This document shows, piece after piece, positions 1-64,000 of a stretch of DNA of 64,000 nt. The notes beneath the pieces are model-generated. The model was not told the DNA's origin and ran no database searches. It saw only the letters and a program-made list of their open reading frames with translations. Origin of the DNA: a bacterium (lineage in GTDB: Bacteria > Verrucomicrobiota > Verrucomicrobiia > Limisphaerales > UBA11358); NCBI GenBank assembly GCA_021813325.1, contig JAKALA010000002.1, positions 62,001 to 126,000 of the forward strand, given 5' to 3'. A program made the translations under genes and the position numbers. Numbering within the stretch: the stretch's first letter is position 1; each line of letters opens with the position of its first letter.

Positions 1-231
1 GGTTTTATCATAAACCGCGAAACCGCCGTTGATGAATTCCACAAAATGGTTGGTGCCGGCGGCACCCATGGTGTCGGGCGGGGTGGTGAAACCGCTAATC
101 GGCGCGATGTCGTAGTAATTCAACCCGGCGAAATTGGTGATGACCGTTTGGGCTGGCAACGGGCTTATTCCGCAGAAAAACCATCCAATCAAGACATAAC
201 GACAACAGGTGATTAGGGAAATCGGCTTCAT
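1..231 (-). CDS. Secreted protein of unknown function, 5' end only (truncated by window edge)
   Basis: An open frame runs without a stop from an ATG at 231 down to base 1, giving 77 residues. The N-terminus has a short positively charged start, a hydrophobic stretch (about residues 9-25) and a small-residue/Ala-Gln junction typical of Sec signal peptidase cleavage (Leu-Pro-Ala-Gln near residue 28). The mature start contains Pro-Pro-Asp-Thr-Met-Gly-Ala-Ala-Gly and a following Asn-His-Phe-Val-Glu-Phe-Ile-Asn-Gly motif; I have the impression this recurs at the start of large secreted beta-rich verrucomicrobial proteins, but I cannot name the family. The gene diverges from the S53 protease gene. 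Function unknown; the coding call rests on the intact frame plus signal peptide. Confidence 0.6.
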   Translation of the reverse strand, partial: MKPISLITCCRYVLIGWFFCGISPLPAQTVITNFAGLNYYDIAPISGFTTPPDTMGAAGTNHFVEFINGGFAVYDKT

Positions 232-515
232 ATTCAAAGTTCAGTAAAAATGATCAAAAACTTTAAAATTGGCGACATCTTAATTGTTGGTGTTTTGTGT
301 CTAAATTTTGTTCACTGTGTCGTATTCAAGAAAATGAATCGCTCGTTTCTTGAGTGGGGAATAAATCTATAAATGCTTTTGAAGTTTATACTTAAGTCGT
401 AAAAATTGACTCCAATATTGGTCCGGTCGGAATTGGCATCAATTGCGCTTTGATGGGTGAAAAATCCTTGGGTATTCTTAAAGCCAAACCTGACCCAGCC
501 GATTTAACCAGAATC
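232..515. other. AT-rich divergent intergenic region
   Basis: About 280 bases between two divergently oriented secreted-protein genes. It is clearly richer in A and T than the flanking genes, as expected for a region with two divergent promoters, but I could not settle on a convincing -35/-10 pair or an inverted repeat. The frame of the S53 gene stays open upstream to an ATG at 450, but the extra 22 residues are hydrophilic and would sit in front of the signal peptide, so I treat 450-515 as non-coding. Confidence 0.4.
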
Positions 516-3500
516 ATGAAGTGCCATCGACACGATGGGAGAATTTTGGGTGTATTTTTTCTGCTTTGCGTAATTTTTTCTTGGCCGGCTTCTGCCGTTG
601 AACGGAAGCAGTTTCCCGGACACCTGCTTCCGGCCAAGGCCCGCCAAAATTTGGAAGGCGACTTGGCGGACACGAATCAGCTGCATCTTTCCTTTAGTTT
701 GCCTTTGAGAAGTGAACCCAGCTTGGACGAATTCATTCGGGAACTCAGCGACCCCGCCAGCAAAAATTTTCGTAAATTCATTACCCCCCAAGAGTTTGCA
801 AATCGCTTTGGCCCCTCGCAGGCTGACTACGACACCTTGCTGACATTTGTCCGGACCAATGGTTTTCAAGTGACGGGAACTCATCCCAACCGGGTGTTGG
901 TGGATGTGGTCGGGTCGGTCGCCACAGTGAATCGGGTGTTTGGGATTAAGATGCGTCGTTATCGGCATCCCCGAGAAAACCGCGATTTCTTTGCCCCGGA
1001 TACCACGCCGGCCATTACCGCGCCGGTTACTTTGTTGGAAGTGAGTGGGTTGGATAATTACTCGCTGCCGCGCCCCAAACTGCGTTTGCAGCCCAACAAC
1101 GCCCCTAATGCGGCGACGCCCCTGATCGGTTCCGGTCCCGGCGGGTCGTATCGTGGAAACGATTTCCGCGCGGCGTATGTGCCGGGCACGTCCCTGACGG
1201 GCGCGGGGCAGTCGGTGGGCTTGCTGCAATTTGACGGTTATTATTCGAACGACATTGCGTCCTACATCAGCCAGTCAGGCATTCAGACGAGTGTGGTGCT
1301 GACCAACGTGCCCATTAACGGCGGCGTCAGCACGCCCGGCAGCGGCGTGGCGGAGGTCTCCTTGGACATTGAAATGGCCATCGCCATGGCGCCGGGACTG
1401 GACAAAATCTACGTTTACGAAGGCCCTAATGGCAGCACCCCCTGGTCCACGATTCTCAGCCGCATGGCGAATGACAATCTGGCCAAACAATTGAGCTGTT
1501 CCTGGGGCGGGGGCGGTGTGGACCCAACCTCCGAGCAAATTTTCAAACAAATGGCCGCGCAGGGACAGTCGTTTTTCAACGCTTCCGGCGATTCGGACGC
1601 CTTCACGAACAGCGTGCCTTTCCCGGCGGACAGCACCAACATTACGCAGGTCGGCGCCACCACGCTGACCACCAGCAGCGCCGGCGGACCTTATGTGTCG
1701 GAAAAAGTTTGGAATCAAAACAACGGCACCGGCAGCAGTGGCGGTCTCAGCACCTACTACAAGATTCCGTTCTGGCAAACCAATATCAACATGGCCGCCA
1801 ACGGCGGTTCCACCACGTATCGCAACATTCCCGACGTGGCGTTGACTGGCGATAATATTTATGTGGTTTACAACAACGGCAGCTACGGAATTTTTGCCGG
1901 CACCAGTTGCGCCGCGCCGCTCTGGGCGGGTTACATGGCGCTGGTGAATCAGCAGGCGCAAATGGCCGGGCTGGCGCCCGTGGGATTTGTAAACCCGCCG
2001 CTCTATGCGATGGCCAATACGCCGGCTTACAGCGCGAATTTCCACGATGTGACCACCGGCAACAACACGAATGCCAACAGCCTTTCGCTCTATTACGCCG
2101 TGGCCGGCTATGACCTGTGCACGGGATTGGGCACACCGAACGGAACCAATTTGATCAATGCCCTGGCTCCCGTGGTGGCGGCTCCGAATTTGCAGGCGGA
2201 CGGTTGGACCTTGATCGCCGAAAGCGCCACGCCGGCCAACGGCGAACTGGACCCGGGTGAAACGGTGACGATCAGTTTTGCGCTCATCAATCGCGGTGGG
2301 TTGCCCACCGGCAATTTGATCGCAACCTTGCAGACAAACAGCGGGGTGTTGGCCCCGAGCGCGCCGCAAACTTACGGCGCGTTGGCGGCGCTGGGGGGCA
2401 CGGCAAGCGGCACCTTCACGTTTACCACGGCGGGCGATTGCGGCTCGAATATTGTGGCGAATTTGCAGCTTCAAGACGGCACCAACGATTGGGGCACGAT
2501 GGCCTTCACCTTGCCCTTGGGGCGAAGTTACGGTTTAACCGGGAATTTTGACGAGGTGCTGGCCCCCGACCTGCCGGCGGCCTGGACCAACAGCATCATC
2601 CAAGGTCCAACGGCCAACTGGGTCACTTCCGGGACGACATATGATGGCGCTCCCAATGCCGCCTACATTCCCGATTCGGCCAGTATGGGGCAGAGTGCCT
2701 TGGTTTCCCCTACGATTTGGATCCATGCCACCAATGCTCAACTGACATTCAAACATAATTACAATCTGGAAATCAGCATCGGTTCTACTGGTTTCGGCAA
2801 AAACCTTACTTACTATACTAACTATTACGATGGTGGCGTTCTGGAAATTCAGATTGGGAATGCTGCTTTTACGGACATCATCAGCGCGGGCGGGAGTTTC
2901 GTTTCCGGCGGCTATAACTGCACGCTCGCCACGACTTCGGACAATCCGCTGGGCGGACGCTCGGCTTGGTCCGGCAATTCAGGTGGATGGACAACGACCG
3001 TGGTTAATTTACCCGCTGCGGCCGCTGGTCAGGCCATCAAATTGCGCTGGAACTGCGCCTTTAATACTGGCAACAGCGCGATTTTAAGCGGCTGGTATGT
3101 GGATTCGGTGCATATCACGGACGATCCGCCCGCCTGTCTGTCCGTATTTGCGGATCTGGCGGTTGGCCAGTCGTTATCATCCAACTCGCTGGCCTACGGA
3201 CAGAATTTAATTTATAGCCTGGGCGTTACCAATTTGGGTCCGCAACCGGCGGCAAATGTCTCCCTTGCCGACACATTACCCGACAATACCACGTTTGTTT
3301 CCGCCACATCCAATGGCAGCTATGCGGCCGGGGCGGTCACATTTCTGGTGGATTCCCTGCCGGTTGGCGGCAGCACCAATTTTACCCTCACGCTTGCCCC
3401 GCAATCCGGCATAACTTTCACAAATACTTTAAGCGCCAGCAGCGTCACGCCGGAACTCGATCCAATCAATAATCAAGCCAGTTTGGTGTCCCAACAAGAC

Positions 3501-6500
3501 GCGCCCATCCCGGCGGCGATTGTCACCGGGCCGTCCGCTCAACTCATCGAGTGTGGCGGCAATGCGTCGGTTGTGACCACAGTCACCGGCACGCCGCCTT
3601 TGAAACTGCAATGGAGCGTGGATAATGTTCCCGTGGCGGGCGCCACGAATCTGACGCTGCAACTTACGAATATTCATTTGCCGGACCACCTCATCACTGT
3701 CGTCGTCACTAATCTTTATGGCGGTGCCACCAACAACGTCCTCCTGAGCGTTCAAGATACATTGGCGCCTGTGGTCACACTCAACGGCAGCACGCCGATG
3801 TATGTGGAATTGGGGCAGGCTTTTGTTGATCCCGGCGCGACGGCGGTGGATGTCTGCTCCGGAACTTTGGCGGTCCAGGTCAGCGGCTCTGTGAATTCCA
3901 GTGCGGTGGCCACGAATACGCTTACTTATTGGGCGGATGATGGCAACGGCCATACCAATGCAGTGACGCGGACGGTGATGGTGCGGGACACGACGGCGCC
4001 GGTGATCACCTGGAGTTTTACGAATTTGGTTTTGGCGGCCAATACCAATTGCGCGGGAACGATGCCGGACGTGACGTCCACCAATTTCATTCTTGCGAGC
4101 GATCTGTCAGCCCCGTTGTCGTTTGAGCAAAGCCCGACGAACGGCGCGGATTTGGCGCTTGGCACCAACACGATTGTCATCGCCGTTTCCGACGCGTATG
4201 GCAATACATCATATTCGACCAATTCCATTCTGGTTCAGGATCAGACTCCGCCGCAATTTGTGACCCAGCCCCAGGATCAAACCAACTACGCGGGCGATTC
4301 TGCGGTGTTGAGTGCGATAGCCACAGCCTGCACGCCCGTCAGGCTTCAATGGTATTTCGGCACGAACGTGCTCACCAGCCAGACGAATAGCTCGCTAACT
4401 CTGACGAACCTCACCCTGGCAGTCGCCGGAAATTACTCGGTAGTCGCGACGGCTGCGGGTGGCTCCAGCACGAGTGCGGTGGCGACGCTTACCGTGAATT
4501 TGCTGCCCGCCACGATGAACCTGATTTCGTCGATCAATCCTGCGGGGTATCGGGATGGAATCGCGTTTAGCGCCGTTGTTTCTCCAACCAATGTTGCCGG
4601 CTCCATTCAGTTTTTTACAAATGGCATCGCTTTCGATTCAAAAACTTTGGCTGCGGGTGCGGCGGTATCTTCGATCATTTCGACGTTGCCTCGCGGGACG
4701 AATGCTGTTCAAGCCGTCTATTCCGGCGACAGCCTGCATGAAATGGCAACCAACACGCTGGCGCAAATTGTGACCAATCATCCTCCAAGTGTTGTCACGG
4801 CGTTCTACACCAATCTTATGGGCGAGGCACTGTCCATTCCGATGGTGGATTTGGCGACAAACTGGAGCGATGCGGATGGGGATGCATTATCGCTGGCTTT
4901 TGTCAGCAACAGCACCAACGGTGTCGTAATCACGAACACCGGCAGCGCCTTGGTCTATTCAAATGGTAATAATGTTCCTGACCAATTTACCTGCACGATC
5001 ACTGACGGCTTTGGCGGCACCAATTATCAAACGGTGAAGATCGCCCCTGCGCCGCCAATCATATTGTGGAGTAATACGAATTGGGTAATGGCGGCGGACA
5101 CGAATTGCGGCGGGTTGATGCCGGACGTGACGACCACGAATTACATCATTGCGAATGATTTGTCTGGGGTGTTGAGCGTGACGCAGGATCCGACGAACGG
5201 GGCGAGTTTGTTGCTGGGCACCAATGTGGTGGTGATCACGGTGGCGGATGCGTGGGGGAATACATCATTTTCAACCAATGCGGTAGTGGTCAAGGACGAG
5301 ACGGCGCCAGTGATCACGCTGAACGGGAGCAATCCGATGTTGCTCGAACTGGGTCAGAGCTATGTGGAGCCAGGAGCGGTGGCTTTGGACGCCTGTGCGG
5401 GCGGGGTGAGTGTTCTTGTCAGCGGGAGCGTGAATGGGAACGTGGTGGGGACGAATGTGATCCGCTACACGGCGGATGACGGTCGTGGGAACACGAACTT
5501 GGTGACACGGACGGTGGTGGTGCGGGACACAACGCCGCCGGTGATCGCGTGGAGCTTCACGAATTGGGTGATGGCGGCGGACACGAATTGCGGCGGGTTG
5601 ATGCCGGACGTGACGACCACGAATTACATCATTGCGAATGATTTGTCTGGGGTGTTGAGCGTGACGCAGGATCCGACGAACGGGGCGAGTTTGTTGCTGG
5701 GCACCAATGTGGTGGTGATAACGGTGGCGGATGCGTGGGGGAATACATCATTTTCAACCAATGCGGTAGTGGTCAAGGACGAGACGGCGCCGGCGATCAC
5801 GCTGAACGGGAGCAATCCGATGTTCCTCGAACTGGGTCAGAGTTATGTGGAGCCGGGCGCGGTGGCGTTGGACGCCTGTGCCGGCGGGGTGAGCGTTCTT
5901 GTCAGCGGGAGTGTGAATGGGAACGTGGTGGGGACGAATGTGATCCGCTACACGGCGGATGACGGGCGTGGCAACACGAACGTGGTGACGCGGACAGTGG
6001 TGGTGCGGGACACAACGCCGCCAATCATATTGTGGAGTAATACGAATTGGGTAATGGCGGCGGACACGAATTGCGGCGGGTTGATGCCGGACGTGACGAC
6101 CACGAATTACATCATTGCGAATGATTTGTCGGGGCCGTTGAGCCTGACGCAGAATCCGACCAACGGGACGAGTTTGCTGCTGGGAACGAATGTGGTGGTG
6201 ATCACGGTGGAGGATGCGTATGGCAATGCAGCATTTTCGACCAATTCCATTCTGGTTCAGGATCAGACTCCACCGCAATTTGTGACCCAGCCCCAAAGCC
6301 AGACCAACACAGTTGGAGGCACCGTCAGCTTTACCGCGCTGGCTACCGCTTGCACGGTTGAGGAATTTCAATGGTTTTTTAACAGCACCCTGTTGGATGG
6401 TCAGACCAACGACGTGCTGACGTTGGCCAACCTGCAAACCACCAATTCCGGCATCTACAAGGTTGTGGTCACGTCGTCCGGCGGCTCGGCGAGCAGCAAA

Positions 6501-6737
6501 TCTGCCGGATTATTTGTGACAGTGACGGGATCCTATGTCAGCGCTAACGTGCCGCTGGCTTTGAGTGGCATGCCCGGGACGAACTATGTTTTGGAGACAA
6601 GCACCAATATATTTTTGCCCAATAGTTGGGTGCCGTTTGCGACTAATACGCTCGGCAGCGATGGGAACTGGCACTTTTACGACCCGGATATGGGGATGTT
6701 CAGCCAACGTTTCTTCCGGTTGCGCCAAGCTCCTTGA
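516..6737 (+). CDS. Secreted S53 (sedolisin/kumamolisin-type) serine-carboxyl protease with Ig/HYR repeat stalk
   Basis: A 2,073-residue secreted protein. The ATG at 516 is chosen because a good signal peptide (hydrophobic core, Pro-Ala-Ser-Ala end) begins there. Order of parts: signal peptide; Pro-kumamolisin activation domain (about 40-190); S53 catalytic domain (about 215-560) with Glu280 and Asp284 four apart, Asp359 in a Gly-Asp-Ser-Asp motif and the Gly-Thr-Ser nucleophile at Ser464; a CARDB/DUF11-like region; Ig-like, HYR and DUF5011-like beta modules (about 1000-2000); and a short C-terminal module ending in Phe-Phe-Arg-Leu-Arg. All S53 catalytic residues appear present, so an active, probably acid-acting endopeptidase that self-processes its propeptide is expected, displayed outside the cell on a long repetitive stalk. 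The tandem repeat near the 3' end is annotated separately. tilS follows after 15 bases. The substrate cannot be predicted. Confidence 0.9.
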   Translation: MKCHRHDGRILGVFFLLCVIFSWPASAVERKQFPGHLLPAKARQNLEGDLADTNQLHLSFSLPLRSEPSLDEFIRELSDPASKNFRKFITPQEFANRFGPSQADYDTLLTFVRTNGFQVTGTHPNRVLVDVVGSVATVNRVFGIKMRRYRHPRENRDFFAPDTTPAITAPVTLLEVSGLDNYSLPRPKLRLQPNNAPNAATPLIGSGPGGSYRGNDFRAAYVPGTSLTGAGQSVGLLQFDGYYSNDIASYISQSGIQTSVVLTNVPINGGVSTPGSGVAEVSLDIEMAIAMAPGLDKIYVYEGPNGSTPWSTILSRMANDNLAKQLSCSWGGGGVDPTSEQIFKQMAAQGQSFFNASGDSDAFTNSVPFPADSTNITQVGATTLTTSSAGGPYVSEKVWNQNNGTGSSGGLSTYYKIPFWQTNINMAANGGSTTYRNIPDVALTGDNIYVVYNNGSYGIFAGTSCAAPLWAGYMALVNQQAQMAGLAPVGFVNPPLYAMANTPAYSANFHDVTTGNNTNANSLSLYYAVAGYDLCTGLGTPNGTNLINALAPVVAAPNLQADGWTLIAESATPANGELDPGETVTISFALINRGGLPTGNLIATLQTNSGVLAPSAPQTYGALAALGGTASGTFTFTTAGDCGSNIVANLQLQDGTNDWGTMAFTLPLGRSYGLTGNFDEVLAPDLPAAWTNSIIQGPTANWVTSGTTYDGAPNAAYIPDSASMGQSALVSPTIWIHATNAQLTFKHNYNLEISIGSTGFGKNLTYYTNYYDGGVLEIQIGNAAFTDIISAGGSFVSGGYNCTLATTSDNPLGGRSAWSGNSGGWTTTVVNLPAAAAGQAIKLRWNCAFNTGNSAILSGWYVDSVHITDDPPACLSVFADLAVGQSLSSNSLAYGQNLIYSLGVTNLGPQPAANVSLADTLPDNTTFVSATSNGSYAAGAVTFLVDSLPVGGSTNFTLTLAPQSGITFTNTLSASSVTPELDPINNQASLVSQQDAPIPAAIVTGPSAQLIECGGNASVVTTVTGTPPLKLQWSVDNVPVAGATNLTLQLTNIHLPDHLITVVVTNLYGGATNNVLLSVQDTLAPVVTLNGSTPMYVELGQAFVDPGATAVDVCSGTLAVQVSGSVNSSAVATNTLTYWADDGNGHTNAVTRTVMVRDTTAPVITWSFTNLVLAANTNCAGTMPDVTSTNFILASDLSAPLSFEQSPTNGADLALGTNTIVIAVSDAYGNTSYSTNSILVQDQTPPQFVTQPQDQTNYAGDSAVLSAIATACTPVRLQWYFGTNVLTSQTNSSLTLTNLTLAVAGNYSVVATAAGGSSTSAVATLTVNLLPATMNLISSINPAGYRDGIAFSAVVSPTNVAGSIQFFTNGIAFDSKTLAAGAAVSSIISTLPRGTNAVQAVYSGDSLHEMATNTLAQIVTNHPPSVVTAFYTNLMGEALSIPMVDLATNWSDADGDALSLAFVSNSTNGVVITNTGSALVYSNGNNVPDQFTCTITDGFGGTNYQTVKIAPAPPIILWSNTNWVMAADTNCGGLMPDVTTTNYIIANDLSGVLSVTQDPTNGASLLLGTNVVVITVADAWGNTSFSTNAVVVKDETAPVITLNGSNPMLLELGQSYVEPGAVALDACAGGVSVLVSGSVNGNVVGTNVIRYTADDGRGNTNLVTRTVVVRDTTPPVIAWSFTNWVMAADTNCGGLMPDVTTTNYIIANDLSGVLSVTQDPTNGASLLLGTNVVVITVADAWGNTSFSTNAVVVKDETAPAITLNGSNPMFLELGQSYVEPGAVALDACAGGVSVLVSGSVNGNVVGTNVIRYTADDGRGNTNVVTRTVVVRDTTPPIILWSNTNWVMAADTNCGGLMPDVTTTNYIIANDLSGPLSLTQNPTNGTSLLLGTNVVVITVEDAYGNAAFSTNSILVQDQTPPQFVTQPQSQTNTVGGTVSFTALATACTVEEFQWFFNSTLLDGQTNDVLTLANLQTTNSGIYKVVVTSSGGSASSKSAGLFVTVTGSYVSANVPLALSGMPGTNYVLETSTNIFLPNSWVPFATNTLGSDGNWHFYDPDMGMFSQRFFRLRQAP
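5055..6240 (+). repeat. Near-identical 483-bp tandem repeat inside the S53 gene (about 2.5 copies)
   Basis: The same string (cgaattgcgg followed by cgggttgatg) recurs at 5101, 5584 and 6067, a spacing of exactly 483 bases (161 codons) each time, and the flanking bases are almost unchanged between the first two copies. Each unit encodes one HYR-like beta domain plus one DUF5011-like domain. The third copy is partial and diverges from about 6130 on. A more diverged ancestor unit lies at about 3770-4250. The low divergence points to recent unequal recombination, so copy number may vary between strains and may be mis-assembled from short reads. Confidence 0.92.
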
Positions 6738-6752
6738 GGAAGAGGAAATTCG

Positions 6753-8225
6753 GTGCAGCTTGCCCGGCGACGGGGAAATGGCAACAATGACGGCGTGAAT
6801 GATTTGCTCCAGCGCGTGGAATCCGTCGTGAATCGTCGGAAGCTTTTTTCGCGCGGAAAAAATATTCTCATCGCGGTTTCCGGCGGGGTTGATTCCATGG
6901 TGTTGGTTGAGGTTTTAAACCAGCTCGCATCAAAGTATCGCTGGCGAATTGCGCTCGCCCATTTCAATCACCAATTGCGGGGAAGGGCGGGCCAGTTGGA
7001 TGAAAAACTGGTTCGCTTGACCGCAAAAAAGCTGAATCTCCCGTTATATACAGGGCGCGCCAACGTTGCCCAATATGCGCGTCGGGCAAAACTCTCAATT
7101 GAAATGGCGGCGCGGAAATTGCGTCACGAATTTCTGGCCCAAACTGCGCGCGCTCAAAAAACGGATGCCGTCGCTCTGGCGCATCATGCCGATGATCAGG
7201 TGGAATTGTTCTTCCTCCGGCTGTTTCGGGGGGCGGGCGGCGAAGGCCTGGCGGGCATGAAATGGCAATCAGCATCGCCCGCTGATTCGCGGATCAAGTT
7301 GGTTCGCCCGTTGCTGGGTTTTGCCAAGCACGAATTGCTGGAGTTTGCGCAAGCCGGCAACGTCAAATTCCGCCAGGATCAAACCAACTTTTCCACGGAA
7401 TTTCTCCGGAACCGGATTCGCCATAAACTGTTGCCCCGGCTAAAACAAGATTACTCGCCGGGCATTGCCAGGGCTGTTTTGCGCTTAATGAACATTGTCG
7501 GGGCTGAGGCTGAACATGTGGCCGAATGTGCCCGGCATTGGTTGCGGGATTTTCGGCGGTTTTCACCGCCAACTGGCAAGTCCCGAGGACGAAGAAAGAA
7601 TGCGCCCATGGCCATTCAATCGTTTACGGTTTTACCGCTGGCGGTTCAACGCAAAGTGTTGCAACTCCAGCTAACGGAAATGGGCGTCCAGCCCGATTTT
7701 GATCTGATCGAGGAATTGCGCGTTGCCGTCGGTCAGTGGGTGACGGTGGAAAACGGGCGGTCAATTGCGCGCGAAGCATCCGGGGAAGTGATTTGTCGCA
7801 AGCCCATGGCACACGGATTCGATTTGGCGGAATGTCCGTGGCAATTGACTGGTCGCGCCGGGCATGTCTTCTTTGGTTCTCGGAAATTCTGCTGGCAACT
7901 GAAGGCCAAAAAAAACTTCGCTCTCCCTCGGAAACAGTTGCCGAGCGAATTTTTCGATGCCGACCGGATCGGAAAAAGGATTGTTTTGCGGCATTGGCGG
8001 GCCGGGGATCGCTTCCAGCCGATGGGTTTCAAGTCCGCCGTCAAGTTGCAGGATTTGTTCGTGAATGCCAAAATCCCGGCGGCGCAACGGCGCAGATTGG
8101 TTTTGGCGGCAACCGAAGCGGGGGAAGTCTTCTGGGTGGAAGGTTTGCGGATTGGTGAGAAATTCAAAATTTTGCCCGAAACGAAGCGGGTATTTGGCTT
8201 GAAATGGTCCGAAATAGGCGCTTAA
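6753..8225 (+). CDS. tilS: tRNA(Ile)-lysidine synthase TilS
   Basis: Modifies the wobble cytidine of the tRNA-Ile CAU anticodon to lysidine using ATP and lysine, which changes charging from Met to Ile; cytoplasmic and essential in most bacteria. The 490-residue protein has the PP-loop motif Ser-Gly-Gly-Val-Asp-Ser at residues 43-48, the His-His-Ala-Asp-Asp-Gln motif near 145, and the C-terminal TilS domain with Leu-Arg-His-Trp-Arg-Ala-Gly-Asp-Arg-Phe and Lys-Leu-Gln-Asp-Leu-Phe. The GTG start at 6753 is supported by an AGAGGA Shine-Dalgarno six bases upstream, one of the few clear ones in the window; GTG at 6796 is an alternative. It follows the S53 gene by 15 bases, but a functional link is unlikely. 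Confidence 0.93.
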   Translation: MQLARRRGNGNNDGVNDLLQRVESVVNRRKLFSRGKNILIAVSGGVDSMVLVEVLNQLASKYRWRIALAHFNHQLRGRAGQLDEKLVRLTAKKLNLPLYTGRANVAQYARRAKLSIEMAARKLRHEFLAQTARAQKTDAVALAHHADDQVELFFLRLFRGAGGEGLAGMKWQSASPADSRIKLVRPLLGFAKHELLEFAQAGNVKFRQDQTNFSTEFLRNRIRHKLLPRLKQDYSPGIARAVLRLMNIVGAEAEHVAECARHWLRDFRRFSPPTGKSRGRRKNAPMAIQSFTVLPLAVQRKVLQLQLTEMGVQPDFDLIEELRVAVGQWVTVENGRSIAREASGEVICRKPMAHGFDLAECPWQLTGRAGHVFFGSRKFCWQLKAKKNFALPRKQLPSEFFDADRIGKRIVLRHWRAGDRFQPMGFKSAVKLQDLFVNAKIPAAQRRRLVLAATEAGEVFWVEGLRIGEKFKILPETKRVFGLKWSEIGA

Positions 8226-8230
8226 TTCGC

Positions 8231-8259
8231 TTTACACTGTTGATGTGAATAACTATCTT
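8231..8259 (+). promoter_or_regulatory. Candidate sigma-70-type promoter for rpsO
   Basis: TTTACA at 8231-8236 and TATCTT at 8254-8259 are separated by 17 bases, the ideal spacing. They sit just behind tilS, and transcription would start about 12 bases before the rpsO ATG. Seen by eye only; the -10 box matches 4 of 6 consensus positions. Confidence 0.35.
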
Positions 8260-8278
8260 CCCGAACTCATTTTAAATT

Positions 8279-8536
8279 ATGGAAGCTAAGACGAAGACGA
8301 TTGAAGCATTTAAAACGCACGCCAAAGACACCGGTTCTGCCGACGTGCAAGTGGCCCTGTTGACGCAGCGTATCAACCATTTGACCGAACATTTGCAGAC
8401 CAACAAGAAAGATCACAGCTCGCGCCGCGGGCTGCTCATGATGGTCAGCCAGCGCCGCCGCCTGCTTGACTACCTGAAAACGACCGATTTGAGCCGTTAT
8501 CAGACCGTGACCAAGAAACTCAAGCTCCGCAAGTAA
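8279..8536 (+). CDS. rpsO: 30S ribosomal protein S15
   Basis: An 85-residue S15 (the family is usually 85-90 residues), a primary binder of 16S rRNA that also contacts the intersubunit bridge. Recognisable features are [13 protein letters not shown] near residue 17, Arg-Ile-Asn-His-Leu-Thr-Glu-His-Leu, and Ser-Ser-Arg-Arg-Gly-Leu followed by Gln-Arg-Arg-Arg-Leu-Leu-Asp-Tyr-Leu. The rpsO-pnp gene order is the classical bacterial arrangement, and the pair is probably transcribed together. Confidence 0.97.
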
Positions 8537-8552
8537 GTCGTTTATCAATTTG

Positions 8553-8595
8553 CGGCGGCGTGGCTTTCCCCAACTTCTTAGCCCGCCGCCGTTTT
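8553..8595 (+). terminator. GC-rich hairpin between rpsO and pnp (weak terminator or RNase processing site)
   Basis: CGGCGGC at 8553-8559 can pair with GCCGCCG at 8585-8591, followed by TTTT. The loop is long (25 bases), so termination would be partial at best. In Escherichia coli this intergenic space holds a terminator and the RNase III site that lets PNPase autoregulate; a similar role here is an inference from position only. Confidence 0.35.
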
Positions 8596-8737
8596 GGAAT
8601 CTGGTTGTAACGCGAACGGCTTGATTCCTTAACCAAACAACTCGCGTAAAAATACTGCCGCCTTCGGGAAATTTCATTCAGCTCCGAAGCATTTCGGGGT
8701 TCACTGAAGTTCCTCTGGAGGCGGTGGAACACTAAGT

Positions 8738-10891
8738 ATGTCAGAGAAAATCACCGCCTCCGTAGGCGACAAGCAAATCATTATTGAAACCGGCAAACTG
8801 GCCAAGCAGGCCGATGGTGCCGTGACTGTTCAGATGGGCGATACCATCGTGATCGTGGCCGCCGTGGCCGCGACCAAGGCCAAAGAAGGCCAGGACTTCT
8901 TCCCGCTCACGGTGGACTACCGCGAAAAAGCGGCCGCCGCCGGCAAATTTCCCGGCGGCTACTTCAAGCGCGAAGGCCGTCCGACTGAAAAAGAAATTCT
9001 TACCTGCCGTCTGACCGATCGTCCGATTCGCCCGCTCTTTCCGAAGGGCTGGTATAACGAAGTCCAGGTTCAAACCGTCCTCCTCAGCGCCGATGGCGAA
9101 AACGATCCCGATATTTTGAGCATCGTCGGCGCGAGCGCGTCGTTGATGGTCTCCGATATTCCGTGGGCCGGGCCGCTCGGCGCCGTGCGTGTCGGTCGCA
9201 TCAATGGCAAGTTCGTCGCCAATCCGACGCACGGCGAACAGGCCGAGAGCGACCTCGACCTCGTCTATGTTGGCAACGAAAAAGACATCGTCATGTATGA
9301 AGGCGCGGCCAAGGAAATTTCCGAGGCCGACTTCAATGCCGCTCTGAAATGGGCGCACGAAGTCATCCAGCCGCAGATTCAGGCGCAGAAAGATCTCGCC
9401 GCCAAATTCGGCAAGAAGAAGCGCGAAATCACGTTGAAGATTGTTCCTGACGAAATTCTCGCCGAAGCCAAAGCTTTGGCCGGTGATCGTTTCGTTCCCG
9501 CACTGCTGACCCCTGGTAAACTGGCGCGCGAAGGCGCTTGCAACGCCATCAAGGAAGAAGTCGGTGCCAAGCTCGTCGAAAAATTTGGCGTGGAAAAAGT
9601 AACGCCGTTCGTCATCAACGACGCGTTTTATTACATTCAAAAAGAAGCTGTGCGTAAACTGATTCTCGAAAGCGGGAAGCGTCTTGACGGCCGCGATTTT
9701 GAAACGGTTCGTCCGCTGCACAGCGAAGTCGGCATCTTGCCGCGCGCCCACGGCTCGGCGTTGTTCAGCCGCGGCGAAACCCAGGCGGTCACATTGGCCA
9801 CGCTCGGCACCGGCGACGATACGCAGGAATTTGATTCCTACACCGGCGGCGAGAATACCAAGAAGTTTATCCTGCATTATAACTTCCCGAATTTCTCCGT
9901 CGGCGAAACCGGCCGCATCTCCGGTCCCGGCCGTCGCGAAATCGGCCACGGCGCGCTCGCCGAGCGCTCCATTGAGCCAATGATTCCGCTCAAGGATTAT
10001 CCTTACGCCGTGCGCGTCACCAGCGAGATCATGGAATCCAACGGTTCCACCTCAATGGCGACCGTTTGCGGCGGCACGCTGGCGCTCATGGATGCGGGCG
10101 TTCCGATGATTCGTCCGGTCGCCGGCATCAGCGTTGGCATCTGCACCGAATACGGCGCGGACAAGAGCATTTCCAAATATCAGCTCCTCACCGACATCAT
10201 TGGTTGGGAAGACGCGTATTGCGATATGGATTGCAAAATCGCCGGCACCGAGAAGGGCATCACCGGCTTCCAGCTCGATCTAAAGCTCAAAGGTTTGCCT
10301 CACGCCATCATGGAACTAGCCGTGGAGAAGGCGCGCATCGCCCGCCTGTTTATCCTCGGCGAAATGGCCAAGACCATTGCCACCCCGCGCAAGGACATCA
10401 GCCCCTACGCGCCGCGTATCACCACGTTAAAGGTCAATCCCGAAAAGATCGGTGCGATCATTGGACCCGGCGGCAAGAACATCAAGCGCCTGGTGGAAGA
10501 ATCCGGTTGCGAAATTGACATCGAAGATGATGGCACAGTGAACATTTTCTCCGTCTCGGCGGAGGGAATGAAGATCGCTGTGGACGCCATCAGCGGCATG
10601 ACCGCCGAGGCCGAAGTGGGCAAAATTTATCGTGGCAAGGTTGTCACCGTGAAGGAATTCGGCGCGTTTGTGGAATTCCTGCCCGGCAAGGATGGCCTGG
10701 TGCATATCAGCGAACTCGCGAATTTCCGCGTCAAGAAGACCGAGGACATCGTGAAAGTCGGTGACGATATCACCGTGAAATGCCTCGGCGTGGACGAAAA
10801 AGGCCGCGTGCGCCTCTCGCGCAAAGCTGCCATGGAAGACCGTGACAAGGAAGCGGCGGCCGCTGCGGCTGCCCCGGCTCCGGAAGCCTGA
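8738..10891 (+). CDS. pnp: Polyribonucleotide nucleotidyltransferase (PNPase)
   Basis: A 3'-5' phosphorolytic exoribonuclease of mRNA turnover, 717 residues, full length. Domains: first RNase PH core (about 10-140), all-alpha linker (about 225-310), second RNase PH core (about 315-540) with Phe-Ser-Arg-Gly-Glu-Thr-Gln, KH domain (about 560-620) with [10 protein letters not shown], and an S1 domain (about 625-700) with Phe-Gly-Ala-Phe-Val-Glu-Phe and Gly-Leu-Val-His-Ile-Ser-Glu-Leu. A GGAGG lies about 16 bases upstream of the ATG, rather far for a normal Shine-Dalgarno. The C-terminus is an alanine-rich tail. Second gene of the rpsO-pnp pair; a strong terminator follows. Confidence 0.98.
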
Positions 10892-10909
10892 CCTTCAAAA
10901 CAAAATCCC

Positions 10910-10946
10910 AAAGCGCGGATGGCAAAAAGCCGTTCGCGCTTTTTTG
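10910..10946 (+). terminator. Rho-independent terminator of rpsO-pnp
   Basis: AAAGCGCG (10910-10917) pairs with CGCGCTTT (10935-10942), an inner GGC/GCC pair closes the loop, and a run of T follows. It lies 19 bases after the pnp stop. Confidence 0.85.
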
Positions 10947-11024
10947 TTTATAGAAAATTAGCGGTGGTCTGCGCGACACGCCGCTACACTTAAAATTATC
11001 AAAGCGATTTGAATATAACGGCAT

Positions 11025-11084
11025 GAGAGCCACGCGCAAATTATGCTTTCGCGTTAAGTGCGAGTTGCGGGTGGCGCTCTTTTC
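11025..11084 (-). terminator. Imperfect hairpin between convergent genes
   Basis: AGAGCCACGCGCAA (starting near 11025) is nearly complementary to the segment ending at 11080 (TTGCGGGTGGCGCTCT), with a two-base bulge. It sits 20 bases beyond the stop of the minus-strand gene. On the plus strand it is followed by TTTT; on the minus strand there is no clean U-run. It may act as a terminator for either convergent gene. Confidence 0.3.
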
Positions 11085-11103
11085 CTCGGTCGGTCGTGGA
11101 AAC

Positions 11104-12015
11104 TTACTTCGGGTTTTGGTCTGATTCCGTTTTCATCCGTTTGAAGACGGCCAGTTGGATGTCAAGCTGGGCGGCGAGCTGTTTGAGTTTCTCGGCTTGC
11201 GCCAGTTGGACTTGTGAGAGGTTCTTTTGTGCGGCTTCCAATTCAGTGGCGGAACCGCCGGTTTGAGCCTGGGCGACTTGTTGTTGGGCCGCCTGGATTT
11301 GGGCTTGGGCCTCGGCGCTCAATTTTTCGCACTGTTTGAGATATTCGGCGTGAAGAATTTGGTCGGCCTGCTCGGGGGTGACGGTTTTCACATCGGGTAT
11401 GAGGCGGGCGATGGTGGCGGTGATTTCTGCCGCTGGCTTGGCCACGGACGGGGGAACCGGCGGCACGGAGGCATCGGCGACGGCCAACACCGCGCGGGCC
11501 AGATCGTAGGGCAGGGCGGCTTCCCATTCGGGTTGCAGGCGGGGCAGTATCTGCTTGCTGGCGCCGCTGCTAATGACAAGTCCCAGATAGCAGGCATCGT
11601 CCTTCACCAAATTGAATCGTTGGATCCCTTGATTGTCGGCCTCGGTTTCATTGGTTTCGGTGACGGATTGAACGGTGTCCACTTGAATTTTGCCTTGGCC
11701 GGCCTGTTGCACGTCGGTGAGAAGCTGGTCAACCCGCGCGGTAAAGTTGGTGAGGTCGTTATCGGCGCAGCCCGTCGGCAGCATGGAGTAGAAGCGGATT
11801 TTTACCGGTGCCGGCAGATGGGCCAGAGCACTCTGGGTTTGTGCCGAAAGCCCGGCGGAGTGCCGGGCGATATTTTGACGGATGAACCATGCCCCGGTGA
11901 TGGCGACGCCCAAGGCAAAACTGACGGCGGCCAGCACCAGCGGCCGGGTGCCGGCGGATTGCGAGGCTGGGCGGAGTGTGCAAATTCGGTTTCGGTTGCT
12001 GCAAATCAATTTCAT
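11104..12015 (-). CDS. Membrane-anchored protein with GldG-like (ABC_transp_aux) domain and C-terminal coiled coil
   Basis: The predicted 303-residue protein has one transmembrane helix (about residues 24-44), an extracytoplasmic domain beginning Pro-Val-Lys-Ile-Arg-Phe-Tyr-Ser that resembles the GldG/ABC_transp_aux family (strand, then 'arginine-valine-aspartate...leucine-leucine' helix, then a Lys-Ile-Gln-Val-Asp strand), and a Gln/Ala-rich coiled coil (about 205-290). GldG-type proteins accompany ABC-2 export systems linked to gliding or polysaccharide export. Here no ABC gene is adjacent, so the partner is unknown. The ATG at 12015 is preferred; an in-frame start at 12051 would only add 12 residues before the membrane helix. 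The family assignment is from pattern only and is tentative. Confidence 0.6.
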   Translation of the reverse strand: MKLICSNRNRICTLRPASQSAGTRPLVLAAVSFALGVAITGAWFIRQNIARHSAGLSAQTQSALAHLPAPVKIRFYSMLPTGCADNDLTNFTARVDQLLTDVQQAGQGKIQVDTVQSVTETNETEADNQGIQRFNLVKDDACYLGLVISSGASKQILPRLQPEWEAALPYDLARAVLAVADASVPPVPPSVAKPAAEITATIARLIPDVKTVTPEQADQILHAEYLKQCEKLSAEAQAQIQAAQQQVAQAQTGGSATELEAAQKNLSQVQLAQAEKLKQLAAQLDIQLAVFKRMKTESDQNPK

Positions 12016-12256
12016 TGTCGGCCATTTTCCCGCATTGATGAGGCGTGTCAATTGAAGAAAAGTGCTGCGTTCAAAATAGATCCTTGTGCAAGTTTCGTCA
12101 TCTAAGAAGCAAGATGCGGTTAGAGCAATCTAATAATGGGTATATGATTTTCCCAACATTCATTCTGCTGGCAGGAGCAGTTTGGCTTTTGCAACGTTGC
12201 ATGAAGAGTGGTCGGTGGAATGCGTGTGTTCGGTTTAATATCAGACCTTGGACAGC

Positions 12257-13966
12257 ATGAAATATTTAACGGTTTCCAAAAACTTCCTGGCTCTGGCGTG
12301 GATGATTCTTTGCGCCGGTCTGTTTCCGTTGGCGGCCCAAACAGTGACTCATCAAACGATTATTCGGCCTGGCGGCGTGCCGGGGATCCCGGTCATGACC
12401 GGGATTGCGCAGGCGAGCAATGGCGTGGCCATTTCATGGGACGGCCCATCCGGTTACTATCAGGTGCTTCAATCCAGCAACACGATGCAGGGACCATGGA
12501 TTGCCATGGGCAAGGCGACCAATCTGAATCGTTCCGCGACGATTACGACGCTTTACAGCAATGCGTTTTTCCGGGTTTCGGGTCCGGCCCCGAAGTATGC
12601 GGGCTTAAAGGTGTGCATCACCTGCCATTCCAGCGTTTGTCAATATGTGACGAACACCCCGCATGCCAATGCCTATTCTGCTTTGGCGTCCATTCATCAG
12701 GAGCAAAATGCCTCCTGCCTGCCCTGTCACACGGTTGGCTATGGATTGCCCACGGGATTTGTAAATATCACCAACACTCCGCAACTGGCCGGGGTGCAAT
12801 GCGAAAACTGTCACGGGCCGGCGGCGAAACATGCCGCGACCCCGGATGATCCCACCGTGATTCCACGGGTGGAGCTTGCGGCGCAGGTTTGCGGCGGCTG
12901 CCATTCGGGCCATCAGCCGACCTTTGAGGAATGGTCGTCCAGCGGTCATGGCGCGGTGGTTCCGCACGTGGCTTCTACCATGGCTGCGAATACTAATTAT
13001 ATCAGCAGTTGCGGAAGGTGTCATTCCGGTTCGGCGCGACTGGCGCTGCTCGGGGGACAAAATCCCAGTGTGACCATGGCGCACGACTTTAATGTGGCGA
13101 TTACTTGCGCGGTCTGCCACAACCCGCACGCGCAATCCGTCTGGACCAATTCGTTCAACGGGGTGATTTCGTTTACGAATACGCTGACTGGAGGCGTGAC
13201 GTTGATCACCAACAACACGCTGGGAGCGGTATATACCAATCAACTGCGCAACGCGCTGGCTTCGACCGGCGATTATGTTCTGTCTTCGTCGGATGTTTTC
13301 ACGAATGTTTACAATCCCAACATCAACATCTGCGGCCAATGCCATAACGACCGCGGCGCGGCTTGGAGCGACACGACGCGTTCGCCGCATCATTCGCCGC
13401 AATACAACATGTTGCTCGGCAGCGCGGGTGAACTCTTGACGGGAACGACGCCCGGTCTGCCCGCCACCCATTCGCGTCTGGAAAGGCAATGTGCCAGTTG
13501 CCACATGCAGACCGCCAACGGTTCCACCGGTCATGCTTTTGAGGTGGCCACTTACCAAGTTTGCATGAACTGTCACACCGATCCGGCCGGGTTGGTTCGA
13601 CTTGCGACCAATTCCATTGCCAGCCAGATTCAATTGACCAAATCCTATCTCGATTATTGGGCGACGAATACGGTGCCTGTGGCCATTCCCGGATTGCAAA
13701 AATACGGCGTTTACGCTTGGGAATACACGACACCGGGCGATTTGTCTCCCGGCGGCTCCGGCCCCAGCGCGGCGGATCAAAGTCTGGTTCCAGACGAAAT
13801 CAAGAAGGCGCGTTTCGATTTATATCTGGTTTTGTATGACGGCAGCTATGGCGTGCATAACGCACCCTATGATGTGGAATTATTGCAGTCGGCCAATGCT
13901 TGGGTGCTGGGTCAAATCACAATTAATCTAACGTCCAATGTCCTCTATGTTCAATCGCTGTTCTAA
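12257..13966 (+). CDS. Secreted nine-heme c-type cytochrome
   Basis: A 569-residue secreted multiheme cytochrome with nine Cys-x-x-Cys-His heme sites, spread from about residue 118 to 440. The N-terminus is a signal peptide ending Ala-Ala-Gln. Between it and the first heme lies a short module (about residues 50-115) ending Phe-Phe-Arg-Val that resembles the C-terminal module of the S53 protease. It is the first gene of a three-gene set with an MtrA/DmsE-like cytochrome and an MtrB/PioB-like barrel, so it is a candidate extracellular terminal electron-transfer cytochrome (MtrC/OmcA-like role, no clear homology). The last ~130 residues lack heme sites. The ATG at 12257 is preferred over TTG at 12248 because the signal peptide then begins Met-Lys. 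The immediate electron acceptor cannot be predicted. Confidence 0.85.
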   Translation: MKYLTVSKNFLALAWMILCAGLFPLAAQTVTHQTIIRPGGVPGIPVMTGIAQASNGVAISWDGPSGYYQVLQSSNTMQGPWIAMGKATNLNRSATITTLYSNAFFRVSGPAPKYAGLKVCITCHSSVCQYVTNTPHANAYSALASIHQEQNASCLPCHTVGYGLPTGFVNITNTPQLAGVQCENCHGPAAKHAATPDDPTVIPRVELAAQVCGGCHSGHQPTFEEWSSSGHGAVVPHVASTMAANTNYISSCGRCHSGSARLALLGGQNPSVTMAHDFNVAITCAVCHNPHAQSVWTNSFNGVISFTNTLTGGVTLITNNTLGAVYTNQLRNALASTGDYVLSSSDVFTNVYNPNINICGQCHNDRGAAWSDTTRSPHHSPQYNMLLGSAGELLTGTTPGLPATHSRLERQCASCHMQTANGSTGHAFEVATYQVCMNCHTDPAGLVRLATNSIASQIQLTKSYLDYWATNTVPVAIPGLQKYGVYAWEYTTPGDLSPGGSGPSAADQSLVPDEIKKARFDLYLVLYDGSYGVHNAPYDVELLQSANAWVLGQITINLTSNVLYVQSLF

Positions 13967-14792
13967 TTTTCGAAAAATGGGCAGAACGACGGTGCTGGCG
14001 GCCGGCACGGCCGGCCTGTTGCTGGCGGCCATTTCCTGCGGCACGCTGACCCGTCATGCCGTGGTTTTACCCGAAGTGCCCGGAGCGCATTACGTCGGTT
14101 CATCCGCCTGTGAAGATTGTCACGACGACCTTTGTCGCAGCTTTAAAACGGCCGATCATGCCCGCCTGATTGCCAAGGGGAAAAACGGTCTTGATGGCGG
14201 TTGCGAATCGTGTCACGGCCCCGCCAGCCTGCACGTGGATTCCGGTGGTGATGTCAAGCCGCCCTACAGTTTCAGTGCGGGGCGGCCCCAGGCGCAATCT
14301 TTGAGCGGACGTTACCCGCTCGAAACCGCGCGGGCGATCGAAAACGTGTGTTTCCAATGCCACATGGATGTGCGCGGCCAGTTCAATCTGCCGAACCATC
14401 ATCCCGTCATGGAAGGCCGCATGACCTGCGTCCAATGCCATCCGCCGCACAAAGGCATTGCCCATGCCGGCGGCAGCACCAAGTTGATGGCGCAGGAGGA
14501 GAATTGCCAGCAGTGCCATGCCGAGCAAAAAGGTGTTTACGTCTTTGAGCACGAGGCGATGAACGAAGGCTGCACTGCCTGTCACACGCCCCACGGTAGT
14601 GTGAACCCCAAGTTGTTGACGGAACGCAACGCCACGTTGTGTTTGAAATGCCATTTCCAGCAAGTCAAAAACGGCTCGATCCTGATTGGTGGCGTGCCGC
14701 ATGAAAGCTTCCTGCGATCGGGCACTTGCTGGAGTGCGGGATGCCATGAAGCGGTGCATGGATCACGTGTAAGCCCGTCATTAAGATTTTAA
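13938..14792 (+). CDS. MtrA/DmsE-like multiheme c-type cytochrome, likely lipoprotein
   Basis: A 284-residue cytochrome with seven Cys-x-x-Cys-His sites and one unusual Cys-x4-Cys-His near the C-terminus (bases 14727-14747). It starts its heme domain with Tyr-Val-Gly-Ser-Ser-Ala-Cys-x-x-Cys-His, as in the DmsE/MtrA family of periplasmic wire cytochromes that insert into an MtrB-type barrel. The N-terminus has a basic stretch, a hydrophobic segment and Ala-Ile-Ser-Cys, a possible lipobox that would anchor the protein in a membrane. The start is uncertain: ATG 13938 overlaps the previous gene by 29 bases, while ATG 13977 avoids overlap and still gives the full signal region. The MtrB-like gene follows after 18 bases. 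Expected role: carrying electrons through the outer-membrane porin. Confidence 0.85.
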   Translation: MSSMFNRCSNFRKMGRTTVLAAGTAGLLLAAISCGTLTRHAVVLPEVPGAHYVGSSACEDCHDDLCRSFKTADHARLIAKGKNGLDGGCESCHGPASLHVDSGGDVKPPYSFSAGRPQAQSLSGRYPLETARAIENVCFQCHMDVRGQFNLPNHHPVMEGRMTCVQCHPPHKGIAHAGGSTKLMAQEENCQQCHAEQKGVYVFEHEAMNEGCTACHTPHGSVNPKLLTERNATLCLKCHFQQVKNGSILIGGVPHESFLRSGTCWSAGCHEAVHGSRVSPSLRF

Positions 14793-14810
14793 TTAACGCC
14801 CCGGAAGCCG

Positions 14811-16913
14811 ATGAAAAAGAAGCTTAAAAAGTCAAAATCGTTTCGCGCCATCCAGCGCAAGCACGGATTAGGTCGTTATGTGGTGGGAGCGTCTTTGGTG
14901 GCGCTTGGCACCCAGGTCCATGCGGCGGATCCGGCCATTACTCCGGAGCAACTCTTCGAGGGCGGCACCAACACGTATAGCAATTGGATCGAAATGAGTG
15001 CCGGAGGCATGATGACCAGCGGCAACAAAAATCAGGCCGCACAAGGTCAGCGCATGGATCCGGGGGTGTTCGGCGGGATTTCGGATTTGCATTACGCCAC
15101 GGAGGTTGCCAAAAAAACCACGTTCACGCTTGATGGCCATTCCATTTTTGACCAACACGATTACAGCGTCACTTTGGGCTTGAAGAAGGAGGATTTCGGT
15201 TACGTGCGGTTGTTGGTCGAAAATTTCCGCACGTGGAGTTCCGGCATTGGCGGTTATGTTCCCGTTGACAAGCAAGCCTACGCCCTGCCCGGCGATCCGC
15301 TGGCGTTGGACCGCAGCCAGATTTCATTTGAGGCCGGTTTGACCAAGCCGAATCTGCCGAAGCTGACGTTCAAATATCGTCATGCCACCCGCGAAGGCGA
15401 CAAGGATTCGACCGAGTGGGGGGCGGTGCATAATTCCGATGGCAGCACGGTATCCCGCGTTTATCCCGGCGCCCTGCATTTGGACGAAACGATTGACACG
15501 TTCCAGTTGGATTTGGCGCATCATTACAAAGACATTAATTATGGCGTCGGCGTGGGGTATGAACATGGCAATTTGCAGGACACCCACTACCAAACGACCT
15601 GGCCAGGGGAATTAGGTCCAAATAAAAACACTGATCGACAAGGCACCACGTATGATTTGATCAGCACTCACGCGTTTGCTGAGACTTGGATTAAAAATAA
15701 TCTATTTTTATCCACGGGCTTCATGTATGCCAATTTGGATGACTCGTTTTCCGGCAGCCGCATTTATGGGGAAGATTACGATGTGGCATATTCTCCTGCG
15801 GCATTCCAACCGCTGGGTTACTACGATCTGAATGGCACCGGGCACAAGAATGAATACGTTTGGAACATCAATTTGATGTCGTTGCCCACCAAGTCATTCA
15901 CCATCACGCCCTCCATCCGCGTGCAGAAAGAGAATTGGAACTCCGATTCAACCGGCGTGGGCACGTTGAATAATGATACCGAGGGTTTTAATTCCAACAG
16001 CGGGCGCGAGTTGCTGCAAGTCTGTGAGCGCTTGGATATACGCTATACGGGCATTACCAACTGGGTTTTCAATACTGGCGGACAATGGACCGAAGGGCAG
16101 GGGAATTTGAACGAACATGACGGACTCACGGCGGTCAACGGCATCGGCCAGCCGCCGGTGAACTTTTCCACGGACGATTCCCGCTTGTTCCAGAAATATT
16201 TTGCCAATGCTCGCTGGTATCCCACGCGCCTGGCCAGCCTTGACTTTGGCGGTTACTACAAGATCAACGCTTACGACTACAACAATACTCAGGATAACCC
16301 GCCGGGGACGTATCCGGGTTTTATTGTTTATCAAGGATTCCAAACCGTGGATGGCAATGTCCGTCTGACGCTGCGTCCGTTCAGCAAGTTCACCAGCGTC
16401 AGCCGTTACGAATACCAATATTCGAGCATCAATACGCGTCCCGACAGCACCACCGGCCTGGGCGAGCAGGAAAGCTCAACGATGAACACTCAGATCCTCG
16501 GCCAGAATCTCGGCTGGACGCCTTTGAACTGGTTGGGATTGCAGGTGGGGGTGAATTACGTTTGGAGCACCACAAAAACTCCGGCGGATGGATTGACGCA
16601 ATCGATTCTGAACGCTCAAAACAATTACTGGACCGCCAACTTTAATTCCGACTTCGTTTTGGATGACCGGACTGATTTGGACCTTGGCTATTTTTATTAT
16701 TACGCCAATGATTTCCAAAATCCTCAAGCCGGCGTTGGCTATGGCGCGGGGGCCAAGCAACACAGCGTTACCGCCACCCTCACGCGGCGAATTTCGCAAA
16801 ATCTCCGGGTCAACGTGCGCTTCGCTTACACGCACTACAACGATACGGCCAATAGCGGCTACGGAAACTACGAGAGCACTCTTGTTTCCTCCAGTCTGCA
16901 ATACCGCTTCTAA
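14811..16913 (+). CDS. MtrB/PioB-family outer-membrane beta-barrel (porin of the cytochrome conduit)
   Basis: A 700-residue protein with a long basic signal peptide (cleavage near residue 38, Val-His-Ala), then alternating-hydrophobicity beta strands rich in Tyr/Phe/Trp to the last residue, with the C-terminal aromatic signature Leu-Gln-Tyr-Arg-Phe expected of outer-membrane barrels. Length matches MtrB/PioB proteins (about 700). The Gly-Tyr-Val-Arg-Leu-Leu-Val-Glu-Asn-Phe-Arg segment near residue 130 and placement directly after an MtrA-like cytochrome support the family call. The N-terminal Cys-x-x-Cys found in the Shewanella MtrB is absent. Expected function: a sheath letting the multiheme cytochrome pass electrons across the outer membrane. 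A strong terminator follows, closing the three-gene unit. Confidence 0.82.
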   Translation: MKKKLKKSKSFRAIQRKHGLGRYVVGASLVALGTQVHAADPAITPEQLFEGGTNTYSNWIEMSAGGMMTSGNKNQAAQGQRMDPGVFGGISDLHYATEVAKKTTFTLDGHSIFDQHDYSVTLGLKKEDFGYVRLLVENFRTWSSGIGGYVPVDKQAYALPGDPLALDRSQISFEAGLTKPNLPKLTFKYRHATREGDKDSTEWGAVHNSDGSTVSRVYPGALHLDETIDTFQLDLAHHYKDINYGVGVGYEHGNLQDTHYQTTWPGELGPNKNTDRQGTTYDLISTHAFAETWIKNNLFLSTGFMYANLDDSFSGSRIYGEDYDVAYSPAAFQPLGYYDLNGTGHKNEYVWNINLMSLPTKSFTITPSIRVQKENWNSDSTGVGTLNNDTEGFNSNSGRELLQVCERLDIRYTGITNWVFNTGGQWTEGQGNLNEHDGLTAVNGIGQPPVNFSTDDSRLFQKYFANARWYPTRLASLDFGGYYKINAYDYNNTQDNPPGTYPGFIVYQGFQTVDGNVRLTLRPFSKFTSVSRYEYQYSSINTRPDSTTGLGEQESSTMNTQILGQNLGWTPLNWLGLQVGVNYVWSTTKTPADGLTQSILNAQNNYWTANFNSDFVLDDRTDLDLGYFYYYANDFQNPQAGVGYGAGAKQHSVTATLTRRISQNLRVNVRFAYTHYNDTANSGYGNYESTLVSSSLQYRF

Positions 16914-16948
16914 ATTCGGAACAGACATACCCGGAACGTTTTTTCATC

Positions 16949-16986
16949 AAGCTCAAGCTTTGGCTGTCCAAGGCTTGAGCTTTTTT
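16949..16986 (+). terminator. Rho-independent terminator of the porin-cytochrome operon
   Basis: AAGCTCAAGC (16949-16958) pairs with GCTTGAGCTT (16973-16982), an inner TTGG/CCAA extends the stem, the loop is CTGT, and a T-run follows. Confidence 0.93.
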
Positions 16987-17076
16987 AGTGTTGCAAACTC
17001 AGCCAATTCTGCCGGTGACAAGAAATTCCTCGGAAAATCGTTGTTCAGCCATCCAATTGTTGGTTACTTCACCGAC

Positions 17077-17964
17077 GTGAATTCGTCCGTGCTGGCCAAT
17101 CCTACCAACGCCAAAGCGATTTTTGGCTATCGTGGCCGATTGGCGCCTTCGCCGACGGGGTATTTGCATTTGGGCCATGCTCGAACATTCTGGATTGCTC
17201 AAACCCGCGCCCAAAATGCGGGCGGTTGCCTGATTCTCAGAAATGAGGATTTGGATGCGAGTCGCGTCCGACCTGGGTTTAAAACCGCCATGCTCGAAGA
17301 TTTGCGCTGGTTTGGATTTCAATGGAGTGAAGGCCCGGACGTTGGCGGTGATTTTGGTCCCTATAATCAAAGCGAGCGGTTGGCCATGTATCGCACGGCG
17401 TTTCAAAAACTTCGGGCGGGCGGATTTATCTACCCTTGTTCCTGTTCCAGAAAAGACATCCAGCAGGCGTTGAGCGCTCCGCACGAGCAGGAGCGTGATG
17501 AATTCGTTTATCCCGGCACCTGCCGGCAGGGGCCAAAATCCTCCCAGCCTTCGCCAAAATTTTGTTGGCGTTTTCGCGTTCCGGATGGAAAAGTCGTTGC
17601 CTTTGAGGATGCCAATTATGGGCAACAGCAGTTCACGGCGGGCAAAGATTTTGGCGATTTTGTGGTCTGGCGGCAGGACGATCTTCCCGCTTATCAATTG
17701 GCCTGCGTGGTGGATGATGCGGCCATGCAAATATCCGAGGCGGTGCGCGGGGCTGATTTGCTCGTGAGCACCGCCCGTCAATGGCTGCTCTTTCAAGCGC
17801 TCGGGCTTTTGGCTCCCCGATATTTTCATTGCGACTTGATGTGCGATGCTTCCGGGGTTCGCATGGCTAAACGGCACGATTCCTTGAGCTTGCGAACCTT
17901 GAGATCGCTGGGAAGTTCGCCGGAACGCCTGCGAGCCAACTGGAACAGCAAACAGTGGGAATGA
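17077..17964 (+). CDS. gluQ: Glutamyl-Q tRNA(Asp) synthetase (GluQRS)
   Basis: A truncated glutamyl-tRNA synthetase paralog that attaches glutamate to queuosine in the tRNA-Asp anticodon. It has the class I Rossmann fold with Gly-Arg-Leu-Ala-Pro-Ser-Pro-Thr-Gly and His-Leu-Gly-His (31-34), the family's zinc-site cysteines (Cys-Ser-Cys-Ser and a later Tyr-Pro-Gly-Thr-Cys), and a Lys-Arg-containing KMSKS equivalent (Arg-Met-Ala-Lys-Arg-His-Asp). The 295-residue length and lack of an anticodon-binding domain distinguish it from full GltX. The frame is open far upstream into the barrel gene, but it crosses the terminator, so the real start must be after it; GTG 17077 gives the usual N-terminus, with GTG 17089 and TTG 17041 as alternatives. 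Confidence 0.88.
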   Translation: MNSSVLANPTNAKAIFGYRGRLAPSPTGYLHLGHARTFWIAQTRAQNAGGCLILRNEDLDASRVRPGFKTAMLEDLRWFGFQWSEGPDVGGDFGPYNQSERLAMYRTAFQKLRAGGFIYPCSCSRKDIQQALSAPHEQERDEFVYPGTCRQGPKSSQPSPKFCWRFRVPDGKVVAFEDANYGQQQFTAGKDFGDFVVWRQDDLPAYQLACVVDDAAMQISEAVRGADLLVSTARQWLLFQALGLLAPRYFHCDLMCDASGVRMAKRHDSLSLRTLRSLGSSPERLRANWNSKQWE

Positions 17965-17980
17965 TAAAATAAATAAGCGC

Positions 17981-18020
17981 AAAAAATGCTTGTGAAAATT
18001 TTCACGATCCGGCATTTTTT
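17981..18020 (+). terminator. Rho-independent terminator after gluQRS
   Basis: AAAAAATGC (17981-17989) pairs with GCATTTTTT (18012-18020); within the loop GTGAAAATTTTCAC is itself palindromic. It separates gluQRS from the ATP-synthase operon. Confidence 0.8.
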
Positions 18021-18040
18021 CCCGCTCTGAAAGACCTCTT

Positions 18041-18056
18041 CTGATCACGCGATCAG
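18041..18056. promoter_or_regulatory. Perfect short palindrome upstream of atpB
   Basis: CTGATC-ACGC-GATCAG, a six-base perfect inverted repeat 20 bases before the atpB start codon. It could be an operator or an mRNA leader hairpin; no binding protein can be named. Confidence 0.3.
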
Positions 18057-18076
18057 TTGTGTGTCCAGTTGAATCA

Positions 18077-19129
18077 ATGGTGAACCGGTTCCAAAAAATC
18101 ATTTTGTCACTACTGCTGGCAACCCTTGCCTTCGGGGCCAGTCTGAAGGCGGAATCTTCCGGCGTCGCCGCAGGTGAACCGGCGGTTCAAACGGCAAAAG
18201 TTGACGCTCCCAAAGTTGACGCCGTCGCGGACAAGCCGTTGGTGACGGCTTATGCGCCGGCTTTGCTCTTTTTGGGGCCGGTGCCCGCCAACGCGGCCGA
18301 AGAGGAACTGCATGTTCCAACTCTTTTTGCCAGACAATGGCCCCAAGGCTGGCCGTCCATACCGATTACCAATTCCCTCATCTTCACCTGGGTGGTGACG
18401 TTAACTCTTCTGCTAATCGTTCGAGCCGGCACGCGAAAAATGAGTGAAGTTCCGACCGGCACCCAGAACGTGGTTGAGGCGTTGGTGGGCGGATTGCGGG
18501 GAATGTGTGAGGGTTTGCTGGAACCCAAGGTGGCCAAATGGGTTTTCCCGCTGGTGGCGACTTACTTCATTTTCATTGTGACGGCCAACTTAATGGCGTT
18601 GCTTCCCGGCGTGGGCAGTATCGGATGGGGGGTGGCGGACACCTCCAGTTCCCTGCCTTGGGCAATTCATCATGCCGAATCACCGTTGCTCCGCCCGCCC
18701 ACCGCCGATGCCAACATGACGGTGGCCATGGCTGCCATTTTTTTTGTCATGAGCACTTGGTGGGGGCTGAAATACAACGGCCTGTGGGGCATGGTGAAGC
18801 ACATCTTCGGTGTGAAAGGCGGTTTCAAGGGGGTGGTTGTGATTCCGTTGTCTTTGATTTTCCTGTTTGTCGGCTGCATTGAAATTATTTCCATCTGCGT
18901 GCGGCCGGTGGCGCTGGCCATGCGTTTGTATGGCAATATTTATGGCGGGGAAAGCGTCTTGACCATGATGTTGACGAATTCGCCGCTGGGCATCGCCGCT
19001 GTGCCTTTTTATTTTCTGGAATTGATCGTGGCGTTGGTGCAGGCGCTCGTGTTCATGATGCTGAGCGTCGCCTTCATCGGCATGTTTTGCACGCATGACG
19101 ACGAGAACGGCGGGGAGCACGCGCATTGA
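18077..19129 (+). CDS. atpB: ATP synthase Fo subunit a
   Basis: The proton-channel stator subunit of F1Fo ATP synthase, a polytopic membrane protein of 350 residues. The essential arginine is in Ala-Leu-Ala-Met-Arg-Leu-Tyr-Gly-Asn (Arg283), followed by the helix that faces the c ring. The protein carries about 85 extra N-terminal residues: a signal-like hydrophobic stretch (about 5-25) and an Ala/Val/Asp/Lys-rich linker before the conserved core. The ATG at 18077 puts the basic-hydrophobic segment at the start; a GTG at 18059 adds only six residues. First gene of the atp operon, and no atpI gene precedes it. A 71-base gap to atpE is the largest inside the operon. Confidence 0.95.
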   Translation: MVNRFQKIILSLLLATLAFGASLKAESSGVAAGEPAVQTAKVDAPKVDAVADKPLVTAYAPALLFLGPVPANAAEEELHVPTLFARQWPQGWPSIPITNSLIFTWVVTLTLLLIVRAGTRKMSEVPTGTQNVVEALVGGLRGMCEGLLEPKVAKWVFPLVATYFIFIVTANLMALLPGVGSIGWGVADTSSSLPWAIHHAESPLLRPPTADANMTVAMAAIFFVMSTWWGLKYNGLWGMVKHIFGVKGGFKGVVVIPLSLIFLFVGCIEIISICVRPVALAMRLYGNIYGGESVLTMMLTNSPLGIAAVPFYFLELIVALVQALVFMMLSVAFIGMFCTHDDENGGEHAH

Positions 19130-19200
19130 ATTTAATTTGCGGCCGGGAGACCTTGAGGCGAACGGCGGCAGAAAACTGAAACCTAAAAATCGAAAAACAT

Positions 19201-19434
19201 ATGATGTTAGCACAAACAGTCGCGCAAACCTTGACCTTGCACGGTAATGCCGGCGTGGGAATCGTCGGTGCCGGTGCCGCCATCGGGATCGGGCTTTCCG
19301 GTCTGGGCGCCGCCATGGCGATCGGACGCAACCCGGGCGCGTTTGGCAAAATCTTCATCCTAGCGCTACTTGCGATGGCGCTTTCCGAAGGTCTCGCGAT
19401 GCTCGTGTATTTCTTGCCGATGCTCAACAAGTAA
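19201..19434 (+). CDS. atpE: ATP synthase Fo subunit c
   Basis: A 77-residue proteolipid of the rotor ring: two transmembrane helices around the polar loop Gly-Arg-Asn-Pro-Gly, with the ion-binding carboxylate Glu63 in the second helix (Ala-Leu-Ser-Glu-Gly-Leu). The residue after the glutamate is Gly, not the Ser/Thr of sodium-binding rings, so proton coupling is inferred. The N-terminal 15 residues are more polar than usual. Confidence 0.96.
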   Translation: MMLAQTVAQTLTLHGNAGVGIVGAGAAIGIGLSGLGAAMAIGRNPGAFGKIFILALLAMALSEGLAMLVYFLPMLNK

Positions 19435-19446
19435 TCCCTTTGACCT

Positions 19447-19944
19447 ATGGGAGAAATGCTCCAGACGCTGGGCATCCAGTGGACGAAACTGATTCCGCAG
19501 TTCATCAACTTCGGCATCGTAATGTTCGTCCTGTGGAAGTGGGCTTACAAGCCTGTCTTCAACATGTTGGATGCGCGGCAGAAAAAAATCGCCGAGAGCA
19601 TCGCCAACGCCGACAAGATTAAGGCCGAATTGGAACGCACTCAGGCGGATCGCCAGAAAACCCTGGCCGAAGCCGGGGAATTGGCCAACAAGATCATCGC
19701 CGATGCCCGCGAAGCGGCTGCCCGCCTAAGCGAAATGGAAACGCAAAAGGCTGTGGCCGTGGCCGAGCAGATTATCGCCAAGGCGCGTGAGGCGGCCGCC
19801 CAGGATCATGCCCGGATGCTTGCGGAATTGAAGCGCGAAGTCGGACGCCTGGTGGTGCAAACCACCACGACCGTCACCGGCAAGGTTCTCACCGCCGAAG
19901 ATCAGCGCCGTCTGGCCGAGGAAACCCAGAAGCAACTGGCCTGA
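19447..19944 (+). CDS. atpF: ATP synthase Fo subunit b
   Basis: A 165-residue peripheral-stalk subunit with one N-terminal transmembrane helix (about 12-32) followed by a long charged coiled coil (Lys-Ile-Ala-Glu-Ser-Ile-Ala-Asn-Ala-Asp-Lys-Ile-Lys-Ala-Glu-Leu-Glu onward) that reaches F1. Starts 12 bases after atpE and is followed 8 bases later by atpH. A single b gene is present; no b' paralog is seen. Confidence 0.95.
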   Translation: MGEMLQTLGIQWTKLIPQFINFGIVMFVLWKWAYKPVFNMLDARQKKIAESIANADKIKAELERTQADRQKTLAEAGELANKIIADAREAAARLSEMETQKAVAVAEQIIAKAREAAAQDHARMLAELKREVGRLVVQTTTTVTGKVLTAEDQRRLAEETQKQLA

Positions 19945-19952
19945 CGCAAGGA

Positions 19953-20345
19953 ATGAAAATTTCCAAACAAGCCCAACGCGAAGCGCGCCAGTTGTTCCGA
20001 AGTTGTCTTCGCAACGGACGCCTGGATGAGGCCCGTGTCCGGCAGACAGTGGCACTGCTGTCGGAAAAAAAGCCGCGCGGATACGTTGAAATTCTCGTTC
20101 GGCTGCACCGGCTGGTGAAGTTGGATCTTGAGCAGCATGCGGCCCGCATTGAAAGCGCCGTCGAACTGCCGGGCGAAACCCGGCAGCAGGTGGTGCAGCA
20201 CCTCAATCAAATCTACGGTGATGGCCTGACCTTGTCGTTTGCGCAAAACCCCGCCTTGCTTGGCGGCTTGCGCATTCAGGTGGGCAGCGACCTTTTCGAC
20301 GGCAGTGTGAAGACCCGTTTGGAAAAATTGGAGCAGAGTTTTTAA
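19953..20345 (+). CDS. atpH: ATP synthase F1 subunit delta (short form)
   Basis: At 130 residues this is about 50 shorter than the usual delta/OSCP (about 180). The conserved C-terminal element that binds subunit b is present (Gly-Gly-Leu-Arg-Ile-Gln-Val-Gly-Ser-Asp-Leu-Phe-Asp-Gly-Ser-Val-Lys-x-Arg-Leu), while the N-terminal helical bundle that caps the alpha subunits is reduced. Position between atpF and atpA makes the identity firm. The frame is intact and no in-frame start upstream would add the missing part, so it looks naturally short rather than broken. Confidence 0.9.
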   Translation: MKISKQAQREARQLFRSCLRNGRLDEARVRQTVALLSEKKPRGYVEILVRLHRLVKLDLEQHAARIESAVELPGETRQQVVQHLNQIYGDGLTLSFAQNPALLGGLRIQVGSDLFDGSVKTRLEKLEQSF

Positions 20346-20354
20346 CCGGATACT

Positions 20355-21887
<1,533 letters not shown>

Positions 21888-21896
21888 TAAATTTTC

Positions 21897-24248
<2,352 letters not shown>

Positions 24249-24249
<1 letters not shown>

Positions 24250-24659
24250 TGGCTGCCACGCTCAAATTGGAAATCGTCACGCCGGAGGCGAAAGTTTACT
24301 CGGACAGCGTTGACATGGTGACGCTCACCGGCGTTGATGGTGAGATGGGGATTTTTCCCGAGCACATGCCTTTGATGACGCAGTTGGTTGCCGGCGAAGT
24401 CTTGGCCCGAAAAAACGCCACGGAAATTGCGCTCGCGGTCGGGGATGGGTTTGTGCAGATCACCAAGGATCGCGTGGCAATTCTCACGGACATGGCCATC
24501 AAGGCCGAGGATATTGACGAGCAAAAGGCCGAGGAGGCCAAGCGGCGCGCCGAAGCCCGGCTCCAGCAAAAGTTGAGCGATGAGGAGGCGGCGACGGTTC
24601 ATGCCGCGCTGGCGCATGCTCTGGCGCAAATCAAAGTCAAACAACACCATCGAAAGTGA
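24249..24659 (+). CDS. atpC: ATP synthase F1 subunit epsilon
   Basis: A 136-residue regulatory and coupling subunit. The N-terminal beta-barrel carries the family signature (Gly-Val-Asp-Gly-Glu-Met-Gly-Ile-Phe-Pro-Glu-His-Met-Pro-Leu), and the C-terminal helical hairpin (about 88-136, Ala/Glu/Lys-rich) is full length, so epsilon-type inhibition of ATP hydrolysis is possible. Last gene of the operon. Confidence 0.96.
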
Positions 24660-24675
24660 CGCACAGTTTTCAAGC

Positions 24676-24712
24676 AAACAGCGCGGAGAAGATTCTCCGC
24701 GCTGTTTTGTTT
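24676..24712 (+). terminator. Rho-independent terminator of the atp operon
   Basis: A near-perfect 14-base stem, AACAGCGCGGAGAA (24677-24690) against TTCTCCGCGCTGTT (24693-24706), with a tight loop and T-rich tail, 17 bases after the atpC stop. Confidence 0.95.
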
Positions 24713-24803
24713 CGAGCCTGGCGATTTGAGGATTTATCCTTTCGCTGCCAACCAAGCTTGGTTAGCTTTTCTTCCGGCCTGCCATGATCCACGGATTTCT
24801 CCC

Positions 24804-25820
24804 ATGAAACGCCTGATGATACTTCTCAGCCTGATCGGACTGGGAATCGCAACCGGCGTGATCATTTGGAGCGGTTATCGGCAGGTGTTGCAGGCGTTGT
24901 CCGTGGCGGGGTGGGGCATTTTGTGGACCTGCCTGGCCCATTTGCTTTCAATGATTTTTTGCGTCATCGGCTGGCAGACGTTGCTGAAACGCAATCGTCC
25001 CGGTAAGGCGGTTTTCTTCTATATCCTGTGGATTCGCGCGGCCATCAACAACCTGATGCCCGTGGCGCGCATCGGCGGCGAGGTGGTTTCCGTGCGCCTG
25101 CTGATGCGGCATGGCGTTCGGAAATCGCAGGCGGTGGCTTGCACCGTCGTGGAGACGACGCTTTCCGTGATTGCCGTTTTTATTTTCACCGTGGTTGGCG
25201 TGGCTTTTTTTACCTTGCGGGTCAGCGATCAAAACCTGGCTGGCCGGCTGATCATGGGATTGCTGCTTTCGGTGCCGTTGCTGGCGGCGTTTGTGCTGAT
25301 TCAGCGGATCGGGATTTTCAGTCTGTTGACGAAAATTTTCACCCTGCTGTTTGGCGAAACCTGGACCACTTTTCTCGGCAACACCGCCCATCTTGATCAG
25401 GCGGTGCGGACCATGTATCGGCGGCGCGGTCGGGCTTTGGCTTGCCTGTTTTGGCAATGCGCCTCTTGGAGTTCAGGCACCATTGAAATCTGGCTGGCCC
25501 TGCATTTTCTTGGGCACACGCTGCCGCTTTCCGAGGCGTTCATGATCGAAGCCCTGATTCAAGGCACGGGCAGTGCGGCCTTTGTGGTGCCGGGCGCGTT
25601 GGGCGTGCAGGAAGCGGGATTTTTATTATACGGCCATCTGCTGGGATTGACCCCGGATGTGGCGACGGCGCTGGCGGTGATCCGCCGCTGCCGCGATTTG
25701 TTGCTCTACGCGCCGGGCTTGATTGTCTGGCAGATGCAGGAGGGCGGGGCGTGGTTCAAGCGGCGGCGGACGGATGCAAAAAATGGGTCATCGCCTGACA
25801 AACCTCTTCCGGATCGGTGA
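24804..25820 (+). CDS. Flippase-like / lysylphosphatidylglycerol-synthase-type integral membrane protein (YbhN/HpnL group)
   Basis: A 338-residue polytopic membrane protein with about eight predicted helices, resembling the LPG_synthase_TM (UPF0104, HpnL/AglD2) family. Typical features are the early Ile-Arg-Ala-Ala-Ile-Asn-Asn-Leu-Met-Pro-Val-Ala-Arg-Ile-Gly-Gly-Glu block (about 75-91) and the C-terminal Pro-Gly-Ala-Leu-Gly-Val-Gln-Glu-Ala-Gly segment. Family members are linked to lipid or glycolipid transfer across the membrane, but the activity is not settled. The ATG at 24804 starts at the first hydrophobic helix. The 3' end overlaps the convergent PIG-L gene by 65 bases. Together with the neighbouring deacetylase and glycosyltransferase, a glycolipid or surface-glycan role is plausible. 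Confidence 0.78.
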   Translation: MKRLMILLSLIGLGIATGVIIWSGYRQVLQALSVAGWGILWTCLAHLLSMIFCVIGWQTLLKRNRPGKAVFFYILWIRAAINNLMPVARIGGEVVSVRLLMRHGVRKSQAVACTVVETTLSVIAVFIFTVVGVAFFTLRVSDQNLAGRLIMGLLLSVPLLAAFVLIQRIGIFSLLTKIFTLLFGETWTTFLGNTAHLDQAVRTMYRRRGRALACLFWQCASWSSGTIEIWLALHFLGHTLPLSEAFMIEALIQGTGSAAFVVPGALGVQEAGFLLYGHLLGLTPDVATALAVIRRCRDLLLYAPGLIVWQMQEGGAWFKRRRTDAKNGSSPDKPLPDR

Positions 25821-26538
25821 AGTCCACACGTGGGTGGCGGAATGGCACCCAGCGAAACCGCGCATACCACAAAGTCCCTTGATGCGGTGGCTGGCTGTAA
25901 TCGTATTTGGCAATGGGTCGGAAACACTCGCTTTCAGTTTTGACGTAACCCAGGTTGCATTGTTCGGAAACGTAAAGTTCCAGCGCTTGTTTTTTTTCCT
26001 TCTGCTCCGCGGGAGAAAGTCGAATTCTGGTTTCTAGTCCGTTGTTTTTGGGGAATTCCTGCGAATGGGCACGTCCGCCGGCAAAGTTGTATTCGGCAAA
26101 TTCCAGCACGGACACATTTTCGGTCAGCGTGCTGACAATGGCATTCAACACGTCGTGATCCGGGTTGCCGCCTTCGTAAGCCGGTGCCCATATTTGGTCA
26201 ATGTGATGTTCAGTCATGGCCTGGCGAATTTCCGTGTTCAAAGTGGGCATGTGTTGCCGAAGGCTGCGGGCCGCGCGGCCCGACCAGCCGACGGGAATTA
26301 AATTGAGCCGCTTTGCGGCCTGCTCCGCTTCGTTGCGTCGCCGTGCCACGTGTCCGTCGTGCTTTTTGCGATCCCAAGGCCAGCGCACATCGCGCGCGAT
26401 ACAGCCATGCGTCAGATAAAGCGCGTAGATTTTTGAACCTTCAGCCTGGGCGCGGCGAATGGTGGCAAAGCATGCGACGAGTTCATCATCCGGATGCGGG
26501 ACCAAAAGGAGAATATGTCGTCCAAATGGGCTGGGCAT
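25756..26538 (-). CDS. PIG-L/LmbE-family zinc deacetylase
   Basis: A 260-residue enzyme of the PIG-L family, which removes acetyl groups from N-acetylglucosamine-type substrates (GlcNAc-PI, mycothiol and bacillithiol precursors, antibiotics). The zinc/catalytic motif Pro-His-Pro-Asp-Asp-Glu is at residues 14-19, and a later Asn-Pro-Asp-His-Asp-Val provides the third metal ligand. The ATG at 26538 is used because homology starts there; upstream sequence belongs to the GT4 gene, whose stop is 8 bases away, so the two form an operon (GT4 first). In bacillithiol synthesis a GT4 (BshA) and a PIG-L (BshB) also pair, but no ligase gene (bshC) is nearby, so this is only one option. Confidence 0.85.
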   Translation of the reverse strand: MPSPFGRHILLLVPHPDDELVACFATIRRAQAEGSKIYALYLTHGCIARDVRWPWDRKKHDGHVARRRNEAEQAAKRLNLIPVGWSGRAARSLRQHMPTLNTEIRQAMTEHHIDQIWAPAYEGGNPDHDVLNAIVSTLTENVSVLEFAEYNFAGGRAHSQEFPKNNGLETRIRLSPAEQKEKKQALELYVSEQCNLGYVKTESECFRPIAKYDYSQPPHQGTLWYARFRWVPFRHPRVDFTDPEEVCQAMTHFLHPSAAA

Positions 26539-26546
26539 GACTTGCT

Positions 26547-27833
26547 TTACGGGTTTATTGAGGGTTTGACGGTCGTGGTATTCATCGCCTTGAGCCAGAT
26601 GGCGAACAAATCTTCGGCCAGGACATCTTCCCAGCTGGCCAGGTGCTTTTCGCTGTAAGCCAAAGCGGCCTGGCGCATTGCCTGGCGCGCCTCGGGCCGG
26701 GTGGCCATTTCGCGCAGGGCATTTGTCCACGCCTCAACTCCGCTGTTCACCACTTTCATGGCGGGGGTGAAATTAAACAATGGCGCCACCCCGCTTTTTT
26801 CCGCCACCAGAACCGGGCAGCCCGAAACCAGGGCTTCCACGCCGGCCATGCTGCGCATCTCAACTTCTGAAGTGAGCGCCAGCGCGTCGGCGCTGGCGTA
26901 GAGCCGTGCCAGGTCTTCCGGCCTCACAAATCCCGGCACGGACACATGGGTGCCGAGCCGTTGTTTCAAATCCTGTTCCGCCGGCCCAATCCCTGCGGTG
27001 ATCAAATGCAGAGGCAGGCCTTCAGCCAGTAATTTTTCCATGGCGGCAATCAAGGTGTAGATGTTTTTGCCGACATCCAGCCGACCCACAAACAAAATCA
27101 CAATTTTATTAGCCGGAACACCGTGGCTCCGCTCGATTTCGGCGCGTTGATTGCGGTGCGCCCCAAACATGGCGCGGTCGATTCCCAGTCGCAAATAATG
27201 CACGCGATTGGTCCCGACGATCGTCTGGGCGAACGCTTCATCCTCCGCACGCGTCACCAGGACGTGCCGGCAGGTCTCCACGTGTTTTGCCAGCCGGGCT
27301 TTCATGCCTTCGCGCTTTTTCTGCGGAACTCGCCAGCGCGTGACCAGCAGACGGGTCAATACACCGTGTTTTCCCAACAGGCTTTCAATGGTGTGCTGTG
27401 TGAAAATTTCCGAATACGACAGCGTGTCCGTATGGAAGGAAGTCACAAGGGGAATGTTGTGGCGGCGGCAAATTTTTTCAGCCGTGCGGGCAAAGGCAAA
27501 AAAACCATCCGTCGTATGAATCAAATCGTATTGCGGCAGTTCCCGGGCCAGGCCCGGATGAAACGGCGCCAGGTCTGTATGGTCTGGCACATAGGGCAGG
27601 AACTTCAGATGCGAAGTGCTGAAAACGGGCGGCAGTTGGCGGATGCGCGCTTTGGGTCCCAACACTTCCTCGCTCTTTTTGCCGGAGCAATAAAGAGTCA
27701 GGTCCAGTGGCAACGGACTGTGCGCGGCGGCTTGGGCGAACCGCTCCCAGCATTTCACATGGCCGCCCGACTGCGAGGAGCGGGGCAAATCGATCAACGC
27801 GGCGACGCGCAATGGACGTTCGGGAATTGTCAT
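26547..27833 (-). CDS. GT4-family glycosyltransferase
   Basis: A 428-residue GT-B enzyme, family 4. The N-terminal half holds Ile-His-Thr-Thr-Asp-Gly-Phe-Phe and Ser-Phe-His-Thr-Asp-Thr, as seen in diacylglycerol/phosphatidylinositol glucosyl- and mannosyltransferases. The C-terminal half has Ile-Leu-Phe-Val-Gly-Arg-Leu-Asp-Val-Gly-Lys-Asn and the donor-binding E-x7-E-like region (Glu-Met-Arg-Ser-Met-Ala-Gly-Val-Glu-Ala-Leu-Val-Ser-Gly-Cys-Pro-Val). Probable cytoplasmic enzyme using a nucleotide sugar. Paired with the downstream PIG-L deacetylase, so an N-acetylhexosamine lipid or thiol conjugate is a reasonable product guess. ATG 27833 is preferred over TTG 27866. Confidence 0.82.
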   Translation of the reverse strand: MTIPERPLRVAALIDLPRSSQSGGHVKCWERFAQAAAHSPLPLDLTLYCSGKKSEEVLGPKARIRQLPPVFSTSHLKFLPYVPDHTDLAPFHPGLARELPQYDLIHTTDGFFAFARTAEKICRRHNIPLVTSFHTDTLSYSEIFTQHTIESLLGKHGVLTRLLVTRWRVPQKKREGMKARLAKHVETCRHVLVTRAEDEAFAQTIVGTNRVHYLRLGIDRAMFGAHRNQRAEIERSHGVPANKIVILFVGRLDVGKNIYTLIAAMEKLLAEGLPLHLITAGIGPAEQDLKQRLGTHVSVPGFVRPEDLARLYASADALALTSEVEMRSMAGVEALVSGCPVLVAEKSGVAPLFNFTPAMKVVNSGVEAWTNALREMATRPEARQAMRQAALAYSEKHLASWEDVLAEDLFAIWLKAMNTTTVKPSINP

Positions 27834-28007
27834 CGTTGGTGCAAACCCTGGCGGTTTACCAAGCAAGGAAACTGGCGCGCGAAAGCATATTCATTGAGAC
27901 GAGCCTTTGATCAAGGTTTTGCAGGTGAAGTGTATTGGATGTCTGCGGGATTCACCAGTTTTAACCGAAACGCCCGTCGAGTTTGAATCGGTTTTATGCG
28001 GTGTGTT

Positions 28008-28039
28008 CCGACTCACCGACTCACCGACTCACCGACTCA
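28008..28039. repeat. Four perfect tandem copies of the 8-base unit CCGACTCA
   Basis: Read directly: copies at 28008, 28016, 28024 and 28032. The array lies in the gap between the GT4 start and the convergent end of the glucan phosphorylase gene. A related 11-base string (CTCACCGACTC on the minus strand) is present in another gap at 52156-52166. Confidence 0.9.
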
Positions 28040-28044
28040 AAGCG

Positions 28045-28077
28045 AAAGCGGCGTGGAAATGTTTCTCACGCCGCTTT
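28045..28077 (-). terminator. Perfect hairpin downstream of the glucan phosphorylase gene
   Basis: AAAGCGGCGTG (28045-28055) pairs perfectly with CACGCCGCTTT (28067-28077). It lies 28 bases beyond the phosphorylase stop codon. A terminator role is likely from position, though neither strand has a long U-run after the stem. Confidence 0.5.
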
Positions 28078-28104
28078 GCCTTGGGTTTGGTAATGACCGC
28101 CGGG

Positions 28105-30282
28105 CTATTTTAGCAGGTAATATTTGTGCGCGTATTCTTTGACCATCCGGTCGGTGGTGAATTGGGAGACCAGTGTGGACATGGCGTGGCGCATGCGCTT
28201 GATCCATTCACGCGGGATGCCGTTGGCATCGCGGTTGTAAAACATCGGCACGACTTGTTCGGTGAGCGTGCGATACAGGTTGGCGCTGTCCACGCGGTCC
28301 TGTTCTTCAACATTGTCCGGGTGGGCATCCGGACCGATGGCAAATCCATTTTCGCCGTTATAGCCTTCGCGCCACCAGCCGTCGAGAATGCTGAAATCCA
28401 TGCAGCCATGGCAACTGGCTTTCATGCCGCTGGTGCCGGAGGCTTCAAGCGGACGGCGCGGGTTGTTCAGCCAGATGTCGCAGCCGGACACCATCTGGCG
28501 GGCGACGTGAATATCGTAATTTTCCAGGAACACCAAGTGGCCGGCCAGTTCGCTATGTTTGCTGAGGTGGATGATTTGCTGGATAAAACGTTTGCCGTCA
28601 TCGTCCCGCGGATGCGCCTTGCCGGCGAAAATGAACTGAACGGGGCGTTGCTTGTCGCGAACGAGTTTCACGATGTTGTCAAACTGCTGGAAAATCAGCG
28701 GTGCTCGCTTGTAAGTGGCAAACCGGCGGGCAAAACCAATGGTAAGCGCATCCGGGTTCAACAGATGATCGAAGCGGATGAAATCGCCCTGCGTGACCCG
28801 CTGGCTTTGCAAGAGCAGGCGTCGCCGGGCAAATTCGATCAATTCCCGGCGCAACTGATAGCGCAACGCCCACAGTTCCTCGTCCGAGACGAATTGAGGG
28901 TCGGTCATTTTTTGCCAGAAGTCGGCGTGGTTGATGGCTGAGGACCAGTCGGAGCCGAATTTATCGCGGAAAAACTGGGTTTCCTGGGTGGCGTCCGATT
29001 CGGTGAGTTTTTTGCGCCAGAATTGCCGCACGGAACCTTTCATCCAGCCGAGCAGGTGAATGCCATTGGTAATATGGCCGATCGGCACTTGATCCACAGT
29101 TTTGCCGGGATAGAGCGCCTGCCACATATGGCGGCTCACCTGGCCGTGCAATTCGCTTACGGCGTTGGCGGCGCGGGAAAACTTGAGGGCCAGCACGGTC
29201 ATGCAGAACGGTTCATGACTGTCGCCGGGATGAACCCGTCCCAGATTCAGGACGTCTTCAAAGGGAATGGTTAATTGGGGCAGAAACCGCTGAAAGGCGT
29301 AGTTCAGCAGTTCCGGAGTGAACCGGTCATGGCCTGCCTCCACCGGCGTGTGAGTGGTGAACAGACATTCCTGTTTGGTTTCGGCATAGGCCTCGGCCGC
29401 TTTTTTGCCGGCGGCGATTTTTTCCCGGATCAATTCCAAAGTCAGAAACGCCGCGTGACCTTCGTTCATGTGGAAGGTGGAGGGTTCCAGTCCGAGCCGT
29501 CGCAGCAGTCGCACGCCGCCGATGCCCAGCAGCATTTCCTGCATGATGCGTGTGGTGCTGTCGCCGCCATAAACGCGCGTGGTCAGATCGCGGAAGTGTT
29601 GCTCATTTTCCGGCAGGTTGGTGTCGAGCAGATAAACGGAGATCCGGCCGACATTGACCCGCCAAACTTGAAAGGCCACGGCGTTCATGCCGATTTCCAC
29701 CTGGCAAACCAGGCGGTCGCCATCCGCATCCAGCAACGGTTCGATGGGCACATTGTGGGGATCGACCGGATTGTAATATTCCGTTTGCCAGTTGTTGGAA
29801 TCAATGGCCTGCTGGAAATAACCTTCGCGGTAGAACAGACCCACGCCGACAAATCCCAGTCCCAAATCGCTCGCGGATTTGCAGTGATCGCCAGCCAGAA
29901 TGCCCAAGCCGCCCGCCGAGATGGGGAGCGATTCGTGCCAGCCAAACTCGGCGGAGAAATAAGCCACCGGATTTTTCTGGAGCTGCGGGGCGTGGGTGTG
30001 GGCCCACGTTTTTTGTTCGTTCAGATAGGCGTTGAATTCCTGTAGGACGTTCCGGGTGCGCCCTGCAAAGGCGGTATCTTGCAGCCGGGCGCGCAGTTCC
30101 TGATCGGAAACTTCGTGCAACACGGCGACGGCATTGTGAAACATGTTCTGCCATCCGCGCGGCGAAAGCTCATGAAAAAAATCCTGCGCTTCCTGATTCC
30201 AGGACCACCACAAATTGCGGGACAATTTTTTCAAGCCGGTGACAATTTCGTTCAATTCCGCCGTCGAAAGAGGTTTGTTCAT
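28105..30282 (-). CDS. glgP: Alpha-glucan (glycogen/maltodextrin) phosphorylase
   Basis: A 725-residue GT35 phosphorylase of the 'alpha-glucan family' subgroup: phosphorolysis of alpha-1,4-glucans to glucose 1-phosphate with pyridoxal phosphate. The PLP lysine is Lys621 in Glu-Ala-Ser-Gly-Thr-Ser-Gly-Met-Lys-Ala-Ser; the subgroup N-terminus (Arg-Asn-Leu-Trp-Trp-Ser-Trp-Asn) and the Tyr-Phe-Ser-Ala-Glu-Phe-Gly-Trp-His-Glu-Ser-Leu-Pro motif are present. The ATG at 30282 gives this standard N-terminus; an in-frame start at 30402 is not supported. The gene stands alone, divergent from the ABC permease pair. Expected role: storage-glycogen mobilisation. Confidence 0.95.
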   Translation of the reverse strand: MNKPLSTAELNEIVTGLKKLSRNLWWSWNQEAQDFFHELSPRGWQNMFHNAVAVLHEVSDQELRARLQDTAFAGRTRNVLQEFNAYLNEQKTWAHTHAPQLQKNPVAYFSAEFGWHESLPISAGGLGILAGDHCKSASDLGLGFVGVGLFYREGYFQQAIDSNNWQTEYYNPVDPHNVPIEPLLDADGDRLVCQVEIGMNAVAFQVWRVNVGRISVYLLDTNLPENEQHFRDLTTRVYGGDSTTRIMQEMLLGIGGVRLLRRLGLEPSTFHMNEGHAAFLTLELIREKIAAGKKAAEAYAETKQECLFTTHTPVEAGHDRFTPELLNYAFQRFLPQLTIPFEDVLNLGRVHPGDSHEPFCMTVLALKFSRAANAVSELHGQVSRHMWQALYPGKTVDQVPIGHITNGIHLLGWMKGSVRQFWRKKLTESDATQETQFFRDKFGSDWSSAINHADFWQKMTDPQFVSDEELWALRYQLRRELIEFARRRLLLQSQRVTQGDFIRFDHLLNPDALTIGFARRFATYKRAPLIFQQFDNIVKLVRDKQRPVQFIFAGKAHPRDDDGKRFIQQIIHLSKHSELAGHLVFLENYDIHVARQMVSGCDIWLNNPRRPLEASGTSGMKASCHGCMDFSILDGWWREGYNGENGFAIGPDAHPDNVEEQDRVDSANLYRTLTEQVVPMFYNRDANGIPREWIKRMRHAMSTLVSQFTTDRMVKEYAHKYYLLK

Positions 30283-30486
30283 GCGTATGAGTAAGAGTTT
30301 CCTTAATTCCGCTCGGGCCTCCTGCCGTTGCGTTACTGAAACTGAAGCTAGTGGGTCAGTGCTGGTATCGCAAATAAAAAGTAAAAACCGGGTTCCACAC
30401 ATTTGCCATGCGGCGGCATTCGCGGCATGTGACCGGGCTTTGGGATCGCATTATTTGTCAATCCAGGCAAACTACCGGGCGCGAAG

Positions 30487-31293
30487 ATGAGCCAATACTT
30501 TTATGTCGTGGTTACCGGACTGCAAAACAATTTGCAGTATCGCTTTAATTACCTGACGCGCACACTGTTTAGCTTTATTCCGCTTTTCGCCATGCTGTCG
30601 CTTTGGCGGACCATTTATGCGAGCCGCGGCCACCACGGCGGGGAAAACGGGTTCACCGAGGCGCAAATGATTTTCTATTATTTGCTTGTTGCTGTGGTGG
30701 ATGTGCTTACGGCTGTCAATGAAGACGACTGGCAAATTGCCGCCGATATCCGCGAAGGCAACATCAGCCAGTTCCTCCTCAAGCCGGTTGATTATTTATG
30801 GTATCGGCTCAGTTTGTTCCTCGCGGGCCGATTGGCGTTTATCGCCGTGGCGGCGATCCCTTTGCTGGTTTTTATTTCCTGCTATCGGGCGTATTTTTTG
30901 GCGCCCCCGGATCTTGGGGTGTTCAGCCTGGTGTTGGTATCGTTGCTGCTGACGGCGCTGCTGCAATTTTTCATTTCTTACGCCATGGCCATGCTGGCGT
31001 TCTGGCTGTTGGAAATTTCCACCCTCATCTTCATCCTTTACGCGTTTGAATACCTCGCCAGCGGACATTTGTTTCCGCTGGATGTGCTGCCGCCAGGATT
31101 GAAACAGGTTTTGTTCCTGACACCTTTTCCGTATCAACTGTATTTTCCCATTCAGATTTACATGGGGAAAATTGCGGGCGTTGACCTGTGGCGCGGGTTG
31201 GCTGTTCAACTTGGCTGGGTGCTCCTGGCGTATCAATTTGCCCGCTTCATGTGGCGGCGGGGCATCAGAAAATATTCGGCCTTTGGCGGCTGA
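30487..31293 (+). CDS. ABC-2 type transporter permease (COG4587-like)
   Basis: A 268-residue integral membrane protein with six predicted helices, of the ABC-2 permease group usually encoded as two permeases plus an ATPase (COG4587/COG3694/COG4586). Typical features are the early Tyr-Arg-x-Asn-Tyr-Leu segment, the cytoplasmic loop Ile-Arg-Glu-Gly-Asn-Ile-Ser-Gln-Phe-Leu-Leu-Lys-Pro, and the late Phe-Pro-Tyr-Gln-Leu-Tyr-Phe-Pro. It is followed 11 bases later by a second permease; the ATPase gene is not adjacent. The exported substrate is unknown. Confidence 0.82.
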   Translation: MSQYFYVVVTGLQNNLQYRFNYLTRTLFSFIPLFAMLSLWRTIYASRGHHGGENGFTEAQMIFYYLLVAVVDVLTAVNEDDWQIAADIREGNISQFLLKPVDYLWYRLSLFLAGRLAFIAVAAIPLLVFISCYRAYFLAPPDLGVFSLVLVSLLLTALLQFFISYAMAMLAFWLLEISTLIFILYAFEYLASGHLFPLDVLPPGLKQVLFLTPFPYQLYFPIQIYMGKIAGVDLWRGLAVQLGWVLLAYQFARFMWRRGIRKYSAFGG

Positions 31294-31304
31294 ACCGGCT
31301 GATC

Positions 31305-32102
31305 ATGACTGCAAAACGATACCTATCCCTTTACGCCGCGTTATGGAAAAACTCGGTAACGCGCGAAATGTCTTTCAAGGGCAATTTTCTCCTCTGGATC
31401 CTCGTCGAATTGCTGTGGTTCGGCCTGCAGCTTTGCTTTGTAAGCGTCATTTTCTCGCAAACCGATGCGGTTGGCTCTTGGAGCAAATGGCAGATGGTGC
31501 TGCTGGTCGGCACCAGCAATTTCATCCAGCAACTTTATCAGGCGTTGTTTCTGACCAACTGCACAAATTTGTCGGAGCTGGTTCGCACCGGGAAAATGGA
31601 TTTTTTTATGTTGTTGCCCGTGAACACGCGGTTTCTGGTTTCATTGCGCGTGGTGGACTTGGGGGCATTTGTCAACGCCGCGTTTGCCGTTTGCGTCATG
31701 GTTCTGGCGGCGACAAGGCTGCATTTGCATCCTACCGTTGGGCAAATCATCGGATTTGCTTCGCTCTGTGCCGTCGGCATGATCATTCATTATTCGCTCA
31801 TGTTCATTTTGGCGACGATTTGTTTCTGGACCGTGCGGGCGCAGGGCATTGTTTGGGGTTATTACAATTTATTCAACATTGCGCGGTTGCCCGATGAGGC
31901 GTTCCGCGGTGTGTTCAAGGCGGTCTTTACGTTTGCCCTGCCGGTGCTGCTGGTGAGCAACGTGCCCACCCGCGTGTTGGCCAATACCCTGGCTTCCTGG
32001 CACGCGTGGGGGGTGCTGTTGCTGGTCGGCGCCGTCTGGGCGGTGATTTCAGAATGGTTTTGGCGACGGTCACTCCGGCGCTACACGAGCGCCAGTTCGT
32101 GA
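31305..32102 (+). CDS. ABC-2 type transporter permease (COG3694-like)
   Basis: A 265-residue membrane protein with about six helices, partner of the preceding permease. It has the matching loop Leu-Val-Arg-Thr-Gly-Lys-Met-Asp-Phe-Phe-Met-Leu-Leu-Pro-Val-Asn-Thr, which corresponds to Ile-Arg-Glu-Gly...Leu-Leu-Lys-Pro of its partner and is a hallmark of this pair. The ATG at 31305 is the first start after the upstream stop; the frame is open further 5' but lies inside the partner gene. No ABC ATPase gene follows, since the next gene is convergent. The complex likely recruits an ATPase encoded elsewhere. Confidence 0.8.
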   Translation: MTAKRYLSLYAALWKNSVTREMSFKGNFLLWILVELLWFGLQLCFVSVIFSQTDAVGSWSKWQMVLLVGTSNFIQQLYQALFLTNCTNLSELVRTGKMDFFMLLPVNTRFLVSLRVVDLGAFVNAAFAVCVMVLAATRLHLHPTVGQIIGFASLCAVGMIIHYSLMFILATICFWTVRAQGIVWGYYNLFNIARLPDEAFRGVFKAVFTFALPVLLVSNVPTRVLANTLASWHAWGVLLLVGAVWAVISEWFWRRSLRRYTSASS

Positions 32103-32105
32103 CCA

Positions 32106-32139
32106 TAAAAAAACTCGCCGGTCAGATGACGGGCGAGTT
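32106..32139 (-). terminator. Rho-independent terminator of the TlpA-like gene
   Basis: AACTCGCC (32112-32119) pairs with GGCGAGTT (32132-32139); on the minus strand the stem is followed by a run of seven U. It sits 20 bases after the TlpA-like stop and may also serve the convergent permease gene. Confidence 0.8.
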
Positions 32140-32158
32140 GGCTGCGAACGTGGGCGAA

Positions 32159-33028
32159 TTATTTTTTATCAACGGCTGAACTGACGGCCGTTGCCAAAGC
32201 ATCACCGCGCAAATCTTTTCCGATAATCTTGCCGTCGGGGCCGATCAAAACTGTGAAGGGAATGGATTCCACGCCATATTTTTTGGCCAATTCATTGCCC
32301 CAACCTTGGCCATCAAAAAATTGTTGCCAGGTCATTCCGTCCTGCTTTTTCAAGAAGGCATCGAGCTTGTCCCGATCTGAATCGAGGCTGACGCCAATGA
32401 TTTCAAATCCCTTGTCGTGGTATTTCTTGTAGGTCTCGATGACGTTGGGCAATTCCGCGCGACAAGGACCGCACCACGTCGCCCAGAAATCTACGAGCAC
32501 TACCTTGCCTTTGTATCCGCCCACCGACAGCGGCTCGCCACTGATGCTTTTGACATTGAAATCGGGGAAGGTCGCCCCTGCGGCCAGTCCCCCCTGAATT
32601 TTGGCGGCGGCGGCCTGCTTTTCAATCGACTCCAGAATCTTGTCGGCATTTTTGCCCAGCTTGGTGTCCGGGAAATCGGTCTTGAGTTTTTCAACCAATT
32701 CCTTGCCCTTGGTGAAATCTTTTATCACTTCCAGATAGAGCATGGCTTTCATGTAAAGCACTTGGGACAGCTCGTCGTTTTTTTCACCGCTGTGCTTGGC
32801 CAGAATGGCGTCAAAGCTTTTTAACTCGGGGGCCAAATCGGCTTCGGTGGTTTTATCGGCGCTGATTTTTTCCCGGACTTGTTTGACCAGTTCCCGAAGC
32901 TCGCTGCTGACGCCATTGGTGCTGGTTTGTTCTTGCGCTGGTGATGGCGTGGTCAGAATCAGCGCGGCAAGCAGGGTTAATAGGATTTTTATTTTCATAG
33001 ATTTAGGCAACTTGAAAAAGGCTTTCAT
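32159..33028 (-). CDS. TlpA/ResA-like periplasmic thioredoxin-fold protein
   Basis: A 289-residue exported protein: a signal peptide or membrane anchor (hydrophobic 13-27, Ala-Gln junction near 32), a helical region with charged heptads (about 40-140, possibly TPR-like), and a C-terminal AhpC/TlpA thioredoxin domain with the redox pair Trp-Cys-Gly-Pro-Cys (around residue 184) and the cis-proline loop Ser-Ile-Pro-Phe-Thr-Val-Leu-Ile-Gly-Pro-Asp-Gly. The family reduces disulfides in the periplasm, including for cytochrome c maturation, which would fit the multiheme cytochromes of this window, but that link is inference. ATG 33028 and ATG 32998 are both possible starts. Confidence 0.85.
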   Translation of the reverse strand: MKAFFKLPKSMKIKILLTLLAALILTTPSPAQEQTSTNGVSSELRELVKQVREKISADKTTEADLAPELKSFDAILAKHSGEKNDELSQVLYMKAMLYLEVIKDFTKGKELVEKLKTDFPDTKLGKNADKILESIEKQAAAAKIQGGLAAGATFPDFNVKSISGEPLSVGGYKGKVVLVDFWATWCGPCRAELPNVIETYKKYHDKGFEIIGVSLDSDRDKLDAFLKKQDGMTWQQFFDGQGWGNELAKKYGVESIPFTVLIGPDGKIIGKDLRGDALATAVSSAVDKK

Positions 33029-33081
33029 TTATTTTGCGGTTGAACAATCTTTTTCTCGCACAGAAAAGATTTCAAACGTGC

Positions 33082-33110
33082 TTGACAGGAAGGGCACTTT
33101 CGTAGTTTTC
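33082..33110 (+). promoter_or_regulatory. Candidate promoter for the ROK regulator
   Basis: A perfect TTGACA box at 33082-33087, with TAGTTT at 33103-33108 (15-base spacer) or GTTTTC at 33105-33110 (17-base spacer) as the -10 candidate. Transcription would begin almost at the ATG at 33118, so the mRNA would be nearly leaderless or translation would start at the in-frame ATG 33139. Confidence 0.3.
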
Positions 33111-33117
33111 TTAATTA

Positions 33118-34344
33118 ATGATCTACGTTCCCTCCCGAATGGGCCAACTGAACCGGCGCGCCTTGCTCCGCCAGTTGCAAAAACTGGGCGTCGCCTCGCG
33201 CGCGGACCTCGCCAAAGCGTTGGGCATGAGCCAGCCAACGGCCGGGAAGATCGTCGATGAACTGCTGGCCGTTGAAGTATTGGAAGAAACGGATGTTCCC
33301 GAAAACAACAACAATGGTGGTGAATCGGTCTTGCGTGGTCGCCCGGGACGGATGTTGCGGCTGAACCAGTCGCAATCCCGGTTATTGGCCATTCAACTGG
33401 GGATGCATGAAACCACCGTGGCCGGGCTTGCTTTTGGCGTTTCCGACATTGATGAATGGCATTTCGCTTTTTCCGTCCCCAAAACGGAGGCTGACCAGGC
33501 CAAGGCTTGGGAGAAGCAACTCAAACTGGCCGCCCAGAAAATTGGCGGCAAAGATTTTCTCGGCGTGCTCCTGAGTGTGCCGGGTATTGTGGATGAGTCC
33601 GCCAATCGGGTCTTGTTTTCACCCAACTTGCACTGGACGGAGAAAACGGATTTGGCGGCGCTCGTAAAGCGGGTTTGGGATATTCCCGTGATGTTGGTTC
33701 AAGAGGAGCGCGCCTTGGCGCTGGGACATCACTTGGCCAACCCGGAAAGTGACGATTTCCTGCTCGTGGATTTTGGCGATGGGGTGGGCGGCGCGATCAT
33801 TGTCGATGGCAAGCCTTTCGCCAATCCGCTCCCGATCAGCGGTGAAATCGGGCATACGCCCGTGCTTGGCAACCAGCGAAAATGCGGTTGCGGAGCCACC
33901 GGCTGCATGGAAACACTCGTTTCACTGCGCGGCCTTCTGGAAAGTTTCTCCAGCGCTCAGAACGGCAAAAAGGCCACTTGGGCGGACTTAAAGGAATTTA
34001 TTGCTTGCAACGGTTTGCCTTTATGGTTGGCGGAATCGCTGGACGCCGCGGCAGTTTCCATCGCGGGCGCTTTAAATGTTCTGGGATTGCGGCGCGTGAT
34101 TATCACCGGAAGCCTCACAGAGTTGCCGCCAGTGGTGCCGGCGCACCTGTCCAAAGCCATCCAGAACGGTTCCATGTGGGCCAAATTCGGCTCGGTGGAA
34201 TGTGTGGCGGCGCCGCGGCGGCGCACGGCGGGCCTCGTGGCCACCGGCATTGACCGGCTGGTGGTGCCGGACAGCAAGAAAAATGATTTTGTTGCCAGTA
34301 AAATAACCCGTCGTCGTTTGGCTCCCTTGAGAGTCGAAAGCTAG
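33118..34344 (+). CDS. ROK-family (NagC/XylR-type) transcriptional regulator, candidate arabinose regulator
   Basis: A 408-residue protein with an N-terminal winged helix-turn-helix (about 12-55, Ser-Arg-Ala-Asp-Leu-Ala-Lys-Ala-Leu-Gly-Met-Ser-Gln-Pro-Thr) and a ROK domain with the zinc site His246, Cys256, Cys258, Cys263 in the Cys-x-Cys-Gly-x-x-Gly-Cys-x-Glu pattern. Such proteins are mostly repressors released by a sugar or sugar phosphate. It precedes the arabinose operon on the same strand by about 295 bases, the natural reason to propose that it controls araA and downstream genes. Other bacteria often use AraC or GntR-type AraR for this purpose. ATG 33139 is an alternative start. Confidence 0.85.
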   Translation: MIYVPSRMGQLNRRALLRQLQKLGVASRADLAKALGMSQPTAGKIVDELLAVEVLEETDVPENNNNGGESVLRGRPGRMLRLNQSQSRLLAIQLGMHETTVAGLAFGVSDIDEWHFAFSVPKTEADQAKAWEKQLKLAAQKIGGKDFLGVLLSVPGIVDESANRVLFSPNLHWTEKTDLAALVKRVWDIPVMLVQEERALALGHHLANPESDDFLLVDFGDGVGGAIIVDGKPFANPLPISGEIGHTPVLGNQRKCGCGATGCMETLVSLRGLLESFSSAQNGKKATWADLKEFIACNGLPLWLAESLDAAAVSIAGALNVLGLRRVIITGSLTELPPVVPAHLSKAIQNGSMWAKFGSVECVAAPRRRTAGLVATGIDRLVVPDSKKNDFVASKITRRRLAPLRVES

Positions 34345-34639
34345 TCTGAACTTGGCCCTTAAACCGACTTAATCCATGAATTCCGCGTTGCCCACCATCG
34401 CCAAAATCGGATATGGAGGAGCCGCGTCAAAACATGTTCCGATATTCAACCATCCCAACGCCGGGAAAGTCGCCGCAGGCCAGTCAAGTCGCCGGATTAA
34501 GATTGATTGCAAGGCTGGCGGTCGTCGGGAAACCTTCAAGAATTTCACCTGCGAATTCATTGAATAGAACCTAGAACCGGAACCATTCCTTTTCACACCA
34601 AAACAAGTAATTTAATAAACTGAACAAAATATAGAAATT
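34345..34639 (+). promoter_or_regulatory. Upstream region of the arabinose operon
   Basis: About 295 bases between the ROK gene and araA. The last 55 bases before araA are AT-rich and are the likely promoter site; no confident -35/-10 pair or long operator palindrome was found. A 63-codon open frame (34376-34567) shows no recognisable domain and is not called. If the ROK protein acts locally, its operator should be here. Confidence 0.4.
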
Positions 34640-36154
34640 ATGAACATCAACCTCAAGCAATTCGAAGTCTGGTTTGTCACCGGCAGCCAACATCTCTACG
34701 GTCCTGAAACTCTGAAGGCCGTCGCCAAACATTCACAGGAAATTGCCAAGGCGTTGAGCGCCGCCGCCGCGCTTCCGGTGAAAGTTGTTTTCAAACCCGT
34801 GATGACCACGCCGGACGATATTACCGCGCTTTGCCAGGCGGCGAACAATGCGCCGAAATGCATCGGCTTCATCAATTGGTGCCATACTTTTTCGCCCTCC
34901 AAGATGTGGATTAATGGATTGAAGCAACTGCGCAAACCCGTCGCGCATCTCCACACCCAGTATAATCGCGACATCCCGTGGTCTTCGATCGACATGGATT
35001 TCATGAATATGAATCAAGCCGCGCATGGCGATCGCGAACATGGTTTTATTTGGAGCCGTTTGCGTTTGAATCGCAAGGTCGTAGTGGGTTTCTGGCAGGA
35101 AAAAGCCACGCAGGAAAAGCTCGGCGCGTGGGCGCGGGCGGCGGCGGCCTGGGCCGACTGGCAGGGCGCCAAATTCGTCCGGTTCGGCGACAACATGCGC
35201 GAAGTGGCGGTTACCGAAGGCGACAAGGTTTCCGCGCAGATCAAGTTCGGTTATTCCGTCAACACCCATGGCGTGGGCGATCTCGTGCAGGCTGTCAACG
35301 CGGTCAGTGAAAAAGAAATCGACGCGCTGGTGAAAGCATATGAAGCCGAGTTTGAAGTGGCGGCGGATTTGAAGAAAGGCGGCAAGCGCCATAAATCCAT
35401 TCGCGAAGCAGGGCGGATTGAGTTGGGACTGCGTGCCTTCCTGACAAATGGCAATTTCAAAGGTTTCACCACCACATTCGAGGATTTGCATGGCTTGGTG
35501 CAGTTGCCCGGTCTGGCTCCGCAGCGTTTGATGGCTGACAACTACGGCTTCGCTGGTGAAGGTGATTGGAAGACCGCCGCACTGGTCCGGGCCATGAAAG
35601 TGATGGCGAGTGGCCTCAAGGGCGGCACCTCGTTTATGGAAGATTACACCTATCACCTAGAACCGGGTAACAAGCTCGTTCTCGGCGCGCACATGCTCGA
35701 AATATGTCCCACGATTTCCGATGGTAAACCGTCGTTGCAGGTGCATCCGCTTGGCATCGGTGGCAAGGCTGATCCGGCGCGTCTGGTCTTCAACACGCCT
35801 GCCGGCCCGGCGGTGAACGCCGCGCTCATGGATTTTGGCAATCGCTTCCGTTTGCTCATCAATGAAGTGGATGTGGTCAAACCGGAACATCCCATGCCCA
35901 AATTGCCGGTGGCACAGGCCGTGTGGAAATGCCGTCCAAGTTTTGAGGATGCGTGTGCGGCGTGGATTTATGCCGGGGGCGCGCATCACACCGGTTTCAG
36001 CCAGGCGGTTACCACCGAGATGTTGGAAGACTTCGGTGCCATTGCCGGTCTGGAAGTGGTGGTCATTGACGCGGACACCAAATTGCGTCAATTCAAACAG
36101 GAACTCACCTGGAACGATTGTGCCTACGGGCTCAAGAGTGGCTGGGTTTCCTGA
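34640..36154 (+). CDS. araA: L-arabinose isomerase
   Basis: Converts L-arabinose to L-ribulose in the cytoplasm with a manganese ion. The 504-residue length is standard. Visible landmarks are [10 protein letters not shown] at the N-terminus, [12 protein letters not shown], and the metal/active-site blocks Gly-Phe-Ala-Gly-Glu-Gly-Asp-Trp-Lys, Ser-Phe-Met-Glu-Asp-Tyr-Thr-Tyr and Gly-Gly-Ala-His-His-Thr-Gly-Phe. First gene of the L-arabinose operon, 34 bases before the GH51 gene. No clear Shine-Dalgarno is visible. Confidence 0.97.
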
Positions 36155-36188
36155 TCAAACTCCGAAACGCACCCAACAATTATTGCCA

Positions 36189-38597
36189 ATGAAAACAATA
36201 AAACTGCAAGCGTGGCTGGCCGCCGGCGTCATGGCGACAGCTCTTTCCGCGAACGCTCAATCCGCCAAAATCACCGTGACGGCGGATCAAGTCAGCCACA
36301 AGATTTCCCCGACGCTTTGGGGCATCTTTTTTGAGGACATCAACATGTCCACCGATGGTGGTATTTATCCTGAACTGGTTCGTAATCGTTCCTTTGAAGA
36401 TGCGGATACGCCGGAGAATTGGAAGTTCACCAGCACGGGCGACGGTAAAAGCGAAGCGACCATCAGCACGGCTGACGTGCATGGCCAGCCCGTGCCGCTC
36501 AATTGCTTCAACCGCAAGTCGTTGCGCGTGAGTGCCGATGGCGCGTTCAAATTGGAAAACGATGGCTATTGGGGAATGAACTTTGTTGCGGGCGATAGCT
36601 ACACCCTCAAATTGGCCGCGCGCGGTGATAAATTCGATGGCAAGCTGACAGCAAAACTCCTGAGCAGCACCGGCGAGGTTTTGGCGAGCGGCGAAATTTC
36701 CGGTTTCGGCGACCGCTGGCATTACCATACCTTGCAACTGACCCCTACAAGCACCGATCCCAAGGGAAAACTGGAAATCTCCGGCGACGGCAAAGGCGTG
36801 ATCTATCTCGACATGATTTCGCTCATGCCGGACAAAACTTGGAAGGGCCACGGATTGCGTGTTGATCTGGCGGAATCGCTTGCCGCGCTGCATCCAAAAT
36901 TTTTGCGCTTCCCCGGTGGCTGCTGGGTGGAAGGCGACGATTTTGCCCACATGAATCATTGGAAGAATACCGTTGGCAACATTGATACGCGCACCCCGCT
37001 CTGGAACATCTGGGGCTACAACGCCACGCAGGGCGTCGGCTTCTACGAATATCTTCAGATGGCGGAAGATCTCGGCGCCGAGCCGTTGTTTTGCATCAAC
37101 GTCGGCATGTCCCACAAGGAACACATCCCGATGGATCGCATGGACCAGTGGGTGCAGGATGCACTCGACGCGGCGGAATTTGCCAACGGTCCAACCAATT
37201 CCGTTTGGGGCGCCCGGCGTGCCCAGATGGGCCACCCGGCTCCGTTCAATTTGAAATACATGGAAATTGGCAATGAAAATGGCGGCGAAATTTACCGCGA
37301 GCGCTGGCCGCTGTTTGTAAATGCCATCCACGCGAAATATCCCGAAATCAAATTCGTGGCGGATAACTGGGGCGGGGGCTTTCCCGCCAATCCCAAGGCG
37401 GACATTGTGGACGATCATTACTACGACACGCCGGAATGGTTCATGCGCCACGCCGGTCAATATGACAAAGCGGATCGCAATGGGCCGAAAGTGTTTGTCG
37501 GTGAATACGCCGTCACCAGAAATTGCGGCCTGGGCAACCTCCGCGGCGCGATTGGCGAAGCGGCCTTCATGACCGGCCTCGAACGCAACTCCGACCAAGT
37601 CGTGATGGCTAGTTACGCGCCCCTGCTGGTGAATTTGAATCATCGCGCGTGGAATCCCGACCTCATCAATTTCGATAGTTCACAATGGTATGGTCTGCCC
37701 AGCTATTATGTTCAACAGATGTTTTCGGAAAACCGGGGCGACTTGGAATTGCCGACTCAAGTGGAATCGCCAATGTCGGAAGTCGCGGCTGAAGGCGGAC
37801 GCATCGGTGTCGGCACATGGAATACCGAGGCCGAGTTCAAGGACGTCAAGGTGACGGATCCGGAGGGCAAGACGCTGTTTGAATCGGATTTTTCCAAGGG
37901 CACAAAAGGTTGGAAATTGCTGGGCGGCGGCGCGGAATGGAAGGTGCAGGATGGCGCGCTGCGGCAGACTGCGGAAAAAGAATTCATCCGTGCGCTGGCC
38001 GGCAAACGGGAATGGCGCGATTATACGTTGACGCTTAAAGCCCGCAAAATCGCCGGGGCCGAAGGGTTTCTGATTTTGTTCCGCATCGGCGGCAATGAGG
38101 ATCGCACCTGGTGGAATATCGGTGGTTGGAACAACACGGCCGACGCTCTGGAAGCCGGCGGCACGCTGGATTCCAAGCCCGGCCAGGTGGAAACGGGGCA
38201 TTGGTATGACATCAAGGTCGTGGTCAGCGGCAAGCATGTTCAATGCTTCCTCGATGGCCAGAAAATTCATGACGTGGACTTTGATCTGGGCGGCCAGGTG
38301 AAAAGTTTGTATGCGGTGACGGCCACCGACGAGCAAACCGGTGACATGATTCTCAAGGTGGTCAACGCCAATCCGAAAGCGTTGGAAACGGAAGTGGATT
38401 TGAACGGAGCCAAGAACCTCACCGGCAAGGGCACGGCCATTGTGCTGACTTCGGAAAATGCCGAGGATGAAAATTCTTTGGCGGAACCCACCAAGGTTTC
38501 GCCGAAGACGGAGCCGGTGGCGTTCAGCGGCACTTCGTTCAAACGCAGTTTCCCGGGAAACTCATTGACCATCCTGCGTCTGTCGGTTGCCCAATAA
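36189..38597 (+). CDS. Secreted GH51 alpha-L-arabinofuranosidase with inserted LamG/DUF1080-like domain
   Basis: An 802-residue exported retaining glycosidase. A signal peptide (1-21, Ala-Asn-Ala) is followed by a CBM-like beta domain, the TIM barrel with acid/base Glu363 (Ile-Gly-Asn-Glu-Asn) and nucleophile Glu439 (Val-Gly-Glu-Tyr-Ala), and a C-terminal beta sandwich. Compared with the second GH51 of this operon, about 180 residues (roughly 529-710) are inserted in front of the last strands of the sandwich; the insert looks like a concanavalin-type/DUF1080 domain (Trp-Lys-Val-Gln-Asp-Gly-Ala-Leu motif, Trp-Trp-Asn-Ile-Gly-Gly-Trp-Asn-Asn) and may bind glycan. The ATG at 36189 lies after the araA stop; the open frame upstream overlaps araA and is not used. 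Releases alpha-L-arabinofuranose from arabinan or arabinoxylan side chains. Confidence 0.92.
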   Translation: MKTIKLQAWLAAGVMATALSANAQSAKITVTADQVSHKISPTLWGIFFEDINMSTDGGIYPELVRNRSFEDADTPENWKFTSTGDGKSEATISTADVHGQPVPLNCFNRKSLRVSADGAFKLENDGYWGMNFVAGDSYTLKLAARGDKFDGKLTAKLLSSTGEVLASGEISGFGDRWHYHTLQLTPTSTDPKGKLEISGDGKGVIYLDMISLMPDKTWKGHGLRVDLAESLAALHPKFLRFPGGCWVEGDDFAHMNHWKNTVGNIDTRTPLWNIWGYNATQGVGFYEYLQMAEDLGAEPLFCINVGMSHKEHIPMDRMDQWVQDALDAAEFANGPTNSVWGARRAQMGHPAPFNLKYMEIGNENGGEIYRERWPLFVNAIHAKYPEIKFVADNWGGGFPANPKADIVDDHYYDTPEWFMRHAGQYDKADRNGPKVFVGEYAVTRNCGLGNLRGAIGEAAFMTGLERNSDQVVMASYAPLLVNLNHRAWNPDLINFDSSQWYGLPSYYVQQMFSENRGDLELPTQVESPMSEVAAEGGRIGVGTWNTEAEFKDVKVTDPEGKTLFESDFSKGTKGWKLLGGGAEWKVQDGALRQTAEKEFIRALAGKREWRDYTLTLKARKIAGAEGFLILFRIGGNEDRTWWNIGGWNNTADALEAGGTLDSKPGQVETGHWYDIKVVVSGKHVQCFLDGQKIHDVDFDLGGQVKSLYAVTATDEQTGDMILKVVNANPKALETEVDLNGAKNLTGKGTAIVLTSENAEDENSLAEPTKVSPKTEPVAFSGTSFKRSFPGNSLTILRLSVAQ

Positions 38598-38604
38598 CAC
38601 CGTC

Positions 38605-41271
38605 ATGCGCATGGCCCGTTTACGCGGTTGGTTGTTTGCCGGTCTGGCCATTGTGGGTCAGGCCGGCGCGCAAGAGGCGATGGTTCCGGTGAATCTGGCT
38701 GCGGTGGCCCAGACGAAATGTTCCTATGTGTCCGGCGACACTTCCCTGGGAGCGCTTCAAGATGGTCACACGCCCGGCAATTCACAGGACAATGACCATG
38801 GTTCCTATGGCAACTGGCCGAAAACCGGCACGCAATGGGTGGAATACGACTGGAGTCAGCCCATCAGCACAAAACAAATCGAAGTGTATTGGTGGGACGA
38901 TCATCGCGGCGTTCATTTGCCCAAAGCCTGTCGCTTGAAATACTGGGACGGACAAAACTTCGTTGAGGTAACCAATGTCAGCGGCTTAGGGTTGGCTGGC
39001 GATCAGTTCAACGTGTCGCGGTTTGACGAAGTCACAACCTCCAAACTGCGCTTGGAAATGGATGCCAACGAATCGTTTTCCACCGGCGTCCTGGAATGGC
39101 GGGTGTTGGATTCGGGAAAATCGCCAGATTTTCCGCCGCGCGTTTCTGCCGGGATCGATCGGGATGTGATGCTCGACGGCAAAACGTATTTGTCCGGGCG
39201 GGTGCGTTACCTCAAGCCGGCCGCCGCGTCCGGAGTGGCTTGGGCCAAGGTTTCCGGTCCCGGCGAAGTGCATTTTGAAAATGCCCACACGAATGTCACC
39301 ACCGCCACTTTTTCGGCGACTGGCAATTATGTGCTGAAACTGACCGCCGGGCGGGGAAAGTTGAACGCGGCTTCGACCTTGCAGGTCAAGGTGGTCACTC
39401 CGCCTCCGGCCCGGCGCTTGGAAGTGGTTTATACCACCCACTACAAAATTAATAATCCGCTCTGGAATTCCCGCGCCAGGGCGCTGATCGTAAACTGGAT
39501 TCCGCACTGCATCGATCAGATCAACCGCACCAACATCGACAGGAATCAGGGCGATGGCGGGATTGATAATTTCGTCGAGGCGGCCAAGGCCTTGCGCGGC
39601 GAACCGCACGGGCCGCACAAAGGTTATGTCTTTGCCAATGCCTGGGTGCATCAGACGGTGGAAGCCATGTGCATAGCGCTGATGGTGGATGCGCAGGGCG
39701 ATCCGGAGATTCTCAAGGCCCAGGAAAAGATGAAGGCCACTTTGGCGGATTGGATTCCCAAAATTCTCGCGGCTCAGGAACCGGATGGTTATTTGCAGAC
39801 GGCTTACACGTTGGCGGATCGAAAAGACTGGCCCAGACACTGGAATCCGGCCCAACGTGGCAATCATGAAGGCTACGTTGCGGGCTATTTTATCGAATCA
39901 GCCATCAACCATTACACGTTGACGGGCGGCACCGACAAACGGCTGTATAATGCCGCCAAAAAACTGGCCGACTGCTGGGTGGCGAATATCGGTCCCGGCA
40001 AGCAGGAGTGGTTCGACGGTCATCAGGAAATGGAGCAGGCGCTGGTTCGCTTTGGACGTTTTGTGAATGACATGGAAGGGCACGGTCATGGCGACAGCTA
40101 CATCGCGCTGGGAAAATTTTTGCTGGATTGCCGCAAAGGCGGCAGTGAATACGATCAAAGCCATCTGCCGGTGCAGCAGCAATACGAGGCGGTGGGGCAC
40201 GCGGTGCGCGCCACCTACACCTATTCCGGCATGGCTGATGTCGCGGCGGAAACGCATGACGTGGATTATCAAAGCGCGGTGATGTCGCTCTGGGATAACA
40301 TGGTGAACAAGAAGTATTATCTTACTGGCGGCATTGGCAGTGGGGAAACGTCCGAGGGTTTTGGCGGGAATTACTCCTTGCGCAATCAGGCTTACTGCGA
40401 GTCGTGCTCCAGTTGCGGGCTGATTTTCTTCCAATACAAAATGAACCTCGCCTATCACGACGCCAAATACGCCGATCTTTACGAGGAAACCATGTATAAC
40501 GCCCTGCTCGGGGCGGTGGATTTGGCGGGCAAAAATTTTTACTACGACAATCCATTGATTGAAGGAAAGCCCCGTTATCCGTGGCACGTTTGCCCGTGTT
40601 GTGTGGGCAATATTCCGCGCACGCTGCTGATGGTCCCCACCTGGACTTACGTGAAAAGCGACGATGGCATTTATGTAAATCTATTCATTGGCAGCACCAT
40701 CAAAGTCGATCGGGTTGCCGGCACAGATGTCGAGATGGTGCAGAAGACGGATTATCCGTGGAGCGGGAAAGTGGCCATCACCGTAAACCCCAAAGCCGCC
40801 AAGCGGTTCACAGTTTACATGCGGGTGCCGGATCGGACCACCAGCGAGCTTTACCAGCCCACACCAATCGTCAACGGTTTGAAACAGCTTGCAGTAAACG
40901 GAAAAACCATCAGCCCTGATATTCAAAACGGCTATGTGGCAATAACGCGGAAATGGCAGCCGGGTGATACCATTGAGCTTGAATTGCCCATGGAGATCCA
41001 AGTCGTCAGAGCCGATCAACGCATCGTGGCCGATTGCGACCGCATCGCCCTGCGGTATGGCCCGTTGATTTACAATATTGAATCCGTCGATCAGAAAGAT
41101 CTCAACCTGACGCCGGATTTGAAATCGCTCGCGACCGAATGGCGCGGTGATTTGCTCGATGGCGTGATGGTGATCAAAGGGAAATGGTCCGACGGCAGTC
41201 CGCTTTTAGCCATTCCCAATTACGCCCGGGAAAACCGTGGCGGAAAGTCACTCGTCTGGATGAAAGAATAG
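38605..41271 (+). CDS. Secreted GH127 beta-L-arabinofuranosidase with N-terminal discoidin-like domain
   Basis: An 888-residue exported enzyme: a signal peptide (1-22), an F5/8-type (CBM32-like) beta sandwich (about 25-175), an Ig/PKD-like domain (about 185-270), and a GH127 (alpha/alpha)6 barrel. The cysteine-dependent site is visible: acid/base candidate Glu599 in Tyr-Cys-Glu-Ser-Cys, with Cys601 and the pair Cys665-Cys666 (Cys-Pro-Cys-Cys-Val-Gly-Asn) as zinc ligands, one of the pair being the nucleophile. This corresponds to the Bifidobacterium HypBA1 arrangement. It removes beta-linked L-arabinofuranose, the linkage of hydroxyproline-linked plant wall glycans. ATG 38605 is preferred over TTG 38587, which overlaps the GH51 gene. 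Confidence 0.88.
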   Translation: MRMARLRGWLFAGLAIVGQAGAQEAMVPVNLAAVAQTKCSYVSGDTSLGALQDGHTPGNSQDNDHGSYGNWPKTGTQWVEYDWSQPISTKQIEVYWWDDHRGVHLPKACRLKYWDGQNFVEVTNVSGLGLAGDQFNVSRFDEVTTSKLRLEMDANESFSTGVLEWRVLDSGKSPDFPPRVSAGIDRDVMLDGKTYLSGRVRYLKPAAASGVAWAKVSGPGEVHFENAHTNVTTATFSATGNYVLKLTAGRGKLNAASTLQVKVVTPPPARRLEVVYTTHYKINNPLWNSRARALIVNWIPHCIDQINRTNIDRNQGDGGIDNFVEAAKALRGEPHGPHKGYVFANAWVHQTVEAMCIALMVDAQGDPEILKAQEKMKATLADWIPKILAAQEPDGYLQTAYTLADRKDWPRHWNPAQRGNHEGYVAGYFIESAINHYTLTGGTDKRLYNAAKKLADCWVANIGPGKQEWFDGHQEMEQALVRFGRFVNDMEGHGHGDSYIALGKFLLDCRKGGSEYDQSHLPVQQQYEAVGHAVRATYTYSGMADVAAETHDVDYQSAVMSLWDNMVNKKYYLTGGIGSGETSEGFGGNYSLRNQAYCESCSSCGLIFFQYKMNLAYHDAKYADLYEETMYNALLGAVDLAGKNFYYDNPLIEGKPRYPWHVCPCCVGNIPRTLLMVPTWTYVKSDDGIYVNLFIGSTIKVDRVAGTDVEMVQKTDYPWSGKVAITVNPKAAKRFTVYMRVPDRTTSELYQPTPIVNGLKQLAVNGKTISPDIQNGYVAITRKWQPGDTIELELPMEIQVVRADQRIVADCDRIALRYGPLIYNIESVDQKDLNLTPDLKSLATEWRGDLLDGVMVIKGKWSDGSPLLAIPNYARENRGGKSLVWMKE

Positions 41272-41274
41272 CCA

Positions 41275-43662
41275 ATGAATTCAATTTTATCTCGCATGAT
41301 AGCGGGCTTCGTCGCGTCGGCATGCGCGCTCTCGGCGATGGCGGACGCGTTGACCGATGGCAAGCCACCAACGAAGGTCGCGCGGGTGGCTGATCCATTT
41401 CCAATGACCGACGTGCGTTTGTCGGGTGGGCCGTTCCGCGACGCGATGTTGCGGAATCAGAATTACCTGTTGAGCCTGGATCCCGACCGGTTGCTGCGCA
41501 GCTTTCGCATCAACGTCGGCCTTCCGACGAACGCGAAACCGCTCGGTGGTTGGGAAGTTCCGGATATCGAAATTCGCGGGCATAGTCTCGGGCATTATCT
41601 CTCGGCGTGCTCGCTGATGTTCGCGAGCACCGGCGACGCGCGCTTCAAGCAGCGCGCGGATTATATCGTCGTCGAACTTGCGCTATGCCAGAGCAACTCG
41701 CCAGCGGCAGGGTTTCACGAAGGGTATTTGTCCGCGTTTCCCGAATCATTCTTCGATCGCCTGGAAGCGGGCAAACCCGTCTGGGTGCCGTGGTATACGC
41801 TGCACAAAATCATGGCCGGGCTGCTCGACGCGAATCAGCATTGCGGCAATGCCCAGGCGCTGGAGGTGCTGACCAACATGGCCAACTGGGTCAAGTGGCG
41901 CGAGGACCGGCTGACGCCGGCGCAAATGCAAAAGACGCTGGAGACCGAGCAGGGTGGCATGACCGAGGTGCTGGCCAATCTTTACGGCGTAACGGGCGAC
42001 ACGAATTACCTGCAACTCTCCGAGGCCTTCAATCACCAGCGGGTTCTTGATCCGCTCGAACACGGTGAGGACCGGCTGGATGGCTTGCACGCCAATACAC
42101 AAATCCCCAAAATCATCGGCATCGCCCGCGAATATGAATTCACAGATGAACCGCAGTTTTTGACCGCTGCCAACACGTTTTGGAACGCGGTCGCGCTGCA
42201 TCGTTCCTATGTGATCGGCGGCGACAGCGACCACGAGCACTTTTTTCCCGTATCGCAATTTGACCGCCATCTGAGTCCGGAAACTTGTGAGACCTGCAAC
42301 AGCTACAACATGCTCAAACTCACGCGCGAACTGTTCGCCCTCGATCCGGATGCGGTGAAGATGGATTTTTACGAACGTGCGCTTTACAACCAGATCCTTG
42401 GTTCGCAGGACCCGGAGACGGACATGTTCACTTATTTTGTGTCGCTCAAGTCGGGCCACTTCAAACTCTATTCGACGCCGAATGACTCCTTCTGGTGCTG
42501 CGTTGGCACCGGCATGGAGAACCATTCCAAATACGGCGACACGATTTATTTCCATGGGAACAATGCGCTCTACGTCAATCTGTTCATCGCCTCAGAACTG
42601 ACGTGGCCGGAGAAAGGAATTTCCGTGCGGCAGGAAACGCAATTCCCCGAAAGCGACACTACCACGCTGAAAATCAAAACCGGCCAGCCGGTGCAATTTG
42701 CGTTGAAAGTTCGCCATCCGGCCTGGGCGGTGGACGGTGTGAAGGTGTGGGTCAACGGCCGCGAACAAAAAATTGTATCCGCCCCCGGCAGCTACTTGGC
42801 AATCAATCGGGAATGGCACAACGGGGATGCGGTGAAAATTCAATTGCCAATGCGGCTGCATACGGAAAATTTGCCGGATACCATGAATCAAGTGGCCTTG
42901 CTGTATGGCCCGATTGTGCTGGCCGGTGAATTGGGCACCAACGGCCTGCCGAATCTTTTCGTCGGCAACCAGACTGAATACAGCCATACACCCGATCCAC
43001 CAGCGCCGGTATTTGTTTGTGACGCGGACCAATTATTGAAGCACGTCAAACCGGTTGCCGGCGAGCCGCTGACCTTTCGCACCCACGGCATCGGCCGGCC
43101 GCAGGATGTGACGCTAAAACCTTTTTATCAGATTCATCGCCAGCGTTACGCGGTTTATTGGGATTTATTTTCTGAAGCTGACTGGAAGGCGCACGCAGCA
43201 GAACTCGCCGCCATGGAGGCCCGGCGCATCGCGGAAGAGGCGCGCACCGTGGACGTGGTGCGGCCCGGCGAACAGCAGTCGGAAATTGATCACAAGGTTC
43301 AGGGCGAAAAGTCCGATCCACTCGAAGCCTTGGGTCGTAAATTGCGTCATGCTTATGACGGCGGCTGGTTTTCCTATGAAATGAAGGTTGATCCGGCGGC
43401 CACCAATCTTCTGGTTTGCACCTGGTGGGGGGATGAATCCGGCCAGCGCAACTTCGATATCCTGATTGACGGCGTCAAAATCGCCTCGCAACAATTGTTG
43501 CATAACCAGCCTGGCAAGTTTTGGGATGCGACTTACCCGATCCCGACCGGGCTGACGCGTGGTAAACAAAAGGTCACGGTGAAATTACAGGCTCAACCCG
43601 GTAACTTTGCCGGCGGGCTGTTCGCCAGCCGCATATTAAGAAACGCCCACCAAGTTCCATGA
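41275..43662 (+). CDS. Secreted GH146-like (DUF1680) beta-L-arabinofuranosidase
   Basis: A 795-residue exported enzyme of the DUF1680 superfamily. The N-terminal core begins Val-Arg-Leu-Ser-Gly-Gly-Pro-Phe-Arg-Asp-Ala with Leu-Asp-Pro-Asp-Arg-Leu-Leu-Arg, the pattern of the GH146 branch. Acid/base candidate Glu339 sits in Cys-Glu-Thr-Cys (zinc ligand Cys341), and Cys408-Cys409 in Phe-Trp-Cys-Cys-Val-Gly-Thr-Gly-Met-Glu-Asn-His provide zinc ligand and nucleophile. The C-terminal part (about 620-795) looks like a DUF6805-type beta domain. The gene begins 3 bases after GH127 and its stop overlaps the next GH51 gene by 4 bases. Expected to cut beta-L-arabinofuranosides complementary to its GH127 neighbour; GH127 versus GH146 needs a profile search. 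Confidence 0.85.
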   Translation: MNSILSRMIAGFVASACALSAMADALTDGKPPTKVARVADPFPMTDVRLSGGPFRDAMLRNQNYLLSLDPDRLLRSFRINVGLPTNAKPLGGWEVPDIEIRGHSLGHYLSACSLMFASTGDARFKQRADYIVVELALCQSNSPAAGFHEGYLSAFPESFFDRLEAGKPVWVPWYTLHKIMAGLLDANQHCGNAQALEVLTNMANWVKWREDRLTPAQMQKTLETEQGGMTEVLANLYGVTGDTNYLQLSEAFNHQRVLDPLEHGEDRLDGLHANTQIPKIIGIAREYEFTDEPQFLTAANTFWNAVALHRSYVIGGDSDHEHFFPVSQFDRHLSPETCETCNSYNMLKLTRELFALDPDAVKMDFYERALYNQILGSQDPETDMFTYFVSLKSGHFKLYSTPNDSFWCCVGTGMENHSKYGDTIYFHGNNALYVNLFIASELTWPEKGISVRQETQFPESDTTTLKIKTGQPVQFALKVRHPAWAVDGVKVWVNGREQKIVSAPGSYLAINREWHNGDAVKIQLPMRLHTENLPDTMNQVALLYGPIVLAGELGTNGLPNLFVGNQTEYSHTPDPPAPVFVCDADQLLKHVKPVAGEPLTFRTHGIGRPQDVTLKPFYQIHRQRYAVYWDLFSEADWKAHAAELAAMEARRIAEEARTVDVVRPGEQQSEIDHKVQGEKSDPLEALGRKLRHAYDGGWFSYEMKVDPAATNLLVCTWWGDESGQRNFDILIDGVKIASQQLLHNQPGKFWDATYPIPTGLTRGKQKVTVKLQAQPGNFAGGLFASRILRNAHQVP

Positions 43663-45629
43663 AAACCATTCAAAAAATTGTGTCCGGATTGACCGCGGCC
43701 TGCCTGGTCGGTTCGGCCGCCCGCGCAGCGGAACCACTCACGCTGACCGTGCAGACCGACCAGCCCGGTGTCGCCATCAACCACGCCATGTGGGGAATTT
43801 TCTTCGAAGACATTAATTTTGGCGCGGATGGCGGGTTGTATGCCGAAATGGTCAAAAACTGCGGATTTGAATTTCCTGATCCGTTGATGGGGTGGACCAA
43901 GCTCATCAACAACGTGGCGCACGGGAAAATTACCGTTCTCGACGACAAGCCTTATAACGCGGCCAATCCGCACTATTTGCGCCTGGAATCGGAAGGCACT
44001 GCGCCCATTGGTGTGGCCAATGAAGGTTTTCGTGGCATGGGCGTGAAGAAGGGAGAAACCTATAATTTCGCCGTGCAGGCCCGGAATGTTTCGGGCAAGC
44101 CGACGTTGCGCATCGATCTTTATTCCGAAGCCGGTGCCATTTTGGCTACGGCATTTATTAAGGATGTGTCGTCCGATTGGACTAAATACACGGCGGTGTT
44201 GCATCCCCGGGACACGGATGCCAAGGCCAAGCTGTATGTGCAAATCGAGGGCAAGGGCAGCGTGGATTTGGATGTGATCTCGTTGTTTCCCGAACACACG
44301 TGGAAGAACCGTCCCGGTGGTTTGCGCGCCGACATGGTGCAGGCGCTGGCGGATTTGCATCCGGGTTTCATGCGTTTTCCGGGCGGTTGCATAGTGGAAG
44401 GTTCCACCCTGGCTGGCCGTTACCAATGGAAGAAGACCATCGGTCCGGTGGATGAACGACCGTTGCTGATCAATCGCTGGAACACGGAATTCAATCACCG
44501 TCCCACGCCGGATTACTTTCAGTCGTTTGGCCTGGGCTTCTTTGAATATTTCCAGCTTTGCGAAGACATCGGCGCCTCGCCCTTGCCCATCTTGAACTGT
44601 GGCATGGCCTGCCAGTTTAATTCCGGCGAACTGTGCCCGCTGGATCAGCTCGATCCCTACATTCAGGACGCGCTGGATTTGATCGAATTTGCGAACGGCC
44701 CCGCCACCAGCGAGTGGGGCGCCAAACGCGCGGCCATGGGCCATCCCGAGCCGTTTCATCTGAAGATGATCGGCGTGGGCAATGAGCAATGGGGCCGGCA
44801 ATACATTGATCGCTACACGAAATTCGCCACGGCCATCAAAGCCAAATATCCCGAAATCAAAATTGTTTCCGCCGCCGGGCCGTCGCCGGATGACGATCGC
44901 TTTAAATTCGCCTGGCCCAAATTGCGCGAACTGCACGCCGACATTGTGGATGAGCATTGCTATGCGAATCCGAGCTGGTTCTTCGACAATACGCATCGCT
45001 ACGACAAATACGATCGCAACGGACCGAAAGTGTTCTTTGGCGAATACGCCGCTCAGAGCGACCGCACTGTCAGCGTTTTCAACCGCAACACCCTGGAATG
45101 CGCGCTTGCTGAAGCCGCTTGCATGACGGGCTTGGAACGCAACGGCGATGTGGTTCAAATGGCTTCTTATGCGCCGTTGTTCGCCAACGTGGACGCGTGG
45201 CAATGGACGCCGGATTTGATTTGGGTGAACACGCTCGGACTCTGTCGCACGCCGAATTATTACGTTCAAAAGCTTTTCGCCAATAATGCGGGCAATCAAA
45301 CAATGCCACTGACGCTGAATGCGCCGGACGGATCCCGGCTCTATGCTTCCGCCACGCGCGATGACGCTTCCGGCGAGACCATTCTGAAAGTGGTGAATGG
45401 CGGAAATGAACCTGCGGCCATGCAACTCAATTTTGCCGGCACCAAAAGCATGGCGCCAACCGCCACGGCGTTTGTGCTGACGAGCAATCATCCGCAGGAC
45501 GAAAACACGTTTGCCAGCCCGGATAAAGTGGTTCCCATTCAATACACGATCAATACTCCCGCAAACCAGTTCAGTCATGATTTTCCCGGAAATTCACTGA
45601 CGGTGCTGCGCTTGAAAATTACAAATTAA
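43659..45629 (+). CDS. Secreted GH51 alpha-L-arabinofuranosidase (second paralog)
   Basis: A 656-residue exported arabinofuranosidase of standard length: a signal peptide (1-23), a beta domain, the TIM barrel with acid/base Glu376 (Val-Gly-Asn-Glu-Gln-Trp-Gly) and nucleophile Glu462 (Phe-Phe-Gly-Glu-Tyr-Ala), and a C-terminal beta sandwich ending Phe-Pro-Gly-Asn-Ser-Leu-Thr-Val-Leu-Arg-Leu. It lacks the inserted domain of the first GH51, and its catalytic surroundings differ (Gln-Trp rather than Asn-Gly after the acid/base), suggesting different substrate preference. The ATGA overlap with GH146 indicates translational coupling. Confidence 0.92.
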   Translation: MKTIQKIVSGLTAACLVGSAARAAEPLTLTVQTDQPGVAINHAMWGIFFEDINFGADGGLYAEMVKNCGFEFPDPLMGWTKLINNVAHGKITVLDDKPYNAANPHYLRLESEGTAPIGVANEGFRGMGVKKGETYNFAVQARNVSGKPTLRIDLYSEAGAILATAFIKDVSSDWTKYTAVLHPRDTDAKAKLYVQIEGKGSVDLDVISLFPEHTWKNRPGGLRADMVQALADLHPGFMRFPGGCIVEGSTLAGRYQWKKTIGPVDERPLLINRWNTEFNHRPTPDYFQSFGLGFFEYFQLCEDIGASPLPILNCGMACQFNSGELCPLDQLDPYIQDALDLIEFANGPATSEWGAKRAAMGHPEPFHLKMIGVGNEQWGRQYIDRYTKFATAIKAKYPEIKIVSAAGPSPDDDRFKFAWPKLRELHADIVDEHCYANPSWFFDNTHRYDKYDRNGPKVFFGEYAAQSDRTVSVFNRNTLECALAEAACMTGLERNGDVVQMASYAPLFANVDAWQWTPDLIWVNTLGLCRTPNYYVQKLFANNAGNQTMPLTLNAPDGSRLYASATRDDASGETILKVVNGGNEPAAMQLNFAGTKSMAPTATAFVLTSNHPQDENTFASPDKVVPIQYTINTPANQFSHDFPGNSLTVLRLKITN

Positions 45630-45634
45630 AATAT

Positions 45635-47311
45635 ATGGCCTCAAAATATACTATCGGTTTGGATTACGGCACGAACTCCGTTCGTTGCCTGATTGTCAAC
45701 ATTGCCAATGGAGCAGAAGTCGCCGCAGCGGTTTGGGGATATGAGCATGGCACTGCCGGTGTCATGTTCAGCCGTGATCCGAATCTGGCGCGCCAACATC
45801 CCGCTGATTACCTCAAAGGCGCTGAACTGACCATCAAGCAAGCTTTGGCCGCGGCCAGAAAAACCGTCAAAGGTTTCGCCGCCGCCCAGGTCATAGGCAT
45901 CGGGGTGGATACGACTGGCAGCACGCCGCTGCCCGTGGATGCGAATGGTCAGCCCTTGGTATTTCAAAAGAAATTTGCGAGCCATCCGGCGGCCATGGCC
46001 TGGTTGTGGAAGGATCACACGGGCGTGGCTGAAGCGGCGGAAATCACCGCGCTCGCCAAAAAGATGCGCCCGCAGTATCTCGCCAAATGCGGCGGGACGT
46101 ATTCCAGCGAATGGTTTTTCAGCAAGATCTTAAAATGTCTCCGGGCCGCACCGGAAGTTTTCAGCGCCGCGCATTCGTGGATTGAGCTTTCGGACTTCGT
46201 TCCCGCCGCGCTGACGGACACACTGCATCCCGACAAGTTCGTTGTGGGCATCTGTGCGGCCGGACATAAAGCGATGTATAACGCCAAGTGGGGCGGTTAT
46301 CCGGACAAACAGTTTCTGTCGAAACTGAACCCGAAACTTGGCGCCTTGCGCGATCGGTTGCCCGCGCGCGTGCTGGCCGTGGATTCAGCCGTGGGAACGC
46401 TCACGGCGGATTGGGCCCGGCGCACGGGCCTGTCCGCGGGCATTCCCGTGACGGTTGGCGCATTCGACGCGCACACCGGTGCGATTGGCGCGGGGGTGAA
46501 ACCCGGCACGCTCGTCAAGATCATCGGCACCAGCACATGCGACATCAGCGTGCGTGTCAACACCGCGAAGCTGGCGGACATTCCCGGCGTCTGCGGCATT
46601 GTGGATGGCAGCGTGGTTCCGGGCTACTTCGGGATTGAAGCCGGGCAATCAGCGGTGGGCGATATTTTCAATTGGTGGGTGGATTACATTCAGCCTGGCG
46701 GAAAGAATGCCCTGTCGCATCGCCAGTTGGATGAAGCCGCCTTGAAACTGCAACCGGGCGAAAGCGGTTTGCTGGCGCTCGACTGGAACAACGGCAACCG
46801 CACCATTCTCGTGGATCAACAACTCACCGGTTTGCTAGTCGGTCAAACGCTTTATACCACGCCGGCGGAAGTGTATCGCGCGCTCGTCGAAGCGACGGCT
46901 TATGGCGCGTTGACCATTATCAATCGCTACGAAGAGTTCGGGGTGAAAATTTCCGAGGTCGTGAACTGTGGCGGCATTGCCGAAAAGAGTTCGCTGGTCA
47001 TGCAGATCTATGCGGATATCACGGGACGTCCGATGAAGATTTCCCGCTCGGCGCAAACCTGTGCGCTCGGTTCGGCCATCGCGGCGGCGGTTGTGGCGGG
47101 AGCGCACAAAGACTTCGCCACGGCGCAGAAGAAGATGACCGGGCTGAAGGCGAAAGTTTACAAGCCGAATCCCAAGGCGCACGCGGTTTACCAAAAGCTT
47201 TACGCGCTTTACAAGCAAATGCACGACGCGTTTGGCACAAAACAGTGGAAGGGTAATCTGCACAATGTAATGAAGGAGCTGATTGCCATTCGTGACAGCT
47301 TGAGAAAGTAA
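45635..47311 (+). CDS. araB: L-ribulokinase
   Basis: A FGGY-family carbohydrate kinase of 558 residues that phosphorylates L-ribulose to L-ribulose 5-phosphate with ATP. The N-terminus Gly-Leu-Asp-Tyr-Gly-Thr-Asn-Ser-Val-Arg and Gly-Val-Asp-Thr-Thr-Gly-Ser-Thr-Pro (about 90) mark the first domain; Gly-Thr-Ser-Thr-Cys near 300 and Asn-Cys-Gly-Gly-Ile-Ala-Glu-Lys-Ser near 445 mark the nucleotide-binding domain. Placement between araA-linked enzymes and araD supports ribulokinase rather than xylulokinase. It starts 5 bases after GH51. Confidence 0.95.
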   Translation: MASKYTIGLDYGTNSVRCLIVNIANGAEVAAAVWGYEHGTAGVMFSRDPNLARQHPADYLKGAELTIKQALAAARKTVKGFAAAQVIGIGVDTTGSTPLPVDANGQPLVFQKKFASHPAAMAWLWKDHTGVAEAAEITALAKKMRPQYLAKCGGTYSSEWFFSKILKCLRAAPEVFSAAHSWIELSDFVPAALTDTLHPDKFVVGICAAGHKAMYNAKWGGYPDKQFLSKLNPKLGALRDRLPARVLAVDSAVGTLTADWARRTGLSAGIPVTVGAFDAHTGAIGAGVKPGTLVKIIGTSTCDISVRVNTAKLADIPGVCGIVDGSVVPGYFGIEAGQSAVGDIFNWWVDYIQPGGKNALSHRQLDEAALKLQPGESGLLALDWNNGNRTILVDQQLTGLLVGQTLYTTPAEVYRALVEATAYGALTIINRYEEFGVKISEVVNCGGIAEKSSLVMQIYADITGRPMKISRSAQTCALGSAIAAAVVAGAHKDFATAQKKMTGLKAKVYKPNPKAHAVYQKLYALYKQMHDAFGTKQWKGNLHNVMKELIAIRDSLRK

Positions 47312-47315
47312 TGGC

Positions 47316-48014
47316 ATGTTTACCGAACTGAAAGCCGAGGTGTGCCGGGTCAACAAGGCGTTGGTTGATTCCGGCTTGGTGATTCTCACTTGGGGCAATG
47401 TCAGTGGGGTGGATCGCAAGGCGGGCGTCATGGCCATCAAACCCAGCGGCGTGCCCTACGATAAACTAACGCCCGAGGATATTGTCGTGCTCAACATCGC
47501 TGACGGAGCGGTGCTGGAGGGAAAGTATCGTCCCTCTTCCGACACGGCGACGCATCTGCATCTGTATCGCGCCTTTCCCAATATTGGCGGCGTGGTGCAT
47601 ACCCACTCGCGGCACGCGACGGCTTGGGCGCAGGCAGGGCGTGAATTGCCCTGTTACGGCACCACGCACGCGGATCATTTTGGCGGAACGGTGCCGATCG
47701 CCCGGTTTCTGAGGAAGGCGGAAATTGATGCTGGTTACGAGGTAAATACGGGCGTGGTGATCGAGGAGTGTTTCAAACAGCGCGGTATCAGTCCCGACGA
47801 CGTGCCGGGTGTGTTGTTGCATGGACATGCGCCGTTTACGTGGGGGGCCACGCCGCAAAAGGCATTGGACAATTCCATTGCCTTGGAAGCCTGCGCGCAA
47901 ATGGCGTTCGAGATGTTGCAATTGAATCCGGATGCACAGCCATTACCGGAGGTGGTTCTAAATAAACACTGGAATCGCAAGCACGGACCTGGAGCGTATT
48001 ACGGCCAAAAATGA
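47316..48014 (+). CDS. araD: L-ribulose-5-phosphate 4-epimerase
   Basis: A 232-residue class II aldolase-fold enzyme that converts L-ribulose 5-phosphate to D-xylulose 5-phosphate, which enters the pentose phosphate pathway. Visible landmarks are Thr-Trp-Gly-Asn-Val-Ser (phosphate loop), Lys-Pro-Ser-Gly-Val, the zinc ligands His-Thr-His-Ser-Arg-His near residue 95, and the later His-Gly-His-Ala-Pro-Phe-Thr-Trp-Gly (about 168). It overlaps the next gene by four bases (ATGA), indicating coupled translation. Confidence 0.96.
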   Translation: MFTELKAEVCRVNKALVDSGLVILTWGNVSGVDRKAGVMAIKPSGVPYDKLTPEDIVVLNIADGAVLEGKYRPSSDTATHLHLYRAFPNIGGVVHTHSRHATAWAQAGRELPCYGTTHADHFGGTVPIARFLRKAEIDAGYEVNTGVVIEECFKQRGISPDDVPGVLLHGHAPFTWGATPQKALDNSIALEACAQMAFEMLQLNPDAQPLPEVVLNKHWNRKHGPGAYYGQK

Positions 48015-48979
48015 AAAAACTTTTGCTCCAGACAATGTTGGTGGGTTGGGCGCTGAGTTTTATCAGTGTCGGTTCGCTGGCGGCATCAACGGCTACGAAT
48101 GACACTTTGCTGTTCACATTCTTCCGAGAGCCCAATGGCCAAAGCGGCCTGCAACTGGCGACGAGCACGAATGGATTGACCTGGACGGAACTCAAGCCGC
48201 CTTCGGGAACGGGTTTTATTCTGCCTGAAGTGGGCGGCAAATTGATGCGTGATCCGAGTTTGGCGTTGGGGCCGGATGGTGTGTTTCGCCTCGTATGGAC
48301 GACCAGTTGGGGCCGGCCACCGGTTTTTGGTTATGCGAGTTCGAAAGACTTGATTCATTGGTCAATGCAAGAGGCCATTCCCGTGATGGAGAATGATCCG
48401 GAGGCCAAAAATGTGTGGGCTCCCGAGCTTTTTTATGATGCCAAGAAGGATTTGTGGCTGATTTTCTGGGCGACCACTATTCCTGGAAAATTTTCCGAGA
48501 CGGAAAATTCCGGTGACAACAACCATCGGATCTATTACGTGTCCACCAAGGATTTTGTCCATTTCTCGCCCACAAAGTTATTTTACGACGGCGGGTTCAA
48601 TGTGATCGATGCCACCATTTTGCCAGCCAATGGAAAATACTATCTAATTGTCAAAGATGAGACCAAGAACCCGGTGAAAAAGAATTTGCGCCTGGCTGTG
48701 AGCGAGAATGCCGAGGGACCCTACGGCCCGGCAGGTCCGCCCATCTCGGGCGACTGGGTTGAGGGACCGTCGGGAATTCAGATCGGATCGGAGTTCTACA
48801 TTTACTTTGACCATTACGGCAACCCCAAGTATTACGGAGGGATCAAATCACCCGATATGGAGCACTGGCAGGATATTTCCGCATCCACGTCCTTTCCCAA
48901 GGGCTTTCGGCATGGGACGGTTCTGCGGGTGCCGGAAAATTTGATTCGCAATTTGACGTCCCACACCACAACTGATTAA
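48011..48979 (+). CDS. Secreted GH43-family glycosidase (putative arabinosidase)
   Basis: A 322-residue exported five-bladed propeller enzyme. A signal peptide (1-25) precedes the inverting triad: base Asp81 in Met-Arg-Asp-Pro-Ser-Leu, pKa modulator Asp200 in Val-Ile-Asp-Ala-Thr, and acid Glu251 in Val-Glu-Gly-Pro-Ser. The Trp-Ala-Pro-Glu-Leu motif is also typical. The set of enzymes around it makes an arabinofuranosidase or exo-arabinanase activity most likely; the subfamily cannot be fixed by eye, and some related proteins act on other sugars. Confidence 0.85.
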   Translation: MKKLLLQTMLVGWALSFISVGSLAASTATNDTLLFTFFREPNGQSGLQLATSTNGLTWTELKPPSGTGFILPEVGGKLMRDPSLALGPDGVFRLVWTTSWGRPPVFGYASSKDLIHWSMQEAIPVMENDPEAKNVWAPELFYDAKKDLWLIFWATTIPGKFSETENSGDNNHRIYYVSTKDFVHFSPTKLFYDGGFNVIDATILPANGKYYLIVKDETKNPVKKNLRLAVSENAEGPYGPAGPPISGDWVEGPSGIQIGSEFYIYFDHYGNPKYYGGIKSPDMEHWQDISASTSFPKGFRHGTVLRVPENLIRNLTSHTTTD

Positions 48980-48994
48980 CCCCACAATTCAACC

Positions 48995-50140
48995 ATGAAA
49001 ATAATGCAATTCGTCACATTGGCCGCGGCTGGACTCAGTGCCGCGTGTCTTGTAGGCTGCGCTTCTATGCCCAAATCAACCGGAACCATCACCCAGGCAC
49101 CCTTCGGCACCACCACAAACGGCACGCCGGTGGAAATCTACACCCTCCGTAACTCCAAAGGCGCCGAGGCGCGCATCATGACTTACGGCGGCATCGTGCA
49201 ATCCCTTTCCATGCCGGATAAGAACGGCAAGTTTGCCGACATCGTCCTCGGTTACGATAATCTGGATGGTTATCTGACCAACAGCCCCTATTTTGGAGCG
49301 TTGATCGGCCGTTATGGCAACCGCATCGGCGGCGCTCAATTCACCTTGAATGGACAAACCTATCATCTTGCCAAGAATAATAATGGCAATTCCCTGCACG
49401 GTGGTTTGATCGGCTTCGACAAAGTGGTTTGGACGGCCCGTCCATTAATGACGCCGACGGGTCCGGCGCTCATTCTCACTTACGTCAGCAAGGATGGCGA
49501 AGAAGGTTTTCCGGGCAACCTGATGGTGACGGCCATCTATACGTTGACGGATAACGATGAACTGAAGTTGGAATTCAGCGCGACAACGGACAAGCCGACC
49601 GTTGTGAATCTGACGCATCATTCCTATTTCAATCTGGCGGGGCAGGGGAATGGCGACATTCTCGGACATGTGGTTTATATCGACGCGGACACCACAACCC
49701 CGGTCGATAGCGGGCTGATTCCAACCGGCAAGTTTGCCGACGTTACGGGGACCCCGTTTGATTTCCGCACCCCCACGACCATCGGCGCGCGCATCAACGA
49801 TCCTGATCCGGTGCTGCAATACGGTCCGGGCTATGATCATAATTGGGTGATCAACAAGCCGCTCGGGCAGATGGGGCTGATGGCCCGGGTGACGGAACCC
49901 ACCACCGGCCGCGTCATGGAGGTTTACAGCGATCAACCCGGCCTGCAATTTTATGCCGGCAACTTCCTGGATGGCTCCATGGTCGGCAAAAACGGCGCCG
50001 TTTACAAAATTCACGATGCGTTCTGCATGGAGCCGCAGCATTTCCCCGATTCTCCGAACAAACCTAATTTCCCGTCAGTGGAACTGAAACCGGGTGAGAC
50101 CTATCACAACACGATCATCTACAAGTTCAGCACCGAATAA
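48995..50140 (+). CDS. galM: Lipoprotein aldose 1-epimerase (mutarotase)
   Basis: A 381-residue GalM-type mutarotase interconverting alpha and beta anomers of free sugars. The N-terminus is a lipoprotein signal with lipobox Leu-Val-Gly-Cys (Cys22), so it is exported and membrane-anchored, unlike cytoplasmic GalM. Catalytic features seen are Asn-Leu-Thr-His-His-Ser-Tyr-Phe-Asn-Leu-Ala (general acid His), Tyr-Asp-His-Asn, and Cys-Met-Glu-Pro-Gln-His-Phe-Pro-Asp with the base Glu in the C-terminal part. In this operon it would equilibrate the L-arabinose anomers released by the glycosidases before uptake by the symporter encoded next. Confidence 0.92.
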   Translation: MKIMQFVTLAAAGLSAACLVGCASMPKSTGTITQAPFGTTTNGTPVEIYTLRNSKGAEARIMTYGGIVQSLSMPDKNGKFADIVLGYDNLDGYLTNSPYFGALIGRYGNRIGGAQFTLNGQTYHLAKNNNGNSLHGGLIGFDKVVWTARPLMTPTGPALILTYVSKDGEEGFPGNLMVTAIYTLTDNDELKLEFSATTDKPTVVNLTHHSYFNLAGQGNGDILGHVVYIDADTTTPVDSGLIPTGKFADVTGTPFDFRTPTTIGARINDPDPVLQYGPGYDHNWVINKPLGQMGLMARVTEPTTGRVMEVYSDQPGLQFYAGNFLDGSMVGKNGAVYKIHDAFCMEPQHFPDSPNKPNFPSVELKPGETYHNTIIYKFSTE

Positions 50141-50166
50141 TCGGGCTGCCTCATAAAACCAACAAT

Positions 50167-52005
50167 ATGAACGAAATTACCAACATGGTCATGACCGCCA
50201 CCAATTCGGTCATGGCCTCCACCAACCTCCCGGCTGCGGCCGCCACGGGTTTTAAAGGCACGGTGTTTAACGGCCTGGACGTGGTCGTGATCATCGCCTT
50301 TGCCTTGTGCATGCTGGCCGTCATCGTTTATTCGATGATGAAGAAGAACGAGTCGGGCAAAGACTATTTTCTCTCCGGACGCGATGCCAACTGGCTGCAA
50401 ATCGGTTCTTCGATTTACTCCTCAAACATCGGCTCGGAACACCTGGTCGGTCTTGCCGGTGCCGGGTTTGTTACCGGCATGGCAATGGCCCATTGGGAAA
50501 TGCAGGGCTGGGTGATCCTGATTTTGGGCTGGCTCTTCGTGCCGCTTTACGACCGCATGAAGGTTTTCACCATGCCGGAATTTCTGGAACTCCGTTTCAG
50601 CCGCGGCTCGCGAAACATCCTGAGCCTGCTCACCATCGCCAGCCTGGTGCTGACGAAAATCGCGGCGACCATCTATGCCGGCGACGTGGTTATCCGCACC
50701 TTGTTGAACGTCAATACGGTTAACATCTTCGGCTATCACATGGACGTGTTTTGGGCCATTGCCTTGGGGCTGGCCTTCACCACGGGGGTTTACACGATTG
50801 TCGGCGGTTTGCGCGTCATCATGTATACGTCGGTGCTTCAGGCGCCGGTGCTGATTATCGGGTCCATGTGCATTCTCTATTCGGCGCTGCGGGTCCTGGG
50901 ACACGGCAGTCTGATGGAGGGCTGGCATACGACCCTTACTACCGTTGGCGACAATGTGCATTTGATCCGCTCCGCCAAAGATCCTGAATGGCCCTGGCCG
51001 GCGATTCTGCCGGGGGCCGCCATTATCGGCTTCTGGTATTGGTGCACCGACCAATACATCGTGCAACGCGTGCTCGCGGGAAAGAATCAAAAGGAATCGC
51101 GGCGCGGCACCATTCTCGCCGGTTTCTTCAAGCTGACGCCGGTGTTCATCTTCCTGGTGCCGGGCATGGTGGCGTTTGCGCTGACCAAAGATCAATCGGC
51201 TCATTTTGTCACCAGCGGCGATCAGGCCTATACCTCGCTGGTCGCGCAAATTCTGCCGCACGGGTTGCGGGGCATTGTGGCGTGCGGGATGATCGTGGCT
51301 CTGATGGCCTCGTTGGGATCCAAATTCAACGCCTGTGCGACGTTGTTCACCATGGACTTTTACCGGGAGTGGTATCCAAACGCCTCCGGTCGGATGGAAG
51401 TCCACATGGGACGTATCGCCACGGCGGTCATCGTGTTCGTGGGCATTTGCTGGGTTTTGGTGATCAAGAGCCTGCACTCGAATCTTTATGAATATCTCCA
51501 GAGTGTGCAGGGCTATCTCTCGCCCGCCATTGTGGTGCTGTTCGTGTTTGGCGTTTTTTGGAAGCGCGCGAATGCCACGGGCGCTTTATGGTCTTTCTCC
51601 GTTGGCGTGCTGGCTGGCTTTGCCCGGCTGGCGGCGGACATCATCTTGCGCAACGACACCAAGGTGGTCACTGATCTGAAGGACCAGCTCTATCACCAAG
51701 CAATCACTTTGGAGCAATACAATTCGGCCATTGCTCCCATTAAGGCCAAGGCTGGAATTTTGTGGTATCTCTGGGATATTCACTGGCTATATTACTGCCA
51801 GATTCTGCTGGTCGTGACCGCCGTGCTGATGGTGGTGATCAGCCTCATGACCAAGGCGCCGGATCCGAAGACGGTGAAGTTCACCTATTACGGAGCCACA
51901 CCCGAGGAAAAGGCGGTTACCCGCGCAAGCTGGAACAAGTGGGATGTCATTTTGAGCTTGTTGGTGGTCGCTTTGTGCATCCTGTTCTACATTAAGTTCT
52001 GGTAA
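50167..52005 (+). CDS. Sodium:solute symporter (SSS/SGLT family), probable L-arabinose transporter
   Basis: A 612-residue inner-membrane transporter with about 14 predicted helices. The SGLT signature is clear: Gly-Ser-Ser-Ile-Tyr-Ser-Ser-Asn-Ile-Gly-Ser-Glu-His-Leu-Val-Gly-Leu-Ala-Gly (about 79-97), Met-Pro-Glu-Phe-Leu-Glu-Leu-Arg-Phe, and Trp-Tyr-Trp-Cys-Thr-Asp-Gln-Tyr-Ile-Val-Gln-Arg (about 290). It resembles sodium/glucose and sodium/galactose carriers. As last gene of the operon it probably imports L-arabinose coupled to sodium; the sugar is inferred from the neighbours only. A strong terminator follows at 52023. Confidence 0.92.
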   Translation: MNEITNMVMTATNSVMASTNLPAAAATGFKGTVFNGLDVVVIIAFALCMLAVIVYSMMKKNESGKDYFLSGRDANWLQIGSSIYSSNIGSEHLVGLAGAGFVTGMAMAHWEMQGWVILILGWLFVPLYDRMKVFTMPEFLELRFSRGSRNILSLLTIASLVLTKIAATIYAGDVVIRTLLNVNTVNIFGYHMDVFWAIALGLAFTTGVYTIVGGLRVIMYTSVLQAPVLIIGSMCILYSALRVLGHGSLMEGWHTTLTTVGDNVHLIRSAKDPEWPWPAILPGAAIIGFWYWCTDQYIVQRVLAGKNQKESRRGTILAGFFKLTPVFIFLVPGMVAFALTKDQSAHFVTSGDQAYTSLVAQILPHGLRGIVACGMIVALMASLGSKFNACATLFTMDFYREWYPNASGRMEVHMGRIATAVIVFVGICWVLVIKSLHSNLYEYLQSVQGYLSPAIVVLFVFGVFWKRANATGALWSFSVGVLAGFARLAADIILRNDTKVVTDLKDQLYHQAITLEQYNSAIAPIKAKAGILWYLWDIHWLYYCQILLVVTAVLMVVISLMTKAPDPKTVKFTYYGATPEEKAVTRASWNKWDVILSLLVVALCILFYIKFW

Positions 52006-52022
52006 GCGAAGCATTTTAACAC

Positions 52023-52057
52023 AAAGCTGCGGCGCCCGGTGCGTCGCGGCTTTTTTT
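52023..52057 (+). terminator. Rho-independent terminator of the arabinose operon
   Basis: AAAGCTGCGGCG (52023-52034) pairs with CGTCGCGGCTTT (52042-52053) through 12 pairs including two G-U pairs, followed by further T residues. It lies 17 bases after the symporter stop. Confidence 0.9.
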
Positions 52058-52079
52058 ATTGAAGGAGTGAAGATGTGGC

Positions 52080-52265
52080 GCCGGATTTCAACCTAAACTC
52101 CGCAGTTGGGATAAACCGCGAACCCCGCCAACCCCGCGAAAACCAAGGCCAAAGCGAGTCGGTGAGACCGCCAAATTCCTGCACCCACCCGGGGAATAGG
52201 AGAATGGTTCCAAAACCCTGGCCGGTTCGCGTATTCCGCGTATTTCGCGGTTTCCATGGCGGCAT
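52080..52265. repeat. Non-coding gap with degenerate CGCGAA/GGCGGGGTT-type direct repeats
   Basis: This gap contains clustered short motifs: minus-strand copies of 'atacgcg' in succession near 52225-52250, and 'cgcggggttggcggggttcgcgg' arranged as imperfect copies near 52110-52135, plus the 11-base CTCACCGACTC string (minus strand, 52156-52166) shared with the 8-base tandem repeat at 28008. No gene is convincing here. It looks like dispersed intergenic repeat material. Confidence 0.4.
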
Positions 52266-52271
52266 CTAGGT

Positions 52272-55200
52272 TCAGGGTGCCACGCAGGTTTGGGCGGCTT
52301 CCGCAAATGCCGTTTCCAGAATTTTGGCCGCGCTTGGCAAAGCCCGCGAAAGTTTGTCCATCTGGCCATTAAGCCGCAGGACCGTTTGTTTGGCGGAATA
52401 CGCCAGCATGCGCCGATACCAATTGATGAACGCCCGGCTGGCGGCTTCTTCTTCGGCCTGGCTTTGAGGCGCGTGCGTGGTTGGAGATTCAACCGCCTGA
52501 CACAGGATCAAGGCGGCCAAGGCGGTGGGTTGGCTGGTTGAATTCCAGACTTTTTCCCAAAAATCCAAGGCTTCACCGGGGTTTTCGCTCAACATCAACG
52601 CTTCCGCCCGCTGCGCCTGCAGGGCGGTAGTCTCGGGCAAATGCGTCATGGCTTCGGTGGTCCAGTCGCGGGCGAATTCTAAAAACTCCGGCTGGCTCAA
52701 GGCGATTTGCCCGCCCAGCAGCCAGGCCGCCGGTTGTTGCGGATTGCCGGCGACGATTTCATTAAGCCGGTGCAGCGCTTCGACCGGTTGATTTTGCGCG
52801 GCTAGAAACCGCGCGTAATCCAGGCGCAAGGCCTCGCCGTTGCCGGACTCTTTCAGGCCCGCTTGAAACGCCTTTTCGGCGCCGGTTGCGTCGCCTGTTT
52901 GAAGCAGGCACATGGCCAGGCAGTGATGCGGCGCCGCCGTGTTGATTTCTTTGTTGATGGGCGCAAAGCTGCGCTGGGCGCGTTTGCCCAGGCACTGGCG
53001 CATCTGATCGGCGGCTTCGCTGAACTGCTTCAATTCGAGATGAGCCAGGCCAAGTGAGAAATGGAGCGATGCCGGCAGGCCGCCGTCCATTTTTGCCAGC
53101 GGCGAAGTCAAAATGCGCACCACTTCAAAGGGCTGTTGGGCCGCCGTCAATTGAGTGCAATACTGGGTGAGCAGGGTTTCGCGCAGTTCCGGCACAATTT
53201 CCGCCGCCGGCTTCGATGCCAGGCAATCAAAGGCTTCGCGATAGCGTGCCAGGGCCGCGTCCTTTTGACCGGAACGCGAAAGTTCTAGTCCAAGGTTCAT
53301 CAGCAAATGCGGCTCGCCGGGCAGCTCTTCAATCGCGCTTTCCAAAAGCTTGAGATTGCGTTCGACCTTGTTGCGGTCGCGGGTGATTTCGGCCGTGTAG
53401 CCATAATGCGTCAGCGTGGCCTCCCCGAGGCGGTTCTCCAAGCCCCATTCAGACCGGCGCACTTCGATGCTGCTGAAGACCTGTTCGTGAATCCGGCCGA
53501 GGTAAAACAAGCCGGGCGCGTTGCGGAAAAGCCGCGGCACATAGGAACAACCCTCCGCTTCGCGTCCGATGTCAATGATCGGCAGGCGCCAGGCGAGGAC
53601 TGCGGAGGCGGCCAGCGCTGGCGGAAGTTTTTCGCGGCCTTCAGCCGAGAGTTCCTCATCCGCGTCAAGCACCAGCACCCAGTCGCCGGTGGCATGTTCC
53701 AGGGCCGTGTTGCGGGCGGCGCTGAAATCATCGCACCAGGCGAACCGGTGAATTTCCGCGTTGAACTCCCTGGCAATCTCCACTGTCCGGTCGGTCGAGC
53801 CGGTGTCCACCACGACAATTTGCGCGGCGAGATCGCGAATGGATTTCAAACATTGCGCCAGAAATTTTTCCTCGTTTTTTACGATGAGACAAACCGACAA
53901 TTTGGGCGTGTTTTTGCCACCAGCTTGAATGGCATCTGGTAGTTTTAGCCAATCCGGGTGGGAACCACCTTTGAACCGCTGGTTCAGGAATTTTTTGGCG
54001 GGCTTCCAGCCGGGCGCCAGTGAACGGGCGTGCTCGGCGCACGCTTTGGCGGCGGTGGCATTACCCACCGTCTGGGCAATTTCGGCAAGCAACAAATACG
54101 CTTCCGGATGGAAAGGACGGACGTTGATGGCTTGCCGGGCCGCACTCCAAGCCGCCGAAGCACGTTTTTGGGCGAGGTGCTCGCGGGCGGCGCCAAGGTG
54201 CCCCAGTAAGGCGCAAGGTGGCAGCGTGATTTTTACTTTTCCCGCCGGCGCGGACGGTTTGGTGGCCGTCGCCTTGACCGGTTCCAGTTGGGTCAGTGCG
54301 CGGCAGCGTTCAACCACAGTGTTCGCGGTTTTCTGCCAGGAGCAGTTCAATTTCGCGTAATCGGCAGCCAATTGGCCGCGGCGATGTGATTCTTCGGGCT
54401 GGCTGAACGCTTCGCGCAGGGCTTGCTGCAACGCCGGCAGGCTGGGTTCCAAAAGCCAGCCGGGGCTGGTCAATTTCATGCCGCTGATTTCATGGCCAAA
54501 CACCTGTTTGACGGCAGGGATGCGCCAGCCGAAATCATCGCGCACAAAGTCATCCGTTGAACCGCCCGCCGTGACGATCACGGGCAAGCCGCAGGCCATC
54601 GCTTCCAGCGCGGGCAGGCCAAACCCTTCGCCGCGATACGGCAACACCAGACAATCGCACGCGGTGTAAAGACCGGGCAGGGCGTCGGGAGGAAGTTCCT
54701 CGTTGAGATACAAAATTTCCGGGGCGTTTGGTTGCGCTTGCGCGGCGCGGATTTTTTCCTCGAACGTTTGCCCGGCATAAACACTGGCGCCGCCAAAATC
54801 TTTGATGACCAAGCAAACATCATCCGCGGCCGTGAACTGTTCCAAATAGGCCTTGAGCAACAAGTCTGGCCCTTTGCGGTAAATGGTGCCGCCGACAAAC
54901 AGGAATTTGAATTTCTTGTTCGTGGCCAGTTTTATCGGCGCGGCCTGCGGATGAAATGAATCGGGATTGATGCCATTGGCCACCACCGCCACTTTTTGCG
55001 CGGGCACACCGGAATCCACGTAAACGCGGCGCACGTATTCGGATGGCACCCAAAATTCGTCCACTTCAGCGGATTGCTGAACCCATTGGACGGGCAGGGA
55101 ACCGAACTCCCACGGCTGAATCACCACCAGTTTGCCGCTGCGCGGACGGCGCCAATCCGGCGGCCAGGCGTGACGCACGGTGATTTCCGGCGTCGCCGGT

Positions 55201-58200
55201 TTATCTCCTGCGAGTTCTTTTGCCAGCGATTCCCAGCCAGCGGTCGCAGGCGCGCCATTGGGAACGCGTTGGAGCCGCAACCCGGCTGAATTTTTCAGAA
55301 GGGCGGAAGTCAGCTCGCGGTTGACATGCGACAGGCTGCCGCTGTCGAGGAAGGAACCTTCCCAAGAGAGCACCACTGCCTTGGCGGCAGATTCAGAACG
55401 CGATGCGCTGCCCGGCGACTTTAAAACGCTTTCGCTTGCGGGAATGAACTGCGGCTTGGCTGGCACGATGAATTGTTGCCGCTGGTCAAAGGATTTGCCC
55501 CAACGCGAAAAGAATATTTTGAGGTTCTCGTTGACGTGATTGAACCGTCCGGCGCTTTGGCCTTCCAGGTGATAAACCACGGCGCCGGGTTCGTAAACCA
55601 CCTTGCGCCCGGCGGCGCGGGCGCGCAAACAAAGATCAATATCCTCAACCCCGTTCCGGTAAATCTCGTCAAAGCCCGCAAGTTTCAAGAACAGTTCACG
55701 CTCCATCAAGAGGCATGCGCCGGTCACCATGTCCAGTTCTCGACGCGAATTCACCTCGGATGCGAACGGTGCCGAGTGGCGATAAGGATGATCGGGGAGA
55801 CCGTTGATCCAGCCGATGCCGGCATGTTGAATCGTGTTGTCAGCGTAAAGCAGTTTGGCACCGACGATGCCGGCATTGGTTTTGTCCGCAGCATTCAACA
55901 GAGCTTCGATCCAGCCGGCGGTCACTTTGGTGTCGTTGTTGAGAAACACCAGCCATTCCGCAGTGGCCGCCGCCGCCCCTTGATTGCAGGCGCGGGCAAA
56001 GCCTTCGTTCTGCGGATTGCGGATGACGCGGATTTGGCCGGCCTTTTCTAGTGAAGCCAAATGCTCTTTCGTTCCATCCGTCGAAGCATTGTCCACCACG
56101 ATGATTTCGCGGGTCACATCCGATGGAATTCGGGCCAGCGAATTGAGACAGCCTTGGGTCAGCGGCAGATTGTTAAAGACCGGGATGATGATCGAAACCA
56201 AGCTCGGTTTCGCAATCACCTCGCCAGGCAAAACCGCGACCGGGGTTGGGGGCGATTCGATTTTGTCGGACGAATTAGGGGCCGGAATCTGGACCGGTTG
56301 CCGTGCGACATCAGAAATGATCGGGGTTCTGGCTTTGGGCTTGGGCTTCGGCTGGCGCTCCAACTTGGCCTCGGCAAGGAGGGTCTCGGCTTCTTTGATC
56401 GCAATGGGATCACAGCCGCTCCGCGCGATCAGCACCGCCTGTTCGAGCATGGTGCTTGCGAGCTGACCCTGGCCGTTTGCGACCAACACCCTGCCGATTT
56501 CCAGCAAGGTATGCTGCACAATGGCGGGATGCTGCGTGGTTTCGGCGGATTGTAGCACTTCGAGGAAGATGGCTTCGGCGGGTTTGTGCTGGCCGGCGAC
56601 AAGGAGATCTTTTGCGATGCTGACCATGCGGTGATGCATCCGGAGCAGGTTTTCGTGGCCGGGATTTGGCTCGTTTTTTTCCGCCGGAAACAAAATCGCA
56701 CCTTGCAGGCAATGTATCAGGCCCTGAAGCGGTGCGGGCACGGCGGACAAATAAGGCCGGAGACTTCGCTGATGGTTGGCATAGACCGGCGTGCTGCGAA
56801 TCATGCTCTTGTCGGCAACCCGATACCAGAACAGCGCCTCGGGCAAGGTCTCCATGCGGCAGCCGTGGAGCGCCGCGCGGGCGTAAAACTCCCAGTCTTC
56901 GTGCGTAATGCCATAATCCTCGCTAAAGCCACCGAGACGTTCAAAGGTGGTGCGGCGTATACAGCCGTTAGCATCACCAAAACAATTGCGAAAAGCGCCG
57001 GTGCCGGCTGCCGGCCCAAGGAAAATCCAGCGCGCCACGGGTTTGGCGGCAGCGGGCGGCGGCTCCGTGCCGATGAACAAATCCATTGCCGAAGTGACAA
57101 TTTCTGCGCCAGTTTTTTGGGCAGCCTGGACGAATGCGGAGAGCTGATGCGGCTTCGCAATATTGTCGTCGTCCATGAAAACGATGAATTCGCCCCTCGC
57201 GTGGCGGGCAGCGGTGTTGCGGGCGGCTCCAAGGTAACGGTTCTCCTGGCGGATAATCTGCCAGTTACGCTGCTTGAATTCAGCCTCCAGGCTGGCGAGG
57301 AATTTTAGGGCTTCCGGCTTGGTGCTGCCATCGTCCACTAGCACAACTTCAAAATTCGGATAATCCTGTGCCCGCAAGGAAGCAAGCGCCTGAGTGAGCA
57401 GTTCCGGGCGGTTGAAATGGATCAGACACACGCTGACTAGCGGTAGAGGGTCGTTCGGCACCAGCGGCTCGGGAGCGGATTGCGTCGCCCACGTCTGATG
57501 CCATTGCAGCCATGCTTGAATCGGGGCAGACGTATTAACCGGGCGCGCCGGAGCGACGGGATGCTTTAGTGTGGCCAGCAGCGCGGTCACGAGTGCGGCG
57601 GCAGTGCCGGAATTGAAAACCTGCCGGTGTTCGGCAGGCGCTATCAGCTCGGCCAGGCCGCCGCCGGAAACAGCGAGAAAAGGCACACCCAGCGACAGGC
57701 AGCGGCGCGCGATCAACGGCGAGTTTTCCGTGGGCGAGGGCAAGATTGAGAGCCGGCCTTCGCCCTTCAGATACTCGTTGAGTTTGGCGGGTGGAGCCTG
57801 AATCAGTTGCCATTTGACCGTCCACTGGCGGGTGCGGTCATACAGATATTCTAAGGCCCGAGGGCCTCTGGCAGTGGTCAAATCATCGGCAAATGTTATG
57901 GTGATTTTACGCAGCGCGTCCGGCCCAAGCCGTTCCAGTGCATCGCAGAACGTGGCTAGTCCGGGACACTTGCCAAGCGGGCCAAGATAGACAAGTTCAC
58001 CTACGCGGGTTAGCAGAGCGGGTGTTTCATCAGGTGAGAAAAGTGGATTTGGCCGCCACTGCCGCTCTGCCGGCAGATCCCAGTTCTGCCGTTCCAGCCA
58101 TCCCCGCAGGTATTGGGTGGTGGTGACGAGCGCATCAGCCCGGCGAAAGCATTCCTGCTCCAGAAAATCGAGTTCCAGTTCGTAAGGGTTGTTGACAAAG

Positions 58201-59726
58201 GCATGGCTGGCTTGTCGACGCCAGACGCGGGGACCGTGGGCGTTCAGGCAGAAACGGGTGCGCACAAATGCTGTGCCTTGTTTTTTAGCCAGCAGGCAGT
58301 AAAAACCGATGCCGTGCGTTTCAGGGATATGCACCACATCAAACGACTGGCCGAGCAGCCAGAGATAGGTTTCATAGGCGCGGGTGCAAGCTTCAGTGGA
58401 CTCCACCGGCACCTGTATGCTGTTCGGCAAGGGCACATATTCTATCCCACATTCGGAAAAATATTTTCGCCAATGGCTGACGGAAAGGCCACTGCCGTAT
58501 TGCGCTTCCGTGTGAAGCAAAGTGACATGGTGGCCGACTTGCGCGAATGTTTTAGCAAGCTCGACCTGGGCGGAACCGGCATCACCGTGGATGCCTTCGC
58601 CAGCGACATCGGGCGTAACCACGCACAGGGATAGTGGCCGGCTGGCAGATGCGACCATCGTCTTGGTTGGAAAGTAACGGGCGGCGGAGGGAAGCCAGCG
58701 GGTCGTTGGTGTGCTTAATTGCGCCAGCAAGGGCCGCAGTGCGTTGCTCAGGCGGCAACGCGTCGTCAAGGTTTCGTAGCCGTGCTCGATAATGTGTTGG
58801 GCCTCGGCCTGTCCGGCTGCCGAGCCGAGGAAATATTCAATGCGGTCTGGAATCTCGTCGAGCGGTGCTTCCACATAGTCAAGGTTCGCCCCAAATGGCG
58901 GGGCAATGCTGCACGGTTCGCTGATGACCAGCGTGCGCTGGGCGATGCCCAGCAGGACAATTCGGTGCCATTCAAAATACTGGTCCACACCGTGGTGTAA
59001 GTTAAGGAGGATTTTGCTTCGCTGCGAGAGCCCCACCGAGGTCAGCGTGTTCATGTTGGTGGTCTGGCCGGGAATCATCGGCCGCGTGGCCGCAGGCTTG
59101 TGGAAAAAACAGTGATGGTTTTTCAGCCGGGCGGCGTGACGGGCAAAGTATTTCTCGCGGCGCGGCGAGCCATGCCCCAAGAAAAGCAGATCAATCGGGC
59201 GGCGGGCAAACCTCTGGTCGAATCCGGAAAAGTCGCGCACCGCAGCCGGCAGCGCGCGGATTTCTTCAATGAGGGGCATTTGCTCCACCGGCTGCAGCAA
59301 AGGGGAGTTGGAAACGTGGCCGAGCGGAAGATAATGGCACGGATAACCGCGTTTGCAGATTCGAAGCGTTGAGTCAAAATCAATATCCCAAATGGCGAAG
59401 GCGCGTTCAAAGTGCCGCACCGATAGGGAAAGCCAGTAGGAGGAGGGCTGTTCGGTGTTAAACAGGATAAGGTTTGATGGCCACTTCTGGGAAACCAGAT
59501 TTTTACCCACGCCCAGTTCGAAAAACTCATGAGGCGCGATTACGAGATGCCAATTGGCTTTTGGCGCAAAGCCGTCCCGCTCGTTCCGAAATTCAACGGT
59601 TAGCCCGAGTTCCCTAAGCCCGGCCCCGATCAAATCGCGAATTTCGTGAAAAAAATAATTTCCCTGCGAGCTGGTATATAACACAAATCGGTCGGGCCGG
59701 GGCACGGAGGACAGGTTTTTGCACAT
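52272..59726 (-). CDS. Giant multi-domain glycosyltransferase (about six GT modules plus TPR)
   Basis: A single 2,484-residue open frame, no signal peptide, so cytoplasmic. Modules in order (approximate residues): CgeB-like/DUF3880 GT-B (1-345); GT4 (365-730); GT2 with a Asp-Asp-Asp metal motif (760-975); a low-complexity Pro/Lys linker (about 1130-1170); second GT2 (1177-1410, metal motif Asn-Asn-Asp); second GT4 with Gly-Glu-Gly-Phe-Gly-Leu-Pro-Ala-Leu-Glu-Ala-Met-Ala (1447-1790); TPR-like (1830-1910); third GT2 with Asp-Ala-Asp-Glu-Glu (1940-2090); and TPR repeats to the end. It probably adds a multi-sugar glycan stepwise, with TPRs holding the protein acceptor. It follows the TPR/acetyltransferase/methyltransferase gene by 23 bases, downstream of flgL-fliW-csrA. 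The ATG at 59726 is the first in this frame after the neighbour's stop. Acceptor and sugars are unknown. Confidence 0.88.
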   Translation of the reverse strand: MCKNLSSVPRPDRFVLYTSSQGNYFFHEIRDLIGAGLRELGLTVEFRNERDGFAPKANWHLVIAPHEFFELGVGKNLVSQKWPSNLILFNTEQPSSYWLSLSVRHFERAFAIWDIDFDSTLRICKRGYPCHYLPLGHVSNSPLLQPVEQMPLIEEIRALPAAVRDFSGFDQRFARRPIDLLFLGHGSPRREKYFARHAARLKNHHCFFHKPAATRPMIPGQTTNMNTLTSVGLSQRSKILLNLHHGVDQYFEWHRIVLLGIAQRTLVISEPCSIAPPFGANLDYVEAPLDEIPDRIEYFLGSAAGQAEAQHIIEHGYETLTTRCRLSNALRPLLAQLSTPTTRWLPSAARYFPTKTMVASASRPLSLCVVTPDVAGEGIHGDAGSAQVELAKTFAQVGHHVTLLHTEAQYGSGLSVSHWRKYFSECGIEYVPLPNSIQVPVESTEACTRAYETYLWLLGQSFDVVHIPETHGIGFYCLLAKKQGTAFVRTRFCLNAHGPRVWRRQASHAFVNNPYELELDFLEQECFRRADALVTTTQYLRGWLERQNWDLPAERQWRPNPLFSPDETPALLTRVGELVYLGPLGKCPGLATFCDALERLGPDALRKITITFADDLTTARGPRALEYLYDRTRQWTVKWQLIQAPPAKLNEYLKGEGRLSILPSPTENSPLIARRCLSLGVPFLAVSGGGLAELIAPAEHRQVFNSGTAAALVTALLATLKHPVAPARPVNTSAPIQAWLQWHQTWATQSAPEPLVPNDPLPLVSVCLIHFNRPELLTQALASLRAQDYPNFEVVLVDDGSTKPEALKFLASLEAEFKQRNWQIIRQENRYLGAARNTAARHARGEFIVFMDDDNIAKPHQLSAFVQAAQKTGAEIVTSAMDLFIGTEPPPAAAKPVARWIFLGPAAGTGAFRNCFGDANGCIRRTTFERLGGFSEDYGITHEDWEFYARAALHGCRMETLPEALFWYRVADKSMIRSTPVYANHQRSLRPYLSAVPAPLQGLIHCLQGAILFPAEKNEPNPGHENLLRMHHRMVSIAKDLLVAGQHKPAEAIFLEVLQSAETTQHPAIVQHTLLEIGRVLVANGQGQLASTMLEQAVLIARSGCDPIAIKEAETLLAEAKLERQPKPKPKARTPIISDVARQPVQIPAPNSSDKIESPPTPVAVLPGEVIAKPSLVSIIIPVFNNLPLTQGCLNSLARIPSDVTREIIVVDNASTDGTKEHLASLEKAGQIRVIRNPQNEGFARACNQGAAAATAEWLVFLNNDTKVTAGWIEALLNAADKTNAGIVGAKLLYADNTIQHAGIGWINGLPDHPYRHSAPFASEVNSRRELDMVTGACLLMERELFLKLAGFDEIYRNGVEDIDLCLRARAAGRKVVYEPGAVVYHLEGQSAGRFNHVNENLKIFFSRWGKSFDQRQQFIVPAKPQFIPASESVLKSPGSASRSESAAKAVVLSWEGSFLDSGSLSHVNRELTSALLKNSAGLRLQRVPNGAPATAGWESLAKELAGDKPATPEITVRHAWPPDWRRPRSGKLVVIQPWEFGSLPVQWVQQSAEVDEFWVPSEYVRRVYVDSGVPAQKVAVVANGINPDSFHPQAAPIKLATNKKFKFLFVGGTIYRKGPDLLLKAYLEQFTAADDVCLVIKDFGGASVYAGQTFEEKIRAAQAQPNAPEILYLNEELPPDALPGLYTACDCLVLPYRGEGFGLPALEAMACGLPVIVTAGGSTDDFVRDDFGWRIPAVKQVFGHEISGMKLTSPGWLLEPSLPALQQALREAFSQPEESHRRGQLAADYAKLNCSWQKTANTVVERCRALTQLEPVKATATKPSAPAGKVKITLPPCALLGHLGAAREHLAQKRASAAWSAARQAINVRPFHPEAYLLLAEIAQTVGNATAAKACAEHARSLAPGWKPAKKFLNQRFKGGSHPDWLKLPDAIQAGGKNTPKLSVCLIVKNEEKFLAQCLKSIRDLAAQIVVVDTGSTDRTVEIAREFNAEIHRFAWCDDFSAARNTALEHATGDWVLVLDADEELSAEGREKLPPALAASAVLAWRLPIIDIGREAEGCSYVPRLFRNAPGLFYLGRIHEQVFSSIEVRRSEWGLENRLGEATLTHYGYTAEITRDRNKVERNLKLLESAIEELPGEPHLLMNLGLELSRSGQKDAALARYREAFDCLASKPAAEIVPELRETLLTQYCTQLTAAQQPFEVVRILTSPLAKMDGGLPASLHFSLGLAHLELKQFSEAADQMRQCLGKRAQRSFAPINKEINTAAPHHCLAMCLLQTGDATGAEKAFQAGLKESGNGEALRLDYARFLAAQNQPVEALHRLNEIVAGNPQQPAAWLLGGQIALSQPEFLEFARDWTTEAMTHLPETTALQAQRAEALMLSENPGEALDFWEKVWNSTSQPTALAALILCQAVESPTTHAPQSQAEEEAASRAFINWYRRMLAYSAKQTVLRLNGQMDKLSRALPSAAKILETAFAEAAQTCVAP

Positions 59727-59749
59727 AACATTGAAATTCCTCGTAATAA

Positions 59750-62464
59750 TCAAACAAACAGGTCCGGCGGCGCTTGCTTTTGCAGGCAGACGACATCCTG
59801 ATGGTTGTCCCAGCCTTTTTCGTGGTAGGTGATCAGTTTTAAATCCGGCAGGGCAACCAACTGTGATAGCACATAAGCCGGGTTGCAAAGACTGATCCCG
59901 TAGCCGGACGCGCCGGGGTAGTCGGCATAGCCAAAACCTGACTGATAATATTCCTGGAGCAGTGCCGCCACATCAGGATCCTGCAGTCCATATCGGTATC
60001 GGCCGGTGGCCAGCGAACGCTCGACCCACCGGCCATGCAGGGTGAATACAATCAGCCCGTTGGGATTGACCAATGAATTGAATAGGCGGATAAAATCAGC
60101 ACACGCTTCGGCATGTAGATGCGTCAGGAGCGACCCGGACCAGATGAGGTCGAATTTGCCTTGCAAAGGGATCTGGTTCACTTCCACTTTGGAATAAACC
60201 GGCTGCGCGTAAAACGTCTGCGCGCAAAAATCCACCGCGCCGGAGTTTAGATCGCAGGCCGTGAAGTGTGCCTCGGGAAAAGCCGCCTTGAAATGGCGCA
60301 TCACCCGGCCGTGACCGCAGGGCAAATCCAGGATGCTCCGCACACTGGTTTTCGGCTTCCCGGCGGCTCGCAGGGCGCTTTCGATGCAATGCAGGGCGGA
60401 TTTCCCGACATTAATGTAATGGGCCATGTCGCCAGTGAACATTTCGTCACCCGTGCCGATTGTTTGAATCACGCCGGTGGCATCAGTGGTGCCACGCTCA
60501 GAATTCGTGGTTTCGGCTTTGGTGCCGACGGAGGGAGCGACGGGGCGGGCGCGACCGAAATCAGCAGCGACGGTGGCAACGTCGGCTGGCTTTATTTTGC
60601 GGAGCGCCACATCATGATAGGTCCATTGGTGCAGCCCCAGGTAAATGATCTCAAAACCGTGCTCCAGGCAAAATTCATTCACCGCGCGATAAACGCCATA
60701 TGTGGTCTTTTCCAGCGGCGAGTAAATTGTGTAGTCATTGCAGACAATCCAGCCGTCGGCTTTAATTTTTTTGGCCGCCTGTTCCAAATCGCGCCTGGCC
60801 CCTTCGTAGGAATGATTCCCGTCGATATATATGAAATCGAAAGACTCATCGGACGCCTTTGCCAGTAAGGATGACGAGTCGCCCTCGTGCAGTTCGACTG
60901 TGCCCTGTTGAATCGCTTCCTGAAAATAAGCGAGGTCAAACGGGGTGAAGTCTAGGTCATAGATGTGCAACTTGGCCGGTTCCGTGACCGAGAGAATCTG
61001 CTTGGCAAAATTTCCCGTCTGCGTTCCGATTTCGGCGCATACTCCACCTTTGGGCAGCAGCGCGAGAATGTCTTTCCGGCGAGGCACGACGCGGCTGTTT
61101 CTTAAATGGAGATCGGTCAGCAACGGCGGTTTTACCTCGGCAAAAAATTTACAACCGGCAGTCAGAAAATTCCAGACATGCTGACGGGCTTGGCGCTTGG
61201 CCTGGGCATTGAGGGCGAACCCCGCTCCATTCAAAAATGCGGACTGGACGGAGCCGTTGGCGTTTATTGTCATTGGAGGCTGAATGCAGGCTCCCGGCGC
61301 TGGATGATCGTTGTGGGCACAGGTGTTTCGGGATACTGCCGGAATTTCCACGGCTCGAACCGGCTTCGCTGACGGGGGGCGGAGTTGGTCGTCCGCCCAG
61401 GCGCGTTCCAGCGCGTCAAAATCCGAACTACACAGCAAAGCCATATGGCGGTTGATCATTTCCGGCGGCCAGTCCCACCACTGGGTTTTTTCGAGGATCG
61501 CAATTTCCGAGTCGGAAAATCGTTTTCGGATGGGGCGGGCGGGAGTTCCGGCGACAAGCGTATAGGGTTCGACGGATTTGTTGACGAGCGAACAAGCGCC
61601 AATCACAGCACCATTGCCAATCGAGATGCCCTTGAAAAGTTTGACATTGTATCCGATCCACACGTCGTTGCCAATGGTGATGTCGCCTCGACTCTTGTTG
61701 CTGCCATAGCAGGCCGCCTGCGGATATGGAATCCCGCTCGTCCCCGGCCAGCGCCGGCGGTTTGCGTCATCAAGAAACGGATACATAGTCATCCATTCAC
61801 TGTGATGATCATATCCTATGATCGTGAGATCCGTGGCAATGGAACAAAACTTGCCAATGCGGAGGTGAGTCAGCGCGCCGCTCGGGTTGCTGATCTTGGA
61901 GTCGTGAATGTAACTGTAGTTGCCGAGCGTGAGAGTCAGTCCGGGGTCAAGGCGGACCGCACTCGCCACTGGCTCGGTTGGTGTGGAACATGTTTTGGTG
62001 TTTTGCGGAGATGCAGGCAATCGACTCGGGTTATTCGCAAACGTCCGCTGTGGGCTGGCGGGTGATGGTGCGGCCGGAATTTTGACATGTGGATTGAGGG
62101 TGCGCAAAACGGTGGCGGCCTCTGTATTGGCGGGATCCAGACCAAGGGCTCGGTAGGCATTGAACTCGGCCTCCATGGCATTGCCGACATCCACATGCAA
62201 CCGGGCCAAGCCGGAAAACGCGGAGGCGCAGGATGGATTAAACCTTAAAGCCTCAGAAAAATCGCCCCGGGCGGCAGCGAAGTCTTTTTGTAATAATTTT
62301 ATTCGTCCACGTTGGCAGAGAATTGCAACATCGTTTGGAGCGAGGTTTATCACCCGGTTGAGTGTCACCAAGGCGCTGGAATAATCTGCTTGAGTGATAA
62401 AGTGTTGGCATGATTCCAACGCCTGCTGAACCACGTCTAGGCTGGGTGGAGCGGTGTTTGGCAT
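59750..62464 (-). CDS. Fusion protein: TPR, hexapeptide acetyltransferase, two SAM methyltransferases
   Basis: A 904-residue cytoplasmic protein. Modules: TPR repeats (about 1-125); a left-handed beta-helix O-acetyltransferase of the CatB/Vat type (about 170-350) with Gly-Asn-Asp-Val-Trp-Ile-Gly, Gly-Ala-Val-Ile-Gly-Ala and Ala-Gly-Thr-Pro-Ala-Arg-Pro; a class I methyltransferase of the Methyltransf_24 type (about 426-625; Cys-Ala-Glu-Ile-Gly-Thr-Gln-Thr-Gly, Tyr-Ile-Asp-Gly-Asn-His-Ser-Tyr); and a second class I methyltransferase (about 675-904; Leu-Asp-Leu-Pro-Cys-Gly-His-Gly-Arg). These are sugar-modification activities, so the protein probably decorates (O-acetyl, O-methyl) sugars added by the downstream giant glycosyltransferase. 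It starts with ATG at 62464, 154 bases after csrA. Confidence 0.87.
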   Translation of the reverse strand: MPNTAPPSLDVVQQALESCQHFITQADYSSALVTLNRVINLAPNDVAILCQRGRIKLLQKDFAAARGDFSEALRFNPSCASAFSGLARLHVDVGNAMEAEFNAYRALGLDPANTEAATVLRTLNPHVKIPAAPSPASPQRTFANNPSRLPASPQNTKTCSTPTEPVASAVRLDPGLTLTLGNYSYIHDSKISNPSGALTHLRIGKFCSIATDLTIIGYDHHSEWMTMYPFLDDANRRRWPGTSGIPYPQAACYGSNKSRGDITIGNDVWIGYNVKLFKGISIGNGAVIGACSLVNKSVEPYTLVAGTPARPIRKRFSDSEIAILEKTQWWDWPPEMINRHMALLCSSDFDALERAWADDQLRPPSAKPVRAVEIPAVSRNTCAHNDHPAPGACIQPPMTINANGSVQSAFLNGAGFALNAQAKRQARQHVWNFLTAGCKFFAEVKPPLLTDLHLRNSRVVPRRKDILALLPKGGVCAEIGTQTGNFAKQILSVTEPAKLHIYDLDFTPFDLAYFQEAIQQGTVELHEGDSSSLLAKASDESFDFIYIDGNHSYEGARRDLEQAAKKIKADGWIVCNDYTIYSPLEKTTYGVYRAVNEFCLEHGFEIIYLGLHQWTYHDVALRKIKPADVATVAADFGRARPVAPSVGTKAETTNSERGTTDATGVIQTIGTGDEMFTGDMAHYINVGKSALHCIESALRAAGKPKTSVRSILDLPCGHGRVMRHFKAAFPEAHFTACDLNSGAVDFCAQTFYAQPVYSKVEVNQIPLQGKFDLIWSGSLLTHLHAEACADFIRLFNSLVNPNGLIVFTLHGRWVERSLATGRYRYGLQDPDVAALLQEYYQSGFGYADYPGASGYGISLCNPAYVLSQLVALPDLKLITYHEKGWDNHQDVVCLQKQAPPDLFV

Positions 62465-62511
62465 TGCAGCTACTCAATTGTTGTCGTGGATGCAAACCGT
62501 TTAATGACCGA

Positions 62512-62534
62512 GCGGGCCGGGATAACCGGCCCGC
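62512..62534 (-). terminator. Perfect GC-rich hairpin between csrA and the TPR/methyltransferase gene
   Basis: GCGGGCCGG (62512-62520) pairs with CCGGCCCGC (62526-62534) with a five-base loop, a perfect nine-pair stem. On the minus strand (direction of transcription) it lies 47 bases before the next start codon and lacks an immediate U-run, so it may be an attenuator or partial terminator rather than a full stop. Confidence 0.45.
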
Positions 62535-62618
62535 CCGGGGAAGGAGCCAGCGGTTTCTCGCCGAATTTAGCGACCGACGATAATCACTGGACAACGGTTG
62601 CGGCTTGCGCCGCGAAAA

Positions 62619-62936
62619 TCATTTGCCATCCGCACTGTATGCTTTTTGCAACCCTGGCTTTTTGCCATCGCGCAATACCGGTTGCCCGGCAGGGCCAGCC
62701 TGCTTGAGGGCGAGGGCGCTGCCATTCAACTTGGGCAGCGCGGTGGCCCTCTGCTGGGTCAATGCCTGCTGGTTGTTGCGCTGGATTTCTTCGTAAACTT
62801 CCTTCCGATGCACCGGCACATCCAGCGGCGCTTCGATCCCCACTTTGACGATGTCGCCTTCCACCCGCACCACTTTCACGTGAATGCGACCGTCGATCAC
62901 AATGCTTTCACCGGATTTTCTCGAGAGAATGAGCAT
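62619..62936 (-). CDS. csrA: Carbon storage regulator / translational repressor CsrA with C-terminal extension
   Basis: An mRNA-binding dimer that blocks ribosome access at GGA motifs, classically on flagellin mRNA. The core (1-57) is canonical: Met-Leu-Ile-Leu-Ser-Arg-Lys-Ser-Gly-Glu-Ser-Ile, with the RNA-contacting Val-His-Arg-Lys-Glu-Val-Tyr segment. At 105 residues it is about 40 longer than usual; the tail is Gln/Ala/Leu/Lys-rich with no recognised domain. It lies 11 bases after fliW, the usual partner-antagonist pairing. Confidence 0.96.
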   Translation of the reverse strand: MLILSRKSGESIVIDGRIHVKVVRVEGDIVKVGIEAPLDVPVHRKEVYEEIQRNNQQALTQQRATALPKLNGSALALKQAGPAGQPVLRDGKKPGLQKAYSADGK

Positions 62937-62947
62937 AGGAGGACTGG

Positions 62948-63388
62948 TTATTGGGCGTTTTCTGCGACGGGTAGGGGATGTTGCACCGAAAAGTCACTGG
63001 CATTGGCCAGAATGACCTGTTTACCGATGTGGGTGCGGCGGTTGATGACAATCGGGCTTTTTAAATTGACGGTGGCTTGGTTCGGGCTGTGAATGGTCAC
63101 GATGTTCAGCAGCCGGGCGTCGCGCGGATCATCCAATCCCAGAAAATCCACGTCGGATTGCGGAATGTCGGGCTGATACTCGGGCATGACCAGGAAAGGA
63201 TCGATGACAATGAACGCGAGGGAGGCGTTGGCCTCCACCTGTAACCAGGCGAATGGCTCCTCTTCGGGGTTGGCGAGCAGGACGTATTCTTTGATCTGCT
63301 CAAAACCCAGAATGCCCATGGGCAACCGCACCTTGTTATTCAGGGGCGCGGCGGGTTTTTCCATTTCGATCATTTCAGCGCATTTCAT
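62948..63388 (-). CDS. fliW: Flagellar assembly factor FliW
   Basis: A 146-residue FliW, which binds flagellin and sequesters CsrA, so that flagellin synthesis is tuned to secretion. Landmarks are Pro-Met-Gly-Ile-Leu-Gly-Phe-Glu, Pro-Phe-Ala-Trp-Leu-Gln, the Ile-Asp-Pro-Phe loop and the C-terminal Lys-Ser-Pro-Ile-Val-Ile-Asn. It precedes csrA by 11 bases and is separated from flgL by about 200 bases that hold inverted repeats. Confidence 0.94.
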   Translation of the reverse strand: MKCAEMIEMEKPAAPLNNKVRLPMGILGFEQIKEYVLLANPEEEPFAWLQVEANASLAFIVIDPFLVMPEYQPDIPQSDVDFLGLDDPRDARLLNIVTIHSPNQATVNLKSPIVINRRTHIGKQVILANASDFSVQHPLPVAENAQ

Positions 63389-63428
63389 GTTAGTTGTATG
63401 GGATGTTTAGCAGCGTCTGTGCCATGCC

Positions 63429-63515
63429 CGGTGAAACTTGCCGGGAGGTCGGAAAGGCGGAAAAAATTGGTTGTTTTGACCTGGTTTCACCGCGCCAAAG
63501 TCCGCCGCCCGGCAA
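63429..63515 (-). promoter_or_regulatory. Competing inverted repeats in the flgL-fliW gap (fliW leader)
   Basis: Two perfect pairs share neighbouring arms: CGGTGAAAC (63429-63437) with GTTTCACCG (63484-63492), and TTGCCGGG (63438-63445) with CCCGGCAA (63508-63515). Because the arms cross rather than nest, they could form a pseudoknot or alternative folds. The element would be in the mRNA leader of fliW if transcription reads through from flgL or starts in the gap. No known riboswitch class was recognised. Confidence 0.4.
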
Positions 63516-63590
63516 ATTCCGCTGGGGGCTGGGAGAAAATTGCCTCGTAAACGCTGTTTTGGGGGAATGGCGCATGGAACCGGCAACTGT

Positions 63591-64000
63591 TTACGGGATG
63601 TAGTTGAGGATGGACATCTGCATCAGCTTGGTGCCGCTTTGCAGAGCCGCTTGATACGCGGTTTGGGCATGGCTCAGTTGGACCATGGTTTGCACCAGGT
63701 CCGCGCTGGAATTTTTGGAGATGTTTTCATCCAGCGAACTGGCCCGGGTGGTGGCAAAGGTGGCGGCAATATTTAGACGGGTTTGCACCGCGCCGTTGTT
63801 GCTGATTTGATAGAGCTGGTGGTTCTCATCATTCTGAATATTGGCCGAATCGGTCGTGGAAACAGCCGTGGAATTGCCGCTGTTCAAATTGTTTTGCAGC
63901 GACAGGAGATGATTGAACAAATCGGCCCCGGAGGAACTGTCGGTGATCAACCCGCGGGGACCGGAGCCGGAGGTGTTTTCGCCGGGCACATCGACGGACA
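63591..64000 (-). CDS. flgL: Flagellar hook-associated protein FlgL (HAP3), C-terminal part, truncated by window edge
   Basis: The open frame continues past the window end; 136 residues are visible. The C-terminal helix matches the flagellin-family D0/D1 pattern: Ala-Asp-Leu-Val-Gln-Thr-Met-Val-Gln-Leu, Ala-Gln-Thr-Ala-Tyr-Gln-Ala-Ala-Leu-Gln-Ser-Gly, and the final Ser-Ile-Leu-Asn-Tyr, as in FlgL, the junction between hook and filament. Flagellin (FliC) also shares this pattern but usually ends in Leu-Leu-Arg or similar, so FlgL is favoured. It would be the first gene of the flgL-fliW-csrA group. Confidence 0.85.
   Translation of the reverse strand, partial: SVDVPGENTSGSGPRGLITDSSSGADLFNHLLSLQNNLNSGNSTAVSTTDSANIQNDENHQLYQISNNGAVQTRLNIAATFATTRASSLDENISKNSSADLVQTMVQLSHAQTAYQAALQSGTKLMQMSILNYIP

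Follow-up and report, generated by a model that had tools for sequence, protein, structure and literature searches.

A 2,484-residue multi-glycosyltransferase protein with a GmaR-like core, encoded at a flagellar locus in Verrucomicrobiota

A giant gene at the end of a flagellar gene cluster

The window analysed here, a stretch of 64,000 nucleotides, contains a gene for a protein of 2,484 amino acids at the end of a flagellar gene cluster. A preliminary description of this DNA had noted one uninterrupted reading frame of that length without giving its strand. Translation of the window confirmed the frame on the minus strand, with an ATG at 59726 and no internal stops; a plus-strand reading of 52272-59726 was excluded, as it contains stops throughout. 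The gene begins 23 nt downstream of a 904-aa gene, and an AGGA-type ribosome site lies 5' of its start. Homologues form open frames of approximately 1,600-3,700 aa in many independent genomes, one of which is a closed 4.73-Mb genome, and the giant frame is therefore neither a product of chance nor an assembly error. The features of the locus are as follows.

52272..59726, minus strand: multi-glycosyltransferase gene, stop included (2,484 aa)
58647..59696, minus strand: M1, residues 11-360; uncertain family, possible GT-B, with a weak PF13524/CgeB-type signal in homologues only
57567..58586, minus strand: GT4N, residues 381-720; GT4-like, with Arg in place of the second EX7E Glu
56772..57458, minus strand: GT2a, residues 757-985; GT2, with DDG / DDD / HED intact and conserved in five genomes
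56232..56771, minus strand: linker, residues 986-1165; weak TPR-like signal (E 0.02, below cut-off)
55491..56213, minus strand: GT2b, residues 1172-1412; rhamnosyltransferase-type GT2, with DNAS / NND / VED intact
54297..55409, minus strand: GT4c, residues 1440-1810; GT4, with a Pfam match at 1601-1735 and intact EX7E
53937..54194, minus strand: TPR segment before GT2c, residues 1845-1930 (Pfam, core alignment, AlphaFold model)
53232..53921, minus strand: GT2c, residues 1936-2165; GmaR/SunS-family GT2, proposed flagellin-priming transferase
52293..53231, minus strand: C-terminal TPR superhelix, residues 2166-2478 (Pfam, AlphaFold model); proposed flagellin-binding
59750..62464, minus strand: 904-aa partner gene; TPR, hexapeptide acyltransferase and two SAM methyltransferases
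about 61415-61954, minus strand: acyltransferase of the partner (CatB/Vat-like hexapeptide)
about 60665-61099 and 59975-60394, minus strand: methyltransferases of the partner
62619..62936, minus strand: csrA
62948..63388, minus strand: fliW
63591..64000, minus strand: flgL, 3' part; the gene runs past the window end

In the direction of transcription, the cluster reads flhA, flhF, fliA, motA, motB, flgF, flgG, flgA, flgH, flgI, flgJ, flgN, flgK, flgL, fliW, csrA, the 904-aa gene and the giant gene. The flagellar gene names were read from the translations, with the exception of FliW, CsrA and a Flagellin_N match. The acyl and methyl transfer activities predicted for the partner from its sequence would fit glycan decoration. 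The other flank of the giant gene is occupied by a convergent symporter-like gene, with a likely terminator hairpin at 52023-52053, and scans for promoters and terminators yielded nothing useful besides this hairpin. By eye, from the translations, the convergent run at 43659-52005 (plus strand) reads as an arabinose/arabinan utilisation operon, with arabinofuranosidase-like, FGGY-type kinase, ribulose-5-phosphate epimerase-like, GH43-like, mutarotase-like and sodium/solute symporter genes. Contig C34 of the same genome carries a FliD-like gene and two short flagellins with a Ser/Thr-rich central stretch. A 404-aa GT2 protein with a hydrophobic C-terminus (L014, 11939-13153) adjoins both flagellin genes, on a separate contig from the giant gene.

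Searches with Pfam and NCBIfam gave the module order, from N- to C-terminus, as M1, GT4N, GT2a, GT2b and GT4c, followed by TPR-GT2c-TPR. Five of the approximately six glycosyltransferase modules previously proposed were matched by Pfam, while the sixth, M1, is probable and has no Pfam family. The three GT2 modules were recovered at about residues 757-985, 1172-1412 and 1936-2165, and the TPR segments at about 1875-1905 and 2220-2356. All of the metal motifs named earlier are present, namely DDD in GT2a, NND in GT2b and DAD in GT2c, and catalytic motifs are intact in four of the six modules. The claim of two GT4 modules stood in part: GT4c is clear (PF00534, E 8.5e-27), with its EX7E reading EGFGLPALE at 1700, whereas GT4N is GT4-like only. 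The N-terminal half of GT4N (388-555) matches PF13579 (E 4e-11) and keeps the first Glu of EX7E; at the second position, each of the five genomes with this module has Arg, Gln or His instead. Judged by this motif, GT4N may be inactive or atypical. The loss is a consistent variant across the five genomes and not random decay.

The identity of M1 is less certain. No Pfam family was matched across the first 360 residues of the window protein, and the label "CgeB-like" that had been given to its N-terminus was not confirmed. PF13524 was weakly detected in homologues of M1 only (E 0.003-0.015; 15.7 and 17.9 bits in two homologues, against a cut-off of 25 bits), and an AlphaFold model of M1 from the single sequence had a pLDDT of 35, too low for use. 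The Maf flagellin glycosyltransferase domain was absent among all 22 Pfam matches of the giant protein, which rules out a Maf-type enzyme. The protein has no clear membrane segment, its peak hydropathy window being the first strand of GT2b, and a cytoplasmic enzyme is therefore expected.

A fixed C-terminal core and an exchangeable N-terminal cassette

When the window protein was used as a query against its relatives, residues about 1440-2480 gave matches of 50-66% in numerous genomes across the genus and the order, and the remainder was mostly unmatched in those relatives. The core aligned end to end with 40-65% identity. By these alignments, the fixed part of the giant protein is its C-terminal TPR-GT2-TPR core. 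Among proteins of solved structure, GT2c is most similar to Listeria GmaR (22ao), matched at E 4e-30 in a single-sequence search and at 1e-46 in a profile search; SunS ranked second (E 2e-20 and 1e-30, respectively). Among 40 GT2c sequences from several phyla, 20 residues were invariant; the DAD motif (D184-A185-D186), the arginine of RLFRN (R228) and the HE pair (H243-E244) belong to these. The AlphaFold model of the core was confident throughout (pLDDT 94.9, pTM 0.89) and shows a GT-A domain preceded by a short TPR and followed by a long TPR superhelix. Its best structural matches were SunS/ThuS (Z 22-25), and its TPR part resembles the OGT superhelix. The GmaR GT domain was not among the Foldseek/VIA structural matches, entry 22ao probably being newer than the database copy (April 2026). 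On the combined strength of alignment and modelled fold, the membership of the proposed priming module in the GmaR/SunS family can be regarded as settled. A tree of GT2c placed the Verrucomicrobiota cores together, with no other phylum among them, at a support of only 0.14, and carries no evidential weight. Microcoleus and further cyanobacteria, which to our knowledge are not known for flagella, likewise encode GT2 proteins resembling GmaR; family membership alone therefore does not prove a flagellin target.

Upstream of GT4c and the core, relatives carry other modules. These include a HAD hydrolase in five genomes (G025, G014, G057, G046, G048), methyltransferases, among them the FkbM type, in five others (G033, G027, G026, G035, G020), GT9 modules in G026 and G035, GT11 in G020, and further GT2 and GT4 modules. 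The M1-GT4N-GT2a-linker-GT2b set recurs in four other genomes, with module identities of 38-80%; G017 and G166 are congeners, and G119 and G098 belong to other families. In three of these four, the set is accompanied by the partner's second methyltransferase. M1 and GT4N are missing in nine other congeners examined, the cores of which are 47-79% identical to that of the window; one of these, G033, has GT2b in common with it at 58%. Given this distribution of the cassette against core identity, core and cassette have different histories. GT2a is 69-80% identical, with its motif residues all kept, in all four genomes that share the cassette, even across families. Together with the full conservation of the GT2a and GT2b motifs in five genomes, this indicates that the cassette is under constraint. 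GT4c adjoins the core in most architectures, and this position beside the core suggests that it acts second.

Several further arrangements were observed. In L036, L038, L043, L045 and L047, the alternative N-terminus consists of the HAD hydrolase and about 700 residues that have no Pfam match, followed by GT4c. In L049 (G020:C167), the machine is split into two adjoining giant genes of 2,323 and 1,665 aa, the first protein carrying FkbM methyltransferase, GT4, GT11 and GT2 modules. L052 (G042:C49, 3948-5945) holds a natural minimal form, a bare core of 665 aa that has no extension modules and lies beside flhF and flhA. In L042 (15551-16624) and L038 (7648-8715, minus strand), a further GT2 protein of the GmaR type, only about 355 aa long, is encoded convergently, directly after the giant gene.

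Association with flagellar genes within the order and in other phyla

A recurrent layout was found in 20 mapped loci, comprising flgK, flgL, fliW, csrA, none to two sugar-modification genes and a giant protein ending in TPR-GT2c-TPR. The flagellar neighbourhood was retained in most relatives with intact contigs; by their named records, the relatives belong to Verrucomicrobiota, with subdivision 3 among them. Co-occurrence of the core with FliW was counted in 217 genomes of the order that were 85% complete or more; the core was counted above about 200 bits, and weaker matches were left out as fragments or other proteins of the GmaR type. Both were present in 83 genomes, the core only in three, FliW only in 18 and neither in 113, these counts being uncorrected for kinship. 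The two were located on one contig in 43 genomes, at distances of 2.9-32 kb. Within the genus of the window, both were found in 11 genomes, the core only in one, FliW only in two and neither in at least 18. That core and FliW switch together inside the genus argues against shared ancestry alone, as a partial control. Some of the exceptions are MAG gaps: the contig of G006, which has the core without FliW, ends inside the giant gene, and in G166 a contig end cuts the giant gene before the core.

The flagellar linkage that had been guessed from one window thus recurs in many genomes, with near-obligate co-occurrence of FliW, and across the mapped and counted genomes the neighbourhood beside flgL, fliW and csrA proved to be conserved. 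In the survey of module order that the preliminary description had suggested, the C-terminal core and the locus were kept, whereas the N-terminal modules differ in most congeners examined. Taken together, the flagellar link of the giant gene is strongly supported.

Related proteins are present in other phyla. In Gemmatimonadota (L075, L086, L095), a split version on two proteins follows flgK, flgL, fliW and csrA, the first protein (1,334-2,171 aa) carrying GT2b- and GT4c-like modules and the second (1,043-1,406 aa) consisting of GmaR-like GT2 units in tandem, two or three in number. Tandem GmaR-like GT2 proteins were seen to adjoin large GT2+GT4 proteins in four loci of Gemmatimonadota/Latescibacterota (L075, L086, L090, L095), three of them flagellar. 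A related pair of multi-GT proteins is present in Calditrichota. In Paenibacillus, the GmaR-like genes are separate and stand singly or in rows of up to three; in L094, where the retrieved stretch includes flgL-fliW-csrA, they lie downstream of it. The same locus as in Gemmatimonadota and Paenibacillus is found in Bacteroidota. On these comparisons, the verrucomicrobial protein is the fused form of what other phyla keep as neighbours, and the fusion here of genes that are neighbouring elsewhere supports a common pathway.

A proposed flagellin glycosylation machine

We propose, with a probability of roughly 0.75, that the gene product is a cytoplasmic flagellin O-glycosylation machine in which GmaR-like priming is combined with fused extension modules. 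The C-terminal TPR superhelix would most likely hold flagellin awaiting export, or another filament or junction protein, while GT2c would place the first sugar, probably GlcNAc, onto surface Ser/Thr. The fused GT4c, GT2b and GT2a would then lengthen this sugar to an oligosaccharide, with GT4N and M1 as less certain contributors, and the 904-aa partner would add acyl and methyl groups before export. The core would set the target and the N-terminal cassette, exchanged between species, would set the glycan. We infer the acceptor, the sugars, the order of action and the activity of all modules. That the acceptor is a flagellar protein, as had been guessed earlier, gains support from the similarity of the fixed module to GmaR, its nearest relative of solved structure. 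The suggestion in the preliminary description that a whole glycan may be built on one protein fared less uniformly: the intact motifs in four of six modules agree with it, whereas M1 matches no family, GT4N departs from the usual motif and, in some relatives, the modules are divided between two proteins. The 18 genomes in which FliW occurs and the core was not detected speak against a flagellin machine.

An assembly line in which the core adds the first sugar and GT4c, GT2b, GT2a, GT4N and M1 follow in turn is a tentative and rather doubtful elaboration. If it were colinear in this way, the module order would predict the glycan from the protein-linked end outwards and a cassette swap would rewrite the flagellar glycan, a likeness to polyketide or non-ribosomal peptide synthases, where module order does the same. 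It is also conceivable, if unlikely, that the core adds only one or a few sugars to flagellin and that several N-terminal modules are degenerate or structural, with no long glycan being made. The missing second Glu of GT4N in five of five genomes, the lack of a confident family for M1 and the bare core beside flhF/flhA all favour such a reduced role; against it, GT2a, GT2b and GT4c retain their motif residues, and the identity of GT2a across families denotes strong constraint.

A different target, i.e., another surface or exported protein or a polysaccharide, with the flagellar genes merely co-transcribed, appears improbable. GT2 and GT4 are generic families and TPR-GT2 proteins resembling GmaR exist in cyanobacteria, but the core lacks FliW in just three of 86 genomes, one of them contig-cut (G006), and the co-switching inside the genus, the recurrence of the locus in Gemmatimonadota, Paenibacillus and Bacteroidota, and the absence of a clear membrane segment all argue against such a target. 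We give very little weight to the protein being mainly a regulator, in which the TPR region would act as an anti-repressor or flagellin-level sensor and glycosylation would be secondary. GmaR is indeed bifunctional (PMC9638930), and csrA and fliW, tuners of flagellin synthesis, lie close upstream; the intact GT motifs and the many additional enzymatic modules in the gene, however, fit poorly with such a role.

The proposed flagellin machine shares parts with known systems. GmaR of Listeria monocytogenes is a flagellin O-GlcNAc transferase and MogR antirepressor with a TPR region after the GT (PMC9638930). It resembles the core in its GT2, the nearest by sequence, in this TPR region and in its flagellar role, but has 637 aa, one GT and an antirepressor domain, whereas here the core is the C-terminus of 2,484 aa, TPRs flank the GT, and the chain holds as many as five additional GT modules. 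SunS and ThuS (7msp, 7msn, 7msk) share the GT-A and helical-repeat arrangement of the core, but are small single-GT peptide S-glycosyltransferases acting on bacteriocin peptides. The proposed mechanism follows the scheme known from type B flagellin of C. difficile, where GlcNAc is primed by one GT and two rhamnoses are then added by a protein combining GT and methyltransferase (PMC5207246); GlcNAc priming, extension and methylation by GT2-family proteins and a flagellar locus are alike, although there the proteins (GT1, GT2, GT3) are separate, with one or two domains each. Caulobacter FlmG (PMC7591256), compared by description, is a modular GT for cytoplasmic flagellin glycosylation with a single GT. 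Multi-GT polypeptides are rare but not unprecedented, since A111/114R of PBCV-1 (860 aa) carries three GT activities on one chain (PMC7826918). As the giant protein would, judging by its motifs, it combines several sugar transfers to a protein glycan on one polypeptide with no membrane pathway; it differs in being viral, with three domains acting on an N-glycan, and in having no protein-priming domain and no exchangeable cassette.

In the open-access literature, our search found neither a published account of this kind of fusion nor one of Verrucomicrobiota glycosylating their flagellin. The proposal amounts to GmaR-family flagellin glycosylation in a fused, modular and exchangeable form. Bacterial glycans are normally built by separate enzymes, and their structure is not readable from genes. 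If the proposal is true, these proteins would form a natural set of modular enzymes that build glycans on a single acceptor, from which sequence-to-glycan rules would be learnable and testable, as well as a source of cytoplasmic, lipid-free parts for glycoengineering. In uncultured Verrucomicrobiota, it would also account for a flagellar surface that could vary although the targeting enzyme is kept.
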